This document shows positions 1-64,000 of a stretch of 64,000 nucleotides of DNA, piece after piece. The position numbers were made by a program, and so were the translations under genes. This stretch comes from Allacma fusca (lineage: Eukaryota > Arthropoda > Collembola > Symphypleona > Sminthuridae), in assembly GCA_947179485.1 (NCBI GenBank), contig CAMXBY010000055.1, positions 124,001 through 188,000 on the forward strand, given 5' to 3'. Each line of letters opens with the position of its first letter. The first letter of the stretch is position 1. The notes beneath the pieces are model-generated. The model searched no databases, was not told where the DNA came from, and saw only the letters and a list, made by a program, of their open reading frames with translations.

Positions 1-807
1 ATACAATAGTTTAGATAAGTTATTTCACCAATGCAAAATACTTTGACTGTGTCCTCAAAAAGCACACCTGAAAAATGTCAAAATACGATGTACAGATATC
101 TCTGCAATAGAAAATACAATTTAACAAAAAATTAAAGGAATAAAATACGGAATACAAATACAAATTAATAATTAAGTAGGAATACGTAAATACGAAATGT
201 AATATTTAATATTGTTTAAAAACCACTTACTTTTGCTTAAATCACATTCTATTAACGCTATCCCAATATTGTAGTGCTATATGACAGGTGTACTATCATA
301 GGTGTAATTATTGAGGCAAAAAGTACAAAATATTTAATTTCCTATATTCTTTAGTGGAACTTTCTCAAATAAAGGTTAATGCGCATGAACTCTGTTATCA
401 GTAATTTTAGCATGTTACATTCCTCTTGCTCAAACCTTTATCAAACAAAGGAGATTTGATCCCGGCTCAAAAATATTTAAAGCGGTGTGATGTCTGTAAA
501 TATTTAAAAAGTATCTAATTTATGCTGTTTAAGTTTTCTGAAAGTCCCATATCACTTGCTTAATTTTTAGTATGATGAAACTAATTATAACTCAGATGTG
601 AAAAAATAAGAATATAATTGCAGTTAAAATTTTGATGCTTAATTTGATAATTTTAATAGCAATTGTGAATTCTCAGCAGGCATTGGCTCTTGAAAGTTTG
701 TCTGGCTTTACTTCACACCCATCAGGAAATAATGTCCAAAGTTTTTGAGCTGGCGCGTTTCAAACGTTTGCAAATATTTGAAACACAGCGTAAACCTCAG
801 TTACTAT
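1..807. other. AT-rich DNA without a recognisable gene
   Basis: No reading frame here shows protein-like composition and no RNA gene is visible. The text resembles the degenerate array that follows, with AT-rich runs and short phrases such as a GGCGCG core near 733-738, but no module is clear enough to assign. The last 8 bases (800-807, GTTACTAT) are the left target duplication of the transposon that follows. Confidence 0.5.
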
Positions 808-1736
808 CAGTGATGCGCCCGTTACGTTACTTTTACCCGACAATAACGGAGTAACGCCGTTTTTAACGTAACGGCCTATATTTGGAGCAGGTAATAACGT
901 AACGGTAACGGAACTAGGGTGTGCTAAACATTTATCAGAATAACTTTAACGCTTAAGCGTGTGTAAACAGAAAACGATATTGTAACGTAACGTAACGCTA
1001 TCAAATAAATATATGCATGTACATTATTATATACTATAATATTATTATATATATATATTATTGGCTTTGCTTGGAGTAACTACGTGCAAATAAACGGGGA
1101 AAATATTAACAACTTGAGTTGGTTGTGGACACCCTGATCCCTGAGCATCATTTATGTACGTTACTGAAAACATGGCAAATTTCAATAGGAAGTTTTTGAC
1201 CCTTTATTTTGATCAATCCACACGCTTTTGCTCACAAAAAACGATACGTGATCGGCTTACAAATTCAATTTTATTTCTAACGAAGTTTTTAGTAGATAAG
1301 AACTAACCATGGAGAATACTGCTGCTAGGAAAAGGAGAAAAATGCATTTGAAAACAGGACAAATGTTAAAATTCCCACACCGGGTAGTCGGGATGCGGAT
1401 CACATTGCAGGTGAATCAAGAACTACACAGAAACTGTAAATTGCCTTTTGCTACATTTTCTGCATACCAGGTACGTCTGGCAACACTAGTTGTTTGACAT
1501 TTTATTTTATAACGAGCGGACAATAATAGTAACGATAACGAAAAGTAACGGCTATTTTATATTTTTTAATGGTAACGAAAATTAACGCTGGAGTATTACC
1601 GTTGTCTTGTAGTAACGTAACGGTAACGCTGAATTTTTCATACGATATTTAGTAATGTAACGATAATTAACGACAATTTTAAAACCCATCATAATAGTGT
1701 ATCGTAACGTAACGAAACTGTGGATGCGCATCTCTG
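808..1736. mobile_element. hAT-type non-autonomous DNA transposon, GTAACG-word family
   Basis: The ends are imperfect terminal inverted repeats, CAGTGATGCGC on the left and the complement of CAGAGATGCGC on the right (10 of 11 match). They are flanked by a perfect 8-bp target duplication, GTTACTAT, at 800-807 and 1737-1744. An 8-bp duplication with CAGNG ends is the signature of the hAT superfamily. The first ~200 bases and the last ~230 bases are packed with the word GTAACG or its variants (ACGTAACGGTAACG and so on) in both orientations, as expected for reiterated subterminal transposase-binding words. The interior includes a 62-codon open frame (1309-1497) that I do not recognise; no transposase domain is visible. 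Probably mobilised in trans by a relative. Confidence 0.9.
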
Positions 1737-1744
1737 GTTACTAT

Positions 1745-4700
1745 ACTCAGCAAACCTTGGAAAATAGATTCAGTGGCGTCGAAGCAAAAGTATTTCCAAA
1801 TTTTTGCATTTTACTGTATTTCGATAAATAAATTAAATAACATAAAGCTTAAAGGCTAATGATTTTCAGGACTAAATACATAGTGTGAATAGAATTTTGA
1901 AACATTTTTAAAACATCAAAAAACAGTTAAAATGAGCATTTAACATTTCAAGAGGATTAAATATGCCAACGAAACAATAAATTTGCTTTACCTTTTGCTA
2001 AGACTACCTCACGTCCTACTGAATGGGTATGAACTGTAACGACGAACTCATTTCTGATTATTAGTATAAAACATAGTAACTTGAATTAACAAAATGATAA
2101 ATTGCGTTATATGAATTTTACTTACACAGTAAAGGGATCATTCAACAAATTTATAGCCCATGTGTGTAAATCCAACGACTTCAGATTCATGTCAAATAAA
2201 TTTACTATCCGAAAATATGAGAAACACCCTGAAGCTGCAAATATTTAAAAGTCAATTAATGTCCTACAAATATGTAATTGTTCTCAACGTCCCATATCCC
2301 TTCCTTACTTGTATAATTATACATTTTAACAGGAAACTATTTAAAACTCAAATTCGAAAACAATTTATGCTGGAAATTTTCAATTAAAATTGTGAAGCTC
2401 AATCACAAAATTCAATTTTAAACTGTGCAAGTACATGTTGGCACAGTTTATGTACGATATTTCTAAACTGTGTTTTATTTATATCTTGAAAAGGGCTCAC
2501 AGGGGACACAAACACGATTCAAATGTTTTTGTGGATCCATAACTATTCAAGTAACGTTTATTTGTTTTAGAATATGTTCTCTCGTTTTTTACTGAAAATT
2601 TGGATAACTTTAAAGGAAACTATCAGAATCTTCCTAAACCAATCTTACAAACAGTATTATTAATTTTTGTTTATTTTTAAAATACAATATTGGTCAGTCT
2701 CATTATATTGTTGTAATGTGAAAAGTGGCTACATGTTTTAAAGTTTGAACAAAATTTATCGTTCCAAATAGCGTGAAAATCAAAATGCTCACTTTTTGTA
2801 ACAATCAGACTACAAAAACTGGAGATTTGTGCTTCTTAAGTATAGCCAAGCCACACATTTTAAAAAATAAATTTGAATTCGCAGTTATAATTGGCTTTTG
2901 AAAGTTTGATTTCGTCATTAAATATCCAGAATTGGCTCCAAGTCTTTGGGAGAATTGTATCAAGAGTTTTTAAATAAGTGGAACTAGGCACATTGGGAAA
3001 TATTTGGAGCGAATTGTGCTCGTAAAATGCACAAATTTAATGTTTCCTGACTGGTTACGTGCGTAAGGGACATTTGCCTTTGGATATAGAAACAGAATTT
3101 TAAGATTTTAGTTTATTTTTACGTTGCCAAGGCGGACAAACTGTTAACTTTAATTCTTTTGTAGCAATTACATTCAAATATCTGGTGTGGCGTGAATGCT
3201 AAAACATTTTTGAAATGTAGGAAACAATTGTAAAGAATAATTTGTGATGTGATTGAGATATGACGAAGTTGCAAAAACTGTTTTCATTTGAAACCGAGTA
3301 ACGAAAATGGCGAAAATGGTTTAAAAACAAATTTGCCCGTATTTTATTTCATTTGTGAAAAGATTTTTTTGAAATCTAGAAAGGAATTGCTTGACTGTGT
3401 AGGAGTCATTATGCCGTCCCTTATAGAAAATAGGAACTAGTCGTGAAACGTATGAATATAACCGACATTATGTGACAATTAAATTGTAAAATATTTATTT
3501 AACATTTTCGAAAAAATTAAAATATTTGATTTTTTTTTAAATTACATAATTCTGTTATAGATATTGTCAGGCGTAATTGTCACGTCACAAATATAATTTA
3601 TGTTTCGAATAAAGTTGGTATCTAAATTTTCCGTTCAAAGTCACCCATGATTCCGAGCAGACGGAGGCGGGTTTAATGGGCGCCGAATAGACAACTTGCA
3701 ATAGAAAGCATTAATTATTCTGATTTTTTAGGATCATGTACGGGGCTGGCTAAATTAAAAATGTCTCTGCGTAGTAAAATATCATCAAGGCTGGAAGAAT
3801 GGAGAGGAAATTTTCAAAGAGCGTTAGCTTCAAGCGTAAAAATGAAAAAGAGTAAATTGAAGAATTTTTATTGTAGACATTTATTAAAGATAACCTGATC
3901 TTAATATTTCGGTAAACCTCTTGATGCAAATTTTTGGGAATTCACTTGAGTCCAAGACTTAAGAAACTCAGGAATAATCTTCCTAAGGGGAAACTTGAGG
4001 TCCCTGGAATTTAAAACGTGAACTTAAATTGAATAAGTTATTGAACTTTGGAATTATTAGTCAAATTTTGTTATCGTCTATTGCATTTTAAACAATTAAT
4101 TTGATGGTCTACCCAAGAAACGAGTCTAAGCTCACATTTTTTGTGTATGTGATTAAGACACGTAACTCGAATCTAAAGCTAGCAATACAAAGATAAACTT
4201 GTTTGTAAAATTGTTTGAAAATAATAGTGCAAAATAAAATAGTACCGTAGGATAGAGGCAAAATGTTGCCTCGTATGATACTAAAAAAATCATGAAACTA
4301 GAAAATTTGAAATTATTATAATTTCGTCTTTTTATTTCGATTCACGTAGTACAGACGTTTATCTATGCTCGTTTCACAAACCCACTTTAAGCTGGACATA
4401 GAACCTTAAAGACAACACCTTACGAGAAAGTAGAATTATTAAGGTGGCGTTAAAGCTGTAAATCTGTAGCAATTCAGGTAAGATTCATTTTATAACAACT
4501 CAAAAACGTTTGCTTGTATCAGTATTTGTGGATTTTAAAGCCAGTATTTGTTCCCGTAATTAGATGGGGTTGGACACAAATGAATTCTCATTAAATTGTC
4601 TGTAAACTAAAATTCCCGAAAACATCTACGAACGAATTTAGCTTTGTTTTTTCATTTGTATTCACACATTACAAGCGTTTGTTTGTGTTCGTGTGCATCG

Positions 4701-6129
4701 CACATTTAAAATTATTCACCCGATTACAACTGATCGACATGCGTAACGCAGGGACGCCTAATTATTTGAGGTGGCGTGGAAGCTGTAAATTCTTAAAAAA
4801 CAATTAGAGGTAAGATTGATGTTAAGGAAAACCGTTTTTATGGTAATTCAAAAACTTTTCCTTATATTTGCAGGTTTTACAACCGAATTTTTGACGTAGA
4901 TAGATGGGGCCAGACTCAACGGAATTCCCAGTAAATTGTCTGCAAATAAGCTTCCCGAAAAAATCCGTGATCGCCGAACTATCCATGAAAAATTGAATTT
5001 CAGAAACTCCGTCATTCTGCATCTTTCTCGCTTTTACTCCTAAAACTGAATTTCTTTACAGTTTTTCATCATGTCCACATTTCTTACATTACAATTCTAT
5101 GTAATGGCAGCTTAGGAAATCCATGACATGTTTTAGAATTTAGGTTCAAAACTGTGTCTGAAAATAACTTTCAAATTAACATTTTGAAAAACACCGACGT
5201 TGATTGACACTTCTTGACCATGTGAGCTCAAATGTTCACCCAGGTGGATACAGTGAATTCTAAAAAATCTAATAAAATTTACTCCAACCTAAGGACATAC
5301 ACCTTTGCGGACTTGAGGTAGACAAAATAATTATTGCTTTGCATGTACATATGTACGATTTTATTTTTCCAAATATGCACTGTCGCTTCTATCATTTTAA
5401 ATACATTTGGATATGAAGTGTGCGTTTAAATCCCAAAGAATCTAAGAAATAAAGTTTCGCACACTTTCTTAAAAGAGTTAAAAAATCTAAAGCTAAAAAG
5501 TCTATGAAAATCCTTCAAGTAAGTATTGAGTAAGTAGATAAAGTGTCTTTGTACCATAGAAAAATGTTGCAGGTTGATGACACAATTATAATTCTAATAA
5601 TTTACCAATTGAGTCGTTTTCAATTTCAATTGCCAAAAATCCAGTTGGAAGTAAATCTAAATTTAAAGTTACTTCCAAATGTTTTTTCTGACCCCTTTTA
5701 TAAAACAAGGGCAAAACAAGGAGTTGAACTGTACACTAAATTGTACACTTTTTCTGAGCTTATTTTACCGAGAGTTTTGTAAATTTCTTTAGTTTGTAAA
5801 GGAATGTAATTCAACATCAAATTAGCGTCTGCTATTGTTGAGATGCCAATGTTATAGAGTAAAGTGATATTGTCTACTTTATGATCTTCGACCACTTCAA
5901 GAGCATAAAATAGCTATCTGGCGTTAAAGCGCAGTCTCAAATATACGGAGTCTATAAAGGGACTTTATTCCCAACTGAAACTGATGTTACATGAAATTCT
6001 GAAGAACCTACATTGTGGAACGGAATTTGAAAAAAACTTGTTGGTGATGTTTTACAGATTCTCACATAAATGTAAGGAATAAACCGGGCTTGTTGTTAGA
6101 CTCAATGATTTCATTAATGAAATTTTATT
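1745..6129 (+). repeat. Degenerate module array, block 1 (TGGCGTGAAAGC-core modules)
   Basis: No gene is apparent. The stretch is made of long AT-rich modules that recur elsewhere in the window in the same orientation. Each has a GC-richer core close to TGGCGTGAAAGC: cores start near 1774, 3188, 4445, 4772 and 5919. Recognisable module text includes the run after 1774 (copied near 8,780, 13,260 and 49,750), CAAGAAACGAGTCT near 4112 (copied near 9,786, 14,283 and 46,616), the CTGAATTTCTTTACAG phrase at 5045 (copied at 11,730, 16,090 and 60,435) and GGACTTGAGGT near 5312 (copied at 16,370 and 60,725). Copies are heavily diverged, so the array is old. Confidence 0.7.
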
Positions 6130-6137
6130 GTTGAAAG

Positions 6138-7013
6138 CAAAGATGCTAAACTGATTTTGCCTATCCTACATCCTACCTATACATTCAGTTTAGGAGAGGC
6201 CTTCCTTCTTCCCTATTTGTGCAATTGCTAGGCCTATATCCTTACCTACAAGTTGGCATTTGCCGCTGCCTACATTTCTGCCTATATAGGGTAACGGAAA
6301 GTGTTAGCCCCTTCCTACATGGGACCCTATACTGTAGAATTAAATTATATTTTGATTAAAATTCATAGTTACATTTTGCTGTCTTTATTTTAGAAAATTT
6401 ATTATGGACATATAGCATTAGTTTAAAACACAATTAGGCTATCCCTCATATGCAACAATTATTTAGCAAACACTCACAATTGTTTGTTACTTTCTTATGT
6501 ATCATATTTTTAAACAAACTGATTGTGAGTACTTCTTCAAAATTAATGTTACTCATGCATTATGTGAAAACTCCTATTGATTGGTTGTAATGCACGTTAC
6601 AGTAAGTATATAAGCATCGAGCAATCACATACAATATATGTATGTGTACTTAGTTATGTATGGATATTATTTTGAATGGGAAATCTCACATGTCCCTACA
6701 GTAGCCTGATATTCCAACGTAGCCAACGTTCAAAAATCGTTTTGGTTAGCATTGAGATAACATTCCATAATGAGAAAATAGTTATGTATATATGTACATC
6801 CTACATATTTGCCTTCATACAAGCGCGTTTTCGTGCTGCCTACATATATGCCTATATGACTGCGTGTATGCAGGCGTGCATTCCTATTTTATAGGCATTT
6901 TTTCTGCGAAAACCAGTGCACCCTATTTTGCCTATAATTTTTTCTGCAAATAGCTCGCACCCTATAAATAGGCCTACATGTAGGCCTACATGTAGGATAG
7001 GCTAGCATCTTTG
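6138..7013. mobile_element. hAT-type non-autonomous DNA transposon, CCTACATG-word family
   Basis: Perfect 11-bp terminal inverted repeats (CAAAGATGCTA and its complement TAGCATCTTTG) are flanked by the 8-bp duplication GTTGAAAG at 6130-6137 and 7014-7021. Both subterminal regions are dense in CCTAC and CCTATA words and in the palindrome-like run CCTACATGTAGG near the right end. No transposase sequence is recognisable in the interior. Its right target duplication is also the left target duplication of the next element, so two different elements have used the same site. Confidence 0.92.
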
Positions 7014-7021
7014 GTTGAAAG

Positions 7022-7939
7022 CATACTTGCAGCCGTTCAGTTCATAAGGTGGTGAACTGAACTGAACTAGCCCTTATTTTCATTGTTTTTGAATGAACTT
7101 GAACGAACTAGGTAAATGCAAAATTATGATTGAATGAACTTGAATTGAACTCAGCAGAACTTAATATGAATGTGAACGAACGTTCATCGTACGTTCAAGT
7201 AACACAAACTGAACTGAATTGAACTTAAGAGTCGAGGTTTGAATATAAACTTTTATATTCGTGAACGCAACGGGAATATCAACTATGTATCTATAAACTG
7301 CATGACCATATATGCATTTCATAGTTATAATCTCAAAAGCTAACACGCTGGATTTTGACTATTAATTTGAATGACTTAAATTACAAATTAAAAAAATAGT
7401 TATTTACAAGCAACCTGGTTTCTTATATGTATTTAATAACGCATTTATTTGGAATATGTCGGGCAAAATCGTATGAGTTAAAATGCGCAATAATTGTAAG
7501 CATATTTACATGATTTGCTAACTTGTTTACCAAAAAGCTCAAAATTAATACTGCTTTCACAACGCCAGTGTTTTGAAAGCAGTAATTTAATAAGCTATTT
7601 AGCCAAAAATACTTTTTTAGTCAAAGTTCAAAGTCAGTTATAAAAATGAAACTAAATGTCAATTAAATATATCAAATGATTTGAACTAATTGGCTCGCTA
7701 ATGGCAGACAAAGCGAACTGAACTGAACGACCGAAAAGTATATAATGAATTGAATTGAACTTTGAAAAAATACTGCAAGGGTGAACTGAACTGAACGTAA
7801 CGCCTGGAAAGTACGTAGTGAATTGAACTGAACTACGACAGGCTTTGGACAACGGGAACTGAACTTAACTGAACGGCACGAAAAATTTGGGGATGTGAAT
7901 GGAACTGAATTTGAACTTTGGACCAAAACTGCAAGTATG
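7022..7939. mobile_element. hAT-type non-autonomous DNA transposon, GAACTGAACT-word family
   Basis: Perfect 11-bp terminal inverted repeats (CATACTTGCAG at the left, CTGCAAGTATG at the right) are flanked by GTTGAAAG at 7014-7021 and 7940-7947. The subterminal zones (7030-7230 and 7700-7930) are saturated with GAACTGAACT words, mostly in one orientation. The middle is AT-rich with no identifiable transposase. The minus-strand open frames across the right end are by-products of the repeated word and are not genes. Confidence 0.92.
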
Positions 7940-7947
7940 GTTGAAAG

Positions 7948-10900
7948 ATCACTAATATATTTTATAAACGTGCATATGTCATCAATTAGTTAAAATCTCT
8001 ATGTTAACCGCGAGAATTCCGATAGCTCTTGCCTTACTCAGAAATGGACACGAAATAATGTACATTAATCTCACTACGTTTTGCAAATAATTCATTGTCA
8101 TGGTCCGAGTTACTGTCGTCCTTGGCGAAGCAACTTGGACAAATTTTTAATATCGAAGTTTCCCCGGCTCCGGTGCTCTTTAAGCAGGATATTTCTGGAA
8201 TTAGAACTTATCTGTAACCCCGGACGATTCAACTGCCTTGGCGGTTTGTCGCATTGTGTATTGTTATAACTTATGTATAAGCAGTTGACAAAAAACTTGA
8301 AGCTATCCTCTATGTCTACAACTGCCATAGTATTCCAGACAACCCTAAAAGCCAAACTTGTCAAATTTTTAGTCACTGTTTTATTAGTAAAATTGCATAT
8401 AAATCTCACAACGGAGCTGAATAGAGGAGTTTGTTAGAAAACATCTCGAAAAGCATTGTATCTGTTGTTCAAAGTTATCAAATGCAGTTGTTCGCAGCAA
8501 ATGTTGCGGAGGATTCGTCGGACTCACCGATAAAAGCTACTGGAAATGTGACTGGCACAAGACAGTTGTCAATGAATCTGAAACTGTGGCGGCCCAATCA
8601 AAACCATTCGTATTGTGTATTAGTTGTTTCTATCTCTCGTGTGGCGTTAATGTTAAAATATTTAATGTTGAGTTTAAATCATTTAAATTATTTTTGCTGA
8701 GATTTTATCCCATTTTTATACTATCATAAGTATAATTATATTATTAGATAAAAACTACAAAAGATTTAGTTTCCTATATCTTTTTCTAAAACATTTTAAA
8801 AATATCACAAAACAATTCGAATGAAAATTTAACATTTCAAGAGGATTAAATATAGCAACAAAACATTTAATTTCCTTTATCGTTAGGTAGAACTATCTCA
8901 CTTCCTACTAAATGGGTATAAGCTGTAACAACGAACTTGCCGGAATTCATTTCTGATTGTTAGTATCAAACATAACAAAATGATAAATTATGTTATACGC
9001 ATGATTTATATGCTGAAAAATTGAAATTAAAATTGCGAAAATCAATCGCATAACATAATTCTAAACTGTTTACATGAATGTCCTCACAGTTGACGTACAT
9101 AATTTTTAAACTGTGCTGTATTTATATCTTGAAATGGGATCACAGGCAGGGGTCGGATTTTTGTAAATCCTAACCGGGAAATCAATGTTTCTGGACTGGT
9201 TACATGACTCAGGGACATTTACCTTTGGATATATGAACATAATTTTAAGATTTTGTGAAAATGGGCTGTGTTAATTGTTTACAAGGTTTTATAAAGTATC
9301 GAAAATGGCATCACTTTCAAACTGAGATGACGTTGTGTAATTAACTGTAAAGATGTTGATATGCAATCCAAGAATCCCTGGAGCATTTATAAATTATAAA
9401 AATGCAATGTGAACGAGCAAATATATTGTCCTTGCCAAAGCGGACAAATTTTATTCAGCTGGGCGTCATAACGTTGTTCGGAACAATTGTCTTTACAATT
9501 TAAAGCTGATACATCGCTACACTCACACAGTCAAAAAATCAGCAACTTTTCTTTCTTTTTAATTCATTAATTCCTGACCAAAAATCTTGTGTGTCGTGAA
9601 TGCTAAAACGTATTAGAAACATCTAGGCAACAATTACAATGGAATATTTGTATGCGATTGTAATATTTTACAAGCGAAGTTGCAGAAAATATTTTCGCTG
9701 TGATAGTTAGTGTAATTAGTTATTTAGCATTGCCATTTTTTATCAAAACTAATTCTCGCTTATTGTGTTTTATATAATTGTGCACCCAAGAAATGAATCT
9801 TACAATTAGCTCAGAAAAATTTGTATGGGCAAATCACGTAATTCAAAACCGAGTATAAAACCAGTAACATAAAATTACGCCTGTTTTTAAAACATTGTAA
9901 AAATATCGCGTAAGATAGGAGTAAAACTTGTTTTACGTAATTAATGCTGAATTAAAAAAACCGAATCAATTTAAACTCAGTTCACCGAACTTAAAATCCA
10001 AATATTTGCGCGTACAAAAATGTAGGTGTTTCTAAAAATTTTACACAGTAAGAAATTTTCGATTTTACTTTCCAAGGAATTTGCGGAATTTCCCTGCTGT
10101 GCTTTTGAGTTGCAATTTAGGGCTGAAGAGCATACGATATATGTATATATCTGGAATTTAGATTTTCCTTAATCGTTTCCTATAGGTTAACCTTCCAATT
10201 ATGACTCCTCCCATCACCATTCACATTTATAACCAAGCTCAACGTCTCCATTTCTCATTTTACTTTCAACGGTTAATTAAGGTAGAAGTTTTCCAACACC
10301 TTACTCCATACCGTTGTGTAGTGTTGGTCAATTTGATTTTCCACAACTAACGGAGCCACTGTAGTTTTGGATCTACAGCAATACGAGACGAGTTCATTTT
10401 TTTCTCATCTCTCACTAGCATGGGACCACCAATCTAGATCACAAGTAAAGACAATATTGCGAAGAAATATGCTAGGTGGCGTCAAGACATTAATTAATTC
10501 ATTCATTTTTCACGTCTCTAAGACATGGAGCTGATTCTCTTGGGATGAATTTCGTATTTTCCCAGTCTAATCTGTGGAATAATTGTGTCTTATGAATATG
10601 GTTAGTTACAGCAGATCTCCTGTGAAAGTAATTTTTCTCCTACGTATTAATAAATACAAGGACCACACTTAAGCTTGTAAATTTCCTATATTCAGGTCTT
10701 CGTGGAATTTGATAGCATTTAGCCAATTTTTGAAGTTGATTCAAGAAATAATTGTTCGTTTCTAAATGAAAAGTAAATTTGTAATATTATTAGAAGTGGT
10801 GACATTGATGGGAATAGACGCCCATATTTGTTCTTCTATTTGGAAATCTTACATGGTCACATTATTGGCTGCTTAGCTAATTTGCCTGTTTCCGTCAGTA

Positions 10901-13900
10901 GCTTCGATATCTGGAATATTGGTTTGAATTTTTAGAACAGAAATGATTTGCTCCGGTGAATTTTATTTGCAATCTTGCAATTCTTCTTTCAATAAATGTT
11001 TTGGGCATCCATTTCTCATTAATGTCATGCGTAATTGCTTCAATTATGTATCGGTGTATTTTTCATTACATATACTAACAATAAATGACTACTGTCTTTT
11101 TGTTTAAAAAAAAGTATTTCTATAGAAAATCCTGAGTTGCAATTTTTAAAGACAAATAGCTCGGTAAATTCGGAGTATTTACTTGTTTAATTTGAAGCAC
11201 ACAATGAATTACCGAATGCAATTTTAAAATAAAATCAAACTACTGCACTCTAAATTGCAGATATATTCCATTGAGTTGTTCGATTATTCTACATGCGAAA
11301 ATTCTTTGACAGAGAAAATACCGACTGGCGTTAAAGTTTAATATATTAAATAATTTTTATTCCAATAATCCCTCAATATCATTTACATATCACGACGGTC
11401 CCTTTATTTTGAACCATACGATAGTTGGAAAATATTCCAGAGGGAATCTTTCATCATACGTATCTATACATTACACTGCAGATACATTTTGAACGATGTG
11501 CAAGCTGTGAATATTTAGCAATTTACGTCCTAGATGAATTTTATTTTCTAATACTAACTTGCATGTCAAATCACATAAGAAATTTCATTTTTCGAATTCG
11601 AAATGTACAACTATCTAACCCTTCACTTTAAGGGGAAAATATTTTTAACGGCTTCAATGCCCAAATTTGTGCAGTCACAAAAATATTGTTGTTACTTTTA
11701 AAAGTGTCACACACGCATTTGCTCCTAAAGCTGAATTTCTTTACAGGTTTCGGTCATAATATAATATATGTTAATAGGAAATCAGAATGTACAATTTTTC
11801 CTTGATGAGATAATCTCTATTTTAAGTTTATGATTTAACTTATTTCTTCAGCAATCAAGTTTAACTGATAAGTTCCGAAGTTCATGACAAAAGGCAGTCA
11901 GTGGAGTCAAAGCTCAAATTATTTTGAATTTATATTAACCTTCAGAGAGCAAAATCCTAAACTTCCCCCAGTTGGTAGAAAAATCCTTCGCAAATTATCT
12001 TAAATTATGTTCAATTTCGTTTGCTCAAAATCCAGTTGGAAGTCACTCAAAAATTAATAGTTTCCCCCAATTGTTTTAATGACCCGTTTTATAAGGCTGG
12101 GGGCAAACCAGGGCTTAGTTTAACTGTTTACTAAAATGTAGACTTTTTTTAGTTAATTTTCCCGTATATTTTGTAAGATTCTTGCATTCAGAAAAAAATT
12201 CGAGTCTACATGAACTGAACGTCCGTTATTGTTGAGATTGAGACTCTATTGCATTGCTAAGCGAATTCGACTTATAACTATCTAAGGTTGAATTCTCTGA
12301 GACGAAAGAAATAGTTATCTGGCGTGAAAGCGAACTCAAATACACCAAACCATTTTCATTTTCTAAATCAGCATCATCTATGTCTGCAGCACATGCGTAA
12401 TTTATTCTAATTCTAGTTAATTTCAAAGCTTAATATATTTATTTTAACTATCTTTAATTTTTTATCAATTTGAAGTCACAATAATTATCTCTTGCTGGTG
12501 TTTTATTTTGTAAATTTCTTGAGTTCAGAAAGAGTTGAAAGTCAACACTAATTGTAAGTGCACGACTGACAGTGCTAAAACTACAATGGTTTAAGAAACA
12601 GAGGAATTGTGAACTTTGAAAAACCCAAATTCTCGAGAAACATCAAATAAGTATCTGGCGTGAAAGTGAAGTCTTAAAAAACCAATAAATTTTCATTTTC
12701 TAAATCAGCATTGCCTTACAATTAGTGGTAGGAAAGGTGTGTGTGACCCGGCGTGTTTCTAACTGTCTGCAGCATACGCGTAACTTATTGTAATTTTAAT
12801 TAAATTCAAAGTTCAATATACCGGTTTTGATTGTCGTTAACTTTGAGTAAAACAATTTGGAAACTAGATAATTATCTTTTGATGGTATTTAGGTCATGCG
12901 AATTATCACTAAATATTTATTTTTAATTAACTATATGTACGTTACATTCTCAAAGTACAGGTTCTTTCAAAGCTGAAACTGATGTTACAGGAAATTATAA
13001 AGAACTTACATTGTGGAGCGGATTTTGAAAAAAGCAACGGGACAATTGTAGTCGGCATTTTTTAGAGTTCAAGTTGCCAATATTTTATTTTAATTTTCCT
13101 CTTTTACTCCTTTACTATAAAGACGGGTAGAAATTGTGCCCGGGATTTATTATGGATTTATATTTTTACTTTATTATTGTTTTTAAACTAAAATTTTCAC
13201 AAAATTGGAAAAATAAATTCTGTCTAGTAAGTTCAGCTAAGTTTGTGTCTAGTAAGAAGCAAAAGTATTTTCAAATGAATATATTTTGTTCTGTATATCG
13301 ATAAAATTAATTTTTCTTCAAGTATAATGACTTTAAGGAGGTGATTAGTAGTGTGACTAGTATTTTGAAACATTTTTAAAATATCAAAAAATACTTTGAA
13401 TGAACATTTAGCTTTTAGTAGGAATAATTGTGCAAGCGAAGCAAATAATTACCTGTATCTTTTGATGGAACAACCTCACGTGCTACTAAATGTGTACGAA
13501 CTGTAACGACGATCTTACCGAAATGTAGTATAAAAAATAGTAACATATTAAGAAAATGATAAAATATATTTTATTATCTGATTTTACTTGTGCAGTACAG
13601 ATCTTTCGGCAAATTCACAGCCCCTTTATGTAAAACCTACGACTTTATGACGGATTAACGGGATAATTGTAGTTGACATTTTTACTCCAGTCCAAGTAAA
13701 ACCAACATATTATTATTATATATAATATTTAAAAAGAACATACTTTTGCTTAAAAATCGTTCAGAAATTCTGTCACATTTTTGTCATGATATATATTTTT
13801 AAAACAATTATAGCTACAATTATTGTAACTAGAATGCATTTTTATAATAAAACAAACCACTGTGCTTAAATAAACGGATTTGCAGTGTTTAGTTTTCCAT

Positions 13901-16900
13901 CTAGTAAGTAATAGCACGTGTTTCCAAAGAAAAATATGGACTGCCGTCGAAGTTTAGTAAATTAAATAATTTTTAATGAGTAATTACGTCATCTCCTAAA
14001 TGAGCTAAAAAGCAAAAATATGTGAGTTAGTATCTGATATTATGCGGACAATTTGAAAAAGACAATTTGAATGAGGAAATATTTTGCTTTTGTCAAACCT
14101 GACCTTTGTAAAAATATTTCGGCATAACTCTTGCTGCAAATGTTCATTTCATGCAATTCCTCTGAGTTCAAAACCTTGAAAAAATTGAGACCTTTGGAGT
14201 TTCAAATTTAAACTTTAATTTAATCAGTTATTTACCATTTTTTTGTAAACCCGTTCATGGTATTTTTAATAATTGTACACCCAAGAAACGAATCTTGGCC
14301 AACAAATTTTTGAATGGGTAAGTACGGTAATTCGAAACTAAGCATACATAAATCCAGTGACATAAAACTACATGTTTTTAAAATATTTTACATAATAGGG
14401 CAATATAAGATTATAGCGTAGGATAGGAATACAATTTTCCTTGCATGAAATATGAAAAACGAATCGATTTAAACTAAATTCTCAAATACTAAACTCAAAT
14501 ATTTTCGGTTACAAAAATGTAGTTGTTTTCAAAAGTTTCAAACTTTAAGGAATTTTAGCTTTGCGTTTACTTTCCAAGGAATTTGAGGAAACTTTCTCTG
14601 TGCTTTTGAATTGCAACGTAGAGCTGAAGAGCATACGATATATATTTTTAAATCAGATTTTCCTTAATCGTTTCCTGTAGGTTAACTTCCCAATTATGAC
14701 TCTTCCCATCATCTTTCACATTCATAACATAAGATTAACGTCTCCATTTCTGATTTTCCTTTCAGTGGTTAATTGAGTTACATGTTTTCCAATTCCTGTT
14801 TCCGTACCGTTGTGTAGTATTGGCCAATTCGATTTTCCACAACTTATGGATCCACTGTAGTATTACATCTCCGTTAGGACGTGACAAATGTATTTTCCTT
14901 TCTTTTTTATCTCTCTCTTTTTTACCTTGCGACCGACTATCTATAATCACATGAGTTGCAACACTGTAAGAAATGTGTTAAGTGGCGTCAAGATATTAAT
15001 TGTTTTTAATTTTCGGTTATTTTTAAATGTTCCTTAATGGCTCAATAGATTGCTAATTTATCAAATCCATTTTTAACTCTCTAAGACATGTTATTCTTAT
15101 ATTATATGAGTTATTATTATATGAAAATTCCACGTCAATTCCTTAATTTTTAATGTGTTTAGAGTTGAAGCTAATTAAAAGTTTTTGGACAAAAAAATAT
15201 CCTCAAATTGCAGTTAAAATTTGGATGCTCCATTCGATAATTTAATTTTTAAAATGTTGAGTCAAATGTTGACACAATATTCATGACAGCCCACAATATT
15301 GCCTACAAAAGAGCGTCCAACCGTATTCTTGAAAAATGTTCCCTAATACTCAGTAATAATTGTTGTAGACCATTGAAAGTCAGACGTTCGTAATAGAATT
15401 GAGTGGCGAAAAAAATCAAATTTTAGAAAATTTGGAAATTGTTCCCTGTTCAAACTGCGAGTGACGTGCGAGTTATTTAGTGAACATAGCGGAAGTTTTA
15501 GTAATTTTTTACGCCAGAGTAAATTTAATAGCATTCAGGTCTCCCTTTTTTGTTGTTTCGTTTATTGTTCAACGCTCAAATAGTTTATTGTTTTTCAAAC
15601 AATCGTGTATTCAAGAAATGAATTTTGGCACACACATTTTTTTATGGGTAATAAGACACGTAAATAGAACGAAAGTCTAAAGTCATAAACATAAAACTAC
15701 ATTTGTTTTTTAAATTTGTTTAAAAAATAGTGGAAAATAAAATTATAGCGTATGTTAGGAGTATAATTTGCCTGGCATGATGTTCAACTAAACAAAATGA
15801 AAAACGAATCAATTTAAGCTTCTTAACTTAGACTTTTAACATAACACATATGTTGAACCCGTATCTGAACGATTATAGCTTTCGAAGCAGCTAAAATTAA
15901 TTGAGGTGGCGTGAAACCTGTAAATCTATAAAGCGTAGATAGGAGTAGACTCAAATGAATCCCCATTAAATGTTCTGCAAATTTAGCTTACCGGAAATAT
16001 CTAAGAACGCCGAACTGTCTATGAAAAGTTGAAGATCAGAAATTCCTTCGCAATTCCTCAGCATCCTTCTCGCTTATGCTCCTGAAGCTGAATTTCTTTA
16101 TACGTCTTGGTGGTGTTCATATTTCTTACAATACAGTCCTATATAATAGCAGCTTACAGAATCTACGAAATGTTTTACAAATTCGGCTCAAAACTGTGTC
16201 TTAAATAAATTGTATTTTGAAAAAAAAAAGATTTGCTTGACATATCTTTACACAGTGAGCTCAAATATTGACCCAGGTGGATCGAGTGAATTCTAGAAAA
16301 TCTGTAATGACATTTGCAACAATCTTTGCGTGAATCAAATATTTTATGAGACATACACCTTAAAGCGGACTTGAGGGTCACAATAATTATGGTCTTGTAT
16401 GTACATTCCATTTAATTTAATTTATACTGTCCATTCTTTCTGAATCTGGATGTGAAGGGTGGGTTCAATTGACAAAGAACATAATCAAAATTGTTTCCTA
16501 CACCTAAAAATGTTTCCTTGACTTCCGTGAATTTCAGCAGGCACCGTAAAATATTCTGAGGGCTTCTCAGGGAAAGCTATGTGGAGAATTTTTACCTTGA
16601 GAATTGTGGCCATGAGCCTTAATCAGAATAAACAAGCTTGAGACAAATATTTAGTCCTAGGGGTCAAATTGAACATCTGGGAAAAATCTAACTTTGTTTC
16701 GTTAGTGACCTCAAAAATTGGAAAATAAACCAACCCCGCAGGAACAGAAAACGTACACTGACCTTAATTCTAATACCACTCTCTCTCTCTCTCAACTAAA
16801 TTTGGGGAACATGTGACACATCAAATATTTATTTCTGCAAGGTTGTCGCATAGTAAATATCTTTGACAAGTTGCGCTTAATTTTAAAAAACCAACACTTT

Positions 16901-17009
16901 TGGGAAAAATGGGTATGTTAATTTTAATAGTTTTGCTCCGAACCCCGAAATGCTTTCATGAAATTGTGTTTACACGGGAACATGTTCATGTAGATTTTGA
17001 TAGGAAATC
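7948..17009 (+). repeat. Degenerate module array, block 2
   Basis: About 9 kb of recurring, heavily diverged modules in the same orientation as block 1; I see no gene. Core motifs like TGGCGTGAAAGC start near 8642, 10477, 11326, 12320, 12656, 14983 and 15907. The order of modules repeats roughly every 4.5-5 kb: the module at ~8,780 recurs at ~13,260; a phrase around ATTATGACTCCTCCCATCA at ~10,199 recurs at ~14,693; the core at 10,477 recurs at 14,983. A short CT microsatellite lies near 16,780-16,795. The paralogous text near 11,775-11,800 preserves the uninterrupted version of the site into which the LTR element later inserted. Confidence 0.7.
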
Positions 17010-17013
17010 AGAA

Positions 17014-17342
17014 TGTCAGGATTGACTTTCCTAATTCTAATTAAATAACTAAAATATAACTAATAGTCTCTGAAATTATGAAAGACTAGACTTGAGACGA
17101 GGATAATCGTAATTATGAGAGCGCACCAAATGTAAAAATAATGTGGAGAGGAGGCTCAAGTGTGGAGCGTTCGAGTTCTTGTGAGAGACCTCCTTTATTC
17201 CTTATAGCCATCGTCCAGCAGGACTCAACCTGAAGTGGAGGATGATTGGAACTCCCAGTTCCAATCACCCCACTTCCCCTTAAATATATATAAGTATGGG
17301 AGTACTTGTACTCCCATAAGGATGTGTGAGACCCCTCTCACA
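17014..17342 (-). repeat. 3' LTR of the Gypsy element
   Basis: This copy appears identical to 34,967-35,295. Read on the minus strand it starts TGTGAGAGG and ends CCTGACA. A TATA-like stretch lies near 17,281-17,295, about 50 bases from the LTR start, so U3 would be very short. A polyadenylation-like AATAAA falls further in, near 17,192-17,197 on the minus strand. Three hairpins follow one another between 17,243 and 17,342 (arms of 11, 11 and 7 bp). Confidence 0.95.
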
Positions 17343-17355
17343 TTTTCCCCCCACC
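17343..17355 (-). other. Polypurine tract
   Basis: Read on the minus strand this is GGTGGGGGGAAAA, directly abutting the start of the 3' LTR. That is where the plus-strand primer of LTR retroelements lies. It fixes the orientation and the LTR boundary. Confidence 0.85.
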
Positions 17356-17596
17356 AGGGGAATGAGTCGACCCCGACTCATGGCGGTGGAGATACAGACA
17401 TGTGCATAAACAGATACAGATATGTAGCAATATACATATAAAGGTAAATATAATCACAAAAAATGGGGCAATGGGCCACTAAAGATTTGAAAACAAACAA
17501 AAATTGGAGGATATAAATCCAAAAAGAATGATAAAGAATTAATATGTTCCCCTCAGATACAAAAGCTACAAAATTCACACATTACAACCTACAGAA

Positions 17597-17941
17597 TTAC
17601 TCAAGATTCAACATGAAATGCGCCCGGTGACGTATAGAGCGTAGACGATGGTAGATTTGACGTAATAAGATTAATTCTGCCCTGCGAGTCTGGACCTGAG
17701 ATAATGAGATGATGAGTGTCTGCAAAGGCAGAAGTTGATCCGCAGGGGGAGAATGAGAAAAGGAAGTTGAATTCCCGGTTTGCCCCGACAAATAGGATCT
17801 TATGAGGTGTATGAATTCATCACATTGGGCTACGCACATAAACCACTGGGTAGTAGTGATGAGATGATTCAAAATGTAGGTCTTGCTCTGGATCATCTCG
17901 ACGTCAGCCTGTGTGAGGTGAGGGGGAGCCGTAGAAGCCAT
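17597..17941 (-). CDS. Small accessory ORF of the Gypsy element (114 aa, unknown)
   Basis: The last ORF before the 3' LTR, 114 residues starting MASTAPPHLTQADVEMIQSK. I do not recognise it. It has no signal peptide, no clear membrane segment and no cysteine pattern. It looks mostly helical, with a leucine-rich C-terminal half and a basic stretch near residues 95-110 (RQIYHRLRSIRHR). The start codon is preceded on the minus strand by a good splice acceptor (TTCCTTATATTTCAG, ending at 17,950), which suggests expression from a spliced RNA. Its position matches that of accessory genes in complex retroelements. That it is a real gene is inferred from the acceptor, the unbroken frame and its place within a young element. 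Confidence 0.55.
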   Translation of the reverse strand: MASTAPPHLTQADVEMIQSKTYILNHLITTTQWFMCVAQCDEFIHLIRSYLSGQTGNSTSFSHSPPADQLLPLQTLIISLSQVQTRRAELILLRQIYHRLRSIRHRAHFMLNLE

Positions 17942-17949
17942 CTGCAGTC

Positions 17950-17964
17950 CTGAAATATAAGGAA
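17950..17964 (-). promoter_or_regulatory. Candidate splice acceptor for the 114-aa ORF
   Basis: On the minus strand a pyrimidine-rich TTCCTTATATTTCAG lies 8 bases upstream of the ATG at 17,941. With the strong donor in the leader (34,541) it could form a subgenomic spliced RNA. This is inferred from sequence only. Confidence 0.5.
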
Positions 17965-18433
17965 AACATAAAATTAATTGACGAATAAATGTAACTAATT
18001 CCCTATAACACCAAAAATTAACACGAGCCCATGAATTACGAATGTGGGAGTAGTAAAAATAATGAAGTATAAGCAGCGGAGATTCGGTGATTTACCTACC
18101 CAAATAAAATACAAATGTTCTCAAATATTAATGAGACTTGGCTGAGAAGTAACTAGATTAATTAGAGTAATAATAACGGGAACAGTAATGTATTGATACA
18201 AGGAGCTGTTGAAGAATGAGACAGTGGAAAGGGAGCAAGGTCTTATATAGGCCCACAAAAATGACCCCATATTAAGTTAAATTATTACAAAGGCAATAAA
18301 CGTTTAGTGATTGTGTCCTAAACGTTAACAGGTTGACACAAAAATAGGAATTAACTTGTAAGAGAAAGAGTTCAAAATGTTCAAGGATGAGGGGAGAGGG
18401 AGAAGGGAGAACAAAGTGACATGAGGAGGATCG

Positions 18434-19516
18434 CTACTTTGGAGCAGAAGGGGAGGCGGAGTTATTTCCAGCAATAGTTAACCCCTGAAATGGATGCTCG
18501 GAAGCCAAGTAGTAGTTGATTCCTAACATGAGAAAACGTTCCTTTAGGAGAGTCAGCTGTGATGGAGGAACGGAGATTCGTCCGTCATACAGGAACGTCC
18601 ATAATAGCTCCAATATGGCTGGATCACAGTCTGGCCAATCCAATGTTGTTATGGGATCTTTATCACGGTCTTGAAAATATATGGCCAGGGCTGTCGAGCT
18701 TGCCACAAGTACAAGCTTGTGGAATAATTTGAAATGTCCATGGGCTGCCGTAATTGTAATCTCTGGTGGTTGGTTACCCATCAAAGTGCGGAATGTAGGG
18801 CCGTTGTACCATGGCTCATTTAGAATAAATTGTGATGAGGGTGTCTGGATGGAGGGAACATCGGAAAATGAAGCAGCGAACAAATCCCGTGGAGATAGGT
18901 GAGAAGCTGCATGTTTCATTTTCGCCAATAATCTCTCAGCCTTAGCGATGTAGACTTGAACTTGCTCCAATTTCTCCTCAGTAGTACCAAGCGATGTTGA
19001 AGATGTGGAGATGTTTTTGGGGCATTTATTTAGTAAATGTTCTTTAGTGGCACAGGAGAAGCAAAAAGTGTCAGGGAGAGTATGAGGCTTCAATGTGAAG
19101 ATTCTGGTTAAAATCAAGAATCTTGGCCATCCCGAATGAGGGGTGTGGTTGCGGAGGTTGTTTAAATCTTGGATCAAAGAGGCCGTAGTATACTCCTCGT
19201 CAATGGACACCGTGGTGCGGGTGTCAAAGATTTTGATTCCCAGCAAATGATGTGAATCAGAGTCTGTTAAGAGTAAATAATACTCAAACCATTCATTCCG
19301 GTAATCGTGGAGAAGAAGCTCTGTGGGAATCAAGGAAACTAGAGTATCTTGAGTTTCTCGGAGAAGTCTTTGGAGTAGGGGGGAATCGGTCGGTGAAAGT
19401 GTATGAGAAAAAACATCCTCCTTCCTAATGCGAGCTTCGATCTGGTCTCGTACGACCCGGTTACCAATTCTGGATGGCAAGATTTTCTTCCCCTTCCATA
19501 AAAGCTGTTGGGCCAT
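18434..19516 (-). CDS. Accessory ORF with CCHC zinc knuckle and BTB/POZ-like domain (360 aa)
   Basis: A 360-residue ORF between pol and the 3' LTR, where other Gypsy elements carry env. There is no signal peptide or membrane anchor, so it is not an envelope. Residues 152-165 form a perfect C-x2-C-x4-H-x4-C zinc knuckle (FCFSCATKEHLLNKC). Residues ~180-203 are charged and helical, possibly coiled coil. Residues ~245-345 follow the BTB/POZ pattern: a strand pair, then FHKLVLVASS (equivalent to the HKxxLAAxS signature), then a DPAILELLWTFLYDGR block matching the family's F-x-x-LL-x-F-LY-x-G pattern, then a helix with LLKERFLMLGI. I infer a nucleic-acid-binding, self-associating nuclear protein. 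The ATG follows a splice acceptor by 9 bases. The BTB call is by eye; an unrelated helical fold is possible. Confidence 0.7.
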   Translation of the reverse strand: MAQQLLWKGKKILPSRIGNRVVRDQIEARIRKEDVFSHTLSPTDSPLLQRLLRETQDTLVSLIPTELLLHDYRNEWFEYYLLLTDSDSHHLLGIKIFDTRTTVSIDEEYTTASLIQDLNNLRNHTPHSGWPRFLILTRIFTLKPHTLPDTFCFSCATKEHLLNKCPKNISTSSTSLGTTEEKLEQVQVYIAKAERLLAKMKHAASHLSPRDLFAASFSDVPSIQTPSSQFILNEPWYNGPTFRTLMGNQPPEITITAAHGHFKLFHKLVLVASSTALAIYFQDRDKDPITTLDWPDCDPAILELLWTFLYDGRISVPPSQLTLLKERFLMLGINYYLASEHPFQGLTIAGNNSASPSAPK

Positions 19517-19525
19517 AATTAATAG

Positions 19526-19541
19526 CTACAAAAGAATTAAC
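19526..19541 (-). promoter_or_regulatory. Candidate splice acceptor for the CCHC-BTB ORF
   Basis: On the minus strand TTAATTCTTTTGTAG, with its AG at 19,526-19,527, lies just upstream of the ATG at 19,516. A pyrimidine-rich tract runs right up to the AG. It fits expression of this ORF from a spliced RNA, as known for env of Gypsy-type elements. Confidence 0.5.
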
Positions 19542-20703
19542 AATTAAATTATGCTTTTGTCAGATCCTCAAAATTACCCCCCAAAGTGTGCACCACTACA
19601 CATCACACTGTATATCGAAGCTGTGTATATTTTGTAAAAATTAACTTACAATATGGGCGGCTGAACCAAACAGATTAAGAACAGATTCAAGGAGGAAGAA
19701 GTCCAAAGGGAATCAATTGATGACAGTAAGACTTATTAGGAGAGCAGAAAGAGACCTTCTAACTGAAGTTGGAGACCACGACTGAGGATGGATTCGAAGA
19801 GTAAGATATGGTTTTAGAACTTTAAGAATTTTGACCCCACAATTATCTCCCAAATGAAATAGCAGAGCTATTGAATAGTTTGAATAATTTGAATTGTAAA
19901 ATAAATTGGAGATAGTATTTGTGGGTCGAAATTATCGTGGTCTCAGAATAGCTGTAGGATTAGGATAATGATTCTAAAGATTTTAACATATTTTAACTGA
20001 AGGGTCCTAACAGCTATTTTTAGGAATGTGGAGGTTAATATTCATATTGGTCTCAGTCTAACTCCCCATAACTTTTAACATGCCCATCACCAACGATTCT
20101 GGACTCTAATCTTTAAGAAATTATGAAGAAAGGTAGGAGGCTATCTTCAAAAGGGAAATATTTGAAAAGGAAAGATAGTGTCAGAATCAAACATCGATTC
20201 TGACTCTTGATTCAGCCGTGTGTATTGGGCCCTAAATATGTGTAAGGAGTATTGGAAAGTGAATGTATAATTTGTGTGTGTTGTCTTATCACATTTAAAT
20301 TTTAAATATTCCTACGATGGTATTTTACCCTCAATTGAACTATCTCAAAAGTACCATTTGTCTTGGCAATTATTTAGCATACATTTAATTATTCCCTGTA
20401 GTGTTATTCAGGAATTTTGGGATAAGGATTTGAGAGTAAGGAAAGTTTAATTTATTCCTCAGTCAACCTCTTAATAATATTCATAAAATGTCATTATTTA
20501 TCCTGCATATAATGTCCAAGCTCCATTCCCTGATATTCTGATTCCTCTACTCCTTCAAAAACAACACAATTAATTACCTCAATTACTTGTGTAAGTGACC
20601 ACCGAATCTCCGATTACCATACCATAAACCTGAGTAGTATTTTAACTGGCATATAAATAAATAAAGAACCAGGTGATACTCATAAAGGGTTTACCACCCC
20701 TTC
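19542..20703 (-). other. Non-coding spacer between pol and the accessory ORFs
   Basis: About 1.2 kb of AT-rich sequence inside the retroelement, after the end of the pol extension. I see no ORF of note and no recognisable signal apart from the acceptor at its far end. Confidence 0.5.
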
Positions 20704-23700
20704 TTATTTCCTTCTCTTTTCCCGAAAGTCAGGGGCTTGATGAGGGACAGTTTGCGTCCTCTGTCGGCCACCACGCCTAAGCTCCGCGGGCCTAACTTCG
20801 GAGGATTGAGGGCTCCCTCTATAATTCCTATGTGCTACAGCTGTAGCAGCAGGACGGGCTGGAATTAAATTTAATTCCATGTCGGAATCTGATGATGCAT
20901 GTTTTTTCTTTTTGCGACCCTTTCCAGAACGTTTGAACCCACTAGAGACTAGAGATGGATCGTGAGAAGTCGTGGTAGACTTGGAAGTTTCCTCATGATG
21001 CCCCTTTATTTGAGCGTCCGTGGGAGTTGGGCAACTTCTGGAGCTCTTCTTAAATTCAGGAGGTGGAGTCTCGGCTATGGTCCTTGGAGGATTTTTAACA
21101 AACCCTGGGCCAACAGTAGGAAGTCCACTCTTCCAAGGATTGGACTCCGCTGTCCTTCCCCCCGGCAATGGGCATTGACCGCCTCGGTCAATGGAAGGAT
21201 TGATTGGTCCATCAGTAGGGAAATGCTGTATAAGAGGAAAAATATTATTATTTGTACTTTTTAATAAAGTATTTGTACCCTCTACCGCTGGCATCAAAAT
21301 TTTATGTGAAGCCGTTAAAGAGGAGTCAGAGGGAGTCAATGTTGGACTAGTAATGTTAGTCCGTGATTGAGTAAATGTAGGGCTAGTTATGGTAACCCTA
21401 TTTGGACTTACATCTTGAGCGTAAGTCTTAATTAAATTATTATTTACAGGACTGATTTCAGTAGGAATCAGCGTAGATTTAGTATTTAGTACTTCAGAGG
21501 TACTAATAAATGAAGAAGCACCTGCATGGAACTCAGGTGGCTCGGTGGAATGTGTAACAGAATCATGATCTGTTGTAACGGAACAAACTGGTGATTGGGA
21601 GGATTTGCCAGTATTTAAAGTATTAGCATATGGACTTACAACCTTAGCGTAAGTCATAACGGGAGAAGCGGACTTAAGAGTCGCTGTGACAGGACTTAAT
21701 TTAATATTAATAGTATGGGCGGTTTTAACAACCTCTGATACAGGGCTAACTGCCTGTGCGTATGTTTTAACAGGGCTGGAAGATACTATGTTCGCCAGAA
21801 TGGGTTTTGACAACTGACTATGAGACTTAATTGGTTCGAAAGTCTCAGTAATATTACTGGCTAAATTAATGTTAACAGCTTTAAGTGCTGTACTAGGACT
21901 GACAACTTGAGCGTAAGTTTTGACTGGCGTCAGTGGTATAGGGACAGTGTGTACTGTCGGCCGGTTAACCTGATTGAGGCTATTGACTAATTGACCTGAG
22001 TTTAAGTTTTTATCGGGACTTAAGAGGTTGTGAAACGTCCCGGGTGTACTTAAAAGTACAGGGGCACTCTTATTTAAATTAACAGGTTGTTGGGAGGAAA
22101 TACTGGAGGCATTAGAGGCGGAGCGACTGAGAATGTCCGCATAAGAAATGCCTTTGACTACTAAAGAACCTGCACTTTTATCGGGAGGAGTCTTAATGGG
22201 CGGGACTACAAATTCAGGACCTTGGAAAATGTTACAAGTCAACCTTTTTGGAATTGACTGAGAGGATTGATCCGTATCAGACCCTGGTGATTCTCGAAAT
22301 CTTTTACGAATCTTAATTTGAGACTTTTGCAATTGAACTGAGTCCCTAGACTCCGAAATTCGAGTAGGAGTGACAGTCATATTTGTGTTGACTCGGGCTG
22401 GCATATTTCCTTCGATGGATGGGAGATCTTGGCGAGGTAATCTGTGAGGTGTCCAATCCATCTTGGGAGGAGTAATAAACGAATCTACGTTTGTTTCGCC
22501 TGAGTCAACAAAAACCTTTGGGACTGTCAGAGTGTCGGTAGGGCTCTGACGATTTACTGGGGATTTACCTACATCTGGAATAATAGGAGAGACATTTATT
22601 TCAGAGCTTTGACTTTGAGCATTAGTGTTAGATAAATTTAAAATATCCTGCGTAGAGGAATGAAATACGCGTGTCCCAGAGGTTGCGGGTAACACTTCAG
22701 GTGAGGATGCAGGTGTAACTAGCTCATTCTCCGAGCCTACGGCGGATGTGAAGAAGTCCACAGTGGAATTGTAAGTACATCTCTCAGAGATGGTGGATAG
22801 TGTAGGAGTATCCACTTTATTGGAAGGACATGTTGAATCCAATGGCTGAAGAAATTCCTCCGGAATTGGTATTACTTGTGGTTTCTGTAATAGTATGACG
22901 TCAGCAGACTCCGGACTTGTAGGGATAATTTTGTAATCCACACTAGCAGGCTGTGGTGTCATATCTAAGGAAACGGAATTAAAGTTTTCAATTAAATTTG
23001 AGCATAAATTAGATGTAAACTCAGCACTAGTGTCAAGTGTAGATGCTTCCATTGCGGGATCAAACGGAGAATAAATCTGCGAATTAATTATTGACGATAA
23101 ATTCTCAAGAGAATTTTCGTCGAAATCACTCAGCCTAGCGGTTTTGGGGCAAGCTGGGGTTACGAACGTAAAGGAGTCAGATGGTGACGTAATTACAATA
23201 TGGGGACCGGGAGATGAAACCATAAGTTCCGGTACTGTTAATTCCGGAGGACAAGGAAATATTGGATCATTACCTTGTACCTGTGAATTAACGGTGATCA
23301 CCTCTGACTTTGGAGGGGACAAGAATGGATTGGGCAATATCGATGAGAGTTCGATACTCTCAGAACTAGTAGAAGGTGAAATGACTTCCACGGTGGGTAT
23401 TTGAAAATTAGTACCAGTTAATGTACTACAATCCGTATTGGTCAAAATCTTTTCCGCCTCAATATAGTGTACTATTAGGGGCAAAGCATCTCGAGATTGC
23501 TCACAATTAGCAGATTCTAAGGATTCCTGTTCATTAATTATAGGAGTACGGATACAAATGGGAGTTGGTGAAATACTTTTACTCTCTATGTTTTGTATAG
23601 GAATGGGCGGAGTGTCTCGAGACCTCTCAGATATTACGGGAGTTAAAGATTCTAGCTCATTAACTATTGGAGTAGGGATACTAATGACAGTAGGAGAGAT

Positions 23701-25900
23701 AGTGTTACTCTCTGTGACTTGTATAGGAATTGGCGTAGCGACTGGAAATCCTATGGACTTTACAGGTTTTAAATTTTCCGGTTCACTAATTAATGAAGTC
23801 GGAGTACAAACAGGAGTGGGAGAAATAATTTCTCTCCCAATAACTTCGGTTAGTTGAGGCGAAGCAGCTGTTACTTGGGAGATCAAAGCTGTGTGAGCAT
23901 CGGGTTCAGTCGTAATTGTAAGCTGATTACTAATGACTGGAGGAGAAATTATTTCTCTCTCAATAACATGTGATATTAGGGGTAATACAACATTAAGTAC
24001 TTCAGAAGGGATAGGAGCTACAATATCTAATACGTCGGAGATTGTAGTTCGAGTATTAACGTCAATAGGAGAGATTATGGCTTTCTCAGTTTGTAGGGGC
24101 AAAGTGACATTGGGAAGCACTTTGGAATTTAACGTTATAGAAGGATCCTTTACACTAGGAATTTCCGTCAAAGGGATTACAGCAGGAGGAGAAATAATTT
24201 CTCTATCAGAAAATTGCATTGGTATAGGCGAAGTAACATTGGGTACTACGGGAATCAAAGCTTCAGTAGCACTAGGTGTACTGACTAATGTAATCTGAGT
24301 GTTAGTAGGAGGAGAAATTATTTCTTCTCCAATGACGAGTGGTTGATACGGTAAATCTACATTGGGAATTACATCCAGAATTAATTCTTTGGAAATATCC
24401 TGTACACTGGGTATTTCAGTTAGATTAATGACTGCAGGAGGAGAAATAATTTCTTTCCTAATTATATGTGTATTTAGGGGAGAAGCATCATTAAGTACTT
24501 CCGGTATTGCAGAGGTTAATGTTTCCTGCTCTTTGGGTATATCTACATCGCTAGATACTAATTGGGAATGAGGAAATAGTGTTTTCCTCACATGAGCCGT
24601 GAGTTCATCAAAAAAGTCAGTAATGCTTTTTTGAGGAACTACCGACGATTTAGAACTCTGTTGTAAAGTCACATGAGAATGAAACTCATCCGAGGGAAGT
24701 TCTAAAGGTGTATTGAACATTGTGGGCTCTGTATTCAAAATGCTATCAGTGAAATTACTATTAGTAACATTATCCGAGGAATTATTAGGAGTCAAAAATG
24801 GCGGACTGGAGTCACCACTGGTATCATGATTCAAATGATAATTATTTGACTCATCAAAAAGACGGGGCATTGTTTCGGGACTTATATTAGTCATAACAGA
24901 GTCTTCATTGGAGGAATTGGGACTTGTTACAAAAATGAGTGGGTTCACGAGAGAGTGTACAGAGTTAACACCATCGGGACATGACTTTGGAGAATTAATT
25001 GAAATTCCTGAGACTGCTATAGGTTCAGGGTCTGGTGGTAATAAGGGTGTTGGGGTTGGAGTTATTATCAGAGGAGCGGTCTCTTGAGCAACGTGCGAGA
25101 CTTTAGATCGCGTTTGTACAGGGGACCGTAAAGTTTCTCGAGCCGTAGTTTTAGGCGGAACATAATCATCTGGAGACGTGACATTTGTACGGCCTTTCTT
25201 GCGCCTGCGAGGTATACGTGGACCAAACCGTGGTATATCGTTCTGGGTTAGTGGAACTTCGGGCATAGGTTCGTTACGGATTTGAAAATACTCCTCAGTC
25301 TGTATGTCATTCTGGAGAGCCGCAAAGATATCATCAGCGTTAGGAACAACACGATCATTATCAGCGCTATCTAAATTATTGAGAGCATTAGAATTCATAT
25401 TATTGTCAACATTATTTATAAGATCATGATTAGCATGAATAATAACATCATTTATAGCTCGCGATTTTGATCTAGTTATTATAGGAGATCGGATAATAGT
25501 TTCCGTGGAGGATGAAGGAGGTCGATATGACTCTTGGGAAGAATTAGAAGACCTCTCACAATCAGCATTGGAATCATCATTTAGATTACTTAATGATGAA
25601 TTCAATACAGGGTTGGGAGGAGTCGGAGAGTCAATTTGTGACACCATTGGATCAACAGAATTCAAGCGAGAAGGATCTTGGTAAATGTCAATAATTTGAC
25701 AGGGTTCTGTAATACTCGGGGCATACGTTCGAAGCCTATTAACCCAGTTAGAGTCATGGTCATTTGACGAGGTTACGGAGGAGCCAAAAGGAACAATAAC
25801 AGGCTCTCTAGGAGGAAGTGGCGGAGGGACATCAATAGTGCGATGTTCGGGACGTATCTCTTCAACAGAATTATGGTGGGCATAATCGTGAAGAATTTTG
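20704..25900 (-). other. Giant Ser/Thr/Pro-rich extension downstream of integrase
   Basis: About 1,700 residues follow the integrase in the same reading, far longer than any usual Gypsy tail. It is low in hydrophobic runs and rich in S, T, P, N and I, so it is probably disordered. It contains a block of ~41-residue repeats (23,560-24,560), four or five copies of a TYAxxVSP motif (about 21.4-22.2 kb), and a bipartite nuclear-localisation-like patch IRKRFRESPGS near 22,300. The C-terminus is very basic and starts near KGRKKKKHASSDSD. I recognise no enzymatic domain. It may be a nuclear targeting or chromatin-tethering tail, or a scaffold; this is inference. Confidence 0.75.
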
Positions 25901-28900
25901 TGTGTGAAAACATCAGCGTAGTCATCTTGCCATGACACTGGAGGGCGGAATGGCTTCATATTATGAGAATGGACCCTCCGAATACGGTGCTTGGCCCGTT
26001 TGGTTCCACGGTATTCTACGACAAAGGAATTAATGCCACAAACTTCCACAATTTGGTATGATCCGATCCAATATAGTTGGAGACCTCGTCGGACTTTATC
26101 TGCAATCCAAACTAAATCACCAAGTACAAAATTATGTGCCTTACGATTTTTATTGAATTTTTCAGCTCTTTTGTGCTGTTCATTAGTTGTATTTAAGTTA
26201 GCTTGAGTGACACGTTCTTTTCGAGAACTTTCACGTTGTTCGGGAGTTTGGGGCTCTATGGTAGTAATTACGGGGGTTACGAGATCCAACTTTGTTTTAG
26301 GATGGACAGCATAAACCAAACTAAATGGGGAGAATTTTGTTATTGCATGTACGTGCATGTTATGTGACTTGCAAGCTTTACCTAAATATTCATCCCAATT
26401 ATCCCTTTGGGCAGATACATATTTTCTAATGTACCGTTTGATTTCGGCATTATTCCTCTCAATATTTCCATTAGAGGAGGGGTGATTAGGCATTATTTTA
26501 ATATGAATTACGCCATGTTTTTGTAAAAATTGGACAAACTCAATGGCTGTAAAATGGGGGCCATTGTCCGTAACAATGAATGGAACAACACCGATTTGTT
26601 CGAAAATTAACTTTTTCACCCATTTACAAGAATCTAGAGCAGTGTTAGTGGGACTAGCCGCTGCCCACGCAAATCGACTAGTGTGGTCAATAGCCACAAA
26701 AATATATTTATTACCGGACCTAGAAGTAGGGTCAATAGGGCCCACATAGTCCACTGCTATACGGGTAAAGACTTCCTCAGGAGGGGAAACAATTTTCATT
26801 AGACCGAGTGGCTTGGTAGTAGCCGGGTTAGCCACCTGACAGGTAGGACAACCCTGTATATAATTAAGGACATCCTTTGGCATCCCTTTCCAATAATACC
26901 GACGGTAGAGTTCCTGATAGGTCTTATAAATGCCTACATGGCCTCCATCAAGCGCATCATTATGGGCTAACTTCAGAATTGCTCCACGGAGAGATTTAGG
27001 CACCACAAGTTTGTAGGGGTCCACAGAGCGTTTATCAAGTCTAAATAATAACCCTTGAATCAAAGTAAAATGTTTAGACAAGCCATTTACATTATTTCCA
27101 GTACATTGATTAGGTACTTGTAACTTGTGAATGATAGTTTTCAAATGATCATCATTATTTTGATGTTCGATAAATTCATCAATATTACCACCAATTATAG
27201 CATGGACATTAGGTTCTCCTTCAACATTTGTTTGAGAGGGAATTATTGTTAAAGAGCGTAAAGGATACCGAGACAAACAATCAGCATGCGGGATATTTTT
27301 GCCCGGAACATGTATGATTTCCTTATCTTGTTGGGCTAGCTTTATTTGCCAACGAGCTATCCTGGAGTGAGGGTCCTTCATAGTACAGAGGGATGTGAGA
27401 GCAGCATTGTCAGTGCGGACCTGAATTCTCCTTCCATAAATGTAAGGCCTAAAAACCTCAAAAGCATACACAATAGCTAAACATTCCTTTTCGGGATTAG
27501 AATAATTTAGTTCAGCTCCTTTTAATAACCTAGAGGCAAATGCAATGGGCCTCCAGATTTTACCATCCCTGGATTGTTCACAGGTAGCTCCTATGCGATA
27601 TCCGCTCGCATCAGAGACGATTCGGATGGAAGCTTCAGCATCAAAATAATCTAAAACAGGAGCATTAACCATGGCATCTTTTAGAGCTTGGAAGGTTGTT
27701 TCCTCCTCTTCACCCCATACAAATGGAACATCCTTCTTAGGTTATGCAGAGGTCTGGCTTTACCTGCAAAATCTTTAATGAAAGTACGATAATAATTACA
27801 GAAGCCCAGAAATGACTGGACTTCTTTGAGACATTTAGGACTGGGGAATACTCTGACAGCTTCAATTTTCTCGGGATCAGGATTGGTTCCTTCTCCAGAA
27901 ATGACGTGTCCTAGAAAGTGCAATTCATTAAAGGCAAAATAGCATTTCTTAACTTTAAATGTTAAATTGAACTTTTGAGCACGCATTAGGACAAGTTCAA
28001 GACGATACATGAGCGTATCAAAATCATTAGCAAAAATTAGTAAATCATCAATATAGACTAATACAATTGTATATTTTAAATCACCAAGTACGGTGTCCAT
28101 CATTGTTTGGTATACAGCTGGCGAATTTTTATATCCAAATGGTAGTCTATTGTAACAAAACTTACCCTTTGGAGTGGAGAAGGCAGTTTTCAACTGACTT
28201 TTTTCATCCAATCTCATTTGGAGGAAGCCCTGTAGTGCATCAAGCGTGATGAACCACTTTGCCCCAGCCAGGTAGTCCAGGCAGTCATCAACCCTAGGAA
28301 TTGGGTAGGTGTCCTGTTCCACCTGGTCGTTTAGGAGGCGAAGGTCCACACATACTCGATGTGTGACAATTCCCTGGTCGTCCTTCTTTTTGGGGACCAC
28401 TATGACCGGGGAGTTGTACGGAGAGACGCAGGGCCGGATGACTCCAAGGCGTAAGTTCCTTTCCACATGTTCCTCGAGGACCTTCTTTTCTAGAGGTGCC
28501 AAACGGTAGGAATATTTGTGGAAGGGTGGATGATCTCCTGTATCTATAACAACTGGAGGATAGTTAACAACACCAAGCTCATCATCGCTACGAGCAAAGT
28601 ATTCAGCATATTTATTAATTATCATTAGCACATGTTCTTGTTGTGATTCATTAATGTTAGGACCCATTTTTATTTCATTTTTATTGTAGGGAGACTTCGG
28701 AGCTTTTGCCGTAAGTTCTTCGACCTGTAAATGAAATTTCTGTTGGGGAATAACTTCAGAATTCTTATTAGACATGTTGAGATAATTGTTTTCATTGCTA
28801 AATCTTATTGTTTGCATTAAATTAGTGCTTGGTTCCGTTAAACATGATTCATCAGTAATTATTGAAGGAGAAGGTAGTACCTGAGAGTCCTCTTCTGTCG

Positions 28901-30011
28901 AGTCTCCCTTATTTAAGGCGTTTACCTGATTGTTATGATTATTATTGATAATTTGATTTTTACGTAATATTCTTGATTGAAGCTCATGACTACGTTTATC
29001 ATGAACGTCTGGATGCTCTTCAGGATCTCTTGATGATTCTAGAGAGTCGGTAAAAGGAGCGTCTAAGTCGCGTGTGCTCCATTCGCTGTCCGTGGGGATC
29101 CACATGTGTTCTGAATCATAATGTCCCACTTTGTCCTCATTAGCTGTCCCATTGGGTCCTTCGTATTCAACTAAAGATGCATGAGAATTTAAATTAAGTC
29201 CAAACCTACGGTTGAAATTACTTCCTAATAACAGAAGTGTATCCATCTCTTCTATGATGGCAAACCTATAATTGTGACCTAAATGTTCATCTCTTTTAGT
29301 ATAGAAATACAAAATAGCCGAACGACAATAAGATCCAGACTGGGTTTTGCATATAGTAGTAAAAGACTTAGGTTCATGAGTTACTATTTTGATACTCTTA
29401 GGGCAGTATTTATTTAAATAGTAAGCAGTGGCGGCCGCCATGGAGGATAACATTGAGCCAGTATCCACTGTAGCTCTAAGAGTCACCCTATGTCCGGCCA
29501 CACGCAAGGGATAAACCACATCCTGGCGTGCGTAGGTCAAATTACAGAGGCGGAGAAATTCTTGAATCATGATTTCATCATGAGAGAGAGTCTCTTCCTC
29601 CGGTGAGAGCCCATGGGGTTGGACTTCCTCAGAATCCAGAGACCTACAACTGGAAAGTGCACGTAATGACATACGGTTACGTGGCTTTAAATATAATTTA
29701 TTAATGATATTAGAGGAATCTTCTAATTCGTCATCCTCCAATGTGGGAAGAGGTCGGGGAGTCTCTTCCTTAAACCTGGTCTTCTTCTTCACCTTAACAG
29801 GAACAAGCGGGGGTGGTAGGTCCGGAATGTCATCGGGCATATCAATGATAACTTGTTGCTGTACTTGGGGTGTAGGAGGAACATCAGGTAGAAATTTATT
29901 GGGATCATAAACGCCATGGTATTGAGGAGTGTAGGAAGCATGCCGAACAGTTGGAACCTGAAAAGCTGGATGCGGAATGCTTAGTTGATGTTTATTAACT
30001 TGATTACTCAC
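20704..30011 (-). CDS. pol: pol of the Gypsy element with a giant C-terminal extension
   Basis: Domains in order along the minus strand: a retropepsin-type protease with the active site TVDTGSML near 29,465; reverse transcriptase from about 28.6 to 27.9 kb with LVYIDDLLIFAN near 28,045; RNase H from about 27.65 to 27.3 kb with IVSDASGYRIGA; and integrase from about 27.0 to 25.9 kb. The integrase has an HHCC zinc module (H-x7-H, then CPTC), the catalytic triad in IAVDYVG, IVTDNGPHF and GNIERNNAE, and a C-terminal GPY/F-like module around WIGSYQIVEV. The order RT-RNase H-integrase places it in Ty3/Gypsy. No chromodomain is evident. The reading then continues for about 1,700 residues of Ser/Thr/Pro-rich sequence. 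Expression probably depends on -1 recoding from gag. Overall it looks close to whole, with about one break. Confidence 0.93.
23560..24560 (-). repeat. Eight ~124-bp (41-residue) tandem coding repeats
   Basis: Eight degenerate units with their GGAGAAATAATTTCTC-like box near 23,566, 23,692, 23,816, 23,939, 24,066, 24,185, 24,309 and 24,437 give a period of about 124 bp. On the minus strand each box encodes a variant of REIISPP, followed by xxIxLTEIPS-like text. The period is a multiple of three within error and the frame is kept, so the repeat is under protein-level constraint or is recent. Confidence 0.8.
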
Positions 30012-30042
30012 CCTAACACTGGGTTTATGATTGTGAGGCTGG

Positions 30043-30083
30043 ATGGTCTGGTCGGCCCCGCCCGCCAGACCATTCAGTTTCCC
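30043..30083 (-). promoter_or_regulatory. Predicted -1 ribosomal frameshift signal at the gag-pol junction
   Basis: On the minus strand the heptamer GGGAAAC (30,077-30,083) is a canonical X-XXY-YYZ slippery site in the gag phase (GGA AAC). It is followed at once by the gag TGA and then by a hairpin with 9-bp perfect arms, ATGGTCTGG and CCAGACCAT (30,043-30,073), around a GC-rich loop. The protease-RT frame is -1 to gag, as such a site would deliver. Many Ty3/Gypsy elements use -1 recoding here. The spacer of 3 bases is shorter than the usual 5-9, a point against maximal efficiency. Confidence 0.8.
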
Positions 30084-31507
30084 GAAGTATTATTAATCGG
30101 GACTGAGGCTGGGGCTTCAGCGGGAGGGATCGGGCCATTCACCATTCCTTGGCGATCCTGACCATAGCCTCGGTTAACCCAATTCGGTTGTGGACCCTGA
30201 GAACGTTGTTGCTGGCCCTGGTATTGGGATTGTTGATTCCCGGGATATTGCGATTGTTGATTCCCTTGGTATTGAGGACTAGGACGAGGTCGTTGGTAAT
30301 TCGGGGAATTATTATCCGGGTGTTGATAATTCCGTTGAGGCGGAGGATTGTTGGACTGCCGATAATTCTCCAGAGACGGATAATTCTGCTGAGGAGGGTG
30401 CTCGTCAAAGTGCATCAGATCCGGCGGTTGTTGATGTTGCCTGGAATTGGCATTGTAACCCGAAGAATTCCAATTCCCGTTAGAATGCGCTGGTGAATGC
30501 TGGAAATTTCCCTGAGAGGATAAATCATTATTATAATTGGGACCTGGTGCCTGATTACCATTATGAAGGAAACGGGAATTACGCGTGTCCATGTTGGACA
30601 TGATGCGAGAGGTGTTACCATTCACCAAATCCCGCTGGAAATCCCTGCATTGCTTCCAGTGGTGATTACTGCGATTACAGTAATCACAAACCAACTGGTT
30701 AGCAGCCCTGACTGAACTCTCGTTCAGTTGTGGAGCCTGGGAAGCAGACGTGGAGGACCGAGACCGGGCATTATTGTCCATCGGCGTGTTCCTCAATAGT
30801 CCTCGGATGTTCTTGATGAACTCCGGGATGTTCCGGGACAGTGTGACGGCAAAGGAGTCGATGGATGGAGGCAGCTTCCCTCTAGCCTTTTCAATGATGG
30901 CATCATCCGTCATCCGGGGATCCAGATCCAGGCATAAATGTTGCAATTCCGCAACAAAAGAATCAGCGGACATCCCTGCTGTATATCGGAAGGAATCCAG
31001 GGCCGCCTGCTTCGCTGGCTTGAGGTTCTCATGGTCGAACCTCCGGATGAGACTGGAAGAGACAAACTTCCATATTTCCTTTGCAGGTTTTCCCATTTCC
31101 TCGTAGAGGCGGATCCTGGGAAATTCAGAGCGGAACCATTCCTGGACAGCCTTATCGGGAGACTTCTGGAAAAATTTCCTTAAGTTAAGGACCACGGAGT
31201 CAGGGCTGACGAACATGTCCTTAGAGTAGAAATCAACATGGCGGACGAAGGCCCGGGGGTCATCGTCGCTATAATATTGTTCGACTTCAGCCCGAAATCG
31301 ATCCAGTCTTCTGTACTTCTCGTCGGAAGACTTAGGATTCGGTGCCCCAAGAAGATCAGCAACAGGGACGTTCATCATGGACGGACCCAACATGGGTTGT
31401 TGAGTGAAAGGATCGGAATGTCCACTAAATTGTTGTGGTGGATTAGTGGAAGAACCAAAGAAATCCCCGAAAGGGTCAAACGATGTCCAAGCGGATTGTT
31501 GATCCAT
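30074..31507 (-). CDS. gag: gag of the Gypsy element (477 aa)
   Basis: A 477-residue ORF that starts MDQQSAWTSF. Residues ~65-245 are a helical, capsid-like region (for example IRLYEEMGKPAKEIWKFVSS and YTAGMSADSFVAELQHLCLD) of the retrotransposon-gag type. A single zinc knuckle C-x2-C-x4-H-x4-C lies at residues 274-287 (CDYCNRSNHHWKQC) and would bind genomic RNA. The C-terminal ~170 residues are a low-complexity Asn/Gln/Pro/Tyr tail with repeated YQGNQQSQY units. The ATG follows a splice acceptor by about 18 bases. The stop lies directly after a slippery heptamer, consistent with gag-pol recoding. Reverse-strand open frames across the tail are artefacts of its repeats. Confidence 0.93.
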   Translation of the reverse strand: MDQQSAWTSFDPFGDFFGSSTNPPQQFSGHSDPFTQQPMLGPSMMNVPVADLLGAPNPKSSDEKYRRLDRFRAEVEQYYSDDDPRAFVRHVDFYSKDMFVSPDSVVLNLRKFFQKSPDKAVQEWFRSEFPRIRLYEEMGKPAKEIWKFVSSSLIRRFDHENLKPAKQAALDSFRYTAGMSADSFVAELQHLCLDLDPRMTDDAIIEKARGKLPPSIDSFAVTLSRNIPEFIKNIRGLLRNTPMDNNARSRSSTSASQAPQLNESSVRAANQLVCDYCNRSNHHWKQCRDFQRDLVNGNTSRIMSNMDTRNSRFLHNGNQAPGPNYNNDLSSQGNFQHSPAHSNGNWNSSGYNANSRQHQQPPDLMHFDEHPPQQNYPSLENYRQSNNPPPQRNYQHPDNNSPNYQRPRPSPQYQGNQQSQYPGNQQSQYQGQQQRSQGPQPNWVNRGYGQDRQGMVNGPIPPAEAPASVPINNTSGN

Positions 31508-31525
31508 TGTTGAAATAGGCTGCGT

Positions 31526-31540
31526 CTAAAAAATTGCTAG
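31526..31540 (-). promoter_or_regulatory. Candidate splice acceptor upstream of gag
   Basis: On the minus strand CTAGCAATTTTTTAG ends at 31,526, about 18 bases before the gag ATG (31,507). Paired with the donor at 34,541 it would remove a ~3-kb leader intron. Inferred from sequence only. Confidence 0.45.
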
Positions 31541-34536
31541 CACTGACAAAGTTGTAATTTGAATAATTACAAAAACCTATAAAGGGATGATAATTAGGAA
31601 TCCAAAAGTGTCAATTAGAATTCAATTGTAAGTTGTAAGGCTCATAGGTATAATCAACTTTAATTTGAAAATGCAATGAATGCAAAGTGAGATTTGTGTA
31701 TTTAATGTGATGATGAATTATGATAAGTAATCACAGATGCTAAATAAGTAGTCACACAATAGTGAGTAGATAATATCAAAGGATCGACAGTCCTTGAGAT
31801 TATCATATGCAAAAAACTAGATATTATGTGAATGGGAATAGCGTCCAAAATTATCGAAAATTCAAACAAATTCAAAAAATATTGAATGATATCAGTAGCA
31901 TCACAAGCATGAAAAAATCAAAGTCAAAAAAAAATCCAAGATACCTACAATTGAAAATAATTCAAACACAAAACGTAAAAATTAATCAGTCTTTGTCAAT
32001 AGATTTACAAAATGATGATAAGTGTAGTAGCAATAATAATCAGTATTAGTCAAAATAGACCTGAAAGGAATATCCGCAGATAAATTATCAGTAGCGTCTC
32101 AACCTTGTGGAATACAAAGGCCGACCTCGGAGGAGTTGACCTCACAATCAGCACGGATTGTATGGGGAAGGTCTCAAAGCCTTATCTTGAATTGAAGAGG
32201 TAATGGACGGATGACCACGCCGAAAGTTGAAATCCAAAATGGCGGATCGTCAAAATTATGAATGTAAACCTCAAGAGCTCAAAAAAAAATACAAATGGAT
32301 TAGTGACCATGCATGAATTTCATATAATTCGTGATAATACGTGGTAGAATGCTGTAGAAAAAGTGGGCGATTAGATTTCCGAAATAAAATGTAAAGTAAA
32401 TAGTCCGTAATTAATTAATTTCTGAAAACTTAGCAAGGGGGTTGAGAAAGTGCGTGGATAATTGTTATGACCACAACGGAGAGGGGCTAAGTGGATGGAG
32501 ACAAAATAATTTCAAAAGTTCAATTAAATATTGAAATTATGAATGGTCTCGGACTAATTGTCAGGCAATGGTTAACGTATCGGCTCAGAGAATGGAATAT
32601 ACGTAGGGAGGATCACAGAGTATACGGAGGATATAAAAATTCAAGAGGAATGAATTTGGGAAGGGAGTGGAAAACAGTAATTGTTATTTTAAATAAATGC
32701 AATATAAAGGCTTTTCCTACGTATGGACTGTAGGTAGGTATACGGACTATACCACTGCACAGTAATTAATAGAGTTATAATGGATGACGGTGTCCTTCCT
32801 AAATTTCAAAAATTGGAATTTGGAAGAATAGACGAAATTCAAAAATAAATTCCAATATCAGAGACATATAACTGTGTGGGGTAGAGTGACTGCTGGAAAT
32901 GATACAGTAAGCAAGATGAATTGAATGAATAATAAGACGCTGAGGTATTATGAGACGGGTCATAAAAAAAATGACAAAGTTCAAAATAACTTCAAAATAA
33001 TTATTCACGCGTAGGGAGAAAAAAAAATATACGCGCGTACTAGGACAATAATAATCAGCCGTAACAGGCTATGAGATTCAGTGGCAAAAATAAATTCCCA
33101 AAATGAAATTGCATTAGTAAGTCCTATCGACCGTATGGACACTGGAGGAAAGTACGTAGAATTCCAAAATGCAAGAAGCTCATAAATTTCAAAAATTATT
33201 TTGAAGGGGCAACGTGAGGCTGTAATATTATTTCAAAAATAATAATGAAACCAAAATGAAAAAGTGGCAAAATAAATGCGGAGTCGAGGAGAGAATGTAC
33301 AAGGAAAAAAGAAATTACACTCGTAAGGTCTGTCGTCAGCACGTTCAAAATAAATGGCCAGAATAAATTGAGATTCCAAATTAATCCAAAAATAAATATG
33401 CCACGCTTCAAAATAAACTGAAATTTTGAAAGTGTGGAAATTCGGAAGACACTGTATAATGGGTGGATGTGGGAAGCAAAAATTGGAGCAAAAATAACTC
33501 AAAAAAAAATAAAGTGCAATTGTAAGTCTTTTCCTATCAATGGCCACAATTTAACATTACAGTGAATTTAACGAGTCGTAATAAGCTCTCAAAAACTTCC
33601 CAATATGAAATCCGATTGTTCAGAAAATCAAGCATGAATTCCAAAATTATTGGGAATTGGATGGAAAATTAGACTGGAAAATCGATTCAAAATTATAAGC
33701 CACAATTGTAAGGTTTCTCCGCCGTGTGGAGACACGCCGTGTGAGATGATAGCAGGTATTGGGCTGCAGGGGCAACGTGAGACCCAGCCAAGATTTTTCA
33801 AAAAAGTCCAAGAATTTCGAAAATTAAAGAACTGTGAGTAATTCTGACACCGGGATGAGATGGGTCAAAAATAAATGAAAATAAGAGTTCGGGGGGATAA
33901 TGACGCTGCACCTAGAATGCAATAAAATACTCAAGAAAGAAACGGCGTGGTCGCGGCGTGCGTGACCCAAAATATTAAATAGGACTGATATTAATTTTCT
34001 GAAGGCAATTGTTACTCCAAAATACTGAAAATTTCGACAAAACAATCACACCGAAATAAGAGTGCGTGAGGGGGAAAATAGTCCCGAATATAAATGAAAT
34101 TACTGTTCAGTATAAATAAAGTACGGTCCTTATAGCAAAGAAATAAACGGCGTGGTCGAAGCGTGCCTGGCTCAAAATAATAAAGAGAACGGAAATGAAT
34201 TTTGATCCCAAAAATTTCCACACAGAAAGTAAGGTAAAAACTCCGAAAATAAGTATACAAATGGAATGAGCAATAATTATTTGAAACGGCGAAGAAAATT
34301 GAGGATAATTCCCAAATCAGAACTTGAATGGTAGGAGAAAAAAAATCATGAAAGCATATACCAAAATACGAGAAAAATTACTCCAAAAATAAATCCGAAA
34401 ATAATTTCTGAATCACACTATCACTTTAGCATATAATATACTTAAAAACTGAACCATAAATTATTCAAAATAAGGTGCATGGTCAAAATAAATTCGGTGA
34501 GAAGGAGAGTGATTGAAATTCAAGTGATACATTCAC

Positions 34537-34545
34537 CTTACCTGG
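34537..34545 (-). promoter_or_regulatory. Strong splice-donor consensus in the leader
   Basis: The minus strand reads CCAGGTAAGG, a near-perfect CAG|GTAAG donor, about 425 bases downstream of the 5' LTR. It is the best donor I noticed in the leader and could serve gag and both accessory ORFs. Confidence 0.5.
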
Positions 34546-34945
34546 TAATCCAAAACGAAAAATCCAAAATTACTCTGAAATTAATACACTTTCCACTTAC
34601 AGTTCAGTTCAGTTCAGGTTCACTAAAAGTTGGAATTGTAGCACAAGAGTTCGAGTCACAAGTAATAATCCACTGGATTTTCCAAATTTGAGTATTATTT
34701 GGAAAATGAGAAAGCTTAGTAGAAAACTGGAGAGCCGGGATGAGTAGATGTGAACGGCGTGGTGAGTCCAAGTCAGTACTGCTGGGCACGGAGGACGGCG
34801 TGGGAGAAGATGGCGGCTCAGTAGTGTGAGCCGATGGCCACGCTGCTTCCTTCTGCTGCTGATGCTGCTGGGGCGGAATGAGACGCGTGGACCCGGCTGC
34901 TGGAGAGGTGAGGACCCGCTGGCTTGCTAAGGCAGAGGGGAAAAG

Positions 34946-34961
34946 CCACGCACCTCCACCA
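34946..34961 (-). other. Candidate primer binding site
   Basis: Five T bases after the 5' LTR the minus strand reads TGGTGGAGGTGCGTGG. TGG is the expected complement of a tRNA CCA end. I cannot name the tRNA from memory, so the assignment rests on position and the TGG start. Confidence 0.5.
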
Positions 34962-34966
34962 AAAAA

Positions 34967-35295
34967 TGTCAGGATTGACTTTCCTAATTCTAATTAAATA
35001 ACTAAAATATAACTAATAGTCTCTGAAATTATGAAAGACTAGACTTGAGACGAGGATAATCGTAATTATGAGAGCGCACCAAATGTAAAAATAATGTGGA
35101 GAGGAGGCTCAAGTGTGGAGCGTTCGAGTTCTTGTGAGAGACCTCCTTTATTCCTTATAGCCATCGTCCAGCAGGACTCAACCTGAAGTGGAGGATGATT
35201 GGAACTCCCAGTTCCAATCACCCCACTTCCCCTTAAATATATATAAGTATGGGAGTACTTGTACTCCCATAAGGATGTGTGAGACCCCTCTCACA
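34967..35295 (-). repeat. 5' LTR of the Gypsy element
   Basis: 329 bp, with no difference found on reading it against 17,014-17,342. On the minus strand it carries a TATA-like box about 50 bases from its start, the three consecutive hairpins and an AATAAA signal. It is the promoter copy for the element. It is followed on the high-coordinate side by the AGAA target duplication (35,296-35,299). Confidence 0.95.
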
Positions 35296-35299
35296 AGAA

Positions 35300-38200
35300 T
35301 GTACGATTTTTCTTTCCAATTTACTACTTAAAAAATACATCAGAATGTTATAGCAAAAACTTGAGAAGAAAGCCTCGTAAGTTTATGAGTTTAATTTCTT
35401 TCTTCATCAATTTAATCTCCAATACTTGACTGTTTCAGGGTAAATGACACTCAGTGGCGCGAAAGCTCAAATTAGAGCAACACCTAAAATACTTCAAAAA
35501 GTTTGTAGAAAAATCCTTCGCAGAATACCTAAAATTATGTCCATTGTCGGGTTATTGTTTTCAATTTCAGTTGCTAAAAATCCAGTTGGAAATCACTCAA
35601 AATATAAAGTTACATTAAATTTTATTTAATAACCTGTTTTATAAGGCTATCGGCAAAACAGGGTTCAGTTGAATTGTTTACTAAAATGTACACATTTTTT
35701 AGGTGATTTTTCCGAGCATTTTGTAAAATTGCGTTCAGAAAGAATTGTATTTGCAAAATCAAGTGACCGTCTCGTATTGTTCAGGCTCCAAGACAATTCG
35801 TAACGTCACGAAATCTTCTGAACAGCGTGGGGTTTCGGTGCAAGAAATAGTCATGTGGCGTCAAAGCCAAGCCTTAAATATACCAGATCATTATCACGTT
35901 CTAAATAAGCATCGTCTCTTTGATAGGAAATGTTTTTGAAACGGCTTGTTTCCAACTGTCAACAACACATGCGTAATCGATTGTATTATGAGGTATATAA
36001 CTATACCCCAAGATAGCGGAGCAAATCCCGGATTATTTTTGAAACAGTGAAACATTCAAAATTAATTTTTGAATATTTCAAAATTATTACAGAACAAGTT
36101 CCGCTTGTCAACTGCTTAAAGCATAGAAAAAACAATCTAGATGTGTGCTCTTATTGTGCAAACGGGTACTTTAAATATTGGTTTGAAATATTTTAAGCAC
36201 TGGGGTTTAATTTATTAAATGGGAATTTACTTCTTGTGTATAGATTGAGTTCACAACTTGACTTGGGAAATACTGATTTTGAGTAAGACGTTAGTACTAT
36301 TTTCTTCAATCTTAAGAAACTTCGTTTTCCTTTTTCAAAAAATTATGAAATCAATTGACCCATGGGATTTGAAAGGATAAGTACGAAAAATATTTTGTGC
36401 AGCGTGGAAAGTTGCAGTAAAATTGTGTATTAATTTTTAGATTAATTTTTTCCATTAGCTAAGGATTTAGAGAAATTCCTAATTAAAATCCTATTGACTT
36501 GGCAGATGTGATTTTGAATTCGTCGTAAAATAAATGGGATACAAAACTTTGTTCGACTGTTCAATGCAAGGAAGAATATTTTCCATTGAGAATCAGAAGA
36601 TTTTCAGATTTTATTAAAAAAACTAAGAACTGTGGCTAACATATTTAAAAAAAACGTCAACATCGTAATGTTAACTTTGTCACATTACCTGTGGATATAG
36701 AAACATAATATTCACATTTTTCAAAAAATTAGATATGTGATTGGTTGTAATTTTTGTATAAAGTCTCGAAAATACATATGGAAAAAAAGTCAAAATACAA
36801 AATATCACCGGAAAACATTTAAAAAGTAGATTTTCCCATATAAAGTAGTGTCAGCTGGATTGCTTTTCACATCCTGGTTTATAGTTAACCAACTTATATG
36901 TTGACATGATAAATTTGTGGAAACCTTACACAAAATAATTCAAACTTCTCGTAAAAATTCAGTCACTGGCGTGAAAGCAAAATTGTTTTTATTTTTCAAA
37001 ATGTGTTGCATAATATGCATACATAATTTACAAGGCGATTAGATTAATATTATAAAAGTCAATTGACTATAAAGTTAGTCCTCTAGACAACAAACATAAA
37101 TTAAATGCTGCTGTAATTGTTTAGATTTTTTGTCACAATATGGATTCATGCCAAGAAAAGTGTACACATGGAAATTTCATTTAATACTAAATAAAGCTGA
37201 AATTGTTGCATGTCAATCAAAAGAAGCAGACACGATGTTTCAGTTTTATTTTAATACACGTTACATCTCAAGACTACACGGGAAATCCAACTGCAGTAAA
37301 TTTGAAAACTTCCCGGGGGAATGTCTGTTAAAATATTTTAAAAAAGGACAATTATACCTGAATTTAAATTATTTAGTTTAGTTTTGCTGTGATTTCAAAA
37401 CCGTTACAAAAAAAGTGTCTCTTGTCAATAGTTGGCTTTAAGCATGGACAAGACAATCTAGCTTCTAAATTCTTTTTGTAACCAAGAACTTCAAATTTTA
37501 CATTGTTGCCATTTGACATATTTTAAGAACAACGCTGCATATATTGAAATTGATTAAAAACCTTGAACTGTTTACTTTATTTTTTCATATTTCGATTCAA
37601 ATCTAACTTAATACAAAACAGCTAAAGAAATATTTTTGTGCAGCGTGGAAATTGGGAATTGCCTGCCCTACGCTGATTATGCCAAAAATGTCCAAAATTC
37701 CATAGCTGCCGAAAATGCCATGAATTGAAAATGACCAAAATGCCCGTGCATTTTCGGTAGGCAAAGTGAAAAAAATACCATAGAATTTTTAATTGGCCAA
37801 CCGTGGATGCACTGACCCGGAGTGTAGATGTGGACTGTAGAACTTTTCTCATTACCATGATTTCCAGACAGAATACCTTGTGTGGCGTGAATATGAAAAT
37901 ATTTTAGAAATTTCTATGCAATAATTATGATTAATATTTGCTATGCGATTGTAATGTATGACAAACGAAGTTGCAGAAAATATTTTCGCTGTGAGCGGAG
38001 TAGAAATTGCAAAAATCCTAATAAACAACTTTATTTTGCGCATATTTCTATCGGTGCTGCGAAAAATGTCTCTACGTTGAGAAATATCATCATGGCCGGG
38101 AAAATGGAGAGGAAATTTTTAAAGAGCTTTAGTTTCAAAAGCAAAAATGCGAATGATACAGGAAATGAAAGTATTTCTATTGTTGGAATTTATCATGGAC

Positions 38201-40366
38201 AAAAATTTGTCATTCAAAAATTAAATATCCCGCTCAAATTTATACTAGGATTTTGATATTTGGGTCGCAATGATTTTAGGTTTTAAAACTATTATTTATT
38301 ATCGATTTAAATCAAGTTTTGAATTTCTGAACACAAACTATTTATTACTGTTTTCCAAGTATCTGTTACAATTGCAATTAACTCTTTATTACAACAATTA
38401 ATTCTAAAGTGTTCTTGAAGATACAAATATATGCTTGTGGCGAATGTGGTTCGGAGGGACTTTGGAAGAATTTTTTGTTTTGCGAAATCGTAGTAATGTC
38501 AATGTGCAGATGTACCAAGAAGTCATTTCGGACAGAAAGCAAATGAGTAAGTTCCAGTCGCATGTGGAAATTTTTCTATTTATTTTATTGTTTTAAAATA
38601 AAAGGCTGACTAAAATTGTTACATTGATGTTTTTTTAATTTTAAGCATTAGTGTCGCACAGGTTATTTATGCATGAACTGCGTTGTGTTCATATTGCTTT
38701 AAATTTGCAAATTTGCATATTTTTGTGTTCATAAAAAAATTTAATTACTAGTCCATTTGTTTCCTGACAGAAGTTAATCTTTAAATCTGACATTAAGTTA
38801 GACCAACCTGTTCAGAAAATTTAATTCGCTATTATATAATTCAATTAATATTTGTATATTGTAAATACGTTTCTTGTAATGAAAATTTTCTAGTCATTAA
38901 ATTCTGATATGAAACTCTGTAAGCAATTGTTAAATTAATTCTAAGCAGTATATACATACATGTGCGCACTAACGAAACACCGAAAAAAGGTAAACATCAA
39001 AATATTTAGAATTTATTCACCCAATTCAGGATACTAGGATTGAATTCACTCATTTCTTGAAACAGTAAGGATTTTTGAAATTAATAAATTGATACGCTTA
39101 AAAGTGGCAATATTTTGAGAAATTTATAATTGGACTTGAATTCTAGATTTCAATTTAAAATTTTCAACTACTTTTAACCTTGTTCCAATCATGATTGTTA
39201 AATTTGTTTGTTTGAAAATTCGAAACCAAAACTTAATTCGAGCACCACTTGTTTTTTAGAAATGTAAAGTTTCCACGCCGCTTAAGAAATTGTTCGCATT
39301 ATTAATCATCACCCTTTAGCAGATAATAACGGATATTTTTTAACAGAGTAGCAAGAATAAAGACTATTAGAGAAATATTGAACAGTTTGTTTAAAAGCAA
39401 AATTTTTTATAAATTTTGACATATCAAGGGATATTTTCTTTTCAATGGATGACTCCGGTACACTTATACGAGGCGGGCTTTGGACATATTGCGATCTTAA
39501 ATAATAAAAAATATGGTGGTAAATTAGTTAAATCGGTACTAACTGGTGAATTTTTGTAACGATTAAAGATGTATGGCCTGTCATTGAATCCGTAATGTGT
39601 AAGGGTCTTTGTGTGTATCTGTTCTGCATTCATATCTATACTTGTGGTAGTGGCTGAACCCAAAACGCACAACAGGTTGGGAGGATCTCCGTAATACTCA
39701 TATTTGCGTTTTTGTTTATATAAATGTATTTTTGCGTTACAAATTCCTTACGTACTTCAAAGGCGACCTAAAGATGATTTTATTTGAAGGCATTCTCAGG
39801 ATATTTTTAAGACCATGTGTGTTCTCTGGGTAGTTTATCAATGTCCTGGATTAGAAAACGTTGTTAAGACCTTGCGCACTTTACGCGGGAATTGTTTTCG
39901 TCATTACAAGAAAGAGCCACAGTACACAGCACAGGAGTAGTAAGCATCCCAAGAAGTTCCAAAATGTATTTCCTTTGGTGTTTTCGGAGCAATTCATATT
40001 CAATTCCAGGGAGATTCAAAAAAGACAACATTGGGAAAGTTTACGGAAAGCGTGAAATAACGTAAGCCCTGCCATCTGCACTCAGGTCATGGAATTTTCA
40101 AAGCAAAGATTCCTTGAGTTCAAAAACGTAATTAAGCCGGCCTTATAGAATAATTCACTGTATTTCTAATCCGTATTAAATTTTTAACATCTCATTTTGT
40201 ACCACGTACTTTACAAATTGTACTCATAATATTTTACTAGGCGTTTCCATAAAATTAATTACAAATCATGTAACACGTAATACCCGGCCAGGAAGGAAAA
40301 ATATTTTAAACGGCGTGAGAGCTCTAAATTCAAAAAACATTAAATCCTTAATGAATTGGTCCAGAC
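35300..40366 (+). repeat. Degenerate module array, block 3
   Basis: The array resumes exactly where the LTR element interrupted it. Cores near TGGCGTGAAAGC start at about 35,455, 35,856, 36,967, 37,883 and 40,310 (as CGGCGTGAGAGC). Variants reading GCAGCGTGGAAA occur near 36,401 and 37,622. No gene is apparent. The section 37,860-38,230 is a direct paralogue of 43,270-43,620, and 38,975-39,960 is a direct paralogue of 50,675-51,420. Confidence 0.7.
38975..39960 (+). repeat. Block paralogous to 50,675-51,420
   Basis: Long recognisable identity with the block about 11.7 kb downstream, in the same orientation. Shared phrases include CGAAACACCGAAA, CATTTCTTGAAACAGTAAG, GCACAACAGGTTGGGAGGAT, GACCATGTGTGTTCTCTGGG and TGTCCTGGATTAGAAAACG. 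It is better conserved than most array modules, so it is either a younger duplication or under constraint. It contains a core in inverse orientation (TTTCCACGCC near 39,270). No ORF is conserved between the copies. Confidence 0.8.
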
Positions 40367-40640
40367 CAGTGCTGGGACCTCTACTCTACTGAAAATAGAG
40401 GTAGTGGTAGAAATAGAGTAGGGTCGTTAAAATCAGCAAAACATTAGTAGAGGTGTAGTAGAGGTATACAGAAATTCTAGCATAATAGAGGTAGAGTAAA
40501 ATAGTAGGCTAACATAAAATTAAGTGAGTAGAGGAGCGTTATTTAGGGTCCCAATTTAGATACCAGTAGTAGGAGTAGAGGTAGAACAGTACATCGTATT
40601 CTAATGATAGAGTAGAGGTAGTAGTAGTAGTAAGCTTATA
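40367..40640. mobile_element. hAT-like element end with AGTAGAGGT word (other end not found)
   Basis: It starts CAGTGCTGGGACC, a typical hAT terminus. It is followed by dense AGTAGAGGTAG words in both orientations, ending in a GTA microsatellite near 40,615-40,632. I could not find a matching right end with target duplication, so this may be truncated. Its left flank GTCCAGAC would be the target copy. Confidence 0.5.
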
Positions 40641-41237
40641 GTAATAATAAGTAATACATAAATTTACCATTTCCCTGAACACCCAATTTAATACTCGGAA
40701 TGACATCTGGTGTCCGTACATACAACCTCACTTCACTTCATCATTACAGTAACTCATGAACGTGTTTTGTAGCTGCAAATGCAATAGAAGGGAATTGGAA
40801 GTACATAACCAAATGTCATAACCACGTAATTCCCTTTATAAACACGCTAGTTTTTAAGTTTTTATCTAATTTAGTTTGTGGTAATTTTTTAGCTGTACTA
40901 ATGGGGTAATGATCTTATTGTATTCAATAAAGCCTCACTATTAACGTTAAACTAGCAGAAATCAGGGCTGTCACGGGCCTAAATACCGATACTTTTTTAA
41001 TTATTGAGATACGACGGAAACATTTAGCACAAAGCTAGGTATTCATGAAACAAACTTTCAATTTTGAAGAGGATTTTTTGAATACCAATTCCGATTCGAA
41101 TTATTTTTTAAAAACCCGATTTACAGCTATTGTGAGCACCGGAATTCAAAAATTCTTTTTGGATTCCAATTCTACTATGTTCACGAATTATAATTTAAAG
41201 ATGGCACAAACCTTTGCTCTCGCTAGGACATTGGGCC
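40641..41237. other. AT-rich spacer with a second hAT-like end near 40,967
   Basis: No gene is seen. CAGGGCTGTCACGGGCC at about 40,967 looks like a hAT left terminus and is followed by GGAATTC/ATTCC words. The matching right terminus was not found. The last 8 bases (ATTGGGCC, 41,230-41,237) are the target duplication of the following element. Confidence 0.4.
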
Positions 41238-42169
41238 CAGTGTTGCGACCAAATCCAAATAATATTTGAAAATTCAATTTCAAATGCGAATCAAACCAAA
41301 TACAAATATACATTTTCTAATAAATTGGTTTATCGAATCGAATTCGGTTGTTTGTAATTTGAAATTGGTTTTGAAATACGGATGAACTTCAAATCAAATA
41401 TGATTTTATCATTTGAAAACCAAATCAATTTCGAATCCAGATTGACTTAATGCAAAATTTGAATTCGAAATTGGTTTTGAACTTGGTTTTTAATTGTATC
41501 ACATAAAGTCTAAAACATTGAAATTTTCTGGACTATTGAACGATCGATTTGTGGATGACTTACAAGCATTGCATTATTTGCAGTTACTGACAATTACTTG
41601 CCACGTGTTTCTTACGATTAAAGTTGCGATTACGATTTCACTTGATTTCTAATACCACTTTTGCAGCATATCGTACCAGGTACCAAAATTACTATAAAAT
41701 AATATTCAAATTAAACAGGAAGATATTCAAGATCCATCAGTTGACGAAACTTAAGTAATTCATGCTCAAATTACGCATCCATCGCCCACGACCATTTCAA
41801 AATCAAACATTAAGTTAGCATACAGAAGCAATTACTTACTAGTGTACAAACAATATGTTAAACAATCAACATACTTTTACTTATAGTTCTTGAATGCAAA
41901 GCCGGTCCGAATTTTTAAACAAGAAAAAAATGAGTATGTATTCACAAGACAAGTAAACTAGCTGATTAGTATTATTTTTACAGTAGAATTTTTTAAAGAT
42001 CCCAAGTGCACCACTAGTAATATGTTGGCACACCTAATTTAATTAAGTGCTTTTTTGTCCTTTTCTCTTTGATTCATGCTTCATACGTGGTCATTTAAGA
42101 CTATTAAAACATAGTCCCCGAAGAAATGCCCACTAATGTTGAACCTGAACAATGTTCTGTATAAAAGTC

Positions 42170-42490
42170 AAATGGATAAGCCTAATCTTGATTTAATGAA
42201 TGAATTGGAAGCGTATTTAGCTTCGTCCAGTGCCGCTTCCTCATCTCTGAAAAATGGGGTGCTTTGGTGGTGGAAGTTTATTATTTAAATTAGAATTAAT
42301 ACACAATAAATAAGTTAAACTACTATTTTGGCAGCTTTTAACTTGTTTTACGACAATGAACACTCATTCCATAATGTGTCAAAAATATTTAGATTTGCTT
42401 AGGAGCTTCAACAACTGGTGTGCTTATTCGCAACAGGAACCGACTTATTGACTGAGAAAAGAATGGCAATGCATGCTGTTACTACTTGAA
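42170..42490 (+). pseudogene. Relic of hAT transposase C-terminal (dimerisation) region
   Basis: The plus-strand translation near 42,190-42,270 reads LMNELEAYLASSSAASSSL and then a WWWKF block. This resembles the hAT pattern (D/N)E(L/I)xxYL...LxWW that opens the dimerisation domain. Near 42,440-42,490 FATGTDLLTEKRMAM matches the family's (V/L)FSxxGDLLTEKR block. The two parts are separated by a degenerate stretch of about 130 bases and a frame change, and stops follow. It is therefore a dead remnant. It identifies the superfamily and the element's coding strand. Confidence 0.7.
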
Positions 42491-42615
42491 CTTGTAAAAA
42501 GGCTTTACGCAGTTGTTAGCAAAATTCTCAGTGAGTTTAGTGAGTAGAATTGTTTGGCTGACTTATACTTAACCATATTCGCCTGTTTGGGCTAGCTGAA
42601 ACTTGAAAAACCAAG

Positions 42616-42995
42616 TTCAAATCCAATTTCAAATCAAATTCAATTTCGGATAATTTGTTGATTTGAAATGCAAATAAAATTCGGATTCAAATGAAACACT
42701 GCATTTGGTTTTTTCAAACCGGTTATTTACTCAATTGATTTGGTTTTTCAAATTCAAATCAATTTAAGAGGCGTGAATAAATTGCAATTGAAAACCGAAT
42801 TCAAATCCAATTTCAAATCAAATTCAATTTCGGATAATTTGTTGATTTGAAATGCAAATAAAATTCGGATTCAAATGAAACACTGCATTTGGTTTTTTCA
42901 AACCGGTTATTTACTCAATTGATTTGGTTTTTCAAATTCAAATCAATTTAAGAGGCGCGAATAAATTGCATTTGAAAACCGAATTCAAATCCAAT
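42616..42995 (+). repeat. 184-bp tandem duplication inside the hAT element
   Basis: The phrase beginning TTCAAATCCAATTTC starts at 42,616, 42,800 and (partial) 42,984, a period of 184 bp. The two full copies are nearly identical, for example AAGAGGCGTGAATAAATT against AAGAGGCGCGAATAAATT. The duplication is therefore much younger than the host array. Confidence 0.88.
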
Positions 42996-43032
42996 TTCGG
43001 ATTTGAAAATATTTGATTTGGTCGCAACACTG

Positions 43033-43761
43033 ATTGGGCCAGGTACCTAAGCTCCCACAAAATTTCATTCCGATCCCGACTGGGCATGGGGCGTGGGTTA
43101 CTTGTAAGCAAATATTTAGCTGTTGTCAAAGCGGACAGATTGCATTTCCTGGACGTCATAACTGGCGTTGTTCTAACCAATCGATGTTACATACTGTAAG
43201 CTGTAATGTCGATGCACTGACAGCAATATCGACGCACAGAAAGTTGTTTTGATTATAATCTCATAACGCCGATTTTCCAGGCAGAATCTCTTGTGTGGCG
43301 TGAACGCTAAAACATTTTGGAAATATCTAAGCAACAGTTATAATTAATTATTTGCAATGCGATTGTTATGAGTGACAAAGGAAGTCGCAAAAAATATTTT
43401 TGCTGTGAACGGAGGAGTAATGTAAAAAATCTTCAAAAAAAAATTTGATTTTGCGTATATTTCTATCGGTGCTGGTTAAATGAAAAATGTCGCTACGTTG
43501 AAAAATATCATCATGGCCGGGAAAACGGAGAGGAAGTTTTTAAAGAGCTATAGTTTCAAGAGCGAAATGCGAATGATGCAGGAAATAGAAGTATTTCTAT
43601 TGTTGGAATTTATCATGGATGACCCGACCTTCGTAAAAATATTTCGGTATAACTGTTGCTGCAAATGTTTGGGAATTGTCCAAAACTTTAGAATCTCAAG
43701 AATAATCTTCCTAAGATAAAAATTGAGACTGCTGGAGTTTCTATCTTAAAAAACTGGGTAC
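43033..43761 (+). repeat. Degenerate module array between two transposons
   Basis: A core (TGGCGTGAACGC) starts near 43,296. The text 43,270-43,620 parallels 37,860-38,230. Within it, the translation of 43,485-43,560 keeps a phrase similar to the other copy (NIIMAGKxERKFLKS). No complete gene is visible. The last 8 bases (43,754-43,761, CTGGGTAC) are the next element's target duplication. Confidence 0.6.
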
Positions 43762-44049
43762 CAGTGCCTGTCATGGGAACAGAAAAGTTGTCCCCGTTCC
43801 CATTCCCGTTCCCACAGTTCGGGTTTGGGTGCAAGGCAGAACCCAATTCAAAATTGCACCCGAAATCTTGTGAACAAAAGTGCCGCACCCAGACTGGAAA
43901 TTTTTAAAATTATAGCACCCAAACCCGTTTCCGTTCCTGTTCCCAAAAATTAATTTTGGGTGCACCCAAACCCGTACCCAAAACTCTGGAACCCGTTCCC
44001 GTACCCGACACGGAAGTTCATATATTCAAGGATAAAAGTTATGCATTAT

Positions 44050-45468
44050 CAGGGATGGGAAATTTACAAAGACGACCTGCAGGATTGGATTAACGGATTA
44101 AAGGAAAAACTTTCGATCACTTGGATTGGATTAACGGATTAAAGGAAAAACTTTCGATCACTTGGATTGGATTAACGGATTAAAGGAAAAACTTTCGATC
44201 ACTTGGATTGGATTAACGGATTAAAGCAAAAACTTTCGATCACTTGGATTGGATTAACGGATTAAAGCAAAAAATTCCGATCACTTGGATTGGATTAACG
44301 GATTAAAGCAAAAAATTCCGATCATTTGGATTGGATTAACGGATTAAAGCAAAAAATTCCGATCACCTGGATTGGATTAACGGATTAAAGCAAAAAATTC
44401 CGATCACTTGGATTGGATTAACGGATTAAAGCAAAAAATTCCGATCACCTGGATTGGATTAAGGGATTGACGGGGAAACTCCAAACATTTGGATTCGATT
44501 AAAGATTTGATGAATAAAACTTCGCAGATTTACATGGGATTTCCAATAAAGATGCAGATATTAAGGATTGATGAACAATATCAAAAAGTTTCTAACGGAT
44601 GAGCACATAGACCAATTTAAAGCTTATATAAATGAGGTTTACGGGCCAACATTTCTTAATACATACTTAGATCATTTACACTAATGGCCACCATAAATTC
44701 GGTAATTCATATTGGGATAATGCGATGAATCAAATATCCTAATAGTTGGTTCAAATTACAAGGTTGGTCCCATTTATTCAAAGAAATTAGTATGCAGTAA
44801 ATTATTGGGGATGGAGTGGAACCAGGAATAGTCTGCTTAAATTAGAAAGATATAGGTCAAATCGCAATTCCAACCTACATATTTATGATACACATTTAAA
44901 TTATTGTATTGAACAACTGAAATGCTAGTAATAAAAATATGCACATATTTGAGGCAAACTTAAAGAAAATTTGTTACTCCGTAATTAATACAAAAAAGCT
45001 TAAAGCTTTTACTATGCTCCCACGTTCTTTTCTCAGATTTATATTTTTACAAACTGTACTTCATGATTCCTGTTTGAAAACGCTAGCCTTGGAATTGCGG
45101 CATGTCAACAAACACAAGCTACATGTTCATTATGAAACCGCTAGATGTTGAAAAACGTGAAAAAATGTAGCAATGACATAGCAGGAGACATAATCCAATC
45201 CACACTACTGACAGCAGTGGATTTTGGGATTAGGATTGACCGAATAATTTATCAAGTTTTGGATTAGGATTGGGGATTAATTCGTTTCCATGTAAATAAT
45301 TGGATTAAACTAATAGATTAAAATGAAAGCATTAAGCCGGGATTGAGGATTAAGGATTAGATTCAAATTTCCACAACACTTGGATTGGGATTGGGATTAA
45401 ATACTTTTTATAAATTTTGTAATCCGGGATTAATTTAATCCCGGATTAATAATCCATTCCCATCCCTG
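44050..45468. mobile_element. Nested hAT-type element, GGATTA-word family, with internal minisatellite
   Basis: Terminal inverted repeats CAGGGATGGGAA and TTCCCATCCCTG are flanked by TGCATTAT at 44,042-44,049 and 45,469-45,476. GGATTA and TAATCC words fill both ends. The left subterminal zone has expanded into a 41-bp minisatellite (44,082-44,465). The remaining interior (about 44,500-45,200) shows short frames with no recognisable domain. Confidence 0.92.
44082..44465 (+). repeat. 41-bp minisatellite, about 9.3 copies
   Basis: Units start every 41 bases from 44,082 (44,082, 44,123, 44,164 and so on to 44,451). Each begins GGATTGGATTAACGGATTAA. Two unit variants are segregated along the array: the first three or four units end GAAAAACTTTCGATCACTT-like, the later ones CAAAAAATTCCGATCA-like. 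This indicates expansion in at least two rounds. Confidence 0.95.
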
Positions 45469-45862
45469 TGCATTATATATACTTATTGTTTCAATTTTTG
45501 CTAACATTGGCTACACACAATTGCACTCATTCTATTTGTAATATTTCATTCTACTTAAGTAATTAATTTTATAGTTTTTAAGTCACCTTACAACTACTAA
45601 GCACAACATATACGCATATAATTAATTTTTATTGTCACATTTCATCATTCGACGTGGGATGATCTGTTCAAACAAAGAGCGTTTGCCTCTAAACTACAAC
45701 AACGACACAAAAATAGTCGGTCACACCAAGTCAAAACAAATCAATCATGTAATTATCGTTATGCTCGCAAGATTCCTCTGTACACGGGTACGCATGAACA
45801 GAAGCGGGATTTTGAAAATACCGTTCCCGATCCTGTTGGGTACAGATCCCATTCAGCCTGTT

Positions 45863-46431
45863 GTCGGCTAAACTTCCTAACCGGCTAAAATAAAAAATGC
45901 TTAGAATGCAGACCGGCTATTTAGCGCCGTCGCTCAAAACTCAAACCAGCCATAATTACCCCACTTACCTCAACTTGACCACACCTTCCGCTTCCCTTAC
46001 ACTAATCCCCGCACCCATCTGCTAATAATAATCCCAGTATTTCCCCTCCGCTTCACAACCATTTCACAACCACTTCCCCTTCCAATACATGGCCCATCCA
46101 CTTCCCCTCCCCTTCCCCTCCACTTCCCCTCCACTTCCCCTCCACTTTCCCTCCACTTTCCCTCCACTTTCCCTCCACTTCCCCTCCACTTCCCCTTCCA
46201 ATACATAACCCCTCCCAAAAGGGTGTAGGGAAGTTAAGGGTAGTGGTCTCGAAGTGGACTGGAAGTGGAGGTGAATTGTGGGGTAGTGGAGTTGAACTCC
46301 ACTCCACTTACATGATATACTGCAAAGGGGAATTATGGCCGGGTTTCACTTTATAGTTTGTAGCGGGAGCGCTATAGCCGGTTTTCATTTTAGGCATTTT
46401 AAATTATATCCGGTTAGGAAGTTTAGCCGAC
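45863..46431. mobile_element. Probable nested element with ~100-bp imperfect inverted repeats
   Basis: The left arm (about 45,863-45,957, starting GTCGGCTAAACTTCCTAACC) is matched by the inverted right arm (about 46,333-46,431, ending GGTTAGGAAGTTTAGCCGAC). CCGGCTA words occur in both. The flanking 8-mers, AGCCTGTT and GCTGTATT, are only similar, so the target duplication is uncertain. The centre is a polypyrimidine array that may itself be a further insertion. Confidence 0.6.
46085..46210. repeat. Polypyrimidine minisatellite (CCACTTCCCCT)n
   Basis: About eleven irregular copies of an 11-bp unit, CCACTTCCCCT or CCACTTTCCCT, give a strand-asymmetric C/T tract. A G/A-rich complement (GAAGTGGACTGGAAGTGGAG) follows near 46,249-46,270. 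Frames across it (repeated GKWRGSGG) are artefacts. Such mirror-like tracts can adopt triplex DNA. Confidence 0.85.
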
Positions 46432-48625
46432 GCTGTATTGCACCCGTTCCCATATGGGTTCCTGTTCCCATTTACTATAATGGGAAAGGTTGGTTCCCAA
46501 ACCTGTACCCACACTTTTGGGTGAAAACATTTTGCACCCATATGATACCCGTTCCCGTTCCTGCACCCAAACACCCGGGTGTCACCCGTTCCCATGACAG
46601 GCACTGCTGGGTACCCAAGAAATGAATTCTGGCTCGCAAATTTTTTCAATGGGTAAGTCACGGAACTAGAACCTAATTCTAAAGCCAGTAAAAAAATAAA
46701 CACTTGTTTTTAAAATATGAAAGTTGTATAAAGTTATGTATAAAATTATAGCGTATGTTAGGAGAAAAAAGGTGCCTTGTATGATGTTCAACAAAAAATT
46801 AATAAAAAACAAATCAATTTAAAATTATTTCTCCGAAATTAAATGTTTGCAGTTACAAAAATATTAGGGTTGTTCTTAAAAGTTTCCCAATAAACAACAT
46901 TTTGGCTTTGCTTTTCCTTTCCAAGTAAATTTCCTCTTGTACTTCTGAAATGCAAAGAAGACCTCAAAAGCATGCGATATATCTCCGCAATTCTGATTTG
47001 GGCATTGGTACGAAAACAAAATTGTAAAATCAGTAAAAAAGCTTGGAATTATTACACTTTAGCATTTTTATTCACACATGTACTAGCGTTCGTTTCAAAA
47101 ATACATTTATACTGCGACAAGACGCAATAATTATGGCCTTGTGTGTTTATTCAATTTGATTTTTCCATATGTAAGCTGTCCCTTCTTTCATTTTAACTGA
47201 ATTTGGATATGAAGTGAAGGTTCAAATTATAAAAAACTTAATAAAAAATGTTTCCCACACTTTAAAATGCTTCCTTGAGCTCCGTGAATTTCAAGAGGTG
47301 CTATTTGTAGAAAATTCAGAAGGTTTTCCGGGGACAGCTATGTTGATTCTCTTAACCCTGAGAATTGATGCCACAAGCCTTAGTCATAATAAACAAGCAT
47401 GAAACAAATAATTATTTAGTCCCAGTGGTCAAACTGAACATTTATGAAAATTCTGACTTTAGCTAGTGACCCCAAAAATTGGCAAATAATACAACCCCGT
47501 AAGCACAACAAACGCAAAATGATTTAATTTGTAATATCTCTATCTCATCTAAATTTGAGGGACCGTGCGACGCATCAAATAGCATCAAATAATTATTTCT
47601 GCAATGCTGACGCATAGTAAATAATCTTTGACAAGTTACGCTCCATTTTAAAACACTAACACGTTTGGAAAAAATGGTTCTGCTAATTTTATTTCCAAGC
47701 CGGAAACGCCTTCATGCAATAATGTTTTTACACGGGAAACAGTTCCAAATAGATTTTGCTAAGAAATCAGATCGTAAAATGTTTTCTTACAATTTACTAC
47801 GAGCAAAGTACATCAGAATATTATACCAAAACTTGAGTAGAAGGCCTCTAAGCTTATGAGTTTAATTTCTTTCTTCTGCAATCAGAACTAATCTGTAAGT
47901 TCAGACATTATTATAAATCAATGAATATATATTAACATCAAATAAAAGGAACTCAGTGGCGTGAAACCTCAAATCATTTTGAATTCACATTAAACTTAAG
48001 AGAGCAAATCCTAAAATATTTAATTCCCCCAGTTTGTAGAAAACCCCATCGCAGATTATCTAAAACTATGTCCATTGTGTTTTGAAGCAGAAATAAATTT
48101 TGGAGTCAAGAAGAAGTCTCAAATTATCCAAGGAACACATCCAAGGATGTTTATTTTATGCCTGTTGTCAAAGTATTTTTGTAGAAACGAAAAATATCCC
48201 AGTTAGTGACACAATTATAATTCATAATAAGTTATAAATTGAATTGTTTTCAATTTCATTTGCTCAAAATCCAGTTTGAAGTTACCCCGAATTTAAAGTT
48301 ACTTCGAAATTCTTCTAATGACTCTTTTTATAAGGCTAGGTGCAAAACAAAGATTAGTCAAACCTTGTTCTACAATGCACACATTTTTTGAGGTAATTTT
48401 CCAGAATGTTTTCAAAATTTCTTGCGTTCAGAAAGAATTGCAAGTCAACATCAATTGAACGGCTATTACCGTCCAGACTCCCATGCAGTGATGGACATGT
48501 AGCTATCAACGAACTTACATTCCTTAAGATATTCTTCCTAGGGGGTCACTTACAGCAAGTACGTTAAAATCAATAAATTATTCTTATCCTCTGATTGTGA
48601 CGTACAAAGAAAAAATAAAAGAAGC

Positions 48626-48630
48626 AAAAA
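48626..48630 (-). terminator. RNA polymerase III terminator of tRNA-Met
   Basis: On the minus strand a TTTTT run starts 3 bases after the tRNA 3' end, the standard pol III stop. Confidence 0.8.
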
Positions 48631-48633
48631 TAC

Positions 48634-48706
48634 TGCCCCGAGTGAGGCTCGAACTCACGACCTTCAGATTATGAGACTGACGCGCTGCCAACTGCGCCAT
48701 CGAGGC
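48634..48706 (-). tRNA. trnM(cat): tRNA-Met(CAT), elongator type
   Basis: The 73-nt minus-strand sequence folds as a complete cloverleaf. The acceptor stem is GCCTCGA paired with TCGGGGC (one G-U), with discriminator A. The D arm is GCGC/GCGC with the box A text TGGCGCAGTTGG. The anticodon loop is CTCATAA with anticodon CAT. The T arm has the box B text GGTTCGAnnCC-like GAGTTCGAGCC. It closely resembles the elongator tRNA-Met of animals and has no intron and no encoded CCA. A T-run terminator follows. It has no visible decay although its surroundings are old degenerate repeats, so it is probably functional. Confidence 0.96.
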
Positions 48707-50674
48707 CTAGCTGGAAAGTGTATTCTATTTTCTCGGAAATTTTCCAGGATTTACAATGTTTATCGTCTCATTTTCTAAACCTACATCGTGTCTCTTGTTT
48801 TAAAGGTGTGTGACCTGGGTTGTTTCTAACTGTCTGCAGCATATGCGTAATTTATTGTAAATTTAATTCATTTCAAAGTTCAGTATATTTAGTGAATGAA
48901 TCAATTTTTTTTAATTATCGTAATTTACGTTCTATTCTAAGACATTCTTCGTTTTTTAACACGCTTTTCTTTTTTCTGGACTACTGGGAGACGAAATGTT
49001 ATTGTACTCATTGCTGACAAAAATTACCAACTTTCAAAATAAATGTTAATTTTCAAAATGGTTTTGAATTTACAAAACGAGTTTGTTCTGAAAAAGATGT
49101 TGGCAGAAATTTTCCATGTATAAGTGTTACAATTTCAGCAAAACTTCGTCCCGGGAGCATATGAAGCTGACGAGCTGTTGTAGATCAATAGATTTAATTA
49201 CCTTTAATGGAAAAGTTTCCCATAACCTATGCACTGGATTTGTAAACAAATTTGGCACATTTTACTAGACAAATTCGAAAAACCAGAATTTTTATTTTTT
49301 TGCATGTATTTGGAAAATTCCTCTGGGATTAATTTATCCTTATAAGTGGGGGTGGGGACAGGAAGTCTCAGATTATTTGTTCTTGATGAACAAAAAAATT
49401 CTTAGAGCACGGAGGTCTTAGGATTGGTCCCGTTACCAATTAAATGTTAAAAAAAGTTTACTACCACTCTGTAAAACTGTATTGGCTTTTAAAGGGACAT
49501 GTACCTTTGGATGTACCAACAGAATTTCAGTATTTTGCTGTTTATATAATCGGTTATAAGATTTGTAAATTTTTTTATGAAGTATCAAAATAGTGGCATC
49601 CCTTGCAAACTTAGATGACGTTGTGTTAATATTACATGTGAAGATGTTGATATGTAATCCAGCAATCCCTTGACGTTGGATTTACTGATAAAACCATTTA
49701 CGACCTGATTAATAAAACTTTCAGAGGATCCTGGAAAATAGATACAATGGAGTATCGGAGGAAAAGTATTTTCAAAGTTTGGGTATTTTAATTCGGCAAA
49801 ATAAATTTGGCTTCAAAGCTGCAGATTTTCAGGTCGTATTACGTATAGTGCGAATGAATGTTCAGACATTTTTAAAATATTGAAAGACCATTTCAATGAG
49901 CAAATATACTTCCGTTGTACAAACACTGCTCCAAGACAGGAGACAGTAATATATATGTGCGAGGTCAAACGCATTTATTAACATACATTGCGTAATGGTA
50001 TTTAGGTACCTTCTCACTTTAAGTACTGTACTCATAGATTTAGTAACCTTCTTCATTACGCATTAAAATGTTGCTTAAACGACAGTTTTTCTCTCTCTCT
50101 TTTTTGAAGTAGACATTAATTTTAAAGCTGAAGAGAATTCCCAAATTATTAGCAAAAATTCAGGAGCTCTTTATAAGACCTAAAATTATTTCCATACCCA
50201 CCGATGTTCATTTTATGTCTTATGACAATAAGAATGAAGAATGAATAATTTTTAGTTTAAACAATTTAATTTATTTTTTGCTGATCAAAACCGTTACGTT
50301 ACAACATAAGTGCTGCTTATCAATAGTTGAACTTAAGCATGGACAAAACATTCTAGCTTTTATACTCTTATTGTAACCAGGTACTTCAAATATTGGGATT
50401 GCTGCCATTTGAAATATTTTAAGCGCTGCTCTGTCAATATTGGAATAGTTTAACATCTTTTATTGTTTGCTCGAAAATGTGTTCTTACTTGGAAATAAAC
50501 GAAAGAGTGTTTCCTGCCAGTAATTTTAAGCTCGGAAAATATCTTGTACAGGGTGGAAGTTCAGCAAATTGATGCACTATTATAGAAGAATTGTTTCAAC
50601 AATGCAAGCAAAGCAAAATACCTGGGCTGTGTCCCCAAAATTCATAGCGGAAAAAGCAGTTTATACATCCATGC

Positions 50675-51420
50675 ACTGACGAAACACCGAAATAAGAAAA
50701 ACATCAGTTTATGCTGAATTTACTCACTCAATTCAAGATGCTAGGATGGAATTCACGCATTTCTTGAAACAGTAAGAATTTTTGAAAGTGATTTTGAAAA
50801 AATATAATTACAAATAGATTACCAACAATATTGCCACAAAAAGTAGAACTAAATCCGAGCACCACACCACTTGTTTTTTAGAAATGTAAAGTTTCCACGC
50901 CACTGAAACCATTATCTACTTTTTTCCTAATCACATTGTATCAAATTATACTGGAGATATTTAACAGAGTAAAAAATGCGGTGGTAAATTCGATAAATTG
51001 GTACTAAACCTGAGAATTTTTGTAACGTTTGAAAATGTATGGACTGTCAATGAGTCCGTAGTCTGTAACTGTTTTTGTGCTTTACTGTTTTACATTTATC
51101 TCGATACTTGTCCTAGGCTGTACCCCGATTGCACAACAGGTTGGGAGGATATCCGTAATACTTATATTTGCGTCTGTTTTTTATATAAATTTATTTTTGC
51201 GGTCCAAATTCCCTACGTACTTCACAAGAGAGCGAAAGTTGATTTTATTTAAAGACATCCTCAGGATATTTTAAGACCATGTGTGTTCTCTGGGTAGCTT
51301 ATCAATGTCCTGGATTAGAAAACGTTGTTCAGACAGGATATTTTTACGTCACTACATGAAAGAGTCACAGTAAACGGCACAGGAGTAGTAAATATCCCAA
51401 GAAGTTCCAAAATGCACTTC
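50675..51420 (+). repeat. Block paralogous to 38,975-39,960
   Basis: The second copy of the block described at 38,975, in direct orientation. Phrases such as GACCATGTGTGTTCTCTGGG and TCCTGGATTAGAAAACG are shared without change. It also has an inverted core, TTTCCACGCCACTG, near 50,889. Confidence 0.8.
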
Positions 51421-52900
51421 CTAGTGAAACACCCTCAAATATTTTCCAATGTTAAATGAACGGTCACCATGCAACGTAAATTCGCCATTTGCCTAGGATT
51501 TTTGTTTATTTTTCCTGAAGGGCTCTACGATTTGAAGTGTTACAGGAACACAAAATTTCATGAAGATTCGCAATGATCTCCCACTGACTTTAATCTTTTG
51601 ATGGTAGAATTACATCAAGCTGTTCAGGAGATATCTAGGACAGTTACTTTTTGAGGTATGGGTGAAAACATAGATTTTGCTTTTTATAGGTTCTGGATAG
51701 ACCTAGGCATGCACGCAGACCTGGGCGTGTAATCTTCAAAAGCAACTTTTCAAAAATTACTGTTGTTTTAAAATATTATAAAAATAACAATGTAAAATTA
51801 AATCAAAGTGTATGTTAGTACTAAATTTACCTTGTATGATGCTCAACTGAAAGAAATGAAAATGCGAATCAATTAAAACTCAGTTCCCCGAACTTAAACA
51901 CCAACGTAATTACAAAAATATTGTAGCAATTAAGATTTGGGAAAATGTACGAAAACGAAATCCTAAAATCAGTAAAAAAAAGCTGGTAATTATTACATTT
52001 TAGTATTTTTTGTTTTCAACTCGAATTCTGTCTAGTAAGTTTTTTTTAAATTTAAATCATTTAATTTCGTTTGAAATCTTCAGTTCCAAATTTCAAAAAA
52101 AAGTTGCAGAAAATATTTCTTCTGTGAACGTGGTGGTAAAAATGACGGAAATCGACAAAGCAGCCCTAAATGCATTTTATCAGAAGAACAAACGAGCATA
52201 CGATATCTCTGGAATTCAGATTTTGGCATTTGTACGAAAACGAAATCCTAAAACCAGTAAAAAAGAATCTGGCAATTATTACGTTTTAGTATATTTTTCA
52301 TTCTTATTTACACAGTACAACTTTTGTTTCATATGCATATATTTGCTGCGGCATTTGTAAGAAAATTTGTCAACAATCCTATATTGTTTGCAGGCCCGCT
52401 AAAATAATTTTAGATGGCGTGAAAGCTATAAATCCATAAAAAGCAATTGAGGTGATATTGGTTCCAAGAAAAACTCTTTTTATAACTGTTCAAAAACTTT
52501 CCCTTGTATTTAGTAGGTTTTAAAAACGAAGAACGCATCATTTCGCGAATATTTTGGCTTAAAGTTTTAATTACCAACCTCACATCGGGGGTCAGAGAAA
52601 GTGAATGTGACGTGAACATGAAATGAAGTTTGAAAGCATAAATCCAGCTTCACTCTTCAACTCTAAAGACTTGGGTAGAAATTATGTCCGGGATTTATTT
52701 GGGATTTATATTTCAGACAAAACAAACGAAAAACTTAAATTAGAAATAAAATATAAATTCAAAATGTACAAGTATTAGAGGAAGAATCAGTAAATATGAA
52801 TACAATTTAATTCAAACCGTTGCTGTGACTCCGAATCCAATTTGAATGTATAAAAAAACTATATAGTTTTAAGGATTTTTAAAATGTTGACTGTAGTTTT

Positions 52901-54687
52901 TTGGAAAAGATAAAAAATATTTTACCCTATTTTAATCATACAGTTTAATTTCTATTTTAAAAATAAGCTTATCAGAGTTCAGAATTTTAAAAGCTCATGA
53001 TTGTGTAGATCCCTGGTAGTCATTTTATTCATGCATGATTTGCTGATGAATAATTTCATGTTCTATGGTTAGATGCCAAATATTGTTTATACTATTGCTT
53101 GTTTATTGATTATTGATACTCTAAGAAAAACGTATGTTTCCAATCTATAAACTTATACTAACTGTATGCAATGATGCACTTGCTCCAAACTCATTGGGTA
53201 ATTATTTAATAACAATTTACTTGTAGATGATGCCAGAAATAATTGTACGCTATAAATTTTAATAAAATACATTTTCCGAGATCCCTTGAATAGAATACAT
53301 TTTACAGTACTTCCGCCAGCTTGCAAACCGCGTGGGTACGTTTGTTTCTTAAATGGAAAATGCTGCTCGAAATATTGCGCTAATTTTGTTTGCGGTGTAA
53401 GTACAAACTTGCATCTATAAGCGTTGCTTAAGCACTTCTTCTCGTTTCGTAAAAACAAAGTTTAAAAAACTAACCAAGAACCCCTTTTTTGTAATTACTT
53501 TAGATCAATACTACTCGACTACTACTAGACTCAGAAAACCACCATAGAAATTATCATTAATAATTAAAATCTTCATAGGGGTGACCGAGAAAGCACTAAT
53601 GGCTATTTGCCTCTTCACAGACAATATCCAATTTGAATCTATCCAAATCAAATTTACTGCAGGATCATTGCTTTGAAATAATGTCGTAACGGCCAGATTA
53701 GCCTTAGAAATATGACAGCTTATAGTAGTAACTTGAGGAAGCATAGCATTGTACAACATCAAATAATTAGATCATCCTCATTTTCAGAAATTTCTCTTTC
53801 GAGGAAATGATCGACGCCGGCAGATTGTGCAGCAATCAGGAAATCATGAACACGTGGGAACAAATTAGCGATAACTCTTTTAGTAACGGCCTCTCTCCTT
53901 CGTATTCAGGAAAGACAAATGAATTATAACAAACAAGCTAATAGTGGGTTCAGGTTTCGAATACTTTTTTTTTACTTAAACTAATAAAAATATGTTGATT
54001 GTCAATAACAACCGGAAACATTGCGGATTTCCCTATTGTTCCGAATATTTAGCGTTAACAAGAACACGTTATGTACTCATAGTATATACAATTTCCTAGC
54101 TTGGAAATTAGAATACCAGCGTAGTTTCCACTTCAATTTGTGCAATAACCATTTCCTACGAAAAGTTTTACTTTAATGGAATTTAATGTCCAATTTAATT
54201 TAATATGGTATCTTGCAAAAGCCACAGTGTATACTATAGTTTGCACCAGTTGTAAGACATTTTTAAAAATTTAACGCAGAGACTTGCCCAATTTTGCCGA
54301 TGTTTGTCTACTGTCTTTAAATTAAACTGCTTTCCTATGCTTTAGTTAGCAAATGAGGTTCCTAATTTGTAAGTATCTGAAAACAATACTCATCAATTCG
54401 TAACAATTACACTACACTTTAGGGGAAAATGAAACAAATGTGCTGAAAAAAGTGGATCATCGAATAGCGTCACTAATGTACGCAATTCACAAAACAATTC
54501 CACTCACTATAAAATTAGGTGATTGCAAAGAATAACATAATTCGTACTATTCCATCAAACTCCAACTTCTAGCATTCTGAAATCATTCCTCAATCTCTTA
54601 TTTTTTATTTAAATACGTATTGCGAAGTCTGTAAAAATCATAAAATCCTATCTACCACCTTAAGAACAATCCCTTTCTTCCATTGAA
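52901..54687. other. Non-array AT-rich region upstream of the chemoreceptor gene
   Basis: This stretch lacks the array modules. Minus-strand frames at 53,153-53,458 and 53,511-53,762 (containing RQIAISAFSVTPMKILIIN) and an overlapping stretch near 53,764-53,905 have somewhat protein-like text, but I see no consistent exon structure or family. The rest is featureless. The promoter of the gene starting at 54,688 should lie at its right end; I cannot point to a definite element. Confidence 0.4.
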
Positions 54688-56161
54688 ATGATTTCCGCTG
54701 CAGATTTAAAATTTTATGTGCGATACATTGCTTTGGCTTCAAAATGGAATATTCTTCCATTCAAAGTAATCATCTCCGAAGGGCAGAAAGTTTGCATGAA
54801 GCCAGGAAGTAACTTGAAAAGATACCTTTGGTTTCTTTTTTACTTCCACAAAATCCTTCGAATGATTTTGTGTCTGTACAGTTTTGCACTTTTAACGTTA
54901 GAACGGAATTACGTCCCAACAATTTATGAGCTGGCCCTCCACCAACTAGTTATTGTAGGTCTAATTATTGGTGCCATAGTCGAAACCCTTATAATTATAC
55001 GAAATTCTGGGATAACAATAATGATTTTTAACTTCATTCTCAGAGAAGATGAAAATGGTAAGTACACTATTTATAAAATATACATATATAATTATATATA
55101 TAATTATTTAGTCCACCCGAGAAATGGAACCATAACCGAACGTGAACCGTCGGTGAAAATGAATTTGTTTCAGTTTCAATTTGGTTTTCAGTGTCTTTTT
55201 CACTGTTTTCACTAAGAACGTTTTATCCCTTAAATCAATTCTCTTGTGACGAACTTTAAAGCTGTAATGTTTAAATATTCCTGAAAATGTTTTTTCCCAG
55301 AGACAATAGAACGCAAACGTTGGAAGGGATATTCTGCGAAAGAACTAGTTGCCATTCTGATTTCGCCCACTGCAGTTATTATTGTTAATGCATTGACGGT
55401 ATTAATAGCATGCATCTGCACAAAACTTCTTGTTTATCATTTGCTGCCGAAGTCTTGGCAAAGTCTTTGGTCTTACGTATTTCTTTTTGCCCATGATGCT
55501 GTTTTATTACATTCAACAGCGTTGAGTGTTATATTGGGGCTTGAAAACATGCTTCTTTTTTTGGAGAGGATAACGCATATTTTGGAATACGAACTGATCT
55601 TGTTGAGGTACGTGTTATCAAGGAATCGTAAGAAGAAATTGGGGATCAGTAAAATTATATAAAATTTATTTTTACAGGAAGCAGGTGTTAACGAGAAATT
55701 GTACTCGGCGTTGCTATTCTCAAAGCAGATATTTGGAACTTTTGGTCACATTATTCAACTCAGGATATTCGTCAGTAGTCTACAGCATTAAGATAACCTT
55801 CTTGAGTGTGTCGACAGTTTCTTTATTTGTTTCTATCAAGTCTTATTCAGAGCATCCGGTTTCGTCAATAATATTCCTGAGTGTTGCCTCCTACACGAGT
55901 TTCACCTTTACAGCCACTTTTGGTAAAGCCTTTAACATCCCTGATTGTATGAGCACATTAAAAAGCGAGTTAGTTAAATGTTCAAAGTTAGTTCGACTGT
56001 CTGCAAACGATGGATTAATAATTAAAAAACAAGTCAGTTCAATTAAAAATATAGGCATCAAAGTTGGAGGCTTTCATACAATGGAGAGAGAATCCACGCC
56101 CATCTTTATCGATTTCATTGTCAGGGCCGTTGCCACACTTCTGATCAGCTCCCACAAGTGA
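54688..56161 (+). CDS. Putative seven-transmembrane gustatory-receptor-like chemoreceptor, 3 exons, 386 aa
   Basis: Exons are 54,688-55,057, 55,301-55,607 and 55,678-56,161. The junctions are GAAAATG|GTAAGTAC...TTTTTCCCAG|AG (phase 1) and TTGAG|GTACGTG...TTTTTACAG|G (phase 2). Together they give 1,161 bases, 386 codons plus a TGA stop. Hydrophobic segments fall at residues ~46-70, 82-104, 139-165, 178-210, 256-280, 287-306 and 366-383, i.e. seven, the count and length (about 380-450) expected of insect-type gustatory/odorant receptors. The C-terminal block IGIKVGGFHTMERESTPIF, followed by the last helix, occupies the place of the conserved receptor tail. I would expect a ligand-gated cation channel in chemosensory neurons, by family knowledge. 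No classic TYhhhhhQF motif is present, so assignment to the family is by architecture. The frame is intact and all splice sites are canonical, so it looks functional. Confidence 0.75.
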
Positions 56162-56324
56162 TATAGGGCTTTCATTTAAACTTGTCTATTTGATGTAATT
56201 GCGCTTTTATTGTATGCACTTTAAGCTGTAAATTATATTTACCAAAAACAATCTCTTAGTTATACAGCAAGTACAGCACGAGATTTATGTGAACGAAGTT
56301 ATAATAATTATGAGGATTTATTAT

Positions 56325-57620
56325 TAGTAGTGGTCCGGACGAGAAAGTTTGGTCCGTTCTGGTCTGTTCCGGTCAGTTCCCTGGTTACTAAAGGACCAAA
56401 TATATCTAGTCTAGTGTTTATGTTCGGTATCGGGAATTCCCGAGGTTCCGGTTCGGTTTCGGGTCAACGATTTAAAGAACCGTTAAATTTCGGTCCGGAT
56501 TTGGGTCAACGGTTTAAAGAGCCGTTACGTTCGGTCGGGTACAAAAATCAAAACCGAAAGTTTTTATGAAGGGTTTGTTAAAGCTGCCTTTTTGGATGAA
56601 AACGCGAAACATGCCTTTGTCAACTATCATTTGAAAACGCGTCACAATTTTGACTTCCATGAAAATTAAATCTATGCATTTTCTGCCTGTTCGGGAAGGA
56701 ACCGGAACCGGTCCGGAAACCGATTTTATTTTCCGTATCGGTTCCGGGAAGGCAAAAATGTTCCGGACTCGAATATATCTGTTCCGGTTTCGGGAACAGA
56801 AAACGGATTTTGTTCGGTGCTGAGTCGGGCCGAGTCCATGTTTTTGGATCGTTCAGAAGCACTAATCTGGTCCAAGAACCTTGATAGACTAAATTACCCT
56901 GGTCCAGCTCAAAGAAGAGACCAGAATGTTTGTTCCTTTGTTTGGCAAAGACCATTTGGAACGTTCCAGCAAGCATTTCAAATGTTCGGACCAGATTCAA
57001 TAAATGACCATTGAAATACGTACAATTACCACGAATAGAATAGGATTACTAGATTGTACAACATGATACGATCGAGAGACGATATGATACATGCTGGATG
57101 AAAAACAAAGGAGATTTCTCATTCAACGTGCCGTAGAGAACATTCTTGCCTCCTGAATCATACATTGTGTCCGAGAGACGTTACTATTTAGTATTTGTTA
57201 GTAAGGAAGACATTTATGAAAATTCCTGTTGTAAAAATAGTAGAAAATATTTAAAATTACAATTTTCAGAGCTTCCTTCATTATCATTTTGCTGACGATT
57301 TTACACTTTGTTTCAAATAATCAACTAAATTATTCAAAACGTTATCCAAATTGTCAAATGCTTGCATGTTGTGATAGTATTATGAACCTATTCGGTCCTA
57401 GTGGTCTGGTCTGTTCTGTTCCGGTCTGTTCCGAGTTATTTTGAGGAACGGAACATGTTCCTGTTCCAGCAATTTGTACGGACAAAAACGTTCCGGTCCT
57501 ACAGTCTAAAGACATTATGGTCCGGGTCCTACACTGAAAACAGATAAAATGGTCCGGTCCAGGCTCAAGGATCAGCCGATTCCGAGAAATCCTATAACAT
57601 TCCGGAACAGTTCCACTCGA
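56325..57620. mobile_element. Candidate transposon(s) rich in GGTTCCGG/GGTCC words
   Basis: Dense GGTCCG, GTTCCGG and CCGGAAC words occur at 56,330-56,550, 56,690-56,820 and 57,390-57,620, like the word-filled ends of the hAT elements elsewhere in the window. A 9-base direct repeat ATTTATTAT flanks the stretch (56,316-56,324 and 57,621-57,629), and the ends share AGTGG. The terminal inverted repeat is poor and there may be more than one nested element. I give boundaries only tentatively. Confidence 0.4.
56454..56603 (+). repeat. Copy 1 of a ~150-bp direct duplicate with 41-bp hairpin units
   Basis: It contains two ~41-bp units, each centred on a hairpin-like AACGGTTTAAAGAACCGTT and followed by a TTCGGTC-like tail. 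It then reads into AAAAATCAAAACCGAAAG and GCCTTTTTGGATGAAAAC. The same block recurs at 58,791-58,948. Confidence 0.88.
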
Positions 57621-58790
57621 ATTTATTATCAAAGGTTGCATACACAAATCTGGCACTTTGTTAGCACAATGGATAGAACCATTAAGTTGAATGTATCTAT
57701 ACATAAAATTATGCTCACATAGTTTTAAAAAATAATTCATTTTAATAAAATAGTGTTGCAAGTACATATCGACGGATCTATTCGCGAAAAGAATCCTAAA
57801 TTCTTCTTTCTTCGCTTCGTTTCGGTACGAATCACGGAAACGTGAGTCGAGAATGAGATATCCGGACTCTGACATTTCCCACAACCCCCTTTTTTGAGCA
57901 AAAGTCTAGATTGAGAGTGAATACGAAATATTGTGAAGTATCTGTTTTTGTTAAATTATATTACAACTAATGTAATTATTAACATTTTTTAGTTTAAAGT
58001 TTTTGTTTCCAGTTGCAACTATTTTAGTTACAGGTCTTTGAAGAATATTTTGCTTTTAAGTTGTTGATGGTCACATCAATGATTTCTGTTTCCTTTCCTT
58101 AGAATAAATAATTAGCCTTCGCGCAATTGTTCAACTCTTTTTTAAAACAACAATATGCCCGCAACCAAAATTCCAATAATCGACATAGTTTGCAAAGGGT
58201 TCCCTCGCGTCGTGTTATACATTCCTGTAATACATTGTCACAGCTCATTCCAGGTATATTTCCCCGAACCATGAAATTGTAAACAAATCCAACTTGTGTT
58301 TCTTCCACCCTCTTGAATATGTTCTGCTTGCAGCGACCAGGTCTAGCCATTCTCAACTGATTTTGGCCTGCAATGATCTCGGCTATACCAACGATACAAT
58401 TTTATGTTATGCGTTTTCTCCGCAATCACTACCGTTAAAAAATTCAAGCCCTTACGGAAGCAGTGCTTAAAATCATAAATATAAATTACAAAATTCTTTC
58501 AGCATAACGTGCGTCTATAGTCACACCGTTGAATAATTACTAACAATAGTAACTAAATTTCAAGGTCCCAGTACTAGCTAGGAATACGCCCAACCAATTA
58601 AGTGCACCGAGAATATTTGAAACAAATATTGGTTTAATTCCGACCGGCCTATACTATTGTACTATTGAAATTCAGAAAAGGCAAGATATGCTTTGTTCGA
58701 ACGAAATTTTACAAAGATTTTTTGTCTACAAAATGCCACTCAAATATATGATTGTAGCAAATTTAAAGAACTTCCAAACGAACCATAAGA
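57621..58790. other. Non-array region with a possible minus-strand exon at 58,099-58,368
   Basis: On the minus strand 58,356-58,099 encodes a cysteine-rich stretch (RMARPGRCKQNIFKRVEETQ, later CKLCRLLEFWLRAYCC) ending in TAA. It is preceded by an acceptor-like ATCATTGCAG near 58,369. A further minus-strand stretch around 57,740-57,884 also has mixed, protein-like composition. I recognise neither and cannot link them into a gene. The remainder is AT-rich and featureless. Confidence 0.35.
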
Positions 58791-58948
58791 CGGTTTCGGG
58801 TCAACGATTTAAAGAACCGTTAAATTTCGGTCCGGTTTCGGGTCAACGGTTTAAAGAACCGTTACATTCGGTCCGGTTTCGGGTACAAAAATCAAAACCG
58901 AAAGTTTTCGGGAAGGGTTTGTTGAAGCTGCCTTTTTGGATGAAAACA
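58791..58948 (+). repeat. Copy 2 of the ~150-bp direct duplicate
   Basis: It matches 56,454-56,603 closely, including both hairpin units (AACGATTTAAAGAACCGTT and AACGGTTTAAAGAACCGTT) and the trailing GCCTTTTTGGATGAAAAC. It lies 2.3 kb from the first copy and lacks the surrounding GGTTCCGG zones. It is probably a fragment of the same transposon family. Confidence 0.88.
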
Positions 58949-59044
58949 CGCATTTGTCAAGCATTTGTCTTATTTATATTGCGTGAAAGCTGAAAATCCA
59001 TAAAAAGTAATTGAGGTGAGATTGGTATTAAGAAAAGGTCTTTT

Positions 59045-60200
59045 TGATTTGATTTGATTTGATTTATTGTCAGTAATGCATACGCAACACTTGCACTGTA
59101 TTCACCTGGAGTTAACCTGTGAAGTGATTAGTGTTGAAGGTAGCCGACATGTAATTACAATATTTAGAGAAAGATTAACAATGTAGAGATTAATGATTAA
59201 ATCACATAGCTTAGGTTTAGTTTGTTATATTCAGTATCATCAAGTACATTAAGCTGCCTTATTAAAAACGTGACATTAGAATTATAATACCTGTCACGTT
59301 TACATAATATTACATAAATATGGTTACCACTTCTAGTTTTATTATAATTTGAGAATTTCAATTTTAGTATGCTGACACACATTTATTATTAAGGCGACTT
59401 AATATTGGTTGGAGTTTTAATTCCTTGAGTGTTTTCAAATAGTTGGATCGTTGTGTTTGTAGCGATGATTGATGGGAAACAATATTTGTAAATATGGAGC
59501 TGGTGGCTGTCATGGTTATGGTGTCTGGTAGATTCTTGGTTTGGTGATTGATTTACCGGTGAGGCTCACAGATTAATGATTCCGTGTAGTTTGGAGTTTG
59601 AGGTGTTCTGCTCCGTCTCATGGTCGATTTGTTTCATTTACTACCCGATCTGCATCGCTTCTTGACGCTTCTTCTGTTTATACCTCGAAATAAATATTGA
59701 CATCTTTTGAGAGAGATGTATTCATTTATGATTTAATGGATAATGTGCGGTACTTCAGAGACATAGTTTTAATGATATATAATTATATATAATTGAAAAC
59801 GAAAAATTTTGCCTTGATTGATAGCTTATGAGAAGAGTTATCATTAAGGCATGAGAGAGATTTGCTTAGGAAGTGTCCTTTCAAATCTCTTCTCGTAAGC
59901 TTTGCTCCAATGTTGACGAATGCTCCGGTCTATTTCTTCAAGGATCGGTTGCTTCAGCCACGTTGCACGCACTTTACTTATGTGTAGGTACATATGCGCA
60001 CACTTACAGGTTAAAAGTTCTAAGTTCCTATTGTAAGTTTACCGGATAATTTGCTACTTTGTTTGATTAAAATTACTTACAGGGCAAATACGGGACACTA
60101 TGGATGATTTTAATTGATTTGAAACTGCGTTAATGTGCAGTATTTAAGTAATTTTGCTGATTTGTTTGAGCATCGCATCAACGGCAGACATAGTCGCCGG
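59045..60200 (-). mobile_element. 5'-truncated LINE relic with (ATCAA)n tail
   Basis: Read on the minus strand, a frame at 59,382-59,197 (SGNHIYVILCKRDRYYNSNV then FLIRQLNVL) matches the C-terminal signature of CR1/Jockey-like LINE ORF2 proteins, normally ...DLYVPLCRTDRYYNS...IRLWNSLP. The W and P of the last block are lost. About 130 bases downstream comes AATAAATCAAATC with four ATCAA-type units (59,046-59,065), a microsatellite 3' tail typical of several LINE clades. Upstream sequence to about 60,200 is probably more of the same element but is too decayed to read. It interrupts an array module: text leaving at ~59,040 (GGTCTTTTT) resumes near 60,213 (TTTTTATGACAATTC). Confidence 0.65.
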
Positions 60201-60204
60201 ACGC

Positions 60205-63180
60205 GCGCGCGGGAATGAATTTTTATGACAATTCGAAAATTTTCCATTGTATTTGTAGGTTTTAAAAACGATTTTGTTCAATGATAGATAGGTGGATGGG
60301 ACTAGACTCAAATGAATCCCTTGTAAATTGTTTGCAAAATCAGGTTCCCGGAAAAATATATGAACGCCGAACTGTCCATGTAAAATAAGGATCAGAAATT
60401 CTGTCCTTCTGTAACTTTCTCGCTTCTGCACCTGAAGCTGAATATCTTTACAGGTTTTATTCATGTCCATATTTTTTACCAAACAGTCCTAATTATAAGA
60501 AAAGCAGCTTAGTGAAGCCATGAAATATTTTAGAAATTAGACTCAAAACTGTGTGGTAAATTAATGCTTAAATTAATATTTTGAAGAACACCAACTTTGC
60601 TTAACACTTGACCCTGTGAGCTCAAATACTGATGGTGGATGGAGTTAATTTTAAAAAATTTGTAACGACGTTTACTACAACCTTGGTAAGAAATCAATTA
60701 CTTAATGATGCATTTACCTTTGCCGACTAGAGGTGATCACAATAGTTATTGTCTTGTATGATTAATATTAATTAATTCCCCAAGTTTGTAGAAAACTCAT
60801 CCGCACATTATCTAAAATTGTGTGCATTGTCCGGTTATCCAATGTGGTTTAAAGCAGACATTAATTGTGAAATTAAGAAGAAATCCTAAATTTTGAGAAA
60901 AAATTCTGGAGCGCATTTAAAAAACCTGTAATTTATTTACACACCCAAGGATGTTTATTTTATATTTGTTGTTACAGTATTTTTGTACCAACGAAAAATA
61001 TCCCAGCTGGTGATACAATTATAATTTATAATAATTTACCAATTGAATTGTTTTCATTTTCATTTGCATAAAATCGAGTTGGACGTCACTCCAAATTTAA
61101 AGTTACTTCCAAATGTTTTTACTGGCCCATTTTATAAGGCTGGTTCAAAATAGGGTTTGGTTCAACTCTATACTAAAATGTACCCGTTTTTTGAGGTAAT
61201 TTTCCTGAGTGTTTTGTAAATTCCTTTCTTTCAGAAAGAATTGGAAGTCAACATCAAGTGAATGTTTGACATTGTTAATGAATAATTCGCAGGAGGTTTT
61301 CTAACCTCAAAATTACATCCAGTCGAGGAGTAAGAAATACTAATGTTGCATGAAAGCGAAGGAAGTTATTCTCATTTTCTAAATCAGCATCGTTTTTGTT
61401 GTAGGAAAGGTGTGTGACCCGGCGTGTTTCTAAATGCTGCACCATATGCCTAATTTATTATAAATTTAATTAACTTTAAAGTTTATTATAATTACTGATT
61501 TTGATTACCTTTATTTTTGAGCATAATTAAATCAATTCAAAATCCAGATAAATATCTCTTGCTGGTAGTTAAGGCATATCAGATATTAATTCCAAACTGA
61601 AATAGATGTTACTTATAAAGAACCATCATTGTCGAGAGGATTTTAAAAAATGTAACGAGACAATGGTAGTTCTCAAAGTAACCAATATTTTATTTATTCT
61701 AACATTGGTAAGACGCCATTTGAATGTTTCAGAAGTGGTTTTTTATCTCTAATATTACAAGGTGTCGACACGCAAGAAATACTAATGTGGCGTGGAAGCG
61801 ATGCAAGTTATTCTCATTTTCTAAATTAGCATCGTCTCTCTTTTGTAGGAAAGGTGTGTGACGTGACCCAGTGTGTTTCTAACTGTCTGCACTATATTTT
61901 TAATATATTGTAATTGTAAATAACTTCAAAGTTTATAATAGTGATTTTGATCACCTTTATTTTTGAATAATTAAATCGATTTGAAATCCAGATAAATATC
62001 TCTTGCTGGTATATAAGTCATATCAGTTATTAATGTCAAATGTCTTAATTCCCATTACATTCTAAGAGTAAAGCTTCTCTCCAAACTAAACCAACTGATG
62101 CTACCGGAAATGATAAAGAAAATGCATTATGGAGCGAATTTTAAAACGGGCAACGGAACAATAAAACTGTAGTTGACATTTTTACTCAACTCCAAGTAAC
62201 CAACATATTATTTTAATTTTCCTCTTTTACTCCTCACCTTAAAAACTTTGGTAAAAATTGTGTCCGGGATTTATTAGGGAATTATATTTTCGACGAAACA
62301 AACGATAAACTTAAATTAGAAAATTGGAGGCTCAAATACTCTCTTGTAAGTTTTTTGTACAAATTCAGACGATTTAAACGGGTTCAAAATCTTCAGTTCC
62401 AAAACAAATCAATTTCAAAAATCTCACAGGAAATTCGCTAACGAAGGGGAAATGTAATTTTTTGTAAGGCGGTTTCCCTTTTCCTGGTCTAATCAGGGGT
62501 TCAATGTCATGGAAATCGAGACCGGCAATTACAAACTTTCCAAAATGGGTTGAAATTGACAGAGTTTGTCGTGAAAAAGATTCTGACAACTATTTTCCTG
62601 TAAGTGTTACAATGTCATCAAAAATTCCTCCGTATCAATTCCGGTACAAAATCCTGCCCATGTAGATCACTTTGCCTATTCTGCAACTGTAGTGCGCGTC
62701 TAAGCTTAGCTTCGTAAAACAGTCACATCAAACAGAGAACTGTTACCTGGCGTGTAAGTTTTAGAAATTAAAATATGCATATCTTATTGTTATCTCTCAA
62801 CCAATATCGTCATTTATATCAAAAGTTTACCGGTAGGGCAGAAATTTATGTCACTTTAATTTCAATCAAGATCCGAAATTTGTTTTTTTAAATTTCAACA
62901 CCAGATGGCACAATTTGTTTTAAATATGTTAGGAAAATTTATTACGGACTAATTTATCATGAGTCTGTGGGAGCAAATCTCATTGCCAGATTATTTGTTC
63001 TTGGCGAGACAAAATATTGAAATTTTAGTCAAAAAACTTGATGAACTTGAATTTCGACTAGGATTTTGAGATTTTGGAAGACATAATTCTATTATTTATT
63101 AACGGTTTAATCAAGTTTTTCAATTCTTATAGAAATTATTGTGGCGAATGTGTTTGGGTTTTGAAAGAACTTGTGAACAG
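60205..63180 (+). repeat. Degenerate module array, block 5
   Basis: Array modules return in the familiar order: CTGAAGCTGAATATCTTTACAGG near 60,432 (here AATATC for AATTTC), a GACTAGAGGTGATCACAATA phrase near 60,726, ACACAATTATAAT-like text near 61,015, cores near 61,348 (TTGCATGAAAGC), 61,788 (TGGCGTGGAAGC) and 62,748 (TGGCGTGTAAG), and the GTGTCCGGGATTTATTAGGG phrase near 62,260. The two cores at 61,348 and 61,788 sit in modules that look like recent local duplicates of one another. No gene is seen. Confidence 0.65.
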
Positions 63181-63189
63181 AGCTGTTTT

Positions 63190-64000
63190 CAAGTCCATGT
63201 CTGTCTTGGCTCATTCAAGTCAAGTCCCAAGTCCAAGTCATGTTCGTGCAAACGAAAATTTTGACTTGAAATTTCAAGTAGTGGGTCAATTCCTTAACGA
63301 AATTTGAACACGAACTTGTGTTCAAGTCTATTCAAGTCCATGTTATTCTAAAAGACTTGACAACCAAGTCTATTTCATGTTCAAGTTAAACGACATGACG
63401 TGACTTGAGAAGTGACTTGAATCCTCAAGTGCAATTCCCATGTCTAAACGAGCAGTTGACGTTTACTCACGCGTTGCAAATTCCTACAGAAGTCGCACTC
63501 CCTACCGTTACTGTCGTGGAAGTGGTGGTTGCACATGTTTTAAACCTTACCCAACCTGAGAAACATTGACTAAGATTCGCAGGAACTATCAAGGAGTCCT
63601 AAACCTTCGAGAAAGATTTTATTAGAGGTTTGTCTGGTGTTAAAAACGTAGTGTTAGAATGAACAAACATTAATGAACTATTTAAGTATGTCTTCAAACG
63701 GAGTTCCAATGGAATGCTTATTTTCAATTGGAACCTCTCTTTTAACCCAAAAGAGACAGTGATGGATGAAAGTATTCAGGTGTGCATGTCTATAAAGGCA
63801 TGACTAAGATTAAAATCCCATTTGCTAAATTTCGATCAAGTTCGAGCTGAAGCTGTCGCTAAAAATTTTTTAGGAGAAACGGATGACTGTATTGCATAAT
63901 ATTTTTTAATACTCGTTGATATATTTAAACTTTATTTGTTACTTTAGCCATTTAATGACCAATAACATGATTAAATATAACTTGATTGACTTGAAGTTCC
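63190..64000. mobile_element. Word-filled element running off the window edge (GACTTGAA family)
   Basis: From about 63,190 to 63,435 the words GACTTGAA and TTCAAGTC occur densely in both orientations. The window ends in AACTTGATTGACTTGAAG. By analogy with the other elements this is a hAT-type transposon or pair of ends. The right boundary lies outside the window and no inverted repeat could be confirmed. Confidence 0.45.

What the first reader, a model, noticed from the sequence alone, without database searches (positions are those of the whole stretch)
18434..19516. Retroelement-borne protein pairing a CCHC zinc knuckle with a BTB/POZ-like domain
Residues 152-165 form a perfect retroviral-type zinc knuckle. 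Residues ~245-345 follow the BTB pattern (FHKLVLVASS, then ELLWTFLYDG, then a final helix). I know of no Gypsy element that carries a BTB domain in the env position. BTB proteins in arthropods organise chromatin and insulators, so a captured BTB domain could act on host chromatin, on the element's own transcription, or on targeting.
Basis: partly seen in the sequence, partly recalled or inferred. Interest (0 to 1): 0.88.

Follow-up and report, generated by a model that had tools for sequence, protein, structure and literature searches.

The report
Springtail retroelement gene with BTB domain
A family of virus-like jumping genes in a springtail genome carries, where an envelope gene would normally sit, a conserved gene joining a nucleic-acid-binding zinc knuckle to a BTB protein-protein contact domain that looks captured from the animal's own genes, which suggests these elements may plug into the host's nuclear machinery.

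Summary
Confirmed and extended. The ORF at 19516..18434 (minus strand, 360 aa) has a CX2CX4HX4C knuckle (152-165) and a BTB/POZ domain (Pfam PF00651, 28.7 bits, cut-off 20.5). It lies 3' of integrase in an 18.3-kb Ty3/Gypsy-type element with identical 329-bp LTRs and a 4-bp target-site duplication. A database protein named Allacma fusca is encoded letter for letter by a paralogous copy here, so the host is almost certainly that springtail. The genome gives 113 matches to the ORF. In 18 of 18 nine-kb loci, integrase and/or pol tail precedes the BTB ORF. 31 of 31 aligned rows (30 distinct) hit BTB at E<=0.1; BTB codons are under purifying selection (omega 0.08-0.27, 10 pairs). Element BTBs form one clade (99/99), next to a host-like BTB exon (96/64, weaker): one capture is the simplest reading. 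A sister tier has a related gene without BTB. It is not an envelope. Most likely it is a multimerising nucleic-acid-binding adaptor; that function is inferred. Structure prediction was uninformative. Ten paper searches showed no such element.

The parts
17010..17013 (.). target-site duplication AGAA (low-coordinate side)
   Evidence: flanks printed
17014..17342 (-). 3' LTR, 329 bp, TGT...ACA read on the minus strand
   Evidence: identical to 34967-35295; the identical stretch is 331 bp, with two shared bases outside the TG...CA ends
17343..17355 (-). purine-rich tract abutting the 3' LTR (putative polypurine tract)
   Evidence: sequence; role inferred
17597..17941 (-). small downstream ORF, 114 aa, preceded by an acceptor-like TTTTCCTTATATTTCAG
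   Evidence: present in 6 of 6 A/B/C loci displayed and in none of the 18 D-tier loci there; no Pfam match
18434..19516 (-). BTB ORF, 360 aa, in env position
18509..18799 (-). BTB/POZ module (residues 240-336)
   Evidence: Pfam core 253-321; PDB profile matches about 249-341; host-like L057 aligns over 242-339
19022..19063 (-). CCHC zinc knuckle, residues 152-165
19526..19536 (-). splice-acceptor-like tract TTCTTTTGTAG, 9 nt before the start codon
   Evidence: sequence; use as an acceptor inferred
20704..27741 (-). RNase H + integrase ORF (stop to stop) with a ~1,700-residue low-complexity tail
   Evidence: Pfam RT_RNaseH 104.5, RT_RNaseH_2 103.4, Integrase_H2C2 70.5, rve 46.7 bits
27681..30089 (-). 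protease/reverse transcriptase ORF (stop to stop); frame broken before RNase H in this copy
   Evidence: RVT_1 98.7 bits; protease by position only
30074..31525 (-). gag ORF (stop to stop) with its own CCHC pattern, seen by eye
   Evidence: Retrotrans_gag 22.4 bits, just below cut-off 24.1; translation
34967..35295 (-). 5' LTR, 329 bp
35296..35299 (.). target-site duplication AGAA (high-coordinate side)

Best explanation
SHOWN: a Ty3/Gypsy-type LTR element family in a springtail (almost certainly Allacma fusca) carries a selected accessory gene 3' of pol that encodes an N-terminal domain of unknown fold, a CCHC knuckle, a linker and a BTB domain; the element BTBs form one clade and the nearest relative found is a host-like BTB exon, so a single capture of a host BTB is the simplest origin. 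INFERRED: the protein is made from a spliced subgenomic mRNA and works as a multimerising adaptor. The knuckle (and in one lineage a C-terminal C2H2-type finger) holds the element's RNA or DNA, while the BTB self-associates and docks on host BTB or corepressor/insulator proteins, so as to steer the element's expression, nuclear passage or insertion. It is not an envelope.
For: BTB by Pfam and by a PDB profile, with kinship to host BTBs. Element context: LTRs/TSD, gag/RT/RNase H/IN, order kept in 18 of 18 D-tier loci, 13 with integrase and 5 with pol tail in the 9 kb read. 113 matches in the genome, some loci split in two. Knuckle in 30 of 31 rows, CX2CX12HX3H in 4 of 31 rows, all one lineage. 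Purifying selection on BTB: omega 0.08-0.27, upper 95% bounds at most 0.57, in 10 of 10 bootstrapped pairs that I chose. An acidic residue at 252 and F265, H266, V269, L270, S274, W294, W306, Y310 in 31 of 31 rows. The BTB half is exchanged between lineages as a unit: window versus L008 37-68% nucleotide identity in 30-codon windows starting before residue 200 and 86-98% in later ones; a second case is L023/L029/L033. One clade with L057 next. Acceptor-like TTTGTAG before the ATG in 12 of 13 A/B/C copies.
Against: No transcript, protein or binding data. No confident fold model. The window protein alone finds no significant PDB match. Function is inferred from domain types. The best single-domain PDB match is KBTBD4, a CUL3-type BTB protein, which favours the CUL3 rival. 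K/R at 267, part of the usual BTB charged pocket (recalled), is S or F in 4 of 31 rows. The BTB-less sister tier shows that such elements can persist without BTB. L004 lacks the acceptor and D1 copies have only weak acceptor-like sequence. L057's place is weakly supported (SH-aLRT 64). All data are from one genome.
Confidence: 0.58

Rival explanations
1. The BTB is a CUL3 adaptor: the protein brings a host restriction factor, bound by its N-terminal half, to ubiquitin ligase CUL3, as BTB proteins of some large DNA viruses are thought to do (recalled).
For: The best single-domain match of the family profile in the PDB is KBTBD4 (31.6 bits for the domain); KLHL3 and SPOP also match (their CUL3 role is recalled). 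The chain ranked above it is a ZBTB17-BCL6 fusion whose score sums two weaker domains (15.1 and 18.0 bits).
Against: No BACK, Kelch or MATH domain among families matched by the 31 rows at E<=0.1; BCL6 chains match at about 26 bits too; a knuckle is not expected of a substrate adaptor (inference).
Confidence: 0.25
2. A gag-like particle/RNP protein: the knuckle binds genomic RNA and the BTB gives multimerisation inside or next to the capsid.
For: The retroviral-type knuckle is kept in 30 of 31 rows.
Against: No similarity to the element's own gag (best BLASTP E 0.75 for the single comparison); no gag family among the six Pfam families matched by the 31 rows at E<=0.1.
Confidence: 0.2
3. A diverged envelope or membrane protein in the env slot.
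For: Position 3' of integrase and acceptor-like sequence before the ATG.
Against: Maximum 19-residue Kyte-Doolittle mean under 1.6 in 30 of 31 rows, the exception being the divergent tail of L029; no hydrophobic N-terminus in any row.
Confidence: 0.02
4. A passively carried host fragment without function.
For: A host-like BTB relative exists; some copies hold stops or are fragments.
Against: Purifying selection, open frames in lineages that share only about 31-36% protein identity with the window copy, constant position.
Confidence: 0.04

Closest known systems
Ty3/Gypsy LTR retrotransposons with a third ORF (Drosophila gypsy and errantiviruses with env; recalled)
   Same: gag-pol-ORF3 order, LTRs, probable spliced ORF3 mRNA
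   Different: ORF3 is a knuckle-BTB protein without hydrophobic segments, not a membrane fusogen
Bdelloid rotifer Juno/Vesta elements with non-envelope ORF3 (DEDDy exonuclease, GDSL esterase); PMC5408684, passages read
   Same: LTR elements that hold a non-envelope domain in ORF3, shared between lineages
   Different: enzymes rather than a protein-interaction domain; the word BTB does not occur in that paper's main text
Phalaenopsis Gypsy elements with an AlkB-like 2-ODD ORF; PMC9289625, abstract and outline read
   Same: large Gypsy elements (25 kb) with an extra domain like those of host proteins
   Different: an RNA demethylase; plant host
MDG1-group sORF1/sORF2; PMC11952523, passages read
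   Same: accessory ORFs beside gag-pol in arthropod LTR elements
   Different: sORF2 is a short transmembrane protein likened to fusogens; BTB was not looked for in that paper
Host BTB-zinc-finger proteins and the BTB insulator proteins Mod(mdg4)/CP190 of Drosophila; PMC5666082 and PMC9723646, listing abstracts only
   Same: BTB combined with nucleic-acid-binding modules or partners; lineage D2 also has a C2H2-type finger
   Different: encoded by the host; BTB usually N-terminal (recalled), here C-terminal and joined to a CCHC knuckle
ZBTB11 with an integrase-like HHCC finger; PMC5384227, passages read
   Same: a BTB protein combined with a retroelement-type zinc module
   Different: a host gene, with an integrase-type and not a nucleocapsid-type finger

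Membership tests
Ty3/Gypsy-type LTR retrotransposon | two LTRs TG...CA with target-site duplication | tested here: met
   identical 329-bp LTRs, AGAA duplication
Ty3/Gypsy-type LTR retrotransposon | domain order RT-RNase H-integrase | tested here: met
   Pfam RVT_1, RT_RNaseH, H2C2, rve in that order along the minus strand
Ty3/Gypsy-type LTR retrotransposon | placement in a named Gypsy clade by an RT tree | not tested
   no named reference set was at hand; only the nearest pol hits were listed
BTB/POZ domain (PF00651) | profile match above the curated cut-off | tested here: met
   28.7 against 20.5 bits in the window copy, 32.6 in P0001, 27.3 in L020; L026 and L036 below it
BTB/POZ domain (PF00651) | BTB fold | tested here: inconclusive
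   pLDDT 55, no reliable fold match
CCHC zinc knuckle | CX2CX4HX4C | tested here: met
   30 of 31 rows; Pfam zf-CCHC reported for only 2 of 31 rows at E<=0.1, below its cut-off in P0001
Retroviral/errantiviral envelope | signal peptide and transmembrane segment | tested here: not met
   hydropathy scan only, 30 of 31 rows under 1.6
BTB-ZF (ZBTB) transcription factor | BTB plus C2H2 finger array | tested here: not met
   one C2H2-pattern finger in 4 of 31 rows, below Pfam cut-offs in the two scanned; none in the window copy
CUL3 substrate adaptor | CUL3 binding | not testable with these tools
   needs a binding assay

The most novel reading that the evidence does not exclude
A retroelement lineage that captured a host BTB once and turned it into its own chromatin/insulator adaptor: the protein holds element nucleic acid through the knuckle (and C2H2-type finger) and joins host BTB assemblies, so that the element brings its own regulatory or integration-targeting factor, with the BTB module traded between lineages by recombination.
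Probability: 0.25. Interest if true: 0.9.

Novelty: new variant of a known kind. Interest (0 to 1): 0.74.

Why it matters
In flies, host BTB proteins (Mod(mdg4), CP190) are recruited by Su(Hw), the protein of the gypsy insulator (listing abstract PMC5666082; the gypsy link is recalled). An element that encodes its own BTB would turn that relationship round and give a natural tool to study how elements act on host chromatin. It also adds a protein-interaction module, with a candidate donor-kin locus and a BTB-less sister tier for comparison, to the domains that LTR elements have captured.

Tried and rejected

Cross-species conservation: P0001 (Allacma fusca) first looked like a homologue in another species; one search showed that it is encoded exactly in this genome (L022), so that reading was dropped. 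No homologue from any other species was found (these searches need shared 5-residue words and similar length), none in viral contigs or phage records. No other springtail genome was searched, so how widespread the gene is remains untested.

An integrase piece found no relative in viral contigs. Gag-derived origin of the ORF: no support. Whether BTB was gained after, or lost in, the BTB-less tier: unresolved. Equivalence of the small 114-aa ORF to the larger downstream ORF of D-tier elements: alignable only weakly, not claimed.

Rows dropped: of the fetched loci with a BTB-ORF match, L012 (start codon lost) and the broken or partial copies L005-L007, L009, L010, L019, L038 were left out of A2; P0001 was left out of the trees as a duplicate of L022; L029 was left out of the BTB profile for its divergent tail; the BTB tree used 13 of the 29 profile rows. 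Of 14 chosen pairs, three have saturated synonymous sites in BTB; of the other eleven (omega 0.08-0.27) ten were bootstrapped. Of 20 fetched BTB pieces, L058 and L064 did not reach the element profile. A first tree lacked the host rows by a script fault and was replaced; one search stopped with an error and was replaced.

Full report
What is there. The window is C60:124001-188000 of a 392.7-Mb assembly in 91 contigs. The surrounding element runs from 17014 to 35295 on the minus strand (18,282 bp): 329-bp LTRs identical over their whole length, flanked by AGAA on both sides (read from the flanks), a purine-rich tract beside the 3' LTR, gag at 31525-30074, an RT ORF at 30089-27681, RNase H plus integrase at 27741-20704 with a long low-complexity tail, the BTB ORF, and a 114-aa ORF at 17941-17597. 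The pol reading frame is broken between RT and RNase H in this copy; in locus L033 the two matches lie in one frame. Identical LTRs suggest a recent insertion, gene conversion aside.

Host. The only database homologue of the ORF is P0001, annotated Allacma fusca (1 of 2,329 candidates at E<=1; 1 of 6,985 at E<=10). Locus L022 of this assembly encodes P0001 letter for letter, so the window is almost certainly from that springtail, and P0001 is a paralogue within the same genome, not evidence of conservation between species.

The BTB domain is real. Pfam PF00651 scores 28.7 bits (cut-off 20.5) over residues 253-321. 31 of 31 rows of alignment A2 (30 distinct) match PF00651 at E<=0.1. The A2 profile finds BTB proteins in the PDB: best whole-sequence E 6.1e-8 for a ZBTB17-BCL6 fusion that sums two domains, best single domain KBTBD4 (31.6 bits). 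The window protein alone finds nothing significant there (best E 0.51). A profile of 29 element BTBs matches 18 of 20 BTB pieces fetched from the same genome; three of these (L065, L066, L057) are close, the plain host ones score 37 bits and below (E-values there are for that small set). The knuckle pattern is present in 30 of 31 rows; L002 has lost one cysteine. Structure prediction gave low confidence and neither supports nor contradicts BTB.

It is a gene family of the element. The genome has 113 matches to the ORF at E<=1e-3, some loci split in two, in tiers of about 95-100%, 63-68% (with a few mosaic or partial copies up to 84%), 55% and 32-39% identity, and a remote tier that matches only the N-terminal part. 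In 18 of 18 loci fetched at about 9 kb, integrase (13) or the pol tail (5) lies upstream of the BTB ORF; for two of the five, L022 and L026, integrase was then seen further upstream (L046, L047). By hand comparison of coordinates, 40 of the rows listed (153 BTB matches in all, list cut) are copies of this ORF. Between close copies, BTB omega is 0.08-0.27 in 10 of 10 bootstrapped pairs, with upper 95% bounds from 0.16 to 0.57.

Modules move. Window-type and L008-type copies are 37-68% identical at the DNA level in windows starting before residue 200 and 86-98% in those after it; L029 and L033 share N-termini but not BTBs, and L023 and L033 the reverse. Separate trees of the two halves disagree in the same way: the window's nearest N-terminal kin outside its own group is at path length 1.47, while its BTB lies 0.038 from that of L011. 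The BTB half therefore behaves as an exchangeable unit.

Architecture variants. Lineage D2 (L026, L027, L032, L036) adds a C-terminal CX2CX12HX3H finger after the BTB (zf-C2H2 scores below cut-off in the two scanned). A sister tier (L039-L043) has a related N-terminal domain, a cysteine-rich variant of the knuckle and, in three of five, a similar C2H2 pattern; none of the three members scanned matches BTB. In the two of these loci where upstream DNA was fetched, it carries an integrase 61-64% identical to the window's. Ten matches to this BTB-less ORF cover at least 276 of its 303 residues, eight of them without stops. The integrase tree does not resolve whether this tier split off before BTB was gained or lost it.

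Origin of the BTB. In a tree of 13 element BTBs, 2 element fragments and 16 other BTBs of the same genome, the 15 element rows form one side of a branch with support 99/99; the next row is L057 (C8:47020513-47020812), support 96/64. The 16 are a choice among 153 matches. L057 scores 60.5 bits against PF00651, aligns to the window protein over residues 242-339 at 31% identity including the segment F-X-TLMGNQP in front of the BTB core, follows an acceptor-like TTTCCTTTCCCCAG and ends at its own stop. It looks like the last exon of a host gene and is the best candidate for kin of the donor, though a domesticated element piece is not excluded. A search for further copies of it did not complete.

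Mechanism. Shown: position, conservation within the genome, purifying selection, domain content, lack of long hydrophobic segments. Inferred: expression from a spliced mRNA (acceptor-like TTTGTAG before the ATG in 12 of 13 A/B/C copies, an acceptor-like GCAG in 4 of 4 D2 copies, weaker in D1), nucleic-acid binding by the knuckle, self-association and host contacts by the BTB. Of the host contacts, chromatin/insulator or corepressor BTB proteins fit the zinc modules best; CUL3 (the best single PDB domain is of that type) and particle roles remain open. I give the anatomy and the family reading about 0.95, a single BTB capture about 0.75 and the nuclear adaptor role about 0.4-0.45; the overall figure of 0.58 reflects the mix.

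Novelty. Ten full-text searches of the open PMC library listed no title or abstract on a BTB domain in an LTR element; several lists were capped (for example 20 of 127, 15 of 300, 10 of 22), so a passing mention could be missed. Four papers that hold both kinds of terms were opened by passages: their BTB mentions concern host proteins, a reference title, or a Crypton-derived host gene. Subscription papers and Repbase entries were not searchable. Extra ORFs in LTR elements are a known kind (PMC5408684 passages, PMC9289625 abstract, PMC11952523 passages), so this is a new variant of a known kind.

Noticed in passing
L021:6248-7504(+), L022:6244-7482(+), L023:1320-2849(-), L026:1894-3177(-), L034:1418-2809(-): D-tier elements carry a second accessory ORF (413-510 aa stop to stop) downstream of the BTB ORF, related between lineages, with a conserved C-terminal Cys/His cluster in four of the five aligned; no convincing Pfam match in five scanned and no PDB match for the one searched.
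   Followed up: partly
window 20704-25881 (-): The integrase ORF continues into a ~1,700-residue Ser/Pro/Thr-rich tail with repeated EIISPP-type units; parts of the tail are recognisable in other lineages.
   Followed up: partly
window 27681-27741 (-): The pol frame of this copy is broken between RT and RNase H although its LTRs are identical; an assembly error is not excluded.
   Followed up: no
window 31526-34966 (-): Long (3.4 kb) leader between 5' LTR and gag; two stop-to-stop ORFs of 121 and 129 aa there have no Pfam match.
   Followed up: no
L060, L062, L067 (C1:27511721, C10:10520281, C1:27661898): Near-identical short BTB frames at dispersed sites, two of the three with a stop: another repeated BTB sequence in this genome.
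   Followed up: no
window 54664-56161 (+): Adjoining hydrophobic open stretches that look by eye like exons of a multi-membrane-span (chemoreceptor-like) protein; no Pfam family above cut-off.
   Followed up: partly
window 12075-12180 and 35625-35730: Similar (82%) direct repeats on either side of the element, probably from an older repeat family.
   Followed up: no
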